64,000 bases of DNA from positions 806,001 to 870,000 of the forward strand of contig NC_089458.1 of the NCBI RefSeq assembly GCF_026210795.1, in the 5' to 3' direction. The stretch is from Rhizophagus irregularis (taxonomy: Eukaryota > Glomeromycota > Glomeromycetes > Glomerales > Glomeraceae). The notes beneath the pieces are model-generated. The model was not told where the DNA came from. It saw nothing but the letters and a program-made list of their open reading frames with translations, and did not search any database. Numbering within the stretch: the stretch's first letter is position 1; the number at the start of each line of letters is the position of its first letter. This document shows positions 1-64,000 of the stretch, in pieces. The position numbers and the translations under genes are program-made.

Positions 1-330
1 TATTTTTAATTTTTTTTTAACTTATAATGTATCAAAAAATGTGTCATATTTCTTGAAAATAACCTCCGTATACTAAAAGAATTAAGATAATTTGACAAGT
101 AGGAATCAATATTAAAAGCTAATTCCATTCATATCTGCACAATAGTTAAACTAATTTGTCAAATACATTTTTATAAGGATCAAGTTGTTTAGCAATATCA
201 AATTTAATAATAGCTAAAAGGATATTAGCAGATATACTATTTGAATTCATTGTAATAACTTTATCAAAGGCTTGGGCTGCTTCATTAAACCAATTCAATT
301 TAATGAAGCAGTAGTAAAAAGAAAAAAAAT
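1..330 (-). pseudogene. TPR-protein gene fragment (decayed)
   Basis: Read on the minus strand, about 110-330 gives a TPR-like helical stretch (FNEAAQAFDKVITMNSN, then SANILLAIIKFDIAKQLDP) followed by stop codons. The outer part (1-110) is homologous to 19,787-20,015 and 22,329-22,410, which also lie next to TPR fragments. The fragment has no start and no intact frame and is cut by the window edge. It appears to be one of several dead copies of the same lineage-specific TPR gene; others lie at 22,125-22,420 and 27,830-28,440. Confidence 0.5.
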
Positions 331-440
331 GAAATGAAAAATATGGTCTTTTTATATATTTTTTTATTGTGCAAACTTTGTATCAATAAATTTGAACTAT
401 ATTTTTTTTAGACAAATTAATTTCTTTTGTAAACTATAAT
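329..440 (-). repeat. Promoter-like dispersed repeat, minus-strand copy
   Basis: This is the reverse complement of 19,652-19,753 and 27,130-27,232. The shared block contains TTTACAAAAGAAATTAATTT, then GTACAATAAAAAA, and ends in a TATA-box-like ATATATAAAAAGACCTT. It lies upstream of decayed coding fragments in the other two places, so it may be the old promoter of a multicopy gene. Confidence 0.5.
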
Positions 441-1380
441 AGGAAACAATTTTTATTAGTTTAAAACCATTAATTTATATTTTTATATATTAGATATTAT
501 TATTTTTGATTAATAAAATAGTAAAATTGCATAAATATGACAATTAAAAATAGATAATAGTTTACTTAATAATTAACAATTTTTATCAGTATAAAACCAT
601 TATTTCTGATTTAAAGTTGCATAAATATGACAATTAATAATTTACTTAATAATTAACAATTTTTATTAGTTTAAAACTATTATTTCTGATTAATAAATAG
701 TAAAGTTGCATCAATATGACAATTAAAAATAAATAATAGTAATAGTAAAATTACATCAATATGACAATTAATAATAGATAATAGTTTATTCAATAATTAA
801 CAATTTTTATCAGTTTAAACTCATTAATTTATATTTTCTATTATTAATTTAATTTTTTATATATTAGATATTATTATTTTTAATTAATAAAATAGTAAAG
901 TTGTATCAATATAACTATACTTATCAGCGGAATTGAATTTTTGAATTATGACAGACGTAATTAAAATGCCATAATTCGCTGTAATTATATGTTTTATTAG
1001 TAAACATTTGTACTGACGTAATTGTTTTTGGCTATGCCGTAATATTTTGACATTGACTTTTTAATTCTACTGAGAAGTATAAATATAACAATTAATAATA
1101 GATAATAGTTTACTTAATAATTAACAATTTTTATCAGTTTAAAACCATTAATTTATATTTTTTATTGTTAATTTAATTTTTTATATATTATGATATTATT
1201 ATTTTGAAATCAAAAAATAGTAAAGTTGCATCAATATAACAATTAATAATAGATAATTATATATTATGATATTATTATTTTTGATTAATAAAATAGTAAA
1301 GTTACATCAATATGACAATTAAAAATAGATAATAGTTTATTTAATAATTAATAATTTTTATCAGTTTAAAATTATAATAA
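441..1380. repeat. Irregular AT-rich tandem repeat array
   Basis: About six irregular units begin with AACAATTTTTATCAGTTT-like sequence (near 444, 574, 655, 798, 1,122 and 1,350) and contain GTAAAGTTGCATCAATATGA. The spacing varies from about 80 to 320 bp. The same array occurs inverted at 19,010-19,650. No coding potential is seen. Confidence 0.75.
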
Positions 1381-1627
1381 GGGTTATTATAGAAAATTGA
1401 CCCTTTACTAATAGTTTTTACCTTACTTTTTTCTTAAATTCTGGTTAATTAGCTAAAAAAGAAAAAAATTATAACGAATGTAACATAAAATTTTCTTTTA
1501 TAGTAGAATCTGCAAAGAATTTTATATATGATTTTTACCTTAAGTCTAAGGTGACCTATATTATAAGTAAGCAGAGTTCTACTATTTCCTTTGAGTATAA
1601 TAATAATAATAATAAAATATATATATA

Positions 1628-2113
1628 TTGTACTTCAGATCGATTCTTACTTCAGATTGAAGCTCACACATCTAGATTATCACCTGACGCATTTCAATTG
1701 CTAATAAAATAAGCTATAATTAAACATCAAATTTTTTAACTTTAATGTATTTTTAAGTACTAAGTAAACTTATTTATTATAATTTTAAGTATACAATCCT
1801 AAAATTTCAGAATAGTTGGAATCATACTTATAAAAATCTTTTCATTTGAAAATGACTTAAAATTTAATAATTTTCAGATAAAACACAAGTATAAATTTCA
1901 ATATAAATCAGATTTACATAAAAATTTCAGAAAACATGTAACTCATTATGATACATAAGTTTAAATATATTATAAAAAGTAGTTTAATTAATGAGAAAAA
2001 AAGTTTACTTATAACAGACTTTATTGCATAATTCAAATGAGGTATGTCAAATGACAATTTTAATCTGAAGTGCGTGAGCTTTGATCTGAGGCAAAAATCA
2101 ATCTGAAGCACAA
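1628..2113. mobile_element. Non-autonomous DNA transposon (MITE) with ~45-bp inverted repeats
   Basis: The left end TTGTACTTCAGATCGATTC matches the reverse complement of the right end, TTGTGCTTCAGATTGATTT. Similarity continues inward to AAGCTCAC on both sides. The element is about 486 bp, has no credible coding sequence and sits in a TATATA tract, so a TA-type target duplication cannot be told from background. A 65-codon open frame inside it is chance. Confidence 0.6.
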
Positions 2114-2302
2114 CATATATATAAGAGAATCATTAGTAATATAAAATTTTTAAAAATTCTTTATAAATAAAAAAAATCCTTAAAGATTTTTAAATTGTTT
2201 ATAGATTTCTTTAAGATCTTTAAAATTTATAAATTCTTAAGAATTCTATAAAATTTTTATTAAAGATCTTCAAATATAGAGAATATTTTTTAAAGATTTT
2301 TA

Positions 2303-2890
2303 TAAATTTAATTAAATAAAATCTTTTAAAAATTCTAATTTTCAAATTATTATTAATAATAAAGAGAAATAAAATGAATAAAAAAAAAATAAAAAAAAAG
2401 AAGTAGAAAATAAAAAAAAATAAAAATAAAAATAAATTTAATTAAATAAAATCTTTAAAAATTCTAATTTTCAAATTATTATTAATAATAAAAAAAAATA
2501 AAATGAATAAAAAAAAAATAAAAAAAAGAACTGAAGTAGAAAATAAAAAAAAAGGAAATCAAAAAATAGAAATAAAAGAAAAGAAATTAAATAAATAGAA
2601 GTAAAGATTAAAGGAATAAAAAGAAGATTAAAAAATAAAAAGAAATCAAATAAATAAGGAAATTAAAAATCAAAAAAAATTAAAAAAATAAAAAGAAAAT
2701 TACTATTAAAAGGAATAAAAAAGACAAGTAAATTAAAAAAATAAGAAAATCAAAAAAATAAGAAAACAATAAAAGGAATAAAAAGAAAATTAAAAAAAAA
2801 TAAATAAGAAATAAAAGAAATAAAAAGAAGATTAAAGTGATAAAAAGAAAATTAAAGAAATAAAAAGGAAATTAAAAAATAAAAAGGATT
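2303..2890. repeat. Tandem duplication leading into a purine (A/G)-rich strand
   Basis: A segment starting ATTTAATTAAATAAAATC is duplicated (about 2,303-2,418 and 2,434-2,545; both copies continue into TTCAAATTATTATTAATAAT). The run to about 2,890 is then almost entirely A with G and scattered T, for example repeated AAAAGAAAATTAAA-type words. No gene is visible. Confidence 0.55.
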
Positions 2891-5800
2891 TTTTCTGTAT
2901 TTGATATATTTCTTCTTATTATATTACTTTTTTTGTACTTTTTGTATTACTTTTTCTTGCAATACTTTTGCTACTTTTTTTTTATACTTTTATTACTTTT
3001 TTTTTGCACTTGAAGGAGATTGTGATATTAAAGCAATTTTGTTTTATTTAAATAGTTTATTTATTATTTTATTTATTTATTTATTTTTTAAAAATGAACA
3101 CAACAGTAATTAATTATATATAATTAAAGTACAATGTGATTGACTGCATAATAGTAATTAATAATAACATAATGTGATTAACTGTACAATTAAAATATAA
3201 TATGATTGACATAGACATATAAATTTTTGTACTACTTATTTTGCTTTAAACAATAAAATAAATTAAAAATAATAAATAAATATAATAAATTTTAGAATAA
3301 ATATATAATTTTTATATTATATAACTTGTATTATATTTATATATATAATAATAATATTAATAATATACAGTTTGAAATAATTTTAGTTTAAAGCTTAATA
3401 TTATTTCTTTCTTTTTCTATTTTTAAGAGTTTTAAAAGTAATTTAAATACATATATTTAAATACATTTAAAGCATTTCTTTATTTAAAAAAAATTAAGTA
3501 GTAAAAAGATTTTTAATTTTACAAAAAAATTAAATAATACTAAAGATTTTTAATTTTTTTAATTTTACCAAAAAAATTAAGTGATATAATTTTCCAAATT
3601 TTTTAATATATTTAATATTATATTTGTTTAAATTATTCATTTATTCTTTTAATTTCCTCAAATGTTTCAGTTAAAAAAAAATAAATATTAAACTAATTTA
3701 TTAATTTGAAATTTGAAATGGATTTATTTATTATATAAGAATTTTAAATAATATAATAATATATGATTGGTAATCTGCTATATTTAAATTTACTTTTGGC
3801 AAATAAAAATAAAAATTTTAATTTTAAATTTAAAATTCAAATTTATTATCAAAAAAAAAAAAATAATAAATAAAAATAAATAAATAAATAAATAAAATTT
3901 AATAAAAATAATTTTTTATGTGGTATATATTACCTGGAATTTGGATTTGAAATCCAAAATTTTGGATTTTAGTAATATATATAATATTTTAAGAGTTCAT
4001 ATTATAAATCACATTATAAATAATAAGAAAAAAAAAAAACTTATAAATATTATCTGTTATATTAAATGTAACATGTTTCATTTCTTCAATAAGTCCGATA
4101 AAAAATACAAGGTCACGCAGACTTTTAATACTTATGAAAAAAAAAAACTCTTATTATCTGTTATCTGTTATATTAAATGTAACATGTTTCATATTTTCAA
4201 TAAGGTCGATAAAAATAAAAGGTCACGCAGATCACGAGAAGTAACACAAATAACATAATGAAAAGATTTTCACATTAAATTCCCAATAATATATTTTAAA
4301 TATAACAAATTACATTATATATATAAACGTATATTACATGAATAACAATTTAACACAACTTAATATTAAAAATGAAGCTTTTAATGGTTATTAATTCCGG
4401 TTTATTAATTAATAATTTTATTAATAAAAAGAAAAAAAAGATAAAATATTTAATTTTTTTTTATTTATTTATTTATTTATTTATTTCCTTTTAATGAATT
4501 TATATTTTAAATTAATTAATAATTTTAAATTAAAATCTTATACTATTACGTAAATGCATATGTTTTATTAGTAATATAATTTTTTTCAAAAAAAAAAAAA
4601 CCATACCCCTTATATCCATCCCTTTATGTTACCACCCACAATTTCAAGGTTCCTGAACTTCTTTCGTAAAAAAGTCAACTGGTCGTTACATTAAATATTT
4701 GTTATATATAACTACAATTTATATATAACTACAATAAAAAGTGACACTGCGGTAAATGAAATGGTATGATAATTATGTGAAAAATCATATTATATAGTAT
4801 AAAGAACAGTAGAAATTGTAAATTCCTATTAACCAAAACAATATAGATTATATAGAATAACTTGTTTAACACAAATGTCTTTTAAGAGAGAAATTTTGAC
4901 ATCATATTCACCTGTTAACTTATTATTGGGTGATAAAGACAATTGGGTCACTTTTTGCTGCAGAAAAATAAAGAAACAAATTATTAGTCGCCGATGCGTG
5001 CCGATCCTTAACACGCACGAATTTGGTTTCAAGATATTTTGGATATTTTGTTATGTGCATAATAAAAATAATAAGAAATTACAATATTAAAGAAATATAA
5101 AATAATATATTTAGTGTTACCGAGACCGAATATAGGATTCAATAGCGTGATTTTTAGATAGATGTTTCTTTTTTTTTCTTCAAAAAAAAAAGAGGCTGCA
5201 TTGAAAAAAAGCGAACTTATCATAATAAGACTATTTATAAGAAGTAACCAAATTCAAATACGCCAACATAATATACATATCTTCGGGAACTTCCTGTAGT
5301 TTTTTTAATTGTATTGATATTATAATGATCACCCGTTAGTTAAAATAACTTTTGGTAAAAGATATCTTTGTTTTGAGTTACCTGATTAATTAATCCATTG
5401 AACGTGAATTTACAATTTCAGAAATGTTAGATGATCTCTTTTTCTCTTCAAAAAGATTGTTTATTTGAAACCTTAAAAAAAAAAAAAAAAAATTTAATCT
5501 TATGGGAAAGAATTGAACTTTTTTCTTTATATTTTAGATATTTTAGGCAAAGAATACCGAATAATGTTTATTGAATGAAATAAGAGAAAAAAAAAACCAT
5601 TTAATTAAGACTAATGATTGACCATCAATTAACTTTTATTCAGAAAGATTAGAAAGATTAGAAGAATTGGAACAATTTGTTTTTTTTTTTCGCCAACATT
5701 CTTTGAATCTATTTTAAGAACGCGAATGACGGGGCTTTTTCTTTTTTTAAAGGAGAACCTTTACTTTTTTTGGGAGAGAAAAGAAAAAAAAAAAATTTAT

Positions 5801-8800
5801 GGGCAGTTGATGACAAATTATATAATACTTATGACACGACATGTAATTAAAACATTATTTACGTCAATTATTAAATATTTATACATAAATAACATTATTG
5901 TGTAATAGAAGATGAAATAAAAAAAGTTAATTATATCATCATTACGGAAAGTTTTAAAAAAAATTTTATCGTTGTTATCGTTGGGGGTCAATAGAATCAT
6001 TTTGATCATCCCATAGGTAATAAAATATTAATGTATCAAAAACGTAACACATGTAAAGTGACTGCGCCACGTGAAATTTATATTTGTTTCTCGCCACTTA
6101 ATCAAAATCTTAATTAAAACATTCAAAAACAACAAAAAAAAAAAAAAAATTGAGCCACTTTAGGAGAGAATGATTGAAAATTGCCGAATAATTCCAAATG
6201 TTTATTAGAATGATTGTGATTTTAAGCACTCCACACAAAGAAAATGACTTTTACATAGAGGTAGCAGCTGTACATACATAAAATTTACCCGCCAAAAAAA
6301 AAAAAAAAAAAAAAAAGTCTTTTTCAACAGATTTCCTTTTTTGATTTTTTTTAAGAAAAAGAAATAACCGAAATAATATTAATAATACGCCTCATCGGCC
6401 TCAATTCATATTATTTGGATCAAATTAGGACAATTGTTTGATAATAAAAATTAAAAATTTTCTTGTAAAGTAAATTCATTCAAAGATTAAAATATTAACA
6501 TTTTCAAAAATGGGTAAGTAAGAATAAACAATAAAGAATTTAAAAAGGTAAAAGAGTGAAAGAAAAGAAAAAAAAATTTAAAAAAAAAAATTAAAAAAAA
6601 AATTAAAATTAAAATAAAATAAAATATAAAAAGATAAAAATGAAATAAAAATGAAATAAAATAAAATAGAAAATGAAATGTTTTGACAACTAACATTTCA
6701 ACAAATTCTTAGTGGAAACTATAAAATTATAATGAAAATAAACCTTAAACTGGGTCTCTCGGGAATTTGTTTATAGAGGTACAATAAAAAATGTAACACG
6801 GCGTTTCACTTTTTTGTTCCAAATATTTGATATAAGACTGAATATAGTAAATTCTCACAGGAGAAACATAAGTCGTGTTAATGTTATACATCATTTCCAA
6901 AAAGAGATAGCCAACAGACTTAATAAGTTTTTTAATAGTATCTGATAGAGTGATAGTATGTCGAATGAAAATTATTAGTGGCTTGGCTAATTTTGTGTAA
7001 TTTGTGTAATTATATAATTTTTTTTTTGTGTAACATCCAATTATATATTACCATTATATTAACTTATTAGTAAGGCAATGATCTACATTTATGTATTAAA
7101 CAATGACATTTTTTCATTTTTACATTACTCCATTATATTCAACTTTTTGGCCGAGTGTATGTCATCATTTTACGTTCTTAACAGTGCCATGTTTCAGTTT
7201 ATTCTATAATGAACATATGACCAAATATAAACATAAACTGATTTATTTATTCCTTTAGTTAGCTTGTCTATTTGTCTATTGTTGCATTGTCTTTTTTTTA
7301 CTTCTTATTTTTTGCTTATAAAAAAAAAAAAACTATTAAAAATTTTTTTTTTTTTTTTTTCATAGTCACTAACTTTTGCATATTAATAATTTTTAATGGC
7401 AACTCTCACTTTTCCCAAAATAATACTTATAATAATCATATTTTTATATTAATTATATATCCGATAATGTATTAATATATTATATGTAATCAATATTTTA
7501 AAATTACAATTATAGTAATATAAATTAAACTGTTGTATGTATATATATTTATATATATATTAATTATATGTAATAAATTTTTTTTTTTTTTTTTTTTGTT
7601 TATTTGATTATTATTGAACTTTCGATGTTTGAATTTTTTTTTTTATTTTATTTTATTTTATTTTATTTTATTATTTATTTTTGGTGTTTTTCGGCGTTCA
7701 TTTTGGAATATCATTTACGAATGTATATAATGATTGTTCCTGCAATTTGCTTAACTAAACCAATTCTTTATATATTTATATATAAATATATATATATTTA
7801 TTATTATTTATAAAAAAAAAAAATTTCTTTTAAAACTTAATGCTAACTATTAATACATAATAGTTAATGAAAAATATAAACATCATACACATCATACGGC
7901 GTTTTAGTCCTTAAAATGTGATAAATAATACCAAATATGGATTTGTATTCGCCTAGAAAAAATTGTTATAATTTGTTACATTTAACTAAACTTCCGATTT
8001 TTTTTTCACAAAAAACTTTTTTTTTCATTATAAATATTCTCGTCAAGACAAAATTCATCCATTATCTTTTTTTTTCAACTGCGCTCAAACAAAAGGTAAA
8101 TATTTCTTATTTATTAACTTCATTAATAAAATTTTTCTTTCTCCCCCTTTTTTATTTATTATTATCGGAATGTGATACTTTTTTTGTCATATAATTCATT
8201 TAAATATGAACTGTCTTATTTTAAATTTACATTAGTAATAATTATTATTTACTTATTCCTTTTTTTTTAAAAAAAAAAATAAAAAAAATTTTCTCATACA
8301 AAATTGTTTTTTTTTTTTAGAAAAAAAAAAAGTAATCTCTTTTGTTTCCCTTATTATATTATTTACTTGTTTGTAAATCATTTTCTCTTCTTTCGAGAAG
8401 AGGGAAAAAAATTATTTTTTTTTCAAATTAGAATTATCATTCAACATCTCTTTGTTTTCTTTTATCACCTATTTATATATATTTATATATATATATAATT
8501 ATTTTTTTTTTCCTCGTTTTTCGTTACCTTCGTTATATTTATTTGGTTTGAATTTATTATTTTATGAACTTGTTTATTGAAAAATGACGTAAATTGATAC
8601 ACAAATAATCATAAATAGCTTTTTTCTATACGTCATCAAGTAAATATAGGCGAATTAGAATACCATTTTACTTTTTTTTTTTTTTTTTTTTAAATACAAG
8701 AATTACAAGATATATATACTTACGGCGTTTTCCTTTGTTTTTTTTCATCCAAAAAATTTTCTTAGTAAATTTTTTTTTTCCCAATAATACCTTCGAAACA

Positions 8801-9376
8801 ATAAGTTAAGAAGAACCTTAGCAATATTTTCTATTATAAAGTTAAAAGTCTTATAAAACAACTACTTCCTACTTCTTGAAATTGTAAAAAACTTATCTTT
8901 TTTTACATTTGACCGTCAAAAATTACTTACATAAAAGGTACTTTATTTTTTACTTTTTTTTTCATGGAAATTTTTACTAACATTTCAAAAAAAAAAAAAA
9001 AAAAAAAAAAAAGATTATCCTTCCCCTTAAAAAAAACATAATTAATTAATTAATTTCACATTAAACTGTCTTACCTACAAAAAAAAAAATCATCATGCAC
9101 TAAACACACATACTTACACACACGAAACATACACGTCTATAATTCTCTTAAACCCTTTCTATATATATAAATTTTTATCAAAAAAAAAAAATAATTAATT
9201 ATTATATGTATATATATATTTTTTTTATATATATAATATAATTATTTATTATTTATTATTTATTTATTATTTATTTTATTTTTAAAAAAAAATTCGTCAA
9301 AGTATTTTTACTCATTTAATTCTTCACACCATATTTTTTTTTTCATTTTTCATTTTTTTTTTATTCTAGTTACCAA
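2891..9376. other. AT-rich intergenic region without recognisable genes
   Basis: Open frames here are short, low-complexity and rich in Phe, Leu, Lys and Ile, as expected from poly-A/T DNA. One local direct duplication is visible: ATCTGTTATATTAAATGTAA recurs near 4,050 and 4,165 followed by a similar GGTCACGCAGA motif. The last 300 bases before 9,377 are T-rich and end in TTTATTCTAG, which would serve as a 3' splice site of a 5'-UTR intron of the next gene. Confidence 0.55.
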
Positions 9377-12362
9377 ATGCCTTCACCAACAGAACAAGCA
9401 TCATCCGAAACTTTAACTACATCAACAACAACATCATTACCTATAAAAGATGGTATGGAAATATCTCAGGAAAATGTCTCACATGTGAACCCCGATGATA
9501 GTAACGAGACCACAAACCTTGATAATAATAAAGTTCAAGAAGAAGAAGAACAAGAACAACAACCACAACAACAACAACAACAACAACAACCACAACAACC
9601 ACAGCAGCAGGAACAGCAGCAACAGCAGCAGTCCCCGCAACAACAGCCGCAACAGCAGCAACAAGAAGAGTCCAATACTACAAATACTACTGCTATCACA
9701 AATACAAGTGCTACTACTACTACTACTACCACTAATGTTGTCGCTATGGAAACATCATCATCACCATCTCACATGACCGATGTTCCCATTGTTAATGAAG
9801 ATGTTAATGCACCGACAACGACTTCTGTTGCATCTACCGCTTCATCGAATGATTCTAATACTACTCCTCCTACGACACAAGATACGACGCAAGAAATATC
9901 ACAAGATATCTCACAAGATACTTCAAAGGTTTCTTCTAATAGTCCAAAAAGAAAATATAATAAAAGAATACCAAAAGAGGATCCACCACGTAGAAGAACG
10001 AGAAATACTTCAAAAGCTGCAATAAATCCTATATCAACTCCACAAGAAGATGAACCTTCAAATTTAGCAACTAGAAGACCATCTTCCGCTTCTTCTTCAA
10101 GAAGAGGTACTACTTCCTCAAATGTTGAACACGTTGAACGTCAACTTCCTTCAAAGGAAGGAATAAATCAATCAAATATTTCCGATCGTTTCGTTGAATT
10201 TATTATGTATTGCAACCCGTTAGCACCCGAAAATTTAGATAAAGTAGCACTTGTCAGATCATTTAATGCCGTCCCAAAATCTGATGGTAAAGTATTTCAA
10301 ACTTGGACTCTTTATCAACTTGTTGATAAACATTATGCTGGCGAAATTCGAACGTGGACAAAGTTGGCACAAAAATTGGGCGTTGTACGTACCCCTGAGG
10401 CTAGTCCTCAAAAAATTCAACAATACGCTGTAAGATTGAAGGTTGGTGTATTACTGTAATACCAATTAAATTATTATATCCTTATAATCGTTAGTTTTTT
10501 TCCTTAAAAATCTCTTCGCTTTTTTCTTTCATTATTTTTTTTTTTTTTTTACATTTTTTTAAAAAAAAATTGTCATTGTGCATTATTATTATTCCTTTTT
10601 ATGCATTACCCCGTGTTTAGAATAATATTTGTTCTTTTTTCTTTAAAATTGACAGGAAAAAAAACCTGTCAAATGCGTCCACAAATTCTAGAATAGTTAC
10701 ACCATTTATTCTAATTATTAAATCGTTCAGTTACACTAAACTTTTTTTTTTTTTTTGCGATCAACAAAAAAAAAAAAATTTCAAATTCAAAAAAAAACGA
10801 GTTTTTTTTTTTAGTATGTTTTAGTCGTACCTGTACAAATTTTCTCGTGACTATTTTATTTTTTAGTAATTTTTTTTTTTAAAAAAAAAAATCTTTTTTT
10901 ATTTTTTTTTAATTTTACCTTCACCTTTTTTTTTATCTTTTCTTTTCTCACAAAAAAAAAAAAAAAAAACGGTTTTAACATGACTTTATTATTACTATTT
11001 TCTTTTTTTTTTAAAAAAAAACTATATCATTATTATTTAATATAGAAATGGATGGCTTCAGTACATGTTGATGCTTATTTCGATTACTTATTATCACGAC
11101 CAAATGATTATTATCAATTGCCACAAAGAAATCCAACGGATGCAAGTGACGATGAATCAGACGTAGTCTTAAAATTAATAAAGCGTGCCGGAAGTAAACG
11201 ACAGAAAAGAAAATATACACGTAGAAACACGAATACTTCTAATACTTCTGCTAACGATGATGGAACCACAAATCCCGAGGGAGTATCACGAGGGAATACT
11301 ACAGAATTGGATGATGAAGCTCACTTTGAAAGTGAAGAAGTTGATGAAGGTGCTGATAAACACCGAGGTAAGCGTGTAAGAGCCTCATATTCGGACGATG
11401 GATCAGAAGAAGAGGATGATAAAGATCCATGGATGGATATAGATGGGGAAGAAGATGATCATGAACGCCCTTCAGAATCAACTGGAACAAATCCAAATCC
11501 AAATCCAAATCCAAGTCCAAATCCAAATCCAAATCCAAATCCGAGTCAAACCCAGAATCAAAATCAACGTAGAAAAAGTGTAGTTCAGGTAGGTTATTGT
11601 CAAAATTGGGTTAAGGATTACGTGAAAGAAGAAGAAAGCGAAAATATCGTTGGGGGAGTTAGAAAAGAAGCCAACCCTGAAAACGATTCAAGCCGTTATT
11701 ATCGTCAATACCCATCACAGTTTGCCTTGATCGAACCGAAAAACGGTTCAAATATTCCTACACCAAATCCTTCGCCGACAACATTACCAGTTATGAGCCT
11801 TTCCAGTGGAAATATTACTGGAAACAAAAGGGTATTGTCTCATTCCGGTGCAACTGGTGGTGCTGGTACTCAATTGCGTTGGCGTATCTCTACGGGTCCC
11901 GTACATGCCGTCAAATCGTCTGCTGATGAATCGTATCTAACCACCTCGCCTTCCTCTTCTCAAAAGGACCAGTCGAAGAAAAAACAAGAACCGGTCCAGA
12001 CGCTTCCCCCGGGTCAAACGGTCTTAGACTTGAGACAGCCACCAATGGCTCCACAACCAAGTATTCGACCGCCAAGAAATTTTGCAAATACCAACATCCC
12101 AAATGAACAACAACAACAACAATTCACTGATGGGAAAAACTACGCCGAGATGCTTCTGCCTTCAGTCCTTCCAAGTAATGATAAAGAGACAATTACAATG
12201 CTTCAAAAGAATTTGGTAAGCGCTATTGGCATGTTAGAGGACAGCCAACGAAAAATCAAGATGTTGAATGATCTCGTTCGTCAACGAGAGGATGATGTAA
12301 GACAACGTGTAGTACGAGCGCTTAAAACCGAAGTAAATACCGTCATCGAAAAATTTCAATAA
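9377..12362 (+). CDS. ARS-binding protein 2 (Abp2)-domain DNA-binding protein, two exons
   Basis: Two open frames form one gene. Exon 1 is 9,377-10,441 (355 codons), the intron 10,442-11,045 (GTTGGT...TATAG, 604 bp) and exon 2 11,046-12,362. The phase is 0 and the product is 793 aa. The junction restores RLK-KWMASVHVDAYFDYLL, the core of the Abp2 family (fission-yeast ARS-binding protein 2), running from about residue 268 to 377 and including PQKIQQYAVRLK. The N-terminus has a Gln/Pro tract (about residues 58-98) and a basic stretch (about 189-210). Exon 2 adds another basic patch (about 400-415), acidic runs, an Asn-Pro repeat (about 504-521) and a C-terminal coiled coil. By family it would bind AT-rich or origin-like DNA in the nucleus; that role is inferred. 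The ATG at 11,052 is internal, not a start. The family name is recalled, not searched. Confidence 0.78.
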
Positions 12363-13095
12363 ATGTTGTAATGTAATTAAGCTATAAAAAGTACCATATG
12401 TACTTTTTTTATTTTACCTTTTTTTTTCGCTTCATATTTCTGTTGTTTCTGTTTTTTTGTGATTATGAACAATCAGTTCGAAAAATGTTTTCAAAAAAAA
12501 ATTTTTTCATCACTTTTTTCTTTTTTTTTTTCGTTTCCCCCTACATATCCAAAATTTCTTTGTAAAAAATTTTTTTTTTCTTCCTGTAAAAAAGTTTTTT
12601 TTCTTTTTTTTCAATATTCTATTTGCGGTGAGAGTATAAAAAAAATATAAAATTTAAAAAAAAATGAATAAAAAAAACAAATAAATAAATTTGATAAAGG
12701 GGATGTGAAATCGATCCTTTTTAAGCGAAAAAAATATTCGTTCTTTTATCAGTGGTTTTTTAATAATGAGAATTAATAATACTCCGTGACTAGATATGTG
12801 GAGATGATGAGCGGTGTATGACATCTTATGTGTCGAATGTGACGAACATACTTTACATACTTTGAAATGAACTGGCCAACTGGCCAAAATTATTATAATG
12901 CGAGCCGGAAGTGTTATTTATCACTTGACCCTTATATGACACACCCTTGTCATGTGAATAAAACGTCATCATTTGTGATAGATCAAAACAAATAAAAGTA
13001 CGACTTTTTGTTTTCATCAAGTCAACTTGAAACGTATTCCTCGACTTTTTTCTTTACCTCAATACTCTCAATACTTCAAATAAAAAGGAACAATA
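12363..13095. other. Intergenic region between the Abp2-like gene and SLX1
   Basis: It is T-rich just after the upstream stop codon (likely 3' UTR), then holds mixed sequence without conserved coding signals. Short open frames here are not supported. The 130 bases before the SLX1 start contain pyrimidine-rich stretches and an AAATAAAAAGGAACAATA leader immediately before the ATG. Confidence 0.5.
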
Positions 13096-14037
13096 ATGAC
13101 GGAAAAAGAAAATCATCAACTTGAAACAACGGATTTGAAATATGAAGAGTTTTATTGTTGTTACCTTTTACGTTCACTTTCTCCTAAATATAAACAAACC
13201 AGTTATATAGGAAGTACTAATGATCCAAAAAGACGTTTACGACAACATAATGGGGAAATAGCATCAGGAGCGAAAAAAACTTCAAATAAAAGACCATGGG
13301 AAATGATACTTTTCGTTTATGGATTTCCTAATCATGTAGCAGCATTACAATTTGAATGGAGTTGGCAAAATCCTTCAATAACTCGTAGATTACAATTAAA
13401 AAATCGTGAAGAATTTAAAGAAAATGATGATAAATTATCAACATCACTTTTAGCATTATCAAAAATGTTAAAAGATAAATTTTGGTCAAGATGGCCATTA
13501 CATTTACATATTTTAATACCAATTGAATCTATTATATTACGACAAAATAAATCTTTAAAAATCAATGCTACGAATTTTTTTGATATTAAAAATTTATCAA
13601 AAAATATTAGGATAACAAATGGTAATATAGAAGATTTTAATAATTATAAAAAAAATTTTATTAGAAAATTTATTAGAAATGAATATTTAAAATATTTAAA
13701 TCATACAAAAAATTATAATAATAATAATAATTCACCTTATTATTGTAATTTATGTTTAGAAAATATTGATTTTAATAATCATAAAAATTATTTAAATTGT
13801 TTAAATATGGAATGTAATATGTCATATCATATTACTTGTCTTGCAAAAAAATTCACGAAATTGGAAGCATTAGAAAATTCAACTTTTGATAATCCTTATA
13901 ATGAATTATATGAAGAAATTTTACCTATTAATGGAAAATGTCCTAATTGTCAAATATTTTTATTATGGGGGGATTTGATTTTATCTATGATGATTAGAGA
14001 AAAATATGTTCAAAATGATCTTATATTGGATGAATAA
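13096..14037 (+). CDS. SLX1: Structure-specific endonuclease subunit SLX1 (GIY-YIG nuclease)
   Basis: A single exon encodes 313 aa, the usual SLX1 size. The N-terminal GIY-YIG domain spans about residues 19-95: FYCCYLL, then SYIGST (Y37, G39), PKRRLRQHN (R49, H51) and the catalytic-region glutamate in QFEWSWQNP (E87). The C-terminus carries the SLX1-type zinc finger: CNLCLENIDF, MECNMSYHITC and GKCPNCQIFLLWGDLI. In the family it is the catalytic subunit partnered by SLX4 and cuts branched DNA such as 5' flaps and Holliday junctions in the nucleus. All key residues of both domains appear present and nothing is broken. The start is the first in-frame ATG after an AT-rich leader; no intron is needed. 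The codons are strongly A/T-ending, like the neighbours. Confidence 0.93.
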   Translation: MTEKENHQLETTDLKYEEFYCCYLLRSLSPKYKQTSYIGSTNDPKRRLRQHNGEIASGAKKTSNKRPWEMILFVYGFPNHVAALQFEWSWQNPSITRRLQLKNREEFKENDDKLSTSLLALSKMLKDKFWSRWPLHLHILIPIESIILRQNKSLKINATNFFDIKNLSKNIRITNGNIEDFNNYKKNFIRKFIRNEYLKYLNHTKNYNNNNNSPYYCNLCLENIDFNNHKNYLNCLNMECNMSYHITCLAKKFTKLEALENSTFDNPYNELYEEILPINGKCPNCQIFLLWGDLILSMMIREKYVQNDLILDE

Positions 14038-14349
14038 TTTATATAATTTTATCAAAAAAAAAAAAAGTGTTATATTATTTACTTATATACAGTATATAGG
14101 ACGAATATATAAAATAGAACGAATACATAAAATTATCAAAATGTTATATATAGATTTTTTTATGATACTATAGCCTGTAGGTACAATTTTTTTTTTTTAT
14201 ATTTGAAGACTATATAAATATATTATATATTATTGTTTTTTTATTATTATTATATTTATAAATAAATGTCTAGAATTTTTTATAATTCATTTATTATAAA
14301 ATTAGTTTTATATCTAGTAATTCAATAAAAAATAATTAATGAATAACTA

Positions 14350-15250
14350 ATAATTTTTTTTTTTTTTTTAATCGCAGCACATTTATAAATTTATTAAAAT
14401 AATTAAAGTAATATATAATAAAATTACTAAACTACCTAATTAAATTAATATTATTAATTTATAAACCGCTCGTCATATTATTAAAATACCCCACACGTGC
14501 ACTGTCGAATGATCTATTATGCTATACAGGTAAACATATGTGGAATATGTTTTCTTAGCCCAGGGCCCTGTAATCAATGCAAGGGTGATCATGGGACCTA
14601 CTATACTGCGACTATGTTTTCCATGATTGTGAAGGTGAAGAGCCTTTTGTTATAAGTGAATGGATATAGTTTTTGCAACATGTCAAAGTTTCACGCACAA
14701 GTTCATTTTTATCCAGTATTCCTTGTGTCTGTTGTATGTCAAGTTGTTGAGATATAGAACACGAATGGCTTCTAACAGTATTCATCTTGTCTTTTTTAGT
14801 GATGCCCAATTTAGCTTCAAGTATATTCAATTCATAGCATCGCGGATTCCATATGTACTTTCTGAAAGCCTTGTGGAAATGTTTTATAATTCTACTGACA
14901 ACCTCATTGGTTACTTTTTTAGACAAGAAGCGTCGAAGTTTTATTATAATTGTATCTGAGATAAGCCCTCTAGTAAGTTCAATACGGGTACGTTCTTTAA
15001 AAAGAGGGAAAGCTTCATCCTTATATTCAAAGATAATACGTTCTAACTGTCCCTGTACTATCTTTGTTGAGGATGTGGATTTTTTAATAAATTTCATAAT
15101 CTTGGATGTTACTTCTGACTCAACCTGCTGAAAACCATCTTCATGACCTGGACATATAACAATATGCTGGATATCTTCATTATCATGTAAGCACATTAAA
15201 CATTTGACTTGATTATACAGTTTGTTTCGTTTCCTAAGATAACTAATAAT
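14350..15250 (-). mobile_element. 5'-truncated LINE, 3' end of ORF2
   Basis: A minus-strand frame of about 210 residues runs from a stop near 15,255 to the stop at 14,612. It starts with a Cys/His cluster (KCLMCLHDNEDIQHIVIC, then PGHED) typical of the C-terminal zinc-knuckle region of fungal LINE ORF2 proteins. It continues with a helical segment (about KKVTNEVVSRIIKHFHKAF) and WNPRCYELN, a tail pattern seen in such elements. No reverse transcriptase domain remains. Beyond the stop, about 14,460-14,611 resembles a 3' UTR, and the T-run at 14,355-14,369 would be the poly-A tail on this strand. The copy is dead. The family assignment rests on pattern memory. Confidence 0.6.
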
Positions 15251-15472
15251 TCATTCATTGTAAAAAATGATTATATGAAGGTTTAACTGTAATTCAGTTT
15301 AAAAAATTTAATTTATTAAACAATCAACTAATTAATTTATTTATTTTATTTTTGACAAATCTTTTAATATAATAAATACAGTTGGACTTCGATGTACCAA
15401 TATTCTATGTACTGATAATTGCCTGTACTGATAAAATTTTGTTGTCCCATTTCACAATTAATAAAAAAACCT

Positions 15473-18318
15473 TGTTGTATTAGGGATGTTAAAGGTTCCA
15501 GGTTCATGAACTTAAACTGAAAGTTCCAAACCTGGTTTGAAGGAAACTCAGTTCCATTTTTGGAACTATATGTAAACTAAGTTCGTAATTAGTTCAACCA
15601 ATTATAAATGCAGATTTACATATAAAAATAGATTATATAAATATATTATATGATAATCAAGTGATAATTGATAATCAGTCATCTGATTATTTAAAAGTTG
15701 ATCTAACGCGTTTAAAAAAAATTTTACGTGTTATTATGACTATTAAAGATGGAGTTAACCATAGCAGAAACCAGCCAGTTACAACAATTAAGAGCTGAGA
15801 TACTAGGCGAACTTGATAAAGATGAGAATAATTTATATAGTGAAGAGGAAGAAGAAAATATTAATGAAGACGAAAACTTAAATAACAAAAAGAGTTCTGC
15901 TTGGAACTATTTTAAATTACAAATTTCTGGAAAAAAATATGTAAAAATTGTTCTCAAAAATATGGTGAAAAGATGGGAATATCAACTTTAAAGAAACACC
16001 TTTATTATAAACATAATATTATTATAGATAAAATTAAAAATACTCAAACAACTTTGAATTTTCCTAGAGTTGATCCATAGCCAATTACCGAACAGCAGGT
16101 GCGAAATATAGCTTTTGTAGATTGGATAATCTCTGACCTACAACCATTTAAAATTGTTGAAAATCCTCATTTTGTTTATATGTTTAAAATATTTAATCCA
16201 AGATATCAAGTTCTTAACTGACAGAATTTAAAGGAAATGGTTGTAAATAAATTTAATACAATCAGAAAAAATATTGGTGCATTTATGGTTCAAATTCCAG
16301 GAAAAATTGCGCTTACAGCTGACATGTGGATGAGTAAATTTACAAATGATGCATTTCTTGGCCTCACCATCTATTATATTGATCAGAAATGGAAGTTGCA
16401 GAATTTCCTATTAGATATCATATCTTTTACTAAACGGCATACTGAAATCAATATATATTGCAACATCAATTAATAATGTTTTAAATGATTTTAATTTTCA
16501 AGAAAAAACTTTGGCTCTTACAACTGATAATGAATCGGCTATGATTGTGTGTGGAAGAACGTTTGGACAACAATTGATTACTCAACTTGATTCTCAAAAT
16601 TTTAGACATTACCGTTGTACCGCCCATATTCATCTTAATCTTGCTGCACAACAAGAACTTGAAATGATATCAGATGAAGTTATTAAAGTATGAGAATTAA
16701 TGAATAAAATTAAGCATTCAATAGTAATTAGCGATCAGTTGAAAAATTTGTGTTCATACGCAAAAATTACATATTTGAGACCAGAATTGGATTGTAAGAC
16801 GAGATGAAATTCAACTTTTAACATGTTAAAAAAATTGGAAAAAATGTGGCGTGGATTGCAATTATTGGCAGTTGAAAATAAGGAAATTCAAAATTTAATG
16901 CCTATCAATAATGAATGGAAAATAATTAAAGTCAGTATTGAATAATTGAATGAATATTAGTATTAATTTATATTCATTATAATTAATACAATTTCTTTGA
17001 TTTTTTTTATCATAGGATACACTTACTGTTTTGGAGCCTTTGGAAAAAGCTACAGTCTATCTTTCTACTGCTAGATATCTGACAATTGCAGATGTTCGGT
17101 TTGTTTTTTTAGGAATTTTGGATTATTTGAATGATTTGATTGGATCAGAAGAATTTAGTCAAAATGAATTAGCATCATCTATAAATCAAAAGATTGATGA
17201 CTATTGGAAATATATTGATGAACAAACTTTAGTAGCTGCAATTTTAGATCCTCAGACAAAACTTACTTTATTTGAATCAGGAACACCAACCACTAATGCA
17301 ATATCCACTGTTACAGCTTTATTACGTAGTTATCATGTTGTGACAAGTGAAAATTGCAAAAAAACTCAAGATGAAAATAATTATAGTAGTACACGAGAAT
17401 ATTTTGCACGAAAACAGTATCATTTATCTGAAAGTAATTTACGCCAATCATCTATTTCTTCTATTGCAAGTTCTATATCATTAGAAGAAACTTTTCCTGA
17501 ATTAGACCGATATTTAGCTTTACTTTGTGATGAAAAAGCAGATCCGTTATTGTGGTGGCAGGCACATCAACAAGAATTTCCAAAATTATCGTTAATGGCG
17601 AGAGACTACCTTTGTATTCAAGCAACTAGCGTTGCATGTGAACAACTTTTTTCTGTTGCAGCCAATACTATTACTAAAACCTGAAATAGACTTGACCCAG
17701 AAACAGTCAGGGCTACTTTGTGCACTAAATTCTGGTTAGAAAAAAAAGGTATAAGTAAAAATCATTAATACTAGTATCTGTAAATATAATTACTTATACA
17801 ATTTACGTATTTGAACATTATATGTGAAATGTATATACAGTATAAATATAACAATAAAGATAATTTTTGGCAAAAATTTAAGTGTATAAGGGTACGGTTG
17901 GTGGAGCACTGGTGGAGCCGTAGTTTTTTTATAAAAATTTTTTAAAATTAAACTAAACTTGGAGGTTAATCAATTAAACGATTAAAAATAAATTTACATA
18001 TACTCCACATAGTGTTTAATATTTTAAATATTTAACAACTTGCCGTAAAAATTGGAAGAAAAAAAAAAATACATATGTACTACGTATAATATCGTAAATC
18101 CCTCCATTATTTGTTGAATATCACATGATATTTGAATTGCAACCGCTAATTAAATCGATTTTTATATTTAAATAAAGAGTTCAAACCTTATTTGAACTCC
18201 AGTTCTGAACAAGTTCAAACCTATTATAAAAACTCAGTTCCCGAGTTCTACCTATTGGAACTTTAAGGAACTGAACCTAAACTAAACCTAAACGAACCTT
18301 AACATCCCTATGTTGTAT
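15473..18318 (+). mobile_element. hAT DNA transposon with perfect 8-bp target-site duplication
   Basis: The element occupies 15,481-18,310 (2,830 bp). Its left end TAGGGATGTTAAAGGTTC and inverted right end TAGGGATGTTAAGGTTC differ by one base indel. It is flanked by identical 8-bp repeats TGTTGTAT at 15,473-15,480 and 18,311-18,318, the hallmark of hAT insertion. The subterminal regions carry repeated AAGTTC/GAACTT words. The body is a decayed transposase gene described separately. Confidence 0.9.
15749..17768 (+). pseudogene. hAT-family transposase, inactivated
   Basis: The order of domains is preserved. A BED-like zinc finger lies near 15,895-16,010 (frameshift near 15,945; distal HLYYKH). 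The catalytic core has TADMWMSK (about 16,315) and ALTTDNESAM (about 16,511). The TRWNST-like motif near 16,800 reads TR-stop-NST. The C-terminal dimerisation region has WWQAHQQEFPKLSLMARDYL and CEQLFSVA. An intron (16,931-17,015, GTCAGT...CATAG) separates the last exon. In-frame stops are TAG at 16,078, TGA at 16,219, TGAs near 16,692 and 16,804, and TGA near 17,682. Several fall where Trp or Arg is expected, so they are transition mutations. Another frameshift is near 16,450. It cannot make an active transposase; its ends could still be moved in trans. Confidence 0.85.
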
Positions 18319-18353
18319 ATACCAATATTATATATAATTTCACAATGTAATAT

Positions 18354-18590
18354 CAGTGTTAGCACTTAGCCGTTTGGCCGGGGTTGGCCATTTAGCCATT
18401 TGGCCAGTTTGGCCAGCCAAACTGCTCAAAAAAATCTTTGGCCGTGACCAAATGTTAATACAGCTTTAATAAAGTATTAGTATTTTATTATTTGACCAAA
18501 ATTTGGCCGGATTGGCCATTGGCCGTTTTGCCATTTTGGCTGGTCAAATCGGCCAAAAAAATTCTTAGCCACAGCCAAATGCCAACACTG
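18354..18590. mobile_element. GGCCA-rich MITE, 237 bp
   Basis: Inverted ends: CAGTGTTAGCACTTAGCC on the left and, on the minus strand at the right, CAGTGTTGGCATTTGGC. The interior is packed with TTGGCC/GGCCAA words, unlike the AT-rich surroundings. Imperfect flanking repeats GTAATAT and GTAACAT (6 of 7) could be a decayed target duplication. It lies inside the Tc1/mariner-like element. Confidence 0.65.
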
Positions 18591-19009
18591 GTAACATGTA
18601 CTAATATTCACCTCTTGTCCCTTTATAGTAGTCTATATAAGATATACTGATATTTTAGATTACACTAATTTAATTCAGGTTGGCACTATAAACTTAGCCT
18701 GAATTAATAAGAGGATTTCCATCATTACATCCAAGTAATTAGATTTTTTAGCTCTTATTTCAACACAAAATGTGAACAACTTTTGTTTTATAAAATGTAT
18801 GTTAATAAGAAGCTATAATTTAATTTTTAAATAAACTCAGAGTTTGCATAATGCCACCAAGAATTAGACTTTGGCTTGCATTATGATTCATTATGTAATG
18901 ATAATTCGATGTAACAATATATTTTACCTAAACCAACAGCATCAGTATATCAAGGTCTGACTGTAAATAATTTATTATTATATAATATTTAAAATATAAA
19001 AAAAAAATT

Positions 19010-20020
19010 TAAATTTTAATTATTGAGTAAACTATTATCTATTTTTAATTGTCATATTAATACAACTTTACCATTTTATTAATCAAAAATAATAATATCT
19101 AATATATAAAAAATTAAATTAACAATAAAAAATATAAATTAATGGTTTTAAACTGATAAAAATTATTAATTATTGAATAAACTATTATTTATTTTTAATT
19201 GTCATATTGATGTAATTTTACTATTTTATTAATCAAAAATAATAATATCATAATATATAAAAAATTAAATTAACAATAAAAAATATAAATTAATGGTTTT
19301 AAACTGATAAAAATTATTAATTATTAAGTAAACTATTATCTATTATTAATTGTTATATTGATGCAACTTTACTATTTTATTAATCAAAAATAATAATATT
19401 GAAAAAAATTATTAATTATTGAATAAACTATTATCTATTTTTAATTGTCATATTGATGCAACTTTACTATTTTATTAATCAGAAATAATGGTTTTAAACT
19501 GATAAAAATTATTAATTATTAAGTAAACTATCATTTATTTTTAATTGTTATATTTATGCAACTTTACTATTTTATTAATCAGAAATAATAATATCTAATA
19601 TATAAAAACAATAGAAAATATAAATTAATGGTTTTAAACATAAAAATTGTTTTCTATTATAGTTTACAAAAGAAATTAATTTGTCTAAAAAAAATATAGT
19701 TCAAATTTGTTGATATAAAATTTGTACAATAAAAAAATATATAAAAAGACCTTATTTTTTTTTCATTTTTTTTTCTTTGGAATTAGCTTTTAATATTAAT
19801 TTTACTAAATCCAGTATACTAGTTTTTTTAATTGTACAGATTCTATCTTCAAAAAAAATATGACACATATTCTGATCCATTATAAGTTAAAAAAAAATTA
19901 AATTTTTAATATTAATTCTACTAAATCCAGTATACTAGTTTTTTTAATTGTACAGATTCTATCTTCAAAAAATATGACACATATTCTGATCCATTATAAG
20001 TTAAAAAAAAATTAAAAAAT
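19010..20020. repeat. Inverted copy of the 1-1,380 repeat block
   Basis: 19,010-19,650 is the reverse complement of the tandem array at 441-1,380. It is followed by the promoter-like block (19,652-19,753). Then comes a direct duplication of about 115 bp (19,787-19,905 and 19,906-20,015) starting TTTTAATATTAATT and containing AAATCCAGTATACTAG and TATGACACATATTCTGATCC. A related copy lies at 22,329-22,410. Part of this may be decayed exon sequence of the TPR gene. Confidence 0.65.
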
Positions 20021-20129
20021 ATATAAAATACAATATCACAAAATAACATAATTAGTAAAAAAAAAAAGAAGTCTTCTGAAGCAATATATAATAATTATTA
20101 ATACTTGACTACCTTAACTATTTTCTTAA

Positions 20130-20480
20130 AATACACTCAAAACTGCTGAATCTAAGAAGGAAACAAAAAATGATGATTCAAAATCGAAGGAAAAAGAAAA
20201 ATATGTTCTGGTAGTACCTTCAGAATTAGAATCTAGTAAAAAGAATGATAAGAAGGAAGCGAATACTATTCAAGATACACCAAAATCTGATAAGAAAGAA
20301 AAGAAAGAAAAGAAAGGTGAAGAACCACTTACTCAAGAAACACCAAAATCTGACAAGAAAAAGAAAAAAAACCTGATAAAAGACAATATACTGAGCAGGA
20401 ATTATTCAAAGCAGAAGCTGAACAAAAAGACTTTTTTATTGCTATTATGCAGTTAGTTATGAGAAAAAGTACTAAATAAA
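20130..20480 (+). pseudogene. Lysine/glutamate-rich coding remnant
   Basis: An open frame reads through SKKETKNDDSKSKEKEK and two imperfect repeats of the TPKSDKK type. A frame change at the A-run near 20,365-20,372 switches to TEQELFKAEAEQKDFF and ends at TAA near 20,478. There is no start codon in frame, and a stop lies just upstream. No domain is recognised. The low-complexity charged composition suggests a disordered segment. It is placed between the promoter-like repeat and the exportin-2 fragments. Confidence 0.4.
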
Positions 20481-20494
20481 ATATACAGTTTTCT

Positions 20495-22115
20495 GTGTCA
20501 CTACTTTTTAATAATTATATAAGAAGAAATTGGATGCAGAAAGAAAATTCAAACTTAATATTATTGAGGATTTCCAGTAATTAAAGAACTTAAAAGAACC
20601 AGAAATCTGGAAATTTAAAGAAAATTCTATAAAAATAAGGATTAAAATTAGATTCTTTAGTTTAAATTTTAAAGTCTAAACTTTTACATCTTTAAACCTC
20701 CAGAGATAAGAATGGCGATTAAAAAAAGTTTAGTTGATATTTTGATATATGTACTGTCAAATATACAACTTTAACTAAATGAAACTGTATCTTTAATTGC
20801 TGAAAATAATTTTCCTGATTAATGGTCATACTTGATCTCACAATTAACTAGTAAATTTAATTCAGAAGACTTGCCAAAATAATGCTGTTTTGCAAACTTG
20901 TTCATCCCTATTAGCAACTTTTACAGGTGACTAATATACCAAAGATGTAATATATAGTAATGATATTTATCCTCAAACATATTCAAAAGATGGATTTTAC
21001 CTTAGAAGTTTTTTTTAAAAATTATATAAGAAGAAATTAGGTGTAGGAAGAAAATTTAAACTTAATGTTATAAGAAGATTAAAGAACTTAAAAGAATTAG
21101 AAATCTGGAAATTTAAAGAAAATTCTTAATAAATTAAGATATAATGAAGAATTAACATTAGATTCTTTAGTTTAAATTTTACATTCTTAAAATTCCAGAA
21201 ATAAGAATGGTGATTAAAAAAAATTTGCTTGATATTTTGATATCTGTACCGTTAAATATATAACTTCAACTAAGTGAAGCTGTATTTTTAATTGCTGAAA
21301 ATAATTTCCTGATTAATGGCTATACTTGATCTCACAATTAACTAGTAAATTTAATTCAGAAGACTTTATCAAAAATAATGCTCATTCAATATTTAAAAAG
21401 TATAAGTTAGAATTCTGAACTGATTCATTATATAATGAAATCAACTTTATTTTAAATCAATTTGTTTATTCCTATTGGCAACTTTTACAAGCAACTGATG
21501 CCTTCAAATATATTCAAGAGATGGATTTTACCTTAAAGGTTTTTTTTAAGAATTATATACAAAGAAATTAGATGCAGAAAGAAAATTTAAACTTAACATT
21601 ATAAGAAAATTTCCAGTAATTAAAGAACTTAAAAGAATCAGAAATCTGAAAATTTAAACTGATAAAATTCTTAATAAATTAAGATATATAAGAATTAAAA
21701 TTAGATTCTTTAGTTTAAATTCTAAAGTCCAAACTTTTACATTCTTAAAATTCCAGAAATAAGAATAGCAATTAAAGAAAATTTAGTTAATATTTTGATA
21801 TTTGTACTATCAAATATACAACTTCAACTAAGTGAAGTTGTATCTTTATTAATTGCTGAAAATGATTTTTCTGATTAATAGCCATATTTAATCTTACAAT
21901 TAACTAGTAATTTAATTCAGGAGATTTTACCAGAAATAATGCTATTTTGCAAACATATTAAAAAGTATAAGTTAGAATTCTGAATTGATCCGTTATATAA
22001 TGAAATCAACTTTATTTTAGATCAATTTGTTCATCCTTATTAGCAACTTTATAGATGACTAATGTTCTCAAATATTCAAGAAATGGATTTTACCTTAAAA
22101 GTTTTAAGATGAGCT
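20495..22115 (+). pseudogene. Three tandem decayed copies of the exportin-2 (CSE1/CAS) N-terminal region
   Basis: Three direct repeats of about 500-530 bp begin near 20,505, 21,015 and 21,545. Each starts with a NYIRRNW-like segment and goes on to an AIKKSLVDIL-type helix, then ETVSLIAENNFPD-Q-WSYL. Copies 2 and 3 also keep KKYKLEF...LYNEINFIL. These are the landmark segments of the exportin-2/CSE1 HEAT-repeat N-terminus, which recycles importin alpha. All copies carry stops. The W of RNW is TGG in copy 1 but TAG in copies 2 and 3. The Q of the FPDQW motif is TAA in all three (20,820, 21,314, 21,876). A TGA before TDSLYNE is shared by copies 2 and 3. Copy 1 has an internal deletion. None could encode a functional exportin; the functional gene must lie elsewhere. 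Confidence 0.68.
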
Positions 22116-22124
22116 AAAAAATAT

Positions 22125-22420
22125 GCTGATTTCAAATTTATGTAATTTGAAATGCATTATCAATTTGTTAAAGCTTATTATTTTATAAAAAACTATGATA
22201 AGATTTTTTATAAGGCTTTTTATTACTATATAATAGATATTAATGAAAATTATATTTCAATGTGTTGATCTTTATAAAAATGTATTTAGCAAGAAAGATT
22301 AATTAACTATTGCGTAGACATGAAGTATATGGAATTAGCTTTTAATATCGATTCTACTAAATCCAGTGTACTAATTCTTTTAGTATACAGATTCTATCTT
22401 CAAGAAAAAATAAATTTTAC
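22125..22420 (+). pseudogene. TPR-protein fragment, copy directly after the exportin-2 repeats
   Basis: The frame reads FEMHYQFVKAYYFIKNYDK, then FYYYIIDINENYISMC, with in-frame TAA/TGA codons. It then shares sequence with the 1-330 fragment (YKNVFSKK...). The A-Y-F-I-x-N-Y-D-K-A-F-Y-Y-Y pattern is TPR-like. It is homologous to the two copies at 27,830-28,440 but has extra small deletions. Confidence 0.5.
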
Positions 22421-22429
22421 CCTTAAAAA

Positions 22430-24580
22430 GAAGTAATAGTTTAATAAGAAAAGAAATGTATATAAATCCATTAATAATGAAAGAATTGAAATGAATTATA
22501 AATGGTCAAAAAAGAATATTGATGGGTAATAAAGATTATGCATATTTTATTATTTAGATAAAAACTGCAAAATTGATTCCAAATATTGGACTAAAGATTA
22601 AATGCTAAATTTGGTAAAAGTATTAACTTAATAATAGGTGAAGATGAAAGATTTTATATTAAGTCTATTAATAATGAAAGAATTGAAAAAAATTATTCAA
22701 AAAAGCGAGATCATGAAAAAAGATGATAAAAAAAAAGAATGTTGTTAAATAACAATAATTTGAGATTAGATTAAGCAATGAACATATTTTATTAGAGACT
22801 GCAAAAATTGAATTTCTTGTTAACATACAAAAAAGTAATGATCTTGAAGGATTAGAAATAAAGAATTTTATATTTATTATTACACTAATCATATGGAACG
22901 ATATAGCTACAAATTTTTTGAATTTGAGTTTTGCACTGATAAATAATGTCATTATGCTAATAATTCAAATTACAGAAATAATAGTATATATAAGTCCATT
23001 AATAATAAAAGAATTGAAAGAAATTATTCAAGAAAGTGAGATTATGAAAGAAGATGATTAAAAATAATCAAAAAAAAATATTATTGGATTATTTGGGTAA
23101 AACTTGAGATTAAATTAAGCAATAAATATATTTCATTTAAAATTGCAAAAATTGAATTTCTTATTGACATATTAATTCTAAAAGATTATGCATATTTTGT
23201 TATTTAAACAAAAACTGCAAAATTGACTTCAAATATTAGGCTAAAGATTAAATGCTAAATTTGGTAGAAGTATTAACTTAATAATGGATGAAAATGAAGA
23301 ATTTTATATTAAGTCCATTAATAATGAAAGAATTGAAAAAAATTATTCAAAAAAGCAAGATTATAAAAAAAATGATTAAAAATAGTCAAAAAAGAATGTT
23401 GTTAAACAACAAGAATTTGAGATTAGTCAATAAATAAGCTTTAACGTGCATATGTTAACAATTAAACTTTTATACATATAAATCTAACAATAAACCTCGA
23501 TAATAGAACAAAAAAAAATCCAAGAGAATTTTTCATAAATTAATAAAAAGCCTTCGCCTTTTTCTGATTGATTAATAAAAACCTTTGTATAATGAATATA
23601 TTTTATTTGAGACTGCAAAAATTGAATTTCTTGTTAATGTACAAAAAAGTAATAATTCTGAAGATTATTTAGACAATTTAGACAAAAACTGCAAAATTAA
23701 CTTCAAATATTAGGCTAGAGATTAAATGTTGAATTTGAAAAAAAGTCTTAATAATAGTAGAGATGAAGAATTTTTTATGTTTATTATTATATTAGTCATA
23801 TAGGATAATATGGCTACAAATTTCTTGAATTTGAGTTTTACGCTAATGAATAATATAGAAATGATAGTTTAATAAAAAAATAATAAAAGAATTGAAAAAA
23901 ATTATTTAAGAAAGTGAGATTATGAAAGAAGACAATCAAAAATGATCAAAAAATAATGTTATTGGTAACAAGAACTTGAAATTAGATTAGACAATAAATA
24001 TATTTTATTTGAGACTGCAAAAATTAAATTTCTTGTTGATATACAAGAAAATGATAATTCTGAAGAATATGTGTATTTTATTATTTGAACAAAAATTGCA
24101 AAATTGACTCCAAATATTGGGTTAGAGATTAAATGTTAAATTTGGGAAAAGTGTTAATTTAATAACAGGTGGAAATAAAAAATTTTATGTTCATTATTAC
24201 ATTAAAGATGAAGAATTTTATATTCATTATTATACTAATCATATGGAATAATATAGCCACAAATTTCTTAAATTTTACACTAATGGATAATATTATTATA
24301 CTAATAATTCAAATTACAGAAATGATAATTTAATAAGAAAAAATATATATCTGATATATAATAAGTCCATTAATAATAAAAGAATTGAAAAAAATTATTT
24401 AAAAAAGTAAGATTATAAAGGAAGATGATCAAAAATGGTCACAAGAACTTGAAATTAGATTAAGCAATAAACATATTTCATTTGAAATTACAAAAATTGA
24501 ATTTCTTGTATGTTAACATATAAGAAAGTGATAATCCTAAAGAATTACACATATTTTATTATTTAATATAAGATTTCAAA
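22430..24580 (+). repeat. Tandemly amplified decayed coding unit of unknown family
   Basis: Four to five degenerate units share the order AAAACTGCAAAATTGACT (near 22,562, 23,212, 23,683 and 24,092), CATTAATAATGAAAGAATTG and ATATGGAATAATATAGC-type segments. A frame such as HMERYSYKFFEFEF, then NKRIERNYSRK and LSNEHISFETAKIEFLV can be followed between stops. Spacing between units varies from about 400 to 650 bp. No known domain is recognised and no copy is intact. Confidence 0.55.
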
Positions 24581-24734
24581 TACTTAGTATTTTCACTTAT
24601 TAGGTTACTTTTTAAAATCAAACTTATCTAAGAAGTATCTCATAATTTATATAATTTCCAATAAATTAAAATTTTCTAATAATTCTAAAACATATGTTTT
24701 TCATAATATAAATTTAAAATTTAAATTTTCATAA

Positions 24735-25060
24735 ATTAAAAAAAAAACTGATATAACTTATACTTGTAAAATTTATGAATAAGCAATTTTACTTAATAAA
24801 GTAATTAAAAATATGTTTTTGAAATATACTGAATTAAAATATAAATTAGAAAAAAGAGTAAAAACACTATATGCTTACACATCTTAATTTTGTAATTTAA
24901 GGATAGTATTATTTTTCTGATAAATATAATATAACTTTGAAATTAAGTATGGTAATAAAGATATATTTAAAGAAATGCTTTGAATTAAGCTAAGTATACA
25001 AGCTCAATATAATATAGAAGTAATATAGAAATTAATTTTATATTTGTTCAAATACTTGCT
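24735..25060. repeat. Direct repeat, copy 1 (partner 29,365-29,690)
   Basis: From ATATAACTTATACTTGTAAA through ATATGCTTACACAT to TTAATTTTATATTT this segment matches 29,365-29,690 with scattered substitutions. A broken frame (YTCKIYE, then KNMFLKYTELKYKLEK) suggests decayed coding sequence. Confidence 0.55.
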
Positions 25061-26440
25061 ATTAAACAAGTTCAATAGAGTGATCAAAAAAGTGGTTAAA
25101 TGCAAGTACCTTCAAATAGATCATCTGTTTTTGAAATTTTAGTACTAAAAACTTACATGATTAATATCATTCCAATAATCATGAATTTATCAAATCATCT
25201 CAATAAAATAAATCCAATGAACTAATAATCATGAAATTCTCACTGGATTATAAAGTATCATAGAATAATTTTAGATATTTAAAGCATAATTACATATCAA
25301 ATATCTATCCTATAAGCACAAAATTACTATCATTAGAATTGTTTTAATAAATCTATTGAATCTAAGATCATAAAATCCAATCACTGGATATTAAAATATT
25401 CTTAATATATGATTTAAATTTTTAAAAAAATTAAGAGTTTCACAATCTTTGTAAATCTATGTAACTTATGTTTGCTAATCTTACATTGAATCCCTTATAT
25501 AATATCAAATTATTTATATCATATTTACATGCCTTATTAAATTTCTTAACAAAAGTATTTGAAAAGTATATTAAAAATATGTAAAAGATATTTTTCTGAA
25601 ATATTATAAGATGTATATAAGCCATTATTATGGCAAATAAAAATAGAATTTAATGATAAATTTTTATTTTAATTAATAACTAAAGATGCAATAAATGTAC
25701 TGCACTTAAATTTTTACCTTTACTTTATTAGTATGTATATAATTTTTTTTACTTTGAAAAATGTCTGCATATCATTGGTCATCTTTGTAATATTAAATTT
25801 AATTATTAATAATTAAACTTCCATTAATATTTTATAATTTAAAATTATTAATTTTTATTTATATATTGCTATATATATAAATCTTACATTAGACATATCA
25901 TGTTATTTAATATTATATTTTAATTAGCTAATACTTATTTTATATAAAAGTAGAAAGGTAAAGTCTTATATTAAACTAATATTATATATATTCTTACCTT
26001 ATCATAAAGTTTAACTAAATGGAGTTTTGTATTTATCAATAAATATTAAAAATTTGCATTCATTAAGTAATAAAAAAAATAAATACTTAAATATTGCAAT
26101 ATTTTATTATTTATTATTTAATTTTTCAAGCATTTTTTTTTAATACTTTAATTTAACATTTATAGGTATTTTTTCAATACATCTTGTATTCAATAAGTGC
26201 TATTTATAAATATTCAATAAATGCTTTAATAAACATTATGATGTTTAATTTATTATTAAATAAAATTATTAATAAAATATTGAAAATAACTTATTTACCT
26301 TAAATTATAATATATTATTATAGTATTTATATAGTACTAGACAGGATAAGACAGAACAGGATAGAACATGAATAGAACTCTTTAAACTACAATTTTATAA
26401 TTTAAAACTTCCTGTGATACTTTTATGTCATATTAAATTT
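25061..26440. other. Very AT-rich region with no recognisable feature
   Basis: No open frame beyond chance and no repeat unit or RNA gene is seen. The composition is extreme A/T with short homopolymers. A small G/C-richer island, GACAGGATAAGACAGAACAG, lies at 26,340-26,359. Confidence 0.5.
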
Positions 26441-27115
26441 AAACATTAAATTATTCATAAAACTGGTAAAATTAATTTGAAACTAATAAAACTAATCTAA
26501 AATTAGTAAAACCAAAACTAATAAAACTAATTTGAAATTAATAAAACTAATTCAAAACTAATAATTAATCTAAATTAGTAAAACTAATTAAAATTAATAA
26601 AAAAAATTCAAAATTAGTAAAAATTAATTATTGTAATAAACTGTTACAAATAGTTTTTATTTTTTAATTTAAAGAAAAAACTATTTCACAATAATTTTAT
26701 TAATTATTATAATAAAAAATGTTATAAATCACTTTTTATTATTTATTTAACAAAAAACTATTGGAATAGTTTTTATTCTTTAAATTTAAAGAAAAATTAT
26801 TTAACAACAATTTTCAATTGTTACATTTTTTAGTAATGATTTTTAATTAATAAAAAATGTTGAGAAATATTTTTTATTATGATTTTTTTATTTTTATGAT
26901 AAGAACATTTACTAACATTCTTTATTACCTTTTTTATAATAATCTGCATAAGTTTCAGATTAATTTTAAAAGTTTTAAACTAGTTTCAAAAGTTTCAAAT
27001 TAGTTTTAGAAGGTTTGAAATAGTTTTAGGAATTTTGAAATAGTTTTAGAATTTTAGACAAATTTCAGTTTTAGTTTTAGTTTTAGTTTCAGTTTTAGAA
27101 ACTAAAAAATAGTTT
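26440..27115. repeat. Minisatellite arms in opposite orientation
   Basis: 26,460-26,640 is built of AAACTAAT/AAAACTAATTTGAAATTA-type repeats. 26,940-27,110 is built of the complementary motif (TTTTAGTTTTAGTTTCAG, AAATAGTTTTAGAA). The 300-bp middle repeats ACTATT/AATAGTTTTTATT words, also in both orientations. The whole could fold as a large imperfect inverted repeat. Confidence 0.55.
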
Positions 27116-27129
27116 CAAGCAGCATCTTT

Positions 27130-27232
27130 ATCTATTATAGTTTACAAAAGAAATTAATTTGCCTAAAAAAAGTATAGTTCAAATTTATTAACACAAAGTT
27201 TGTACAATAAAAAAATATATAAAAAGACCTTA
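27130..27232 (+). promoter_or_regulatory. Candidate promoter of a multicopy gene family (third copy)
   Basis: About 100 bp shared with 19,652-19,753 and, inverted, 329-440. It ends in a TATA-like ATATATAAAAAGACCTTA. It lies upstream of the TPR fragments at 27,830. Conservation among copies while the flanks diverge is seen; promoter function is inferred. Confidence 0.4.
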
Positions 27233-27284
27233 TTTCTTCTTTTATTCCTTTCATTTTTTATTCCTTTCATCTTTTTACTATAAT

Positions 27285-27800
27285 TACAAGTATATCCTTC
27301 TTACAAGTATCAAATTTTTATAAACATCAGATTCAAAACAAATAATGTGATTGAATCTGATTAATATAATGTGATTTCTCAAGTTATTATTCTATAAGTA
27401 GTGATAAAGTAATGTGATGATTTTTTATTCCTCTTATTTTTTATTCTTCTCATTTTTTTTACAAGTATCAAATTTTTATAAACAACAAACTAAAAACAAT
27501 AATATGATTGAATCTGGTTAATATAATGTGATTTCTCAAGTTATTATCCTATAAGTAGTGATGATAAAATGAACTACTAAATGAATTGGATCAAGTTATT
27601 ATCCTATAAGTAGTGATACTATAATTACAAATATATCCTTCTTATAAGTATCAAATTTTTATAAATAACAGACTAAAAATAATAATGTAATTGAACCTGG
27701 TTAATATAATGTGAATATACCAAAATATTTATGAATAATTATGCTGATTTCTCAAGTTATTATCCTATAAATAGTGATGAAGTAATATAACTACTAGAAA
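27285..27800. repeat. Three direct repeats of about 150-180 bp
   Basis: Each unit contains ACAAGTATCAAATTTTTATA-like sequence, then TTGAATCTGGTTAATATAAT, then TCAAGTTATTATCCTATAA and AGTGAT. Units start near 27,285, 27,460 and 27,615. An extra half-unit (AAGTTATTATCCTATAAGTA) is inserted near 27,595. They are placed where a 5' leader of the following TPR remnant would be. Confidence 0.6.
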
Positions 27801-27829
27801 TAAAACCTTACTAATAAGAGGTCATATTC

Positions 27830-29200
27830 TTTTTACACTGATTTTAAATTTATGCAATTTGAAATATATTATCAATTTTCTAGAGCTTATCATTTTATAA
27901 AAAACTATGATAAGGCCTTTTATTACTATTATCATGCAATAGACATTAATGAAAATCATATTTCAATATGTTATCATGGATACAGACAAATATTGATTTG
28001 TAATGATTATTATGAAGAAGCTAAATGAATTCAAAAAATTATGGTATCTAAATATCAAAAATTTAGATATTATTACAGTTTTATATGTATTGAACACTTA
28101 TATTAACTTTAATGACTCAGATCAATCAGTTAGGTAAAAAGCATTAAATAGATAGGAGGTTATATTTTTTTTACACTGATTTTAAATTTATGCAATTTGA
28201 AATACATTATCAATTTGCTAGAGCTTATCATTTTATAGAAAACTATGATAAGGCTTTTTATTACTATTATCATGTAATAGACATTAATGAAAATCATACT
28301 TCAATGTGTTATGGATATAGACAAATATTGATTTGTAATGATTATTATGAAGAAGCTAAATGAATTCAAAAAATTATGGTATCTAAATTAACTTTAGTGA
28401 TTCAGATCAATCAGTTAGGTAAAAAGCATTAAATGATTTTGATAGAATCTTAAAAGCTTTTGTAGACAAATATAAGAATCCTAACATTTCAATAATAAAG
28501 GCTAAATAAAAAAAAAAATTCAGTTAAAGCACTTATATCATTAAAGAAAGCAAAAAAATTATATGAATGTCTTTATAGATCAGTTCCATTTAAACTTCTC
28601 AATAAAATGGAAAATATGGCTTTTAAAATTAAATTATAAGAAACAAATTCTTTGTGAAGTTAAAAAAAGATAAGAATCTGCAAAAAAATATTTTATCAAA
28701 AGATTTCTAACTTAGAAGAATTATCAGAATATCATTTTATATAAAAGGAAAGAAAAGAAATAGATTAAATATTAGAAGTTAATTAAAATATACAGCATGG
28801 AAAGAAAGTCAAATATGGAGCATATTCAATAATAAATGAAAGAGCATTGGATATGGATTTATGCAATATTACTCTTTTTATTAAATATACTGAATGGAAA
28901 ATCATGCTAGAAATTTGTTTGATTGTACTATTACTTTATTATTATAAGTGGATTAATTATGATACAAATATATTTATATAAAAAAAATATTAGGAAATGA
29001 AGAAATATTAGGAAATATTGCAGGAGTACATTAAATATTTAAATGGTGAATGCAGTAAAAACTGGATAAATCAGCATGAAATGCTTATATCAAAATGGAA
29101 AAAAAATACTAAGAAATTAATAGAGCAAAAGCAATTTATAAGAGGTTCATTAATATACATTCAAAACTAAAGAATTGGTTGAAATAAAATAAATTTAACT
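27830..29200 (+). pseudogene. Decayed TPR-protein gene with internal duplication
   Basis: Two direct copies (about 27,835-28,110 and 28,160-28,430) read FKFMQFEIHYQFARAYHF, then YDKAFYYYYHVIDINENH, then YGYRQILICNDYYEEAK, a clear TPR helix pair. Both stop at the same TGA where a codon for Trp or Arg is likely. Downstream, DRILKAFVDKYKNP, KKAKKLYECLYRS and KYGAYSIINERALDMDLC can be read between many stops and frame changes to about 29,190. By architecture it was a cytosolic TPR repeat protein of several hundred residues. No intact copy is in the window. Confidence 0.55.
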
Positions 29201-29364
29201 TCTGTTTCTAAATTAATGATATTTATTCCAAATTGTTAAAAAATAACATAAATTTGAGGAAATAAAATAATTATTAGATTAATATTTTTTTTTTAAATAC
29301 CAAAATAACCAGATCAGTATCTAATGAAGATCGATTTGAGATATTTAACTTTTATATTGTCAAA

Positions 29365-29690
29365 ATGAGTGTTAACTTTAATATAATTTATACTTGTAAA
29401 ATTTATGAAGTTTTACCTGATAAAGAAGCTAAAAATATATCTTTGAAATATGCTAAATTAAAACATAAACTAAAAAAAATTGATAAAATAAGAGCATTAT
29501 ATGCTTACACATTAATTCCAATTTTATGATTAAATAACAGTACCATTTCTTTGGCAAATATAACATAACTTTAAAATCAAGTATGGTAATGAAAATATCA
29601 AGCAAAGTATACAAATGCAATATAATATATAGAAGTAATACAAAGGTTAATTTTATATTTACATAAATTTGAAGAAGATGAATAGATAGA
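29365..29690. repeat. Direct repeat, copy 2 (partner 24,735-25,060)
   Basis: Matches 24,735-25,060. Here the broken frame reads YTCKIYEVLPDKEAKNISLK, longer than in copy 1, so this copy is less decayed. Function unknown. Confidence 0.55.
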
Positions 29691-29894
29691 TAGAATATTG
29701 TTTAAAAAAAATATTTTGATTCAGATGATCAAATTATTTAAATTTCAAATTATTGGTAATAATATATGCTATATTTTAGTATATTTATAAATAATATCTC
29801 AGATTTTCGATTTTAAAATTTATTATTATTGTTCCAATATATTTATTATAATAATAATAGAACTTCTTTATTATAAATTTATGTATTCTAAAGA

Positions 29895-31150
29895 TACTAT
29901 ATAAAGGTAAAAATAATAGAGATAGGGATTGTGATAGGGATTAATATACTTATAAAATAGCCAAGATTCTTAGTAATTCATAGAAATATAACACTGCAAT
30001 TCTACCTTATTACTAAATTTATCATTATAGAAATTCCAGTTCTCTTTAAATAGTTATCCAAAAGTATCTAAAGATTATTATTGAAGAAACTTCTACTGAA
30101 ATTAATAGAGTAAAACTTCCTTCTAAATAAAATCCAAATAATATTGAATTTAACAATTTATATTTAGATATAAATAGTATTATTTATTCTGATAAGCCTA
30201 CTTTAGCTACAAAAGAAAATATGATGATCAAAATAATGAAATATACAAAGCAAATAGTTGCTATGATTCATCTTAGAAAAATTTTATATCTCATGATAAA
30301 GATAGGGATTGTGATAGAGATCAATGTACTTATAAAATAACTGAGATTCTTAGTAATTCATAGAAATATAATATTGTAATTTTACCTTATTACTAAACTT
30401 ATCACTATAGATTTCAGCTTTTTTTAGATAGTTATCCAAAAGATCATAGAATAAGTTATTAAAAAGACTTTTACTGAAGTATATATAAGTAAAACTTTTA
30501 TTTAATATTTTTAAATAAAATTTAAATAATATTGAATTTGATAATTTATATTTAGATATGAATGATATTATTATTATCTGGAGAATAAGCCTATTCTAGT
30601 TATTATATTTTTTATTAAAATAACAAAATACTAATTAAATTTATTTTAATAAATGTAATGTATTTTGACAAATGTAATTAATTCATAAAATTTTATAATA
30701 AATAGTGAATTAGTCTATTTGCCAAAATATGATGTAATTAATTAGTTACTATTCATCCTTATTGTTATTTGAAGAACAAGTTTGCTTCAACTATAAAAGA
30801 AAATATAATGGTCAAAATAATGGAATATATAAAGAAAATAATTATTATGATTCATTTTAGAAAAGTTTTATATCTTGTAATAGAGATAGGGATTGTGATA
30901 GAGATCAACATACTTATAAAATAGTTGAGATTCTTAGTAATTTATAGAAATATAATACTGCAATTTTACCTTATTATTAAACTTATCACCATGAAAATTT
31001 CAGCTCTTTTAAATGATTATTCAAAAAGTATCTATAGATTATCAAGCAAATTATTAAAGAAGTTTCTATTAAAGTTAATATATATAAGTAAAACTTCTAA
31101 AAAGTATATTATTTTATTATTGGTTATAATAGATTGAATCTTGTAAAATA
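29895..31150 (+). repeat. Three tandem copies of an unknown decayed coding unit
   Basis: Units start with GATAGGGATTGTGATAGGGA-type sequence near 29,930, 30,298 and 30,885. They continue TACTTATAAAATAGC, GAGATTCTTAGTAATT and ACCTTATTAC. The frame DQCTYKIAEILSNS is interrupted by TAG at the same place in all three, then KYN-PYY and TAA again. The third copy keeps 70 codons open (30,925-31,137) by chance. No family is recognised. Confidence 0.6.
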
Positions 31151-32014
31151 TTTGCTACTATTAATTATTTTTATTAGAATGGAATGGTATTCTTTTATGA
31201 TAATCCTGATCATTATGACATTTCACTAACAATTACTTAGCTTAAGAAATAAGTAAATAAAGCTATTACCATGAGTGAACATGTCAGTTATTAAAGCTAA
31301 TAGGATTGTGGAATGTAATAAAAAATATCTTTAAAAGATGAGAATTTTATATTATTATTTTTGTTACTATTAATATATTAAATAACAATAAGATATATAA
31401 AAAAAAAACCTGATAAAATTTAACTTTTAATATAATAAATAAAAATAAAAATTATTTTATCTAAAATAATTTTTATTTTTTACCTTTAGTAAATTTTATT
31501 TTACTTTAATGAGCAATTGAATATTAAGATTATTTAATTTACTGTATTTAAATTATTTATAGTTTTTTTATTTTTATATTTACAAAAAAAAATATTTATT
31601 TTTTTTTTAAATTAATGCAACAACTAATAATAGAATTTTATAATTTATTATATTTTATAATAATATATAATAATTAGAGGTATAATATATATATTATTTA
31701 ATAATATTTTTTTTGTTTATATAAAAAGTAAATATAAACTTTTTTTTAATATATTTTTTTAAATTGTAAAAAGTAAAAAGTTTTTTTTTATTATTTTAGT
31801 TAATTAAGCAATTGTTTAAATTTTTAAAGAAATTTGCTTTTTTATTAAAGAAATTTTTTTAAAAAATATTATATTTATTAAACCAGTTGTTTTCTTTAAA
31901 GTTTATTAAAAATATTTGTTCATTATGAATTTTGATAAAATAATTTTGATAAAATAATAACTTTAATAAAACTTTTTTTTAAAAAAATTACATTTATTAA
32001 GGCAACCAAACAAA
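31151..32014. other. AT-rich spacer, no gene seen
   Basis: Homopolymer-rich DNA with no supported open frame. The last roughly 100 bases (TTTATTAAAGTTATT runs) lie just downstream of the URB2 stop codon and probably contain its 3' UTR and polyadenylation region on the minus strand. Confidence 0.45.
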
Positions 32015-35000
32015 TTAACCCCTTCCTACATATTTCCATTCTTTATTATAATCAATCCATAAATTTTTAAATAAATTTTTACCAACTACATCTAAATTAA
32101 CCATAATCATATCTCTTTCAAATTGTCCACATAAATCTAATAAAGAATAAGTTCCATTCTTTAATGTATCTCTTATATTTGCTTCTAATATATTATTCTT
32201 TGTTTGTATGTAAATATACTCTGATAATAATGAAGGAATATGTTTAACAAAAGCCTTATTATTAAAATTTGATTTATTTGATTTTTTACTATATGAAATT
32301 GTTGTTAATAATCTTGAAAATATCTTCGCACTTTCTATTGGTAATGGATTATTTAAGTGTTCTTCCCACCATGAAATATATCTTCCTTGGTGTTCTTTTT
32401 GTTGTACTTCTTTAAAATTCGCTCTAAACGATTTTTGAGTTTTTTTGAAACAATGAAACATTGTTTGTATAATAAATATGAATGTTGGTATTGTGTGATA
32501 TAATTGTTCACGACGATGCATAAGTATATCACAAAGTAAATAACAGATTTCTTCAAATAATTCTTTAAACTCTTGTTCTTCACTCAATTCATATTGTCGT
32601 TTAGGTAATATTAATGATATCACTGTAGATAAAACCAATCCAATATCCATGCTTTGAAACGAAAATGCCTAATTAAAAGTTTTTTTTGAAATTTTAATTC
32701 AATTTTTTCATTAAAAAATATCATAACATATTTGTTATTAATAATACATACTCTATGACAGATAAGAAATTTCAATATTCGTAATATTTGTATTCCATGT
32801 TTAACTTTATTTATTAATTCTGCTATACCACCAATTCCACAAAGTAAATTAGGAAGTTTTTTTTCCAATTTACGTAGTTGTTCTATAAATGCCAAAGTGT
32901 TAATTTAATTAGGTCAATAAAAAAAAAAAAAATTTTAAATTATATTTACCATAATTAGATTTACAAAGAAAGGTATTGATCAAATTAATTAAAAATATTA
33001 TATTATCGTTTGTATTATTTCTAACTGAAAATGATGAATTTTCAAGCTTATTCAAAATATCATTAGCAATAATATCATATTTTTCATTTGATAATTTTGA
33101 AATAATTGAATTAAACATCGCATCTAATTCTTTTGATAATTCACTATTCGGATCTGAAAAAAAATTGAGAGAGAGAATTAGAAAATAATTTAAAAAGTTA
33201 ATTCTAATCCAATTAAAAATTTAACGTAAAATATAATATAATACCTTCATTATAGAAAATTTTCATTAAATCACAAACAAATCTAAAAATTTTAAGTAAA
33301 ACATCCTTATCGAATTCATAATTAATTATAAATATAAATTCGATAACAATTGATAATAAAGTTATACACTGTTTTAATACAACTTTATTATCAAATGTAT
33401 CATCCATTTCTAATAAACTTGCATGTAACATTGATGTAGTAATTTTGAAAAATTTCGAAAGCAAAGAAATCACATTTGAAGCTTAATATAAATAAAAGAA
33501 TTATAAGTATTGACATATCGGTTTAATAATAAATAATAATATTATCATCATACCTTCTATGATAGCTTCCAATTCTGAATTCTTAAACAAACGATAATAT
33601 TGTAAACAAATCTTATATGTTTTCAGCTCATTATTATAATATTTAAATTCAGTAGATAATTTTTCTTTCCACTTTAAATCATCAGAATTATTAGAATTTT
33701 GGATTTCTTGAATTGATTTATCAAGAATATTTGAAAGAATTCTAATTAATTGCTTCTCTGAAACGGATTGTAATGTTATAAATGATCTCCAAACAGGATT
33801 ATCGCTATTAAGTTGAAGTGTTTTTAACTGCCTATTATTAAATATTAATGAAATTAGACTGTGTAATAAATAAATTATGTGTAATGACTATAAACTAAAT
33901 CCTTACTTGCGAGATTCAGCTGATTCTATACCAATCTTTAGAAATTCAGAAGTAAATCTCCATATAACATCATTTGATGAATCTTTCTCTTTGGAAAATG
34001 ATTCCCCTATACTATCAATCAGATTTTTAAAATAATCTACTGTTCTATTCAGATAATCTATTTTAAATTCATCATTATCTTGAAAAATAATAAGAACTTG
34101 TCTAAAGATAAAAAATATTTCAGGTAAATGATGTATATATTATTGTTAATATATAAATTTTCTTACCTTATTATTAATGTAAATATTTGACAAGTTATTT
34201 GTATAAATTTTTCAAAAAGATTTTGAATAGTTTCATTATTATTTATATAATCAACTATATATGTTTGATACATATTTATAGAAGATATCCACCATATAAT
34301 GAAAGATACATCTTTCTTCTAAAGTATATCAAATAATTATTTTGATTAAAAAAATCATATTAACAACTTTTATACATAATATTAAATTCCTTACCAGAAT
34401 ATCATCTTTTCTATTCATATAAGAAATAAATTTACAAATTAAACTTCTACACAAAATGGAGCATTTTAATATCTCTAAAAATTCATCCCAACTTTCTATT
34501 TTAATAAGTGATAACCATTTATCAACCAACAATGTTAATAATGAAAGATCATTGATTTCTTGCTTTGTAAAATATTCCATAGGAAATAAGTGTAAGAAAT
34601 TAAAATATTTTATTATCTTGTTAATACTTGTTAAAGAAAAACAAGTTACAGGATTTATAGTGCCGATACTTTCGTTAAAGCAAGATATCACATTCTTTAA
34701 CATATTTGGCCCTTCTAGTTGTTGACCAATAACTAGAATAATATCCAATTCCTTATTACTCTCATTTGATATTTTTATTTGTTTAAAGCATTTGAATATT
34801 TCTTCTAAATATACTCTTACAAAATTATCTATATTAAGTACATAAAAAGATAGTTAAAAAAAAATAAAATGACATTCATAATGATTAAAAAAAATATATT
34901 ACCTCGCAAAGGTTTCAATTCAAAAAACTCTGCAGATTTTAAATGTTGCAAGCATAAAGTTCCAATAGAAATTTCTTTGAGATGATGCAAGTCGATTGAT

Positions 35001-36761
35001 GAATAAGCTATAGACCAATTAATTATGAGTCTTATGATCAATGCAAGATGATGTTCATGACACATGTTGCTATATTAAATTAAATTTGTTAGACATAATT
35101 AATATCGGAAAGAATTAGCATATTGGCATTATGTGTTGATACACTCCAATATATAGGGTGCTTAGTTTACCTAACAACATCAAGCCAATCTCCAAGGATA
35201 ATCATGAAATTAGCCACAGCAAAATTCTCATTATTCAAGTCAACCAATTTTCCTGTCCAAGTAATATCAGGACTTTCTGGTTCTTTCAAAGTGAGAAGAA
35301 CTGAATCTACTAATTTACGCAAAATTATAATTGAATCATCGTTCATATTATATTGATATTTCATGAATGAAGTTGATTGATAAACATGTTGAAGTCGAAC
35401 TTTATTCTAAAATAACAGAATCAAAAAAAAATTAGTACTACATCTGGAATCAGAATCATAAAAAGAAAACATACAGAAAACATACCAAAAACAGAATCGA
35501 TTTTGGATTCCTTAATGTAGCATTAAATAATATATCCATAAAATTTGAAGTAGCAGTGTTCTTCCAATATGTAGTAGAAATATCCACTAAAGCATGATGC
35601 AAACTAAGCGCAACATATGACAGATTTTCATGTAATAGTTCATCCTTATTAGTGTAATCACAAGATAAAATTGGATAAATAAATCGATCAAATATTGTTT
35701 GAAATATTTTTTCCGTTTCATCCTTAAATGAAGCAGAGATTTTTAAAGCCTTCAAAAATTTGCCCATCACCAGAATCATTGGTTCTAATATTTTCGTATC
35801 AATAATATTATTTTCATCCAATTTTCTTTTCTTATTTGATTTGTTGATGGTAATACTTTGTTCAAAAAATCCAGGTAAACAGAATAACTTTGATGTAAAT
35901 AAATTTATGATCTCAATAGCTTGAGATGTTGGCACATTACTCGTTACTTTACTTGAGAACCTTAAATTTTATAAAAATAAATTTCAGAAATTTCTTTAAT
36001 TGAAATAAAAACCAAAATAGACACATACTCATCTAAAATCACAGTACAAAATAATGGAGATCTCATTATTATATGTGCATCTATTTGTATATTACTTAAA
36101 ACTGATAAAAAGCTTTTAATGTATAAATCCATTTTACAAGATTTAGCATATACTTCTAATATTCTTTTTAATAATTCTATACAAATGTCTATTGATTCAA
36201 CCCGTGACTAAAAAAAAAATAAGAATTATGATATTCAGTAGCCTTTTTTTTAATAGTTTGTGTAATAAAAAATCCCATACCATAAGTATAATCCTCCATA
36301 AAGATTCAATATGTTCTTGAACAATAGTATATTCGATTTGTATCAATATATTAAATAATTTAAATATTATGGGATAATTATCGCCAACTAGAATCCATAA
36401 ACAGAATAATAATTAATTAGGAACTGAATTAAAATAAAATATGAACGAAGTCTAATTATTTACATCCAAGATTAGAGATGGAGATAGCATAAGAAATAAT
36501 TTTCTCAAGAATTTCTCCATGTTGACGTGTTATATCATCATTTTTCGCCTGATAAAGATTTTCATTTAAAATTTTCTCTAAAGATTCTGTTAATTTTATT
36601 AAAATATTTTGTGAATTTTCAGAATTGGATTCTGAATTTTGTATAATCAAATTTAATTCTGCAAATACATCACATCCCAACTTTCTTTTATTATCAATGT
36701 ACTTCATTGTTGACTTATCTTTAGAAAAAAAAAAATTTCGGTTTCTGCAACAATGAATCAT
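32015..36761 (-). CDS. URB2: Nucleolar pre-ribosome-associated protein URB2/Npa2, 14 exons
   Basis: Exons on the minus strand: 36,761-36,464; 36,387-36,281; 36,207-36,029; 35,960-35,486; 35,406-35,171; 35,069-34,903; 34,828-34,395; 34,318-34,167; 34,101-33,907; 33,831-33,554; 33,481-33,245; 33,153-32,950; 32,882-32,752; 32,668-32,015. Every donor is GT, every acceptor AG and all phases agree, giving 1,248 aa, close to the size of yeast Urb2. The last ~220 residues carry the Urb2/Npa2 C-terminal domain: EICYLLCDILMHRREQLYH, AKIFSRLLTTIS, HIPSLLSEYIYIQ, LKNGTYSLLDLCGQ and GKNLFKNLWIDYNKEWKYVG. The rest is helical-repeat-like. In the family it acts in the nucleolus in early 60S ribosomal subunit assembly. 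The start is the least certain part: the first exon could begin at a later Met (MKYIDNKR) or have an upstream exon. Confidence 0.85.
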
Positions 36762-37406
36762 AATTAAGATCTAGTGGCTTAGATATCGGTCGATCTCTAT
36801 AATCATAATGTATAGCATTTCTCAAGGTACTTCTTACGTCACTATGTCAATATCGTAAAAGAGATACTACCTTTAGACCTTTAGGCATTTTTGCCATATG
36901 TGCGTATAAGGTAGTGAGTATAATTGGCGCCCAAAATAGTATCAATGAATATATAAAAAATTTTTTCGATGTCACAGCATATGTTGTATCTTGCCGTAAT
37001 GCAACTACCTTGGCATAAGAAATGTCTGCAAGCCTATTCAAATCCGATCAAATCAAATTTTCAATTTTTAATAAGTAAATAAGACAAGTACGCTTTTTCG
37101 GGAAAAAAATTTTTTCTTCAATAAGCGATTTATAATAGGATGATGTTTCTAAAAAAAATCAAAAAAACGCGGGTAAATTAATTAATTCGCTCTCAAGTCC
37201 TAATTTAAAATCAAAAATAAAACTAATTTTATAAATTCTTTTATGATAAAATAAGCTTTATTTATAAAATATACCACCCACTAACTTATAAGTAAATAAA
37301 ATATAACAGATAATAAAATAATAAAATAAAAAGCGTAAACCTAAAAAATGTCATGTATCAAAAAAGCTACTACATTCTAAACGATCAGGATGAATAATTT
37401 TTAATT
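36762..37406. other. Intergenic or 5' region between URB2 and the next minus-strand gene
   Basis: On the minus strand a 64-codon frame (36,847-37,041) contains one hydrophobic stretch (FFIYSLILFWAPIILTTLY) but begins with TTG, has no ATG start and sits behind a possible 3' splice site (CTTGCAG). It could be an upstream exon of URB2 or chance; neither could be settled. The remainder is AT-rich without signals. Confidence 0.35.
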
Positions 37407-37914
37407 TTATTGACCCTGATTCAACATATCTGAATTGTTTAAGCTAGTTGATGGAGAAGAAACAGGAATAACGATAACTTGAATTTGAAAGCCGGGAATA
37501 TCAAATCTAAAGATTTCAGAACGATTTGTTTGAGAGAAATTGACATTCATGTCAAGTGGAGTCACTTGAGTAGGAATATTTTGAATATGCTGCATTGGAT
37601 TTTGGTACATACGGTGAGGTAGTTGAAGTGTAAGAATGCGAAGTTGAAATATATTGCTGTTCATTAGGATCCGGAATAGAACCGTAGTTGCTAGACATGA
37701 TTGGTGTATATGCGGGTGGTGAAAGAATATTGTCGTTCATCGTGAGAAAGTCGGTATAACCGTAAGGAGTATTAGCATCATTGTAATTAAAATTCGAAAA
37801 AAGATGCTCAGCTTGGTTAACATCATTCGTTGATGATCTTGAATAATCATTATCAGTCAAATTAGACTGGTGAACATTACTATGGTCTCCATTTTGTGAA
37901 AGATTATTATCCAT
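37407..37914 (-). CDS. Ser/Asn/Tyr-rich orphan protein with a frame break
   Basis: The frame opens at an ATG at 37,914 (MDNNLSQNGDHSNVHQSN) and is rich in Ser, Asn, Asp, Tyr and Pro, suggesting disorder. The first frame closes at 37,552. An overlapping second frame carries on from about 37,610 to the stop at 37,407 with NPMQHIQNIPTQVTPLDMN, FSQTNRSEIFRFDIPGFQIQ and SSPSTSLNNSDMLNQGQ, compositionally a natural continuation. A GTATGT...GCAG pair inside the overlap would remove only 23 bases, too short for a normal intron. So this is a frameshift mutation, a sequence error or an unusual splice. No family is recognised. A TATATATA tract near 38,005-38,020 could serve as its TATA region. Confidence 0.45.
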
Positions 37915-38480
37915 AACTTATTTTACAACCGACTCAATATATTTGTTTGAAGTTTTATACTATTGTTTTTGGTGAATTTTGGCTACTCAAAGAAACAAGC
38001 GTATAATTTATATATATATATTTTTGCTTATATTGGATATGAAGCTCTTGTTTCTTACTTTAAGTGAATCAAGAGATAGGTGATAGCGTATTATTTATAA
38101 TCTCTTTGGTGGAACCACAACGAATGGCGAAGAAGTAGTGGTAAGCGTTGTTTTGCGTTTTATTATTTTTGATTTCCAAAACTAGTGTCGTCACAAAAAA
38201 TATTTCCAACATTAAGCACCCCGAAATTAAGCATATCCAAACTTTCATATATGCAAAATTAAACAACCCCTAAACTTTTCGCAAAATCCTTGAGTCATCT
38301 ACATCCGAAAGTTACATGTTATATGTGTTTTTTTCTTACTTTATTTAATATAAAAATTTCATTAGTAATTTGATTATTGTATACGTATTTCAAATATAAC
38401 TATTTGAATCAAAATTTTATAATTAATAAAGAATTTAGTAATTATGATTTATTTAATATTAACACAGGATAAATTTATTA
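37915..38480. other. Intergenic region, no supported gene
   Basis: It contains the presumed promoter of the minus-strand orphan (ATATATATATTTTTGC near 38,010) and AT-rich sequence. A 65-codon minus-strand frame at 38,069-38,266 shows no recognisable motif or conserved splice context and is not called. Confidence 0.4.
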
Positions 38481-39400
38481 CTAGAACTTTTCTTCTCCAA
38501 TTTCTTCAAAATCATAATACGGAAGCAGTTCATTTTGAAATGCATTTGTATTATTATTAGTATACGAAATTTGTTAAAAATAATTACGTTTATCAAATAT
38601 CAAATTACGTATCACATGTTACCTTCATTAATTCTTGAATAATTTTATTATTTTTAACAGTACGTACAGAACTATTAAAAAACATTCTAATAGAATCAAA
38701 TTCCTTATTTTGTTCAATAAGACCCTTTTAACAAATGTAGCTCCAAAATAGTTTGCAATGTATTAACTAATTCTCGTAGATTTTTTAAAATAAAATTGCG
38801 GTTTTATTATTTTCATTTCTATGATCTTTATGATCTTTCAAAATTTCTATAATTTTTTCAACTATTTGTTTGTAATGCTTGAAATACTTTTGGTATCAAA
38901 TAATTAATCGCCTTTAAAAATTCTCGAAAGGCTTTACTCCGTCTCTCTGAATTTCACTCTCTTCAATAGTAGGCAATCCATTTTGAAAACCTTTTTTATC
39001 AATAGTTCTTAGACACTAGAAATACGAAATAATTACGTTTCTAATCATATAAAATTTACATATCACGTACCCTAAGATCAGCAATTAAAGAAAATTTCAG
39101 AAATTGCACAATAGAACCAAATTCTTCATTTAAATCATTAGCCCTTTTTCTTATATCATCAGCCTTAACAAAGCTATTAAAGTTCCTTTGCTGAGAAATT
39201 TCTAAAATAAATTTACTCATCTTCTTAGTAACAGAATCTAATTTATCATATTTTTTTTTTTTGAACAAATTTCATTTTTATCTCTATGAAGTTTTAAAAT
39301 TTCGATAGTTGCTTTAGCTATTTGTATTTTATACGCAGTATTAAAAAATTCATTCCCATAATTGTCGGAAAAAATTACTGTGTAACACTGTGCTTTAATA
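38480..39400 (-). pseudogene. Decayed helical-domain gene, possibly the N-terminal bundle of a kinase-type protein
   Basis: On the minus strand, YKIQIAKATIEILKLHRDKN is followed by a frame change at the A-run (39,250-39,262), then FILEISQQRNFNSFVKADDI and NEEFGSIVQFLKFSL. An intron-like GTACGT...TTCTAG (about 39,070-39,016) leads to a second, more decayed round: FREFLKAINYLIPKVFQAL, then IVEKIIEILKDHKDH and NKEFDSIRMFFNSSV. At least three frame changes and stops occur. The pattern resembles the four-helix N-terminal domain found ahead of kinase domains in Rhizophagus protein families; that link is from memory and tentative. It appears to be an internally duplicated dead copy. Confidence 0.45.
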
Positions 39401-39572
39401 AACGAAAAAATTTTTTATTGATAGGTATAAAAATGGACATTGCTCACACGACTGCACTCACTGCAGAATACGTTGAAATTTCCTATAAAAAGTATGAGAT
39501 TCGTCGCCAATATTTTTTTTATACATTCCATTCATATTTTAAAATCAAGATAAAAGAACGTTCAAAATTTGA

Positions 39573-42500
39573 ATGGATGAATTAGAAAAAATCAACGTTG
39601 AAGAAACTGCGCTCAACATCGAGGAAACTGTACATGATGTTATCAACGTGGTACCACATGATGGAAAACCGATAACTAAAATGGCCATTTCTCCAAAATC
39701 AAAATATATTGTTACGTATAGCCAGGAAGATAAGTCTTTTGTTTGTTGGAGTCAGGAACTGGAAGGACCAATATATGATAAACATGCTTCTCCTGAATGT
39801 TATTTCCAATCGTATATGGATTTCAAAGTTTCCGATAAGATGATTATAATATTAAACAAAGGTAAATTGCATTTATTTAAATTTTTTAAATGGTTTTGTT
39901 TTTTTTCGCAGTAAGCTTTGTAAAATTAAATTATTGTTTTTTTTTCAAATATAGAATTTATTTATGATATGAAAAACGAAAAAAAAGTTATCCTTAATAA
40001 TAATGAACCTTACGATGTGAAACATGACTTTCTCAGTAACGGAGATATAATAACATATTATAATCACGGCATTTCAATTTATTCTTCTAGTGATAATAGG
40101 AATTGGAAATGTAAATCTGAACATAAATTAAACGAGAAGAACAAAATCTTTGGCAGAGTAGTTAACGATAAGTTATTAGTTTTAATGGATAATATTATAT
40201 TTATAATAGATTTATTTGAATTATCTATAATTCCATATTGGAAAGTCCTAATTGGTACATATACATTTCAATATTGGAAAATACTACCTCATGTAAGTGT
40301 AATTATAATATATACAAAGTAAATAATTATTTGTTATTATAATTTCTAATATAGGTAGATTTCACATCAATAGGAAAAAGAAATAAATATTGAAGAAATT
40401 AAGTTAAATTTTTCTAAAAATTTAACAGTTATAAACATTAATGGTACTCTTTACATTTATTCTAATAAAATGAATGAAATGAATGTTTCAATCGGGGATA
40501 TTGATGATAATAGTGTCCAAGATTTCGGTATCGTTGATAATTATAGTGATGAATATATTATTACAACATCAAATGGTAATATCAACATTCATTCTTGGAG
40601 ACAAAATTTAAAAAAATCTATTGATCTCAATAGTTTATTGAAATCTAAAGATGATTTTACTCATCTTGAATTTATGGATAACAAGGTATTTTTATACTTA
40701 TACCGTAATAAACGGTGGATTACAAAGGAATATGATTGGAAATATTTTAAAACTTTATTATTAGACATAAATTCATCAAACTTGAAAGGAGTTATAAATA
40801 ATAAAAATATCTTTTGTAACATTGAGAAGCAATTTATCACACAAAAACTTACGCAAGAAGTAAATGAAAATCAATTTATAGAAAATTATATAATTCCTTC
40901 TTTAAAAACTTGTGGAATTTTTCAAAAGATCGAAGAACAAAATGAATATAATTTAAGACTAAAATCAAATGATAAAAGAGAGGAAGAAATTATTCTAGAA
41001 ACTGTTTTAAGTTCAAATGAAAAAAAAGAAATTGTGATATCATCATATAATACAAAGCTGAAGTTTAAAGACTGGGAACATAAGGAAGTTAATAATAATA
41101 TATTAATATTTTATAAAAAAGAAGAATTACGTATTTATATATTTGATATGAAATTTAAGAAAATTCAATTGCTAGAATGCATTAATACTAAATTTTTAGA
41201 ATATGCAATTAAATATTATAAGAAGTCTACATTAGATGATTCAGATTTTGATAAAATTTCTGAACATACGGAAAATAATTATTTAAAAAGACAATGGATT
41301 GAAAGTTTATTGAAACAAAAATATTTTTTAGTGCATTATGGAATAAAATTATTAAAATCAGCAATTGAAAAAAATAATGTAGAATTAATAGATGCAATTA
41401 TTGATAAAATTTGGGAATATTTTAAAAAAAACCCAAATCGTAATATTTATTTATTATCAATAATAAGTAAGAATATGAATCATTTAGGAGAAAAATATTC
41501 TGATTTCTTATTAAAATTTTATGATGAAATTAATAAAATGATTCTGTTTATTAATTCGTCAAATCAAAATATTTATTATAATAACTTTAACCATATTCAT
41601 TCTTTTTATATAGAATTAGATACACATAATTCTATTTTTAATATTATTTCTAATAAGTTTACTAATATTTCTAATATTTTTGATATTTTTATTTATTGGG
41701 TTTTTCGTGTTTCTTTTTGTTGTTGTGATTGTTGTTTTTGTTCTATTTGTTTTGGTTATCGTTTTACACGTTTTAAAGTTCTTGTCATAACTACAACAAT
41801 AACGATAGTGTTTTATATACTATTTTCATATAAAAATCAAAATTATAAATTTTTAATAATTGCTAGAGTTTTCGCCATTTTTACCACTTTCACCATTTTT
41901 TACATTTTATTTACATTAAATTTATCAAAAATAAGTTTAATTTTAAAACCAAATTTAAAACCAAAGCATAAACTTATAGTTCCCTTTCCTAATTATATAA
42001 CATATCCAAAAGAATATAATTTTTTCAAAGAATTATTTTATAAACCAAAATCTAGTTTTTTTTCAAAAACACAAATTAATGAATTTTATAAAACTTGGAA
42101 TGGTGAAGCTATTATTAATTTTAAATGGAGGTTATTTGGTGGATATTATTATGCTGCAATTTGGTTTTTATTTACGATTTTTCTTATTTGTTTTACTTTG
42201 GCTTCATCAGTTTCACCTGAAATAATTAATATAAAAGAAAAAGAATACCTTTTAATTTTATCAGTTATTTTTGGTTTCATTCATTTATTATTTGAAACTC
42301 GGCAGTTGATTTGGAATCCAAAAAAATGGATCTTAAATATTTGGAATTTATTCGGTACGTATTTATTTATATATATATATTATATTTTTCATAGAATATT
42401 TATTTAAGAATTAACTTAATTTTGTTATTATAGATTTAGGTGCTTATTTATTGCCTACAATAACCTCAATTATTTGGCTTCGTGCTCCTGAAATAAATGT

Positions 42501-43531
42501 TACCCCTTTCGCATCAATTTCATGCCTTTTACTTGATATCAAATTTTTACTTTTCTTTCGGGCATTTGAAATATTTGGAATTTATTTTGCCATTATAATT
42601 GGTGTTGGACGTAGAATTTTTTCATTTCTTTTTATTTTATTTCTTATTATTATTAGTTTTGCCCATGCATTTTTTATTTTATTGGAACCTAAACTTGATG
42701 AATTTTCTGAAAATAATTCAGGAGATTTAAATGATCCTAATAATCCTTGGGTTCTTACAACAAAGTATCATCAAATTTCTGAAAATGGAAAAATAAATCC
42801 AAATGCAGTTTTAGTTCAAGAACCTGATGAATATACAAATTTATTTTCTAATTATGCTAATTCTCTTTTAGCAGTGTAATTGTTTTTAGTAGGTATAGTA
42901 TATAAGTTTTTAATTGATTTTTTATCTTTTTTTTATTAAAAAAACATTACTTTAATTAATTATAATCATATTATTTAATAGGAGATAAAAACTCATTAGA
43001 TGCATGGCAACCTAAAGATAATACGGTTATGATCGTATTAATGGTTATATTTACATTGGTAATTGTTGTCTTTTTAATGAATTTATTCATTGGACTTTTA
43101 AATATGGCTATTGAGAAAGATAATGACAGAGCATTTTATTTAGCACAAAAAGCTGAGGTTAGTAAAATAATAATTAATTATACGTAATATTCAAAAAAAA
43201 AATAAAAATAAAAATAAAATTGCAACTTATTCATTTATTTTTCATAGATTCTGAAAGATATTGAGTTGTTTTATTTATTACCACATCAAAGACGTCGGAC
43301 TGATTGGTTTCCTGATATCATGTAAGAAAAAAAAATTTTTTTTTTTATTATATTAATACAGTCAATCAGAATTAATTCTTTTTTTTTATATGAATTTTTA
43401 GTTATTATTATGCGGATGTTGACGAAATTCGTAAAGCTAAAAAGAAATTAATGGACGAAGAAGCTTTGAATAAAAGCGATTTATCTGAAATAATAGAAGA
43501 AAAATTTTCGAAACTTCTTTCTCAAGTATAA
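39573..43531 (+). CDS. Ion-transport-domain cation channel with WD40-like N-terminus; in-frame stop before the pore
   Basis: Exons: 39,573-39,861; 39,955-40,292; 40,374-42,354; 42,434-42,892; 42,982-43,157; 43,248-43,321; 43,402-43,531. All junctions are GT-AG and phases agree over 1,149 codons. The N-terminal part looks like beta-propeller blades (KPITKMAISPKSKYIVTYSQ; SFVCWSQELEG). A long middle region follows, then hydrophobic helices (WFLFTIFLICFTLA; ILSVIFGFIHLLFE; LLFFRAFEIFGIYFAIIIG; FLFILFLIIISFAHAFFILL), a pore-type segment (GDKNSLDAWQPKDN) and the last helix (LVIVVFLMNLFIGLLNMAIE), as in Ion_trans/TRP-like channels. The membrane location is inferred. Codon 1,018 is TAA (42,877-42,879), exactly where Tyr would be expected between SLLAV and LFLVGDKN. 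As it stands the product lacks the pore and the last helix. It could be a recent pseudogene, readthrough or an error. Confidence 0.75.
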
Positions 43532-44742
43532 TCATATATTATGACAATTATAAGGGTTTATTTGTTATTTTTTTCACTTTTGTTTTTTGATGTATTAAAT
43601 AATTTATGAAAATAAAGATTCACATTATTTACTATTCTAAAGAATGGTGCACTATTGAATATAATTTATAATTCTTTTAATTTCTCTTGAAATTGTCGAT
43701 ATTTAATGTAGTTTTTTTGGTGTGTGTAACCAAATGTTAATTTTTAAACGCTCGTCTGACTGATCCGAGGGATGTTAAACAAGCAGTCAGGAACGGTCTT
43801 GTTAGTTAAAGTTGAGTGATTTCTTTATACTTTACGTTAGAAAATTATCACAATAAACATGTTATTGAAGCAAAAGTCTGCAAAGGGATGTAAATAATAC
43901 CAAATAACCTTGTTTATAAGAATTTTAAGTTCCGAATTGAAAAATGTGTCAATCTCGGAATAAAAGACTCCGAAGTTGTACTTACCAGTGCTACATTAAC
44001 CCATGACTTCTACTCTCTTAGACCACTCGATTCGGGGCCTCTATGATCCTTATATCATAAATTAATTGATTTACCATTATATGCCGGCCAGTGCGTACAT
44101 TCACATTCACATGATGCGTAAGTTAAAGACAACAGATCTACGTCGTGCAAAGTATATTGCGTAATACAATAGAAAAGATCTTCGACTTCGTATGTTTACC
44201 ATAAATGTATGTCTTTAAATGGGTTTATTCGTATGTTTACCATAAATGTATATTTTTAAATGAGTTAATGAATTTACTGTAAATTGCGGACGTCGAGCAT
44301 CTTGCAAATTTCAGGGTTAAAGAATCATATTTTACCCAGATTTTCAAGTGAAAGGGGCGGAGATACTATTCCCACAATATAAGGTATAAAAATTACGCTA
44401 GCAAAGTAAGCTTGGAAGTACCGTTGAAAATCCACTTTTCTATTAAATGAAAAAATAATTTTGCCAGGAATTAAATTTCCGTGTCTGGTCATTTATTTTT
44501 GTTTTTGTTTTTTTGGATTTGATTGTTCTAATTATAATTTTATAAATGATCACCTTTTTTTAGGATTGATTCTTTTTTCCATACAAAATCCCATATAAAG
44601 AAACCATATGAAATTTTTTTTTATAAAAAACTAGTTTTCACGAAAAAAAAAAAAGTAAAACTTTTTTTTTCTTTTAAAAACAAAGTTTGATAACAAGAAA
44701 CAGCATAATTTTTTCCATATAATTTATAAATAAAAATAAATT
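43532..44742. other. Intergenic region upstream of chitin synthase
   Basis: Mostly non-coding. A direct duplication is visible near 44,189-44,270 (CGTATGTTTACCATAAATGT twice, about 42 bp apart). On the minus strand near 44,040-43,960, GAGTGGTCTAAGAGAG looks like a tRNA A box but no proper B box or cloverleaf follows. The last 150 bases are A/T-homopolymer leader of the chitin synthase gene. Confidence 0.4.
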
Positions 44743-47580
44743 ATGTCAGAACAAGGACAAGGAGGAGGATATCCACCACCACCGCCTCCTCCTCCAATTG
44801 GAGGGTATCCACAATATAATTATCCTCCTTCTCAGCCATCCTCAACTTTTCCTGATAATGCACAATCAACTTCAAATGTATCTCAAGATTCTTCTACATC
44901 TTATAATTATCATATGATTAATATGGGAACTGAACTTATACCAACTACACAACATTATCAAATAACTCCTTCAACTAATCCATTACAAACAAATTTGCAA
45001 AATGATCCATATCAATTAACTATAGAAATATCAGAAAAAACCCAACCTGAATCAAAAACAATACATTACGGTGAAGCTCCAAGCATTCAACCACGTCGTT
45101 ACACACAAAAAGAAATCAAATTATCTGATGGGCATTTCGTATATGATTGTCCTGTGCCTACTGGGTTAACAACGAAAGTTCCTCTTAAAGAAAAGGAATT
45201 TGATAAAGTTAGATATACTGCTTGTACATGTGATCCTGACGATTTTGAAAGAGAAAAATATACACTTAGACAAAAAACTTATGAAAGAGATACCGAAATA
45301 TTTATAGTTATTACAATGTATAACGAAGATGCAAAATTATTTGCGCGTACATTTCATGGGGTCGTAGAAAATATTCGCGAATTATGTGAACGAGATAGAT
45401 CAGATATGTGGAAAAAAGATGGATGGGAAAAAGTAGTTGTATGTATTGTATCAGATGGATTTGAAGAAATTAATATAAGTACAAAAGCTTATTTATCGGC
45501 TATAGGAGTATATCAAGAAGGGGTAGTAAAAAAGGAAGTAAATAATAAACCTGTAACTGCTCATATTTTTGAGTATACAACTCAACTTTGCCTTGATCCA
45601 GAAAATATGAAACCATTAGAAGTACATACACCAATTCAAGTTTTATTTTGTCTTAAAGAAGAAAATACGAAGAAAATTAATTCCCACAGATGGTTTTTTA
45701 ATGCTTTTGGGAAAATTTTAGAACCAAACGTTTGCATTTTATTGGATGCCGGTACAAAACCTGGTAAAAAATCTATTTATCATTTATGGAAAGCTTTTGA
45801 TAATAATCCTTCTATTGGAGGCGCTTGCGGTGAAATTGTTGCAATGAAAGGAAAATATGGAAAAAATATATTATCCAATCCTCTTGTAGCAGCTCAAAAT
45901 TTTGAATATAAAATGTCGAATATTTTAGATAAGTCTTTAGAATCCGTTTTTGGTTATATTACTGTGTTACCTGGTGCTTTTTCTGCTTATCGTTACAAAG
46001 CTATAGCGAATCAAATCGATCCGGAAACAAATGAAGAAGTTGGTCCATTAGCCTCTTATTTTTTGGGCGAGAAACTTCATAATCAAAAGTTAAATGATCA
46101 AAAAATAAAGACTGGTTTATTTGAGGCAAATATGTACTTAGCAGAAGATCGTATTCTATGTTTTGAATTGATTTCAAAAAGAGATGAATCCTGGTTATTA
46201 CGTTATGTTAAATCAGCTTCTGCCGAAACGGATGTACCTGATAAAATAATCGAATTAATTAAGCAACGTCGCCGTTGGTTAAATGGAACTTTCTTTGCTA
46301 GTCTTTATGCTATTTCTCATACTTTTAACATTTATAGAAGTAAACATAGTATTTTGAGGAAAATTCTATTATCAATTGAAATGTTTTATCAAACTTATAA
46401 TTTGATCTTTTCTTGGTTCGCATTGGTGAGTTATATTATCAATACATGTGATGTTTTTTTAAGATTTGTATAATAATAATAAACCTACTTTATTTACTGT
46501 ATTATAGGGAAATCTCTATTTAATCTTTTATATTTTAGGAAATTCGGTTGCCCAATATGCAAACTGGGAATTAATAATATATAATGTTTTAAAATTTATT
46601 TATATAGCATTAATTGTTTTCCAAATCGCATTAGCTATGGGTAATAAACCGGGAAGGTAAAGTTTTTTTCATTATTATTTAAATTACATACTAATACTCT
46701 CATATAATTAACACTTAATTGAACTTTAACTAGTACAAGACTGGCCTATATATTTTCTACATTGTTTTTTGCGTTTATAATGATTCATATGTTGATTGCG
46801 ATAGGGCGGATAACTTATATAAGTATTAAAGACTCACAAGTAAAAATAGATGGTCTTAATTTAAAAAGCATGCAAAATATTCTTAGCGATTTCTATTTTA
46901 GAAATATTGTATTATCATTATTAAGTACCTATGGATTATATTTAGTTATTAGTTTATTATCTTTTGAACCATATCATATGATTAGTAGTTTTGCACAATA
47001 TATGTTATTAGTACCTTTTTATGTCAATGTTTTAAATATTTACGCTTTTTGTAATATTCATGATGTTAGGTAAGTTAAAGAGGGATGATGATTTCCTTTT
47101 CTTTTTATGTTAATAAACTAATGATATTTTTCTTTTTCCTTCCTTTTTAGTTGGGGAACAAAAGGAGATCCCAAGAAAAAAAAAGTACATGATGAAAAAG
47201 AGAAAGTCGATACAAAAGGAGATCAAAGTGCTACAGTAGATGTACCAGAAGATGTTGATGAAGAATACGAAAAAGTACGAAGTATCTTATTGGACCCAAA
47301 AACACGAAATGATTTACAAAGACAAGGGGAAACAAAAGAAAGACAAGAAGAAGAACAAAAGGAATCAAATGCGAAATTTAGAACTTATCTCGTATCTTCT
47401 TGGATATTTTCAAATATGTTATTAATTTATCTTATAACTAATTTCACTTCTACCTCAAGTTCAAATAATATTTATTTTATTTTTATACTTTGGAGTGTTG
47501 CTATTTTAGCAGCTATTAGATTTATTGGTAGTTGTTTTTATTTAATCCTCAGATTATTCACTGAAAACATATTTGGATGA
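44743..47580 (+). CDS. Chitin synthase, division 1, four exons
   Basis: Exons 44,743-46,425; 46,508-46,656; 46,734-47,069; 47,151-47,580 join in consistent phase to 865 aa, a usual length for class I-III enzymes. A Pro/Gln-rich N-tail ([17 protein letters not shown]) precedes the chitin synthase N-terminal segment. The catalytic domain follows: [48 protein letters not shown], the EDR motif in [12 protein letters not shown] (about residues 465-478) and QRRRWLNGT (about 508). Multiple transmembrane helices and the conserved SWGTKGD segment (start of exon 4) complete the enzyme. It polymerises GlcNAc from UDP-GlcNAc into chitin at the plasma membrane. All signature residues seen are intact. Class within division 1 cannot be fixed by eye. 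Confidence 0.93.
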
Positions 47581-50500
47581 TTTTATTAAGTTCAACAACA
47601 ACAACAATAATAATAATGAAGTTTAGAAATTTTTTATCTTGCACGTATATATTAGACAATCAAATTTTAAGATTAAAATAAGAAATTTTCTTATTCTTTT
47701 TTTTTACTGTAAATGTTATATATTTCCTAATTTTTTATCTGTGTTAAGATTTGAGCGGTCAACTATGTAAATCAAAACTATATATCATATAAAAATTTAT
47801 TATCAAAGATTTTTTTTAACCAACATAAAATAACAAACATAAGTTCTATTAGTTCTATTTTATTTTTTACCTAATATCTAGTATACAACTAAAAGGAGTT
47901 GACGCAATTTCTGTTTCCTTGTTACTTTCTTGATAGTATTATTACAAGAAACATTATGTCATTCTCCTAAACTCTTTTGAGCTGCTTTTCCAAACTTGAT
48001 ATTTTGTTTATATGTAAACTCCCATAATGTTTGGCTAAATTTAGATGTCTGGCCTCAATTCTAAGTCATTTCAAGTATAAATCTTTTAAAATTTACTTTA
48101 ATTCCAGGATAACAAAGTTACGTACTTACGTTGCTAAATTTGAAATATTTTGCTAACCAATGAAAAATACCTTTCTTAGTACTTTCTTAAGAAATTTTTA
48201 TAAGGCATTAATTTGAAATTAGAGCAGTGGTATGAAAATAATTAACGTAACTTTGTCAGAAATGTTTGTGAGAACGGGTGCATATAAAAAAAAAGTAATA
48301 AAAAATTAAGAAAGCTCACTCTAGACATCTAAAAATATGCGAACTATTCTTTGGTCTAATATAAAGAATGATTATTTTATTAGGTATCTAATTATAATTT
48401 AAAAAATTGTTCAATTAACAGTTTAATTAAAGTCATCCTGATATAGTTTTGATTTACATAGTTAACCGCGCAGTCCGCTCACCCAAGGTATTATGCCTCC
48501 CAAATTAATGATACTGATGCAATTATTTTTGTTTGAAGTAAGTGAAAAGAGTTCTTGAATGACTTTTTTTGTGCAACAACGTATAATACTTGTGCATAAT
48601 ATGAACCCTTTGTTGTAAAAAATCGATTTATATAACATTTGGTGATTAATTTTGAAACAATTAGACAATGCACCAATAAGTATCGGTAAAACTGCCGGTA
48701 ATATAAACGAACGGGGTCCAATTATAGAACCATCCGTACACTATCTGTATTCTTAATTAAGAATGTAATATACGTGTAATTTACAACAGATTTTATTATA
48801 AAGTTTTTCTTTTTTTTCTGTCAAGGGGAAAGAAACAAAAAAGAAAAAAAAATTTTGTTTCACATGAGAATCATAACAAATAAGTTGTGATCATAAAAAC
48901 CATATAGGATAAATTGATACCCGAGTTAACAAATTTCAGGATGATTTTCAAATGTGGACTGTACAAAGTTGTATCATAATTTCTAGAAAGTAGAAATGAG
49001 ACACATGAATAATATATATGTACATGACATTATGGTGAACAGTGAAGTGATAGTGTGATACTCGTTTAATCAAAAGTATCATTATTGACACGGCAAAATG
49101 ATTTTTCTTATAATTAATTTTTTATAAATAATTAACCTAAAACATATGTTTATATGTTTTTTATAGTATGTGTGATATAAATTGGTAATAATTTTTTTTT
49201 ATTTTTTGTTTGTTTGAGAAACTTGAGAAAAGAACAACCTGAAACAATTCATTTTAAAAAGCACATTCCTTATTACTAAAATTTTATCGGTTTTTTTCCC
49301 CAACCAATAAAAAGTAATATTAGTCAGGCAATTTATTTGATCAACGTCAAAATTATCAATCGACTTTTTTTTTCTTATAGATTTGATAAATATTAATTTT
49401 TAATTACATATCTGTTTTATTGATACGATTAATGGATGCAATTAATAAAGATGGTACAATTAATTATTTATTTGTCTCCCCCAAAAAAAATTCTCAAAGT
49501 AAAACTGCGATTAATTATTTATTATCTTTCTAAATAAATCCAAATAATCTGCCTATAAAAATTCTTCATGAAAAAAAAAATAATAAAAAAGTGATAATAA
49601 TAAAAAAATATCGGTTTTACTTTATAGTAATGTTTCTATTTCTTTTATAATAAAATATCGTTTTTAGAATTAATTCAATTTATTGCCTATCCAATTTCAT
49701 CATCCCGTAGTGTTCCGACTACCGAGATCGTCCATACTGCATTCTGCTATTTTAAATTCTAATATTGAAATATTAGTTAGAATCAGTGGGTCCAATTTCA
49801 AATAAGTACGATATTTATAGTATTTCCAATTAATAAATTTTACGTTTATGATTTTTTATCGTGAAAATATATAAAAATATATCGTCAATTGAATGGCGTC
49901 ATATATTATTATTTCTGATAGGGCCGTGGGCCGTTAGATATAATCATCAATCGAGCAATCGTTATCATATACTCTAGTCAATGCATCATATTACGATTAG
50001 TACATAATTTTACGCGTTTTCGTAATTTATCACATTTTATAAAAATAAGATATCAAGATATTATTTTTGTACAACTATAAAATTCTTTTAATAATTGAAT
50101 CTAGCTAGCGTCTACGTGACGTTAAAAGAAATGAAGAAATAAAATTACAAGAAAAATTTTTAATACAAAAAAAAAAAATATTTATAACGTGCTAAATTTT
50201 GATTTTTTATTGAACAAATGATAACTAAATACCACCATATAAAATATTTTTTTGGCCCATTAATCCCGCATATTACGCGTGAAAAAAAAATATTTTTTTT
50301 TTCTTGTTTTTATAATAATATGGTCTTCCCTTCTAAAATTTAAAAATAAAATTAAAGAAATTAAATTAAAATAAAATAAAAAAAAAATGATTTAGACTAT
50401 TTTTTTAAAGAAATTTGTGATGATTTATTTTTGAGTGAAAATTGATTATATTTGTTGTGTTGAATGCGGAATTATTTAAACTAATTATATTAATAATGTT

Positions 50501-50715
50501 ATATGGAGGATGAAATGAGAATGATTTTTTTTATTCGTTTAACTATTTATATGCCGTTTTGTTTGATTTTTCTCAAACATCTTTTGTCTTTTGATGATAT
50601 TTAAAAAAATTTAATAAACACTAAAATTCAATTTTTAAAAGAAAAATCACTTAAAAAAAAAAAAAAAGGAAAATAAAATTTACAAGAAAAAAGATACCCA
50701 AAATTATTACATTTT
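47581..50715. other. Intergenic region, mostly AT-rich
   Basis: Apart from the inverted-repeat element at 47,751-48,482 no gene is supported. The minus-strand frames at 48,462-48,721 (PAVLPILIGALSNCFK...) are short, overlap each other in different frames and lie at the edge of that repeat, so they are treated as repeat sequence. 48,900-50,700 holds AT-rich DNA with several T-runs; the segment just before 50,716 is the 3' side of the minus-strand membrane-protein gene. Confidence 0.4.
47751..48482. mobile_element. Inverted-repeat element (MITE candidate), ~730 bp
   Basis: The left end has GAGCGG then AACTATGTAAATCAAAACTA. The right end read on the minus strand has GAGCGG then, after CTGCGCGGTT, AACTATGTAAATCAAAACTA. 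A second inverted pair lies inside (TTTAGATGTCTGG near 48,043 versus the complement of CTAGACATCTAAAA near 48,321). No clear target duplication and no coding sequence are seen. Confidence 0.5.
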
Positions 50716-52014
50716 TTAGTAAGCTCTACCATAACCATTATAATCAGGTACATTAGCTAAAGAAGGATTTAATTGGGCAGCAGCGGCTTGACCACGACGA
50801 AAATGTCTACGCCACTTAATTCTTTCATAGGTATTATAACCAACAAAAGCGGCACCAACTGAAACAATAACACCGAATACGAGAAGCCCAGTAAATGGGG
50901 CACCTTGTGGATTGACACTTGCTTCTTGGTTTGAACTGGTAACGGATTTGGTGGTTGGACCAGCTATTGTGTTTACGCTTGAATCATCGTCTGCTGGGGT
51001 TGAATTTTGATTTTTGGTATTACCACTTGAAGTATCGGTATCATCAGGAGTATTGGTACTATCATCAGGAGTATTGGTGCTATCACCAGGAGTATTATAA
51101 CCAGGAGTATTATAACCAGGAGTATTGGTATTATCACCGGGAGATGCTGGTGGTTTTTCTGGTTTATTGTCAGATGGTTTAGTGGGTGGTGGTGGTCCAG
51201 CAGGATCAACAGGTGGTGCCTCGGGTGATTTTTTAGGGTCTTTAGAGTCCTTAGGATTTTTTTCTGGGGGTTTTTCAATGTTATTATCTTTATCATCATT
51301 AAGACCGAATTTTGGGAAAGGAATTGAAACTTGAACACCATTTGGTAAAGTTATAGTTTTTTCATTATCTTTATCAATTATCTTGATACTTGATGGAGAA
51401 ATTCTATTTAAAGAAATCTTATTCATAGATTCTTTCTTTGAAATTTCACCCTTAATAAAATAAGTTTCAATAGTATATTGATCTTTACAAATTTGATTAC
51501 TCTTTTTTGAACGATAATAACCTTCCTTATTATTCAATAATTTAACATTAGAAAATTCAACAGCTACATCATAATCATGTTTATCTGATTTCTTCTTAAA
51601 AACTGTTAATTGACCAATAAATTTTCCACTAACTTTATTAAATTTAGCAATTTGATAACAAGTTAAAACTTTTGTTTCTTTAGTATCCTTCAATTCTTGT
51701 ATAGCTGATTCACATCGACAATTAGAAAATTCTTTCCATTTTTTAAGAATGATCTTCTTATCAAGAGATTTATTATTATGACAAGTATGTTTTTGACGAT
51801 GTCTCTTTTCATTTTGATGATGTTTCTTCTCCTTTAAACATTTAGATTTAAGTGATTGTTTATAATGTGAAAGATTTTTAAACCAAAATTCTTTTTCACA
51901 TTTACTGAATTTTTCGGAAAGGGAATTTGTTGCTTGTGTATTTGTTGGAAATGATGCACACAGTGCTAATACCAACAAAATTAATGTTAAATAATTCATA
52001 ACATTAATAACCAT
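50716..52014 (-). CDS. Secreted/type I membrane protein with Cys- and Lys/His-rich ectodomain and Pro/Thr-rich stalk
   Basis: A single exon encodes 432 aa. Residues 1-28 form a signal peptide (NYLTLILLVLALCASF). The ectodomain has cysteines near 39, 59, 78, 98, 100, 118 and 178 and a Lys/His-rich patch (EKKHHQNEKRHRQKH). From about residue 243 a low-complexity stalk follows: acidic/Pro stretches, then imperfect NTPGYNTPGDSTNTPDD repeats and a Ser/Thr-rich run likely to be O-glycosylated. One transmembrane helix (FTGLLVFGVIVSVGAAFVGY, near 380) and a basic juxtamembrane segment (KWRRHFRRG) precede a short tail ending DYNGYGRAY. The topology resembles mucin-like cell-surface sensors or adhesins, but the family is not recognised and no function is claimed. 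The first ATG fits the signal peptide; no intron is required. Confidence 0.72.
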   Translation of the reverse strand: MVINVMNYLTLILLVLALCASFPTNTQATNSLSEKFSKCEKEFWFKNLSHYKQSLKSKCLKEKKHHQNEKRHRQKHTCHNNKSLDKKIILKKWKEFSNCRCESAIQELKDTKETKVLTCYQIAKFNKVSGKFIGQLTVFKKKSDKHDYDVAVEFSNVKLLNNKEGYYRSKKSNQICKDQYTIETYFIKGEISKKESMNKISLNRISPSSIKIIDKDNEKTITLPNGVQVSIPFPKFGLNDDKDNNIEKPPEKNPKDSKDPKKSPEAPPVDPAGPPPPTKPSDNKPEKPPASPGDNTNTPGYNTPGYNTPGDSTNTPDDSTNTPDDTDTSSGNTKNQNSTPADDDSSVNTIAGPTTKSVTSSNQEASVNPQGAPFTGLLVFGVIVSVGAAFVGYNTYERIKWRRHFRRGQAAAAQLNPSLANVPDYNGYGRAY

Positions 52015-55000
52015 CCTTTTATATTTTTTTTTTTGTAATTAGACCGTGGAATATGTGTTTATTAAATTTAATAAGTCATGTACCAGCACATGAAAGCTGT
52101 TTTTACTTTTTTTTCTTTCTTTTAAAGGTATAGTGTGTCCAAGAAAAAAAGAGAATTATTAAAATAATAAATAATAATAAGTTATTTTATTCCTCTCGTT
52201 TTTCTTTCCTTTCGATAAAGAAATAAAAAAAAAAAAAATAAGCCAAGGAATTCGAGAAAAAAAAAGACCGTGAATGTTAAGATATAAATACTCCAAAAGA
52301 CAATAGAACGTTAAACGAATAAAAGGGAATGAGGATGAAATTAATGGAATAAAATGAGGGGGGAGTAATATATGTAAAAGAGATAAAAAAAATAGGAGGG
52401 GAAAAAAAATACGAAAAGTTCGAATTTGTTGCAAACCAATTTAATTTATAATATAAATAGGATCACAGTTAAAGTTGTTGATCTTTTAATCTGTAAAGAG
52501 AATAATATAAATTATTGTAGATTACACTTTAGTTACCTAAATATATAATGTCTTTTATTGGATACAAAATAATTAAAATCGGCAATAAAATGCAATACCA
52601 TGCAGAACGGTTTACTCCCCCCAAAAAACCGATCATTTAATGTAATTTCCGGAAATTGTAATATAAATAAAAAAAAGAAACAGAAAAGTTCGATTGAAAC
52701 GCCAATAAAGGATTTTTTTTTCAACAAGGTTTCATGGTATTATAAAATAAAGCAGAAAATATATAGATATTTTTATATTTTTATGAAAAATGATTTGTTA
52801 AAAAAAGTTCGATATATGCATTGACGATATTATCGTTTCAAAAAAACATGCATATACATAAACATATGATAATAACTTTGATAACTATCTACCTAATTAA
52901 GTAAACTTAATTTAATTAATCGTTGTAAAAAAGTTTTTTTGTTAAAAAAGGTCTGAAATTTTATATCGTTCGGAACATAAGGCCTCGGGGATAAAATGAT
53001 TATAATAATAAAGATTTGCCAAAAGGAAATTAATAATTTATTAAAAGAGACATAATGGTTGAATTGCTTTGTATTTTCTTAGTAACCCTGATTAGAATGA
53101 ACCTTCATTTATTTTAGGAGATGATTTGCTTTTTTTTTCTGAAACACTTTACTTGTGATTTTTTTTTTAATTTACTTTAATAATGATACAAATCATCAGA
53201 TTTAGCCAGTACAAATAAAGAAAAAAAAAAATTTTTTTTTTTTTATGGATTTCGGCCGGGTTCGGGTTTTAAAAAAAAAACAATTAAATAATTATACACT
53301 ATAATTATATTAATTATATTATGCACTGTATATTGTTCATTACATCTTCCGAAAATTATCAAGTAAAGCATTTAAGTATCAATGTATCATCCTAATATTT
53401 CTCTAATTTTTCTTGATAAAATAATAAAAACTGCACGATATCTTTTAATATTTATTTGTAGCCGTTACATTTAATTAGTAAAAAATACAATTTTAAAAAG
53501 AGTATGGTGATACAAATTACAGAGGAAAACACCATATGATTATGAGATTGACAGATGATTGTATTATAAATCAATGTTAACAACAATTTTTAGTCAAAAT
53601 AAGGAAACTATTGTGTATTTTAACTGAAAAAAATTCACTTTATTTCCATATTCTTATCAAAAAAGAAAAAAAAAAGGTATTCTATTCTCTCTATAAATTG
53701 TTTCATCTTTAGACTGAATATCAGCTATATTCTGTTAATTCATTTACAAAAGGAATGTTAAAATGAATTATTTATTTTTATTTATACAGAACTTTCTGAG
53801 TAGATTATCCTAAACCAAATTCAAATTGTACGATAAGCATATTTATTATAGAAACCCTTGAACATTTGAACGAGTAAAGATTATATCATAATACTTAATT
53901 TACGTTACTCTTGAGTTCGCATGGTAGCTTTATTATTGTAGCACGTTAGTTATACCAATTTTCATTGAACAATAAACAATATCTTCTCGTACTTGACTTA
54001 ATTTATAAATTAATAAATCATTTAATGGTAATCTTTCTATTAGATTTCATATTATTATCATCATTAGGAGGTTTTTCATTTATGAAAATCGTATGAAATT
54101 ATCCATAAAACTTACTTTGTCATATTGTGATAGCCTAGTTGAATGTCCAAATTCTTGGAAACCATTCGAAATTTCAACGATCAGGATCCTATTCATCGGG
54201 TTCATATCATAACAGATTCCTAATAGTCGGGATTTTTGTCCCAATTCCTTTATTAGAGAATGGTAGAATTTATCATCTGATAATATTATGAATTTGTTTA
54301 GAATAAGTTTAGCAATTATTAGAGAAATCTTATTTTTTTGTACATCACACGTACTCCCTTTAATCCGTTGTGCTTTTCAAAAAAAGAAGTATCCGAGCAT
54401 ACAAAATATTTATGAGATGATAGTGGTTCTTAACCGTGAGCGAGATGTTAAAAATAAAATTTAAACCATCATATGTTTGGTTTATTATATAAAATAAACA
54501 AACAAATATAACATAGACCAGTGTAATAAACATTGTCCATATTCAGAAGAAAATCCACTCATGATTAGTTCTTGGCGAAATTAATTTGGGCGCAAAATTT
54601 GATAGGACAGATTTTCGAGCCGGTTGTACAAAGCTAATTGATCTTTGCCATAAAAATAACTTCTTTTCTAAATTAATTTCGGAAAATAAAATATGATCGA
54701 TGGTTTGGAATAACATGAAACGTGCAAATAATTTCAGGGGAGGTTTGAGGTGAAAATCTGAGCTTCAAAATATTTAAAAATACTACGAATTTGTCCAAAT
54801 TTTTTTTATAAAATTTCCCATTTATGTATAATATTTTATTTATTAAACTTTCCAAAATTGAATTTCGGCTTAAAAATACCAAATTTCAATTTTTCTTTGT
54901 ATAAAAGTACTGGAGAATCTTGGATATTCATGGAATTCGAAGAATATTCTTTTAAATACCCCTTGAATAAAAATGGTTATAAAAAAAATGGATTAAATTA

Positions 55001-55125
55001 TTAATATACATTTGTTTTAGAAGTTTAGTTTGGTAAAAGGTATTTAATTAACATTAACTTAATCAATGATTGATTTAAAAAAATTTAACTTGCTTGATTA
55101 AAACCTAATTATATATTTAATTCCC
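52015..55125. other. Gene-poor AT-rich region
   Basis: Starts with the upstream region of the membrane-protein gene. Short open frames at 52,159-52,824 and 54,673-54,882 are in homopolymer-rich DNA and show no domain. No RNA gene or long repeat could be supported by eye. A G/C-richer patch (TTTCGGCCGGGTTCGGGTTT, 53,249-53,268) stands out without explanation. Confidence 0.4.
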
Positions 55126-55272
55126 TGAATTGGTTATGGGTCTAAATCGCGGCGGGTCAAAATCCCGACAGTTGTCCCGCGTTATGCAGAGTTATGCGGA
55201 ATTATGTGGAATCACGTGATATTTTCGACCAGCATTAGAATTGACCCGTCCCAGATCCCTATGAATTGGTTA
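55126..55272. mobile_element. Tiny Mutator-like MITE (125 bp) with 11-bp target-site duplication
   Basis: The element 55,137-55,261 starts TGGGTCTAAATCGCGGCGGG and ends, on the minus strand, TAGGGATCTGGGACGGGTCA; both run into GGGTCAA. It is bordered by identical 11-bp repeats TGAATTGGTTA (55,126-55,136 and 55,262-55,272). A 9-11 bp duplication points to the Mutator (MULE) superfamily. Its G/C content is far above the flanks. Confidence 0.7.
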
Positions 55273-55486
55273 ATTATATTTCATTATATATCTGATTAGT
55301 TATATATTATATAATTACTTAAAAATCAGATTTCTTAATACTAATTAAATTAATTTGATCCAATTAATTTATAATTGATTTGTATTGAATCTTAATATGA
55401 ATTTTTTTTTAAAAAGTTTTTATAAATGTTTGTTATATTAAATATTTAGTTTAGTAATTAAAGAATAAATGTATATATAACATTAT

Positions 55487-55832
55487 CTGTTTGACCTGTC
55501 CTGAACTGAAACCTGAAAATTTTTGGGCTTTTTATTAAAATATCAAAAAAAAATGGTGCAAAAAATTTTTTTTTGAAATATTGCGATTCACTTTTTTATA
55601 TTAAAATCGTATAAAAAGGTGAATCGCAATACCGCAACCTTTTTTTATATATAAAATCAATATAAAAAAGTGAATTCCGATACCGCAATTCACTTTTTAT
55701 ATATAAAATCAATATAAAAAAGTGAATACTGATATCGCAACTCACTTTTATTATATAAAATCAATATGAAAAGTGAATTATAATACTATAACTCATTTAT
55801 ATAAAATTATACAGTAGTTTCAGGTCAACAGG
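55487..55832. repeat. Hairpin-forming tandem array inside a foldback element
   Basis: Four units of about 52 bp (55,581-55,790) each read (A)CCGCAATTCACTTTTT, then TATATAAAATCAATATAAAA, then AGTGAATNC-type sequence, so each can fold on itself. The array is bordered by CTGTTTGACCTG on the left and the complementary CAGGTCAACAG on the right. Related CAGGTCAACCTG sequence occurs near 57,320. Confidence 0.6.
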
Positions 55833-55895
55833 CCCTATAAAAAATTTTTATCCAAATATTTCCATTATTTCTCCGTGTCTTCCGTAAAAATTCCG

Positions 55896-56824
55896 TGAAA
55901 ATGATACATTCACGGATATCCATGTTAGCGAGATGAAAATTTCCTTTGTCAAACAGTCTTATCACTTATGACTTTATATTTATTTGTAATTTTAAAATCG
56001 AATAATAAAATCGAACAGTATTAAATTTAAATAAGAAAATTAAAATAAAATAAAAGAGTAGCTTCACGATTCATACAATTAAAGAAATCTAAACTAAAAG
56101 TGAAGAATCAGAAATTTTTACAGAATCGCATACCCCAACTTTACCCGGAGGTCAGTGTGAGTCAACTATCCAGCATGTCCCAAAATCCTAACCGTTACCA
56201 GAAAGAGACCCTAAGACGAAGAGGCTGAACTGTTAAGCGGCGCAGAAAACCCAAGTGTGAGATCCATGAACCACCTCGGATTATAGAAGAGGAAACTCAG
56301 GAAACCCAGGAATCCGAGGAAACTGACGCCATTGAGGAGGATAAGAGAGAAGAGATCACAAGGGGAGTAGTAGTTCATTGTTGAGGAATTGAAGATCGTT
56401 TTTGAAAAGTAGTAATACCTTGGGATTTTTCCCAGGCATTAAAAAGGATGGAGCGGCAAATCCAAATTTCCACATAAAGCGCAAAGTGGAAGTCTTTGAG
56501 AGCAGGTGCAATAACGTCCAGAATTTGAGTATCAGAAAACCAGGCATGCAAAAATGTTGTGAGAGAAGAAGGAATTAAGCCTCTAGTGAGCCAATGATAG
56601 AAAACTGAGTTAAAAGTGGTCGACCAGCATTCTAGAGCTAAAAATTCCAGATCGAAGGCCTGCGGGAGAGCAGTAAACACAGGTGTATGTAAGAATTTAT
56701 CTAACAGCGTAGTTTTCAAAATGCGGAATAAGGTCCGATGCGTTGAGCCGGTGCTTGTATTCCGTTAAGCGATTTAAAATTTCCATGATTTAAGTTATTA
56801 ATTCCATTTGAAAATGATACATTC
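55896..56824 (-). mobile_element. LINE 3' remnant (ORF2 C-terminus) between 17-bp direct repeats
   Basis: A minus-strand frame of about 115 codons (56,719-56,375) reads LEFLALECWSTTFNSVFYH, LPSSL-like linker and VEIWICRSILFNAWEKSQGI, resembling the C-terminal tail of LINE ORF2 proteins. Frame continuity upstream is lost. 56,040-56,370 would be its 3' UTR. TGAAAATGATACATTCA occurs at 55,896-55,912 and 56,808-56,824, a possible target duplication, but no poly-A is found at the expected end and both copies sit in similar flanks. The G/C-rich coding contrasts with the surroundings. Confidence 0.45.
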
Positions 56825-56869
56825 ATGGAAAAAACATGGAAAGATAAAACACGGATCAGATTTTTTACA

Positions 56870-57420
56870 GGGAGGTCATTCAGGTTATATTTATGTTACA
56901 ACCTGAACTGATACTGAATTAGTGTTGTTAAGTCTAAGTCACGCCACAGCCCACTGAACCACGCGGATGGGGTCGATCAACTTGCATAAGTTGCAACTTG
57001 GGGCCGGTAAGTCAAAGCGGGCTGATGGGACCAATGGTCCAGCCGGCATTACAAAAAATTACAAAAATTTCAGCCCACGTTATGAATCGGTGCACAAAGA
57101 TTTTTCCTTGTGTGATTTATGATTCTGGCTGGCACTACAAATTTGGCTGGAATAACAGCCACCCATCGGTCCCATCAGCCTGCTGCAATTTCAATCAGTT
57201 TGATCTGACTCGACACGACTTCTATCGCGGCCCAAATGGGTGCTCGACTGAGTCGACCGTTAACAATACTATATTGAATTGCGATTACTAAACCTGACCT
57301 GATAAATTCAGGTCAACCTGTCAGATTACCTGAATTTGGTCAACCTGTTCAGAACTCTAGTCAGGTTACCTGAATTTGATCAATCTGTTCAGAACTCTAA
57401 TCTCAAATCAGAATATCAGA
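56870..57420. repeat. Inverted-repeat elements of unknown class
   Basis: GCGGGCTGATGGGACCAATG (57,018) has an inverted partner ending at 57,186 (read on the minus strand GCAGGCTGATGGGACCGATG), giving a 169-bp foldback. It is flanked by CAGGTTA/GGTCAACCTG-type motifs (56,881, 57,294-57,395), including a direct duplication of about 55 bp containing TCAACCTGTTCAGAACTCTA. The 97-codon plus-strand frame across it is a repeat artefact. Confidence 0.45.
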
Positions 57421-59110
57421 TAATTGCAAATAGCCTAAAACCATATCATGAAGATATCACATTTTGGAAGATAAAGCAGTAATAAAGCCTAATAAAATTC
57501 TAAAATAAATTTGTTTTCTCCAAAAAGAGGAACAGTTGTCATATTTAAAGACCTATGTGCTGATTCAAAAAAAGTCCAGAAGAACTAAGATTATTCCTTA
57601 TTTTATTAAAGGATATCACAAAAATATAAATCCAATTTATATAACACAAAGTTTTTTGATTGTCTGAAGCTAATAAGAAAAGAATCAAATTATATCATAC
57701 TCTTTATTAGATTCACTTTGGATGAACTTGCCATATTCTTCGCCTATATGGCAATGATTGATGTAGTATATATACAGATATCAATAACTATTTGTATGAT
57801 CAGAATTTCATTGTCTTTGATTTGATAGTACTCTGAAATTATCTTTACTGAATACAAAAAGGATGGAATGTGATATTTATTAAAGAGTAAAATCTGGCTT
57901 CGTAGATGTCAGCTCTTTTTCTACTACCTGTAATTACATTTTCAGATTGTAAATTTTGCACTGCAACTTTTTATTTGCATTAACCTTTTCTCTATATTCT
58001 TTTTCTATATCTTATATGAATTTTTTGAAAGTTTTTTTATTATAATTAAGCAAGTGCTGGCAAAATACTTTAAGTTCATTCACTGTTCATTCATAATCTG
58101 ACAATTATGTGTGCATTATAGTAATTTCTAATACTGATCACTTTTGACAGCTAGCATTAATACAGAATCATGTTTTTTGCAGTACAGATAATAAATTTTT
58201 TACTAATTCATTTTGCAATTGCTTATCTTTCAATTTTGCAACTCTGGCCTTAAACTCAATATTCTTAGCCTTAATTTTATTATTTTTAACTTTAAGCTTG
58301 GCAATATATTGTTTCAATAAATCAGCCAATCTGAAATCGTTTATTTCAGATTGCATGCTTACATAATATAATATTAGTATATTAATATTTCAAAAATAAA
58401 ATTCACATGATTTTAGGCAAATTGAATTTGCTGAAATTTTGCCAAGAAATTTTTATTATCCAGTGCATATTCCATATGAAAAAAAATACAGATAAATATG
58501 TAAAAATAATCGAACCTAGCAACTGCTTGGGTAGGACGCCTAATATCCCATATATAACTCACATTTAAGTTTTAGCAAATTCAATCAAAATTAGGTTAAA
58601 CTCATAATTTTAGATAGAGCAAATTGATTGAAAATTAATTAATAGTCATAATTATGAGTTTTAGCAAATTGTGTTGATTTTACAGTCATATTTTATATTT
58701 GAGCAAATTGGTACATTTTTTAAAACTTTTTTTATTAACTTTTATAAATAATATTTTTAAAAAGGATAATTTTAACGCTCACCCCAGGTGAAAATCACCT
58801 GGTCATGTGACATCGAATTTTACGTTTCAAAAAAAAATTAATTTATTTTTTAATATAATAAATAACATATGTATTATCAGTTATATAATTTACATTAATA
58901 AATCTCGTTTATAACAACAAATAATGTTTTTATTAGTATTTGAATTACATTAAGAATTACATCAAAAATATCTGTCGTTCTCCTCTCTAATTATAATTTT
59001 CTAATATAGAATTACAATACATAAAAATCTACGCTGCTCTCATATTAATTAAAGTAGTTATTAGTACAATAAAAAATCAAATAAAGAGTGCACTCTGGTA
59101 TAAAACTATG
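57421..59110. other. Gene-poor region with a coiled-coil remnant
   Basis: The only protein-like signal is a minus-strand frame at 58,168-58,356: Lys/Ala/Leu-rich heptads (QYIAKLKVKNNKIKAKNIEF), a coiled-coil tail of the sort found in Rhizophagus repeat-encoded proteins. It has no partner domain. A short palindrome CCAGGTGAAAATCACCTGG lies at 58,783-58,801. Nothing else is seen. Confidence 0.4.
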
Positions 59111-59116
59111 GAAGTA

Positions 59117-59190
59117 CAGTCAACTTTCTTTATAGTCACACATTTGGGACAGTCCATATTTGGTGATTATAAAGAGATGTGACTATATAA
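59117..59190. mobile_element. Terminal repeat of a second Tc1/mariner (Tigger-like) element
   Basis: TA (59,115-59,116) followed by CAGTCAACTTTCTTTATAGT and, further in, TTGGTGATTATAAAGAGATG has the look of a pogo/Tigger end. No matching right end is found before the LINE, so it is probably truncated. Confidence 0.4.
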
Positions 59191-59276
59191 AAAATTTCTT
59201 ATATTTGTATATCATAATTCCGGCCAAAAATTAACATAATTTTAGCCAGAATTATACTTAAAACTTTATTGTATCG

Positions 59277-59715
59277 TAACTTCGCCAATATTAATCGTAG
59301 AGAGATGATCTTACCGCCATTCGATTCGTCTTGATGTGACGGTTCTAATGGTATAAAATACGTCGAAATCCAATCACTAGATTAATTTCCAAAATTAAAA
59401 AAATATTAATGGTTTTTGTGTAATAACTCTGCCAATATTGATCCTAGAAAGACGATCTTACTACCATTCGATTCGTCTTGATGAGACGAATCTAATGGTA
59501 TAAGATACATCGAAATCCAATCACTAGATCAATTTCCGAAATTAAAAAATATTAAATGGTTATTAAGTAATAACTCCGTTAATATTGATCACAGAGAGAT
59601 GAGCTTACCACCATTCGATTCGTCTCGATGAGGCGATTCCAACGAGCTATAAATCGTCTTTTTATAATCACTAGGTACTGAGAATTCTAGCAAAATGTTA
59701 AATGGCGCAGTAAAC
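59277..59715. repeat. Three tandem units of ~147 bp
   Basis: Units begin near 59,277, 59,421 and 59,568. Each contains CCAATATTGATC-like sequence, AGAGAGATGATCTTACC, then CCATTCGATTCGTCTTGATG and AAATCCAATCACTAG. The third is shortened and runs into a different inverted pair (CAAAATGTTAAATGGC versus TGTTTAACATTTTG). The array lies immediately upstream of the LINE leader. Confidence 0.7.
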
Positions 59716-59806
59716 GTAAATCAAGAAATATTATAATGCCGATGTTTAACATTTTGTTGAATAACTCGTTAGCCAGTGATCAGAAAAGGATAAAACTAAC
59801 TAGGGT

Positions 59807-59890
59807 TGGTCACCCTATCTCAGTGGTTAGTCACTGAGACCCTCATTAAGCCTGAGTATGGTGAGGTCGCAGGTTCGATTCCCATGACCA
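59807..59890 (+). promoter_or_regulatory. tRNA-like module 1 (A and B box) in the LINE leader
   Basis: An 84-base segment has an A-box-like TATCTCAGTGGTTAG (59,816-59,830) and a perfect B box GGTTCGATTCC (59,872-59,882). Outer sequences TGGTCA (59,807) and TGACCA (59,885) can pair like an acceptor stem. It is not a convincing functional tRNA. It could be an internal RNA polymerase III promoter or a captured tRNA/SINE head. Confidence 0.55.
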
Positions 59891-60924
59891 CGGAAATAAA
59901 AAGAATTTTACTGCGGACGCTACAACCAATAGCGTGAAGGTACAGGGATTAGTGTAGTTGGACTGCATCATGGTGAATTAGTGTGTACGGTTAGGCCGCA
60001 CATTTCAACTAAGGGTCATGGTGTCCTTCTAACGTTCCCTATGAGGCCATTGGCATGTGCGCAGTCCTGTCCTTGAGGTCACTACTATACCTTGGGGGGA
60101 CTTCCTGTCCAGGTGGTCACTCTACGATACCGCTTGGGGTCAGTAATGGCTAGATGGTTGTTCTAGATGGTAAAAGCTGAGGGTGCAATGTCTTAGTGGT
60201 AGTTAGACCTTCTGTTAGGTCTTAGGACCAACCAAGGTGTTCGTGCGCGAACAGGTAGCATGGCTATGGGGTTCGATTCCCTACTCCTTGGGTCCTGGTT
60301 GGTGATCCCTGGTGGTTGATACCCACCATAAGGGGTGATCCTGGACAGATGCCTGCTACTTCCTGTCCGAGTGGTCACTACAAAGTATACCACTTGGGGT
60401 AAACAACTGTACTATCGGTGCTGGTAATCGCGGGCTGTAGTGGCCTTTGAGCGTAACTAAGACTAAAATGGTGGTATGGAAGGGTACTAGATGGTTGATG
60501 TTACCTGTCGAAAGTCCTCCATGAAAGTAGATGCTCTCTAAAGGTCGTAAAATAAATTGAGTATCAGTATCATGCAATGGGTATAGGATGAGTAGGCGGC
60601 GTGTACCTAGCTTCAGATCAGCCTAAAATGGCCCGATGGGGGATGTCTTCATAGTGGTGCTGTTACCTGAGGAATTAAGTACTCGGTATAATGGTTGCCC
60701 ATTGAAGATGATAGGACACAGACCCGAGATTAGTCTCATAAGAGGCAATGGGTGGTACGGCCGTAAACACTAGTAAAGAAAAGGATAAAACTGAACTCTC
60801 TCCTGTTGCCTTCACGACAATATTGCGACAAAAAATAAAAAAGATTTTTTCGAAGTATTTTTATTATTTACTTCGCGTTACTACTAACTATTACATATTT
60901 TAGTTCTCCCTTCTACCTTTAGCT
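59891..60924 (+). other. G/C-richer leader (5' UTR) of the LINE, with second tRNA-like module
   Basis: This stretch is clearly less AT-rich than the flanks. A second B box GGTTCGATTCC lies at 60,270-60,280, preceded by an A-box-like TGTCTTAGTGGTAG (60,189-60,202), about 70 bases apart. A direct repeat CTTCCTGTCC...GTGGTCACT...ACTTGGGGT-type occurs at about 60,100-60,140 and 60,360-60,400. CCAACCAAGG (60,228) can pair with CCTTGG and GGTTGG near 60,286-60,301. No protein is encoded. ORF1 starts right after it. Confidence 0.5.
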
Positions 60925-62924
60925 ATGACTAACAAACGAAATAATAAAGCTTCTGGTACTTCTGCTCCAAAACGTCCTGCCCAGAGTCCTCCTTCTGGCA
61001 ACGTTCAAGGTCAAGGTTCTTCTGCTTCTTCTTCCGGTCCTACTTCGCAACCTTTGACCGATAACTCTGCAAAACGCACACGGGTTTCTTCTAAACCCGT
61101 TATGGACCAAGACAATATTCTGACTCCTTCTGCTCCTCAGGACAATACTTTAACTTCTTCACCCCCTCCTGTTGATATCAACGCGTCTCCTTCAGCTCCT
61201 GACTCTGGTACCTCCCTTGATGACTCCCAACACTCCCCCTCTAACTCTGCGGACAAAGGAAAATCTGTAGAAATTTTGCCACCAGAACCTGAACGCGCTG
61301 CGTCTCCTGACGCGTCTACTGCTGCTATACAGTCTTCCCCCTTCGCTTTTATGCTGCGGCTGCGCCCTCTACTATCGAAGACTTTTGGACCCATTTCAAA
61401 ACCAATCGCGAAGCTTGTAACGTGACTGACCGAGAATTCTCTTCTTTTTCCTCTTATGGTAGTAAAGCTACCACTCAAGGATCAGGCGATAACAAGCTTA
61501 TTGTTGTCTACTTTCGCTCCAAACCCGATATGGAAAAAGCTATCGCTGTGCCTATCGCCTCCCTGCATGATCTACAGTTTCACAAACATGACCCATCTGC
61601 TAAAAAGGCAGATGAACAACTTCGTACCCTTGTAGTTACCGACATCCCTCTCTTTGTCACCGATGCACAATTAAGGGGCACATTCTCCCGTTATGGTATT
61701 GTTACCCACTGCCGTACGCGTCTTTCAAAACTTTATCGCACTGCGTATATAGTTTTTGATTCCGCCACCTCCATGGATCAATTTGAAAACACGTGGGCGG
61801 TACTTTGTACCGGTCACTGCTTACGCGTCTGCCCTGCTTCTCATTCACCTGATCAACGCGCTGTTAGACGCGCCTATGTAGCACTCCTTGCCAGCCTCCC
61901 TCGCGGTTCTGTTGCTGCTGACCTTTCCGAAATTGCCGAAGAAGTTTCCGCTAAAAGCGTCAACATCCCTTTCTCCTACAATTCCTATAACCCTAAACCT
62001 TATGCTTATATACACTTTTCCTCTGCTGCTACCAAAGAATCGGCTATGGGGATCACTTGTGCTCTCAAATCTATTGGCCTTACTTGGTATGAACCAGCCG
62101 AAGTCTCCTCCCTATGTTATCGTTGTGGCCGCCCTGGTTGTAATCCGGACCATTGTGCTTCATCACGTGCCCCTCAACGTCCCTCTCGTCCATGGTCTAG
62201 CAATGATAAATTGCGTGAATTATATAATAAACACTTACCTCCCTCTCATCCTGCTAAACGTCATAATCGTTTTGCGCGTCCCGCTAACTCTGAATATAGA
62301 TCTTATGCTGATGCCGCTGGTAGAAAAACTTCTTCCTGATCCCATTCTCGCCCTAGATCTTCACGTTCACGCTCTCGTCCAATTCATCGTCGTCCTCCTC
62401 ATCGTCCTTCTCAATCTGATTTGGATCACGACATCGCTGCTATGGATGTTCCCCCTTTAATGGATTGGCAGTATATTACTGAACAAATCACTGCCATACT
62501 TGAAGAGATTACTCACCTTACCACTGAATTTGCTCAACTTCAAAATCGAGTTAAATGGTTAGAAGACCAACATTCTTCCCCTCCCATTCCAAGGTCCTCG
62601 CAACCTCAAGCTCCTCCTCTTCCCGAGACCGAATCTATGAATCAAGGATGGGATAATGCTAAATCTTCTGATCCTAGACGTCTTAGTGACAATCTCATGG
62701 ACTTTAGTTCTCCTGCTTCACCACCAAATGGCCCCAATTTCACTGCTCAATCGCACATTCCTCTCCCTCCCTGTATGAGTTTGATCCCTGGTCCTGCCAC
62801 TTCACCACAAGATCGTCTTTCTTCTCTTACTGCTACAGTTACTGAACTCACCAGAACAGTTCAACAAGGCATGGCTCAACAAAAACAATTCTTGGCTGCT
62901 CGCGATAACGCGAACTCCCAATAA
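60925..62924 (+). pseudogene. LINE ORF1 (RRM plus Cys-knuckle nucleic-acid-binding protein), two lesions
   Basis: The start is at the ATG 60,925 (MTNKRNNKASGTSAPKRP). The N-terminal third is Ser/Pro-rich. A one-base deletion in the T-run near 61,349 moves the frame; the continuation reads FYAAAAPSTIEDFW and runs through an RRM (TLVVTDIPLFVTDAQLRGTF, YGIVTHCRTRLS) and a Cys cluster (CYRCGRPGCNPDHC). A TGA at 62,337-62,339, probably from CGA Arg, interrupts an Arg/Ser-rich stretch. After it the frame goes on with a coiled coil (about 62,460-62,570, ILEEITHLTTEFAQLQNRV) to the TAA at 62,922-62,924. Intact length would be about 666 aa. In LINEs ORF1 binds the element RNA. This copy cannot make it whole. 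Confidence 0.75.
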
Positions 62925-62977
62925 TTTTACTACCGATTATTTCCCTTTACTACTTACTCTTTTATCATAGTGTAGTA

Positions 62978-64000
62978 ATGATGGACAATACTAAATATAA
63001 TTTTTCTCCTCACCCTTCTCCCCTTATTAAATTTGGTCAAATTAACGTTAATGGATTATGTTCTCCGGTTCGACAACAACATTTGCTTAATTTTTTTCTT
63101 CACTCCTCTTTTGGTGCTTTGTCCTTAAATGACACCCGTCTTTCCCCTTCAAATGCTAAATTTATTTTTAATAATGAACATTCTCAGCATCATTTTAGGT
63201 CCTATTGGGCCTGTTCGACTTCTCCCCGTCTTCATGATGGCGTTGGTATTTTGTTACGAAATCCCCTTCATAAACATGTTCAAACAATTGATTCCTGGAA
63301 TGGTCGCTTTCTTAAATTAGATTTATTTTTTCATCAAACAAAAATTTTTATTATTTCTTTATATTACCCTCCTTCTGGTTCCGTTCATCAATCTATTTGT
63401 AATGATCTTATTGCCAAACTTCTTTCTTGGCTCGATCATGCCCGCACTCATAATTACTTTGTAGTTATCCTTGGCAACTTCAATATTGATGAAGTCGCTC
63501 ATTCCAACTATTCATCCAATCATTTTAAACTTCTTCGTTTACTTTCTTCTCAGTTTTTTACCGATCATCAAGCTCACTCTTCTTCCGATGGTCCTGATCC
63601 CACTTTTTATTACACTAATGGATCTTCCAGACTAGATTATATCTGGTCTTCACCTGGTTTTCCTGCTCCTAGCCTTTTTTCGCAAGTGGTTGCTTGTCCT
63701 AATCTTCTGGATCGACCTTTTACGGATCACAAAGTTCTCATTACTCTTTTTGACTTCAGTTCTTGTTTTGCCATTTTGGCTAAATCTCGGCTCAAACAGA
63801 AAAAAGAAATGCGTACTATTTTCTCTTATACTTCCACTTCAGCTGAACAATGGAATAATTTTACTGCGGAAGTGGATGATTCTCTTGGAATTTATTTAGA
63901 TAGACAATATAATTCTCGTCTTGATTTCTCTTCTCTCTCTCTTGATCGTATGTGGCATGCTTTAAAAGCTGCCATACTCAGTGCTGCAATTGAAACATTA
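62978..64000 (+). CDS. LINE ORF2, N-terminal endonuclease part (runs off the window)
   Basis: Open without a stop from the ATG at 62,978 to the window edge (341 codons), 53 bases after ORF1. The exonuclease-endonuclease-phosphatase (APE-type) fold is recognisable: FGQINVNGL, SLNDTRLS, DGVGILLRNP, IISLYYPPSG, VVILGNFNIDE, SSRLDYIWSS and FTDHKVLI. In the family this domain nicks target DNA for target-primed reverse transcription. Two catalytic-motif positions are changed: the usual Glu (ETRL-type) is Asp and the usual GDFN reads GNFN. So the nuclease may be weak or dead although the frame is open. The reverse transcriptase would follow beyond 64,000. Confidence 0.85.
   Translation, partial: MMDNTKYNFSPHPSPLIKFGQINVNGLCSPVRQQHLLNFFLHSSFGALSLNDTRLSPSNAKFIFNNEHSQHHFRSYWACSTSPRLHDGVGILLRNPLHKHVQTIDSWNGRFLKLDLFFHQTKIFIISLYYPPSGSVHQSICNDLIAKLLSWLDHARTHNYFVVILGNFNIDEVAHSNYSSNHFKLLRLLSSQFFTDHQAHSSSDGPDPTFYYTNGSSRLDYIWSSPGFPAPSLFSQVVACPNLLDRPFTDHKVLITLFDFSSCFAILAKSRLKQKKEMRTIFSYTSTSAEQWNNFTAEVDDSLGIYLDRQYNSRLDFSSLSLDRMWHALKAAILSAAIETL

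Follow-up and report, generated by a model that had tools for sequence, protein, structure and literature searches.

A CpG-poor mosaic of host-gene fragments in Rhizophagus irregularis, whose decay looks like long-term silencing damage rather than classic repeat-induced point mutation

The window analysed here is a stretch of 64,000 nucleotides from Rhizophagus irregularis, corresponding to C30:806001-870000 (C-numbers denote contigs of the same genome), and its overall GC content is 25%. Between 18.9 and 32.3 kb, it holds a mosaic block of ~13 kb with decayed host-gene fragments, and part of this block recurs immediately upstream, inverted. When matches were retained at E <= 1e-8 and identity >= 62%, with overlaps removed, 34 decayed segments were obtained, 25 within the window and nine in the inverted arm outside it, and these derive from CSE1 (exportin-2), MAGO nashi, CTR9, XRN2/RAT1 and CLF1. 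The features are listed below by window position, unless a contig is named.

50..310, minus strand: CTR9 fragment of the inverted arm
19778..19855, plus strand: CTR9 fragment, with a further repeat at 19904-19984
20069..20960, plus strand: CSE1 copy 1, spliced; 5' UTR/exon 1, then fragments of exons 2-4 and 5-6
~20160-20370 and ~20556-20697: inserts breaking CSE1 copy 1, the former Lys-rich, the latter of 135 nt
20973..21501, plus strand: CSE1 copy 2, spliced, fragments of exons 2-6
21504..22064, plus strand: CSE1 copy 3, spliced, fragments of exons 2-6
22078..22423, plus strand: two CTR9 fragments
22429..24616, plus strand: seven MAGO nashi segments, decayed and spliced
23427..23587, plus strand: young insertion of 161 bases, 99% identical to C28:1883588-1883749
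27840..28688, plus strand: two tandem CTR9 fragments
28716..29196, plus strand: CLF1/crooked-neck fragment
29929..31097, plus strand: XRN2/RAT1 5' fragment, spliced, three tandem copies from four segments
C30 ~802.7-806.0 kb, beyond the window: continuation of the inverted arm, where eight MAGO segments accompany CSE1 copy 4
C30:805427-805955, minus strand, outside the window and ~21 kb upstream: CSE1 copy 4

The fragment order CTR9, CSE1, MAGO is common to both arms, which lie ~20 kb apart, and a transcript reading through both could, judging from this layout, form a hairpin. More broadly, C30 ~796-806 kb (L021) together with window positions 1-1363 makes up a broken inverted duplicate of the window's 19-27 kb interval. 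The short tail 3' of CSE1 copy 2 reads by eye as CTR9, and the Lys-rich insert of copy 1 is coding-like. Elsewhere in the window, Pfam matches mark a SLX1-like GIY-YIG gene (13084-14037), a hAT transposase remnant (17016-17684) and an Urb2-family exon (32015-32668), and a second cluster of XRN2 fragments lies on the same contig at C30:2371839-2372287. XRN2, CLF1 and MAGO act on RNA, CTR9 acts in transcription and CSE1 in nuclear transport; that all five recognisable source genes are nuclear-acting may reflect chance or recognisability.

The intact CSE1 parent was located via its Cse1 domain at C3:2680196 onward (L020), where the N-terminal 254 residues match the yeast importin-alpha re-exporter (E 1.8e-60). 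Another long stop-free Cse1-domain match, at C20:2876786, was set aside as the parent, its exons reading as what we take to be importin-7/8. The other parents were found on C1 for XRN2/RAT1 (PDB match 2.5e-43), C6 for CTR9, C28 for CLF1/crooked neck and C17 for MAGO nashi, and in the parts seen of these four genes the exons are open. The fragment matches of two of these parents are concentrated at the locus, since the six matches of the CTR9 parent comprise one to itself and five in the C30 region, and the 36 genome-wide matches of the MAGO parent comprise one to itself, 34 in the C30 region and a weak one on C7, which falls within a parental intron.

Comparison with the CSE1 parent bears out the exportin-2 identity and the tandem triplication of the original prediction, to which the fourth copy on the opposite strand outside the window can be added. 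The codons on which that prediction rested were also recovered by alignment with intact CSE1: the Trp of RNW, still TGG in copy 1, has become TAG in the other two copies, the Gln of FPDQ is TAA in all three copies, the next Trp after it is TAG in copy 3, and the Gln pair of IQLQ reads CAA/TAA in copy 1, TAA/CAA in copy 2 and CAA/CAA in copy 3. Taken together, the CSE1 copies cross the parental exon joints 1-2, 2-3, 3-4, 4-5 and 5-6, and are therefore derived from mRNA and were afterwards tandemly repeated. Introns are likewise precisely absent from the XRN2 and MAGO copies, which cross parental exon joints as well, while the CTR9 copies are uninformative on splicing because the part of CTR9 concerned has no parental intron.

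In all polarised counts of the block, the parent gene was used as a stand-in for the ancestor. Against intact CSE1, copies 1, 2 and 3 show 43, 37 and 43 transitions and 7, 2 and 1 transversions, respectively. Every one of these 123 transitions is C>T or G>A, as are 40 of the 43 transitions of copy 4. Over the 34 segments of the five genes, C>T was found at 980 of 2501 C/G sites and T>C at 20 of 4606 A/T sites, with 96 transversions; when each parent site was counted once, the figures were 504/909, 19/1631 and 68. The same direction holds gene by gene: CSE1 segments show C>T at 171/579 and T>C at 1/1085 (12 transversions), CTR9 segments 189/484 and 9/900 (13), XRN2 segments 124/313 and 4/578 (25), MAGO segments 443/1000 and 6/1829 (37), and the CLF1 segment in the block 53/125 and 0/214 (9). 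C>T and G>A occur in similar numbers in CSE1 (83/88), CTR9 (104/85) and XRN2 (62/62) and in uneven numbers in MAGO (173/270), and no strand runs of C>T versus G>A were detected in any of the 16 CSE1, CTR9 and XRN2 segments (lowest P 0.24). The proposed strand-symmetric C>T decay of duplicated DNA holds far beyond chance.

The proposal that these changes are often CA-to-TA did not survive the count over all cytosines, in which CpA is not a preferred context. The impression was an ascertainment effect that arose because stop codons had been examined, and CAA/CAG>TAA/TAG and TGG>TAG are CpA>TpA by construction. In CSE1 copies 1, 2 and 3, the C>T fractions are 0.24, 0.32 and 0.38 for CpA, 0.24, 0.27 and 0.32 for CpC, 0.21, 0.28 and 0.31 for CpT, and 0.54, 0.47 and 0.56 for CpG. 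The 34 segments give the same picture, with C>T at 273/474 cytosines in CpG (0.576), 178/379 in CpC (0.470), 305/853 in CpA (0.358) and 224/795 in CpT (0.282). Loss of CpG is nearly saturated in these segments, where 11 of 238 CpG dinucleotides remain intact versus 123 of 267 GpC, although the CpG excess per cytosine, reckoned from the intact fractions, is modest (~fourfold).

The history of the individual changes can be partly followed among the CSE1 copies. Considering the 246 columns covered in all three of copies 1-3 and counting any difference from CSE1, eight columns differ in all three copies and 31 in one, and the differences shared by two copies fall into conflicting groupings of 4, 5 and 7 columns. 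Whichever two of the four copies are paired, they share more C>T changes than independence predicts, for instance copies 1 and 2 (10 seen versus 4.6 expected). The conflicting groupings together with the excess of joint C>T indicate that the CSE1 changes were partly inherited and partly acquired separately.

The decay is accompanied by a CpG desert whose limits follow the repeat block. In 18908..32326, only 15 CpG were counted versus 118.4 expected, alongside 161 GpC, and in the core, 23842..29331, there is none versus 46.7 expected, alongside 62 GpC. Similarly AT-rich neighbouring DNA, which has little repetition within the sequence compared and in which CpG content stands in for the mutation spectrum, holds 73 CpG versus 57.2 expected at 4097-9000 and 229 versus 236.6 at 32327-47000. 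A second CpG-poor tract covers the inverted arm (C30 ~802-806 kb) and runs on through the window's first 4 kb, including 2073-4096. Parts of the block in which no gene was recognised are CpG-free as well. The 99%-identical insertion at 23427..23587 accounts for three of the 15 CpG counted in the desert, and since this young insertion retains CpG, the loss seems to be tied to age.

One-way C>T/G>A change on both strands, a feature of repeat-induced point mutation (RIP), is present in the block, and dinucleotide indices were computed as had been suggested. TpA/ApT and (CpA+TpG)/(ApC+GpT) amount to 0.933 and 1.342 in 19-31 kb, and to 0.84 and 1.32 in 32-47 kb. The composite RIP index is negative in both intervals (-0.41 and -0.48, respectively), where a value above 0 is given as the criterion for RIP in the portion of the source consulted (PMC12210899). 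Thus, the RIP indices barely separate the block from the rest, whereas CpG observed/expected (o/e) does. RIP of the CpA type is not supported at this locus, given that CpA is not the preferred context, that the composite index is negative and that LINE-like repeats change in both directions. Six PF00145 methylase matches were found in the genome, of which two could be named from PDB matches, one DNMT1-like and the other DNMT2-like, and no RID was recognised among the six. In the literature covered, which lies mostly outside subscription journals, no title was recognised as dealing with RIP or CpG deserts in Glomeromycotina.

Repeats outside the block served as controls. The GC-rich repeat at window 57000-64000 carries an RRM-bearing ORF, and 20 near-full copies are listed, including its own; it is LINE-like by our reading, RRM being the sole domain matched. 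Ten copies were compared over 1.6 kb, namely the one in the window and nine others that are 88-92% identical; one of the ten is partial, and such copies would suit RIP well as substrates. Their singleton changes run both ways, with C>T at 138/5793, T>C at 74/6628 and 49 transversions. Eight further copies, mostly more diverged, show 346/3597, 128/4203 and 105. Long dispersed repeats are therefore not hypermutated, although this control is clouded by selection on active elements. A dispersed three-copy family (L060-L062, on C18, C18 and C7) shows 57 C>T, 16 T>C and two transversions in a three-way count that leaves out the misaligned ends of the third copy. By context, its C>T changes amount to 25/168 in CpG, 17/231 in CpA, 7/132 in CpC and 8/249 in CpT, and its CpG o/e is 0.87-1.16; six of the 16 T>C create CpG and could each conceal a double loss. 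Since this family keeps its CpG yet diverges mainly via C>T, the bias may in part be a background effect. Its C>T excess is similar in kind to that of the block and weaker in direction, and it counts against the uniqueness of the block. The per-site C>T:T>C ratio is ~90 in the block, ~8 in L060-L062 and ~3 in the further LINE-like copies. L060-L062 carry a COX1-like stretch that may have come from mitochondria, and were reached from two of the three matches of a COX1 search; numts as a single-copy control were abandoned, as those three matches came with no mitochondrial contig and hence no ancestor. Tandem decayed CLF1 copies at C10:3393645-3394942 (L076/L078), in a CpG-poor spot (o/e 0.34), resemble the block in changing mainly by C>T, with C>T at 82/352, T>C at 8/668 and nine transversions. 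Unpolarised repeat pairs within the window, which by their nature give no direction of change, often have few transversions, with directions about even in most; transversions equal or exceed transitions in some AT-rich pairs, such as 27298-27531 (17 transitions, 20 transversions) and 1115-1363 (9 and 13).

The best explanation, which we hold tentatively and at somewhat less than even confidence, is that the block consists of retrocopied mRNA pieces that increased in number, were silenced and then decayed as cytosines were deaminated in connection with methylation, those in CpG before the others. Spliced mRNA pieces of the five host genes would have been copied to DNA by retrotransposition and perhaps fused through template switching, and the retrocopies would then have been multiplied in tandem and inverted orientation, silenced and methylated at cytosines. 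Once silenced, the block would lose cytosines in one direction through 5-methylcytosine deamination, at CpG first and more slowly in other contexts, partly before and partly after duplication of the copies. Deamination of methylated cytosine, which had been named as a second possible cause, fits better than RIP because CpG was lost first and has become so scarce throughout the block; the non-CpG C>T changes are not explained by it alone. The enzymes are compatible with this explanation: a cytosine methyltransferase is present, with a DNMT1-like exon on C20, while a BAH-domain exon on C12 falls below Pfam's cut-off. According to the part of a methylation study available to us, R. irregularis expresses a DNMT1-related enzyme, and its CG methylation is bimodal, strong in many repeats and weak in old and short ones (PMC8647823). 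The low methylation of short and old repeats may be a result of CpG loss or may be an argument against present methylation. More seriously, the published methylation is CG methylation, yet non-CpG cytosines are changed at 0.28-0.47, a loss that CG methylation by itself should not produce while T>C stays near zero. This part of the signal would require methylation beyond CpG, a second deaminating or enzymatic route, or an overall C>T bias stronger than base composition implies. Mutation of heterochromatin as in Neurospora was rejected as a full account, and in the excerpt consulted of the corresponding study the authors conclude that methylation makes only a small contribution to spontaneous mutation (PMC10234303).

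Ordinary neutral AT-biased mutation, under which C>T is the usual fate of unconstrained DNA and the fragments, being coding, simply began GC-richer, is unlikely but deserves serious weight. The transition share and the C>T bias are also high in L060-L062, and less so in the eight further LINE-like copies, and the low GC content of the window points the same way. Nevertheless, DNA resting neutrally at 19-25% GC implies a C>T:T>C ratio of ~3-4, far from that of the block, and the neighbouring AT-rich DNA stands at a CpG o/e of ~1, which a CpG-preferring decay would have removed. Additionally, in asexual Neurospora, A:T>G:C is reported, in the part of the source consulted, to be commoner genome-wide than C:G>T:A (PMC10234303). 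A C>T load acquired at the RNA or cDNA stage of retrocopying, through template editing or deamination before insertion, is very improbable: the CSE1, XRN2 and MAGO copies did pass through RNA, since they are spliced, but C>T and G>A come in similar numbers and are interleaved in CSE1, CTR9 and XRN2, the uneven MAGO counts being the exception, tandem copies bear different changes, and the parts of the block without a recognised gene are CpG-free too.

We regard as improbable, below the neutral account, a RIP-like mutator of Glomeromycotina that would sense duplications, tandem and inverted ones above all, and convert C to T enzymatically on both strands in the order CpG > CpC > CpA > CpT. It would account for the near-total one-way C>T in every context, for the sparing of the CSE1 parent, which is split by introns into short exons, and for the C>T excess of the dispersed L060-L062; moreover, the conflicting CSE1 groupings mean that a good part of the changes were separate and followed duplication. 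Against it stand both sets of LINE-like copies, which are not hypermutated, the young insertion that keeps its CpG inside the block, and the CLF1 segment, which has no second copy there, its relatives lying on C10, and is equally affected; moreover, none of the six PF00145 matches, two of them named, was recognised as RID. More doubtful still is a repeat-triggered C>T mutator of Glomeromycotina's own that made this hairpin-like cluster of mRNA fragments CpG-free, leaving an all-context signature that RIP indices miss. CpA-based indices would overlook such a process. What makes the finding interesting is the non-CpG part of the signal, and since the five parent genes are usable as ancestors, the block constitutes a polarised record of such decay in this lineage; whether these fungi mutate their own repeats becomes answerable with existing methylation and strain data.

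Compared with known systems, the block shares with ascomycete RIP the one-way C:G>T:A change on both strands of duplicated DNA and the destruction of reading frames, and differs from it in having no CpA preference, negative indices, spared LINE-like repeats and no recognised RID-type gene. The decay looks like long-term silencing damage rather than classic RIP. A precedent is the rust Austropuccinia psidii, in which, according to the excerpted report, transposons were depleted of CpG by deamination of 5-methylcytosine without RIP, old repeats lack CpG, RIP indices are insignificant and CpG methylation is the first silencing step (PMC12774611). The block departs from this case in its near-total CpG loss, sharp bounds, heavy non-CpG loss and host-gene fragments, and in lying in a Glomeromycotina genome. 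As to the putative copying step, chimeric retropseudogenes of Magnaporthe, attributed in the text available to LINE template switching, likewise fuse pieces of distinct cellular transcripts and are inserted as DNA (PMC2104539), whereas the block draws on five protein-coding mRNAs and is distinguished by tandem and inverted multiplication and by heavy decay.
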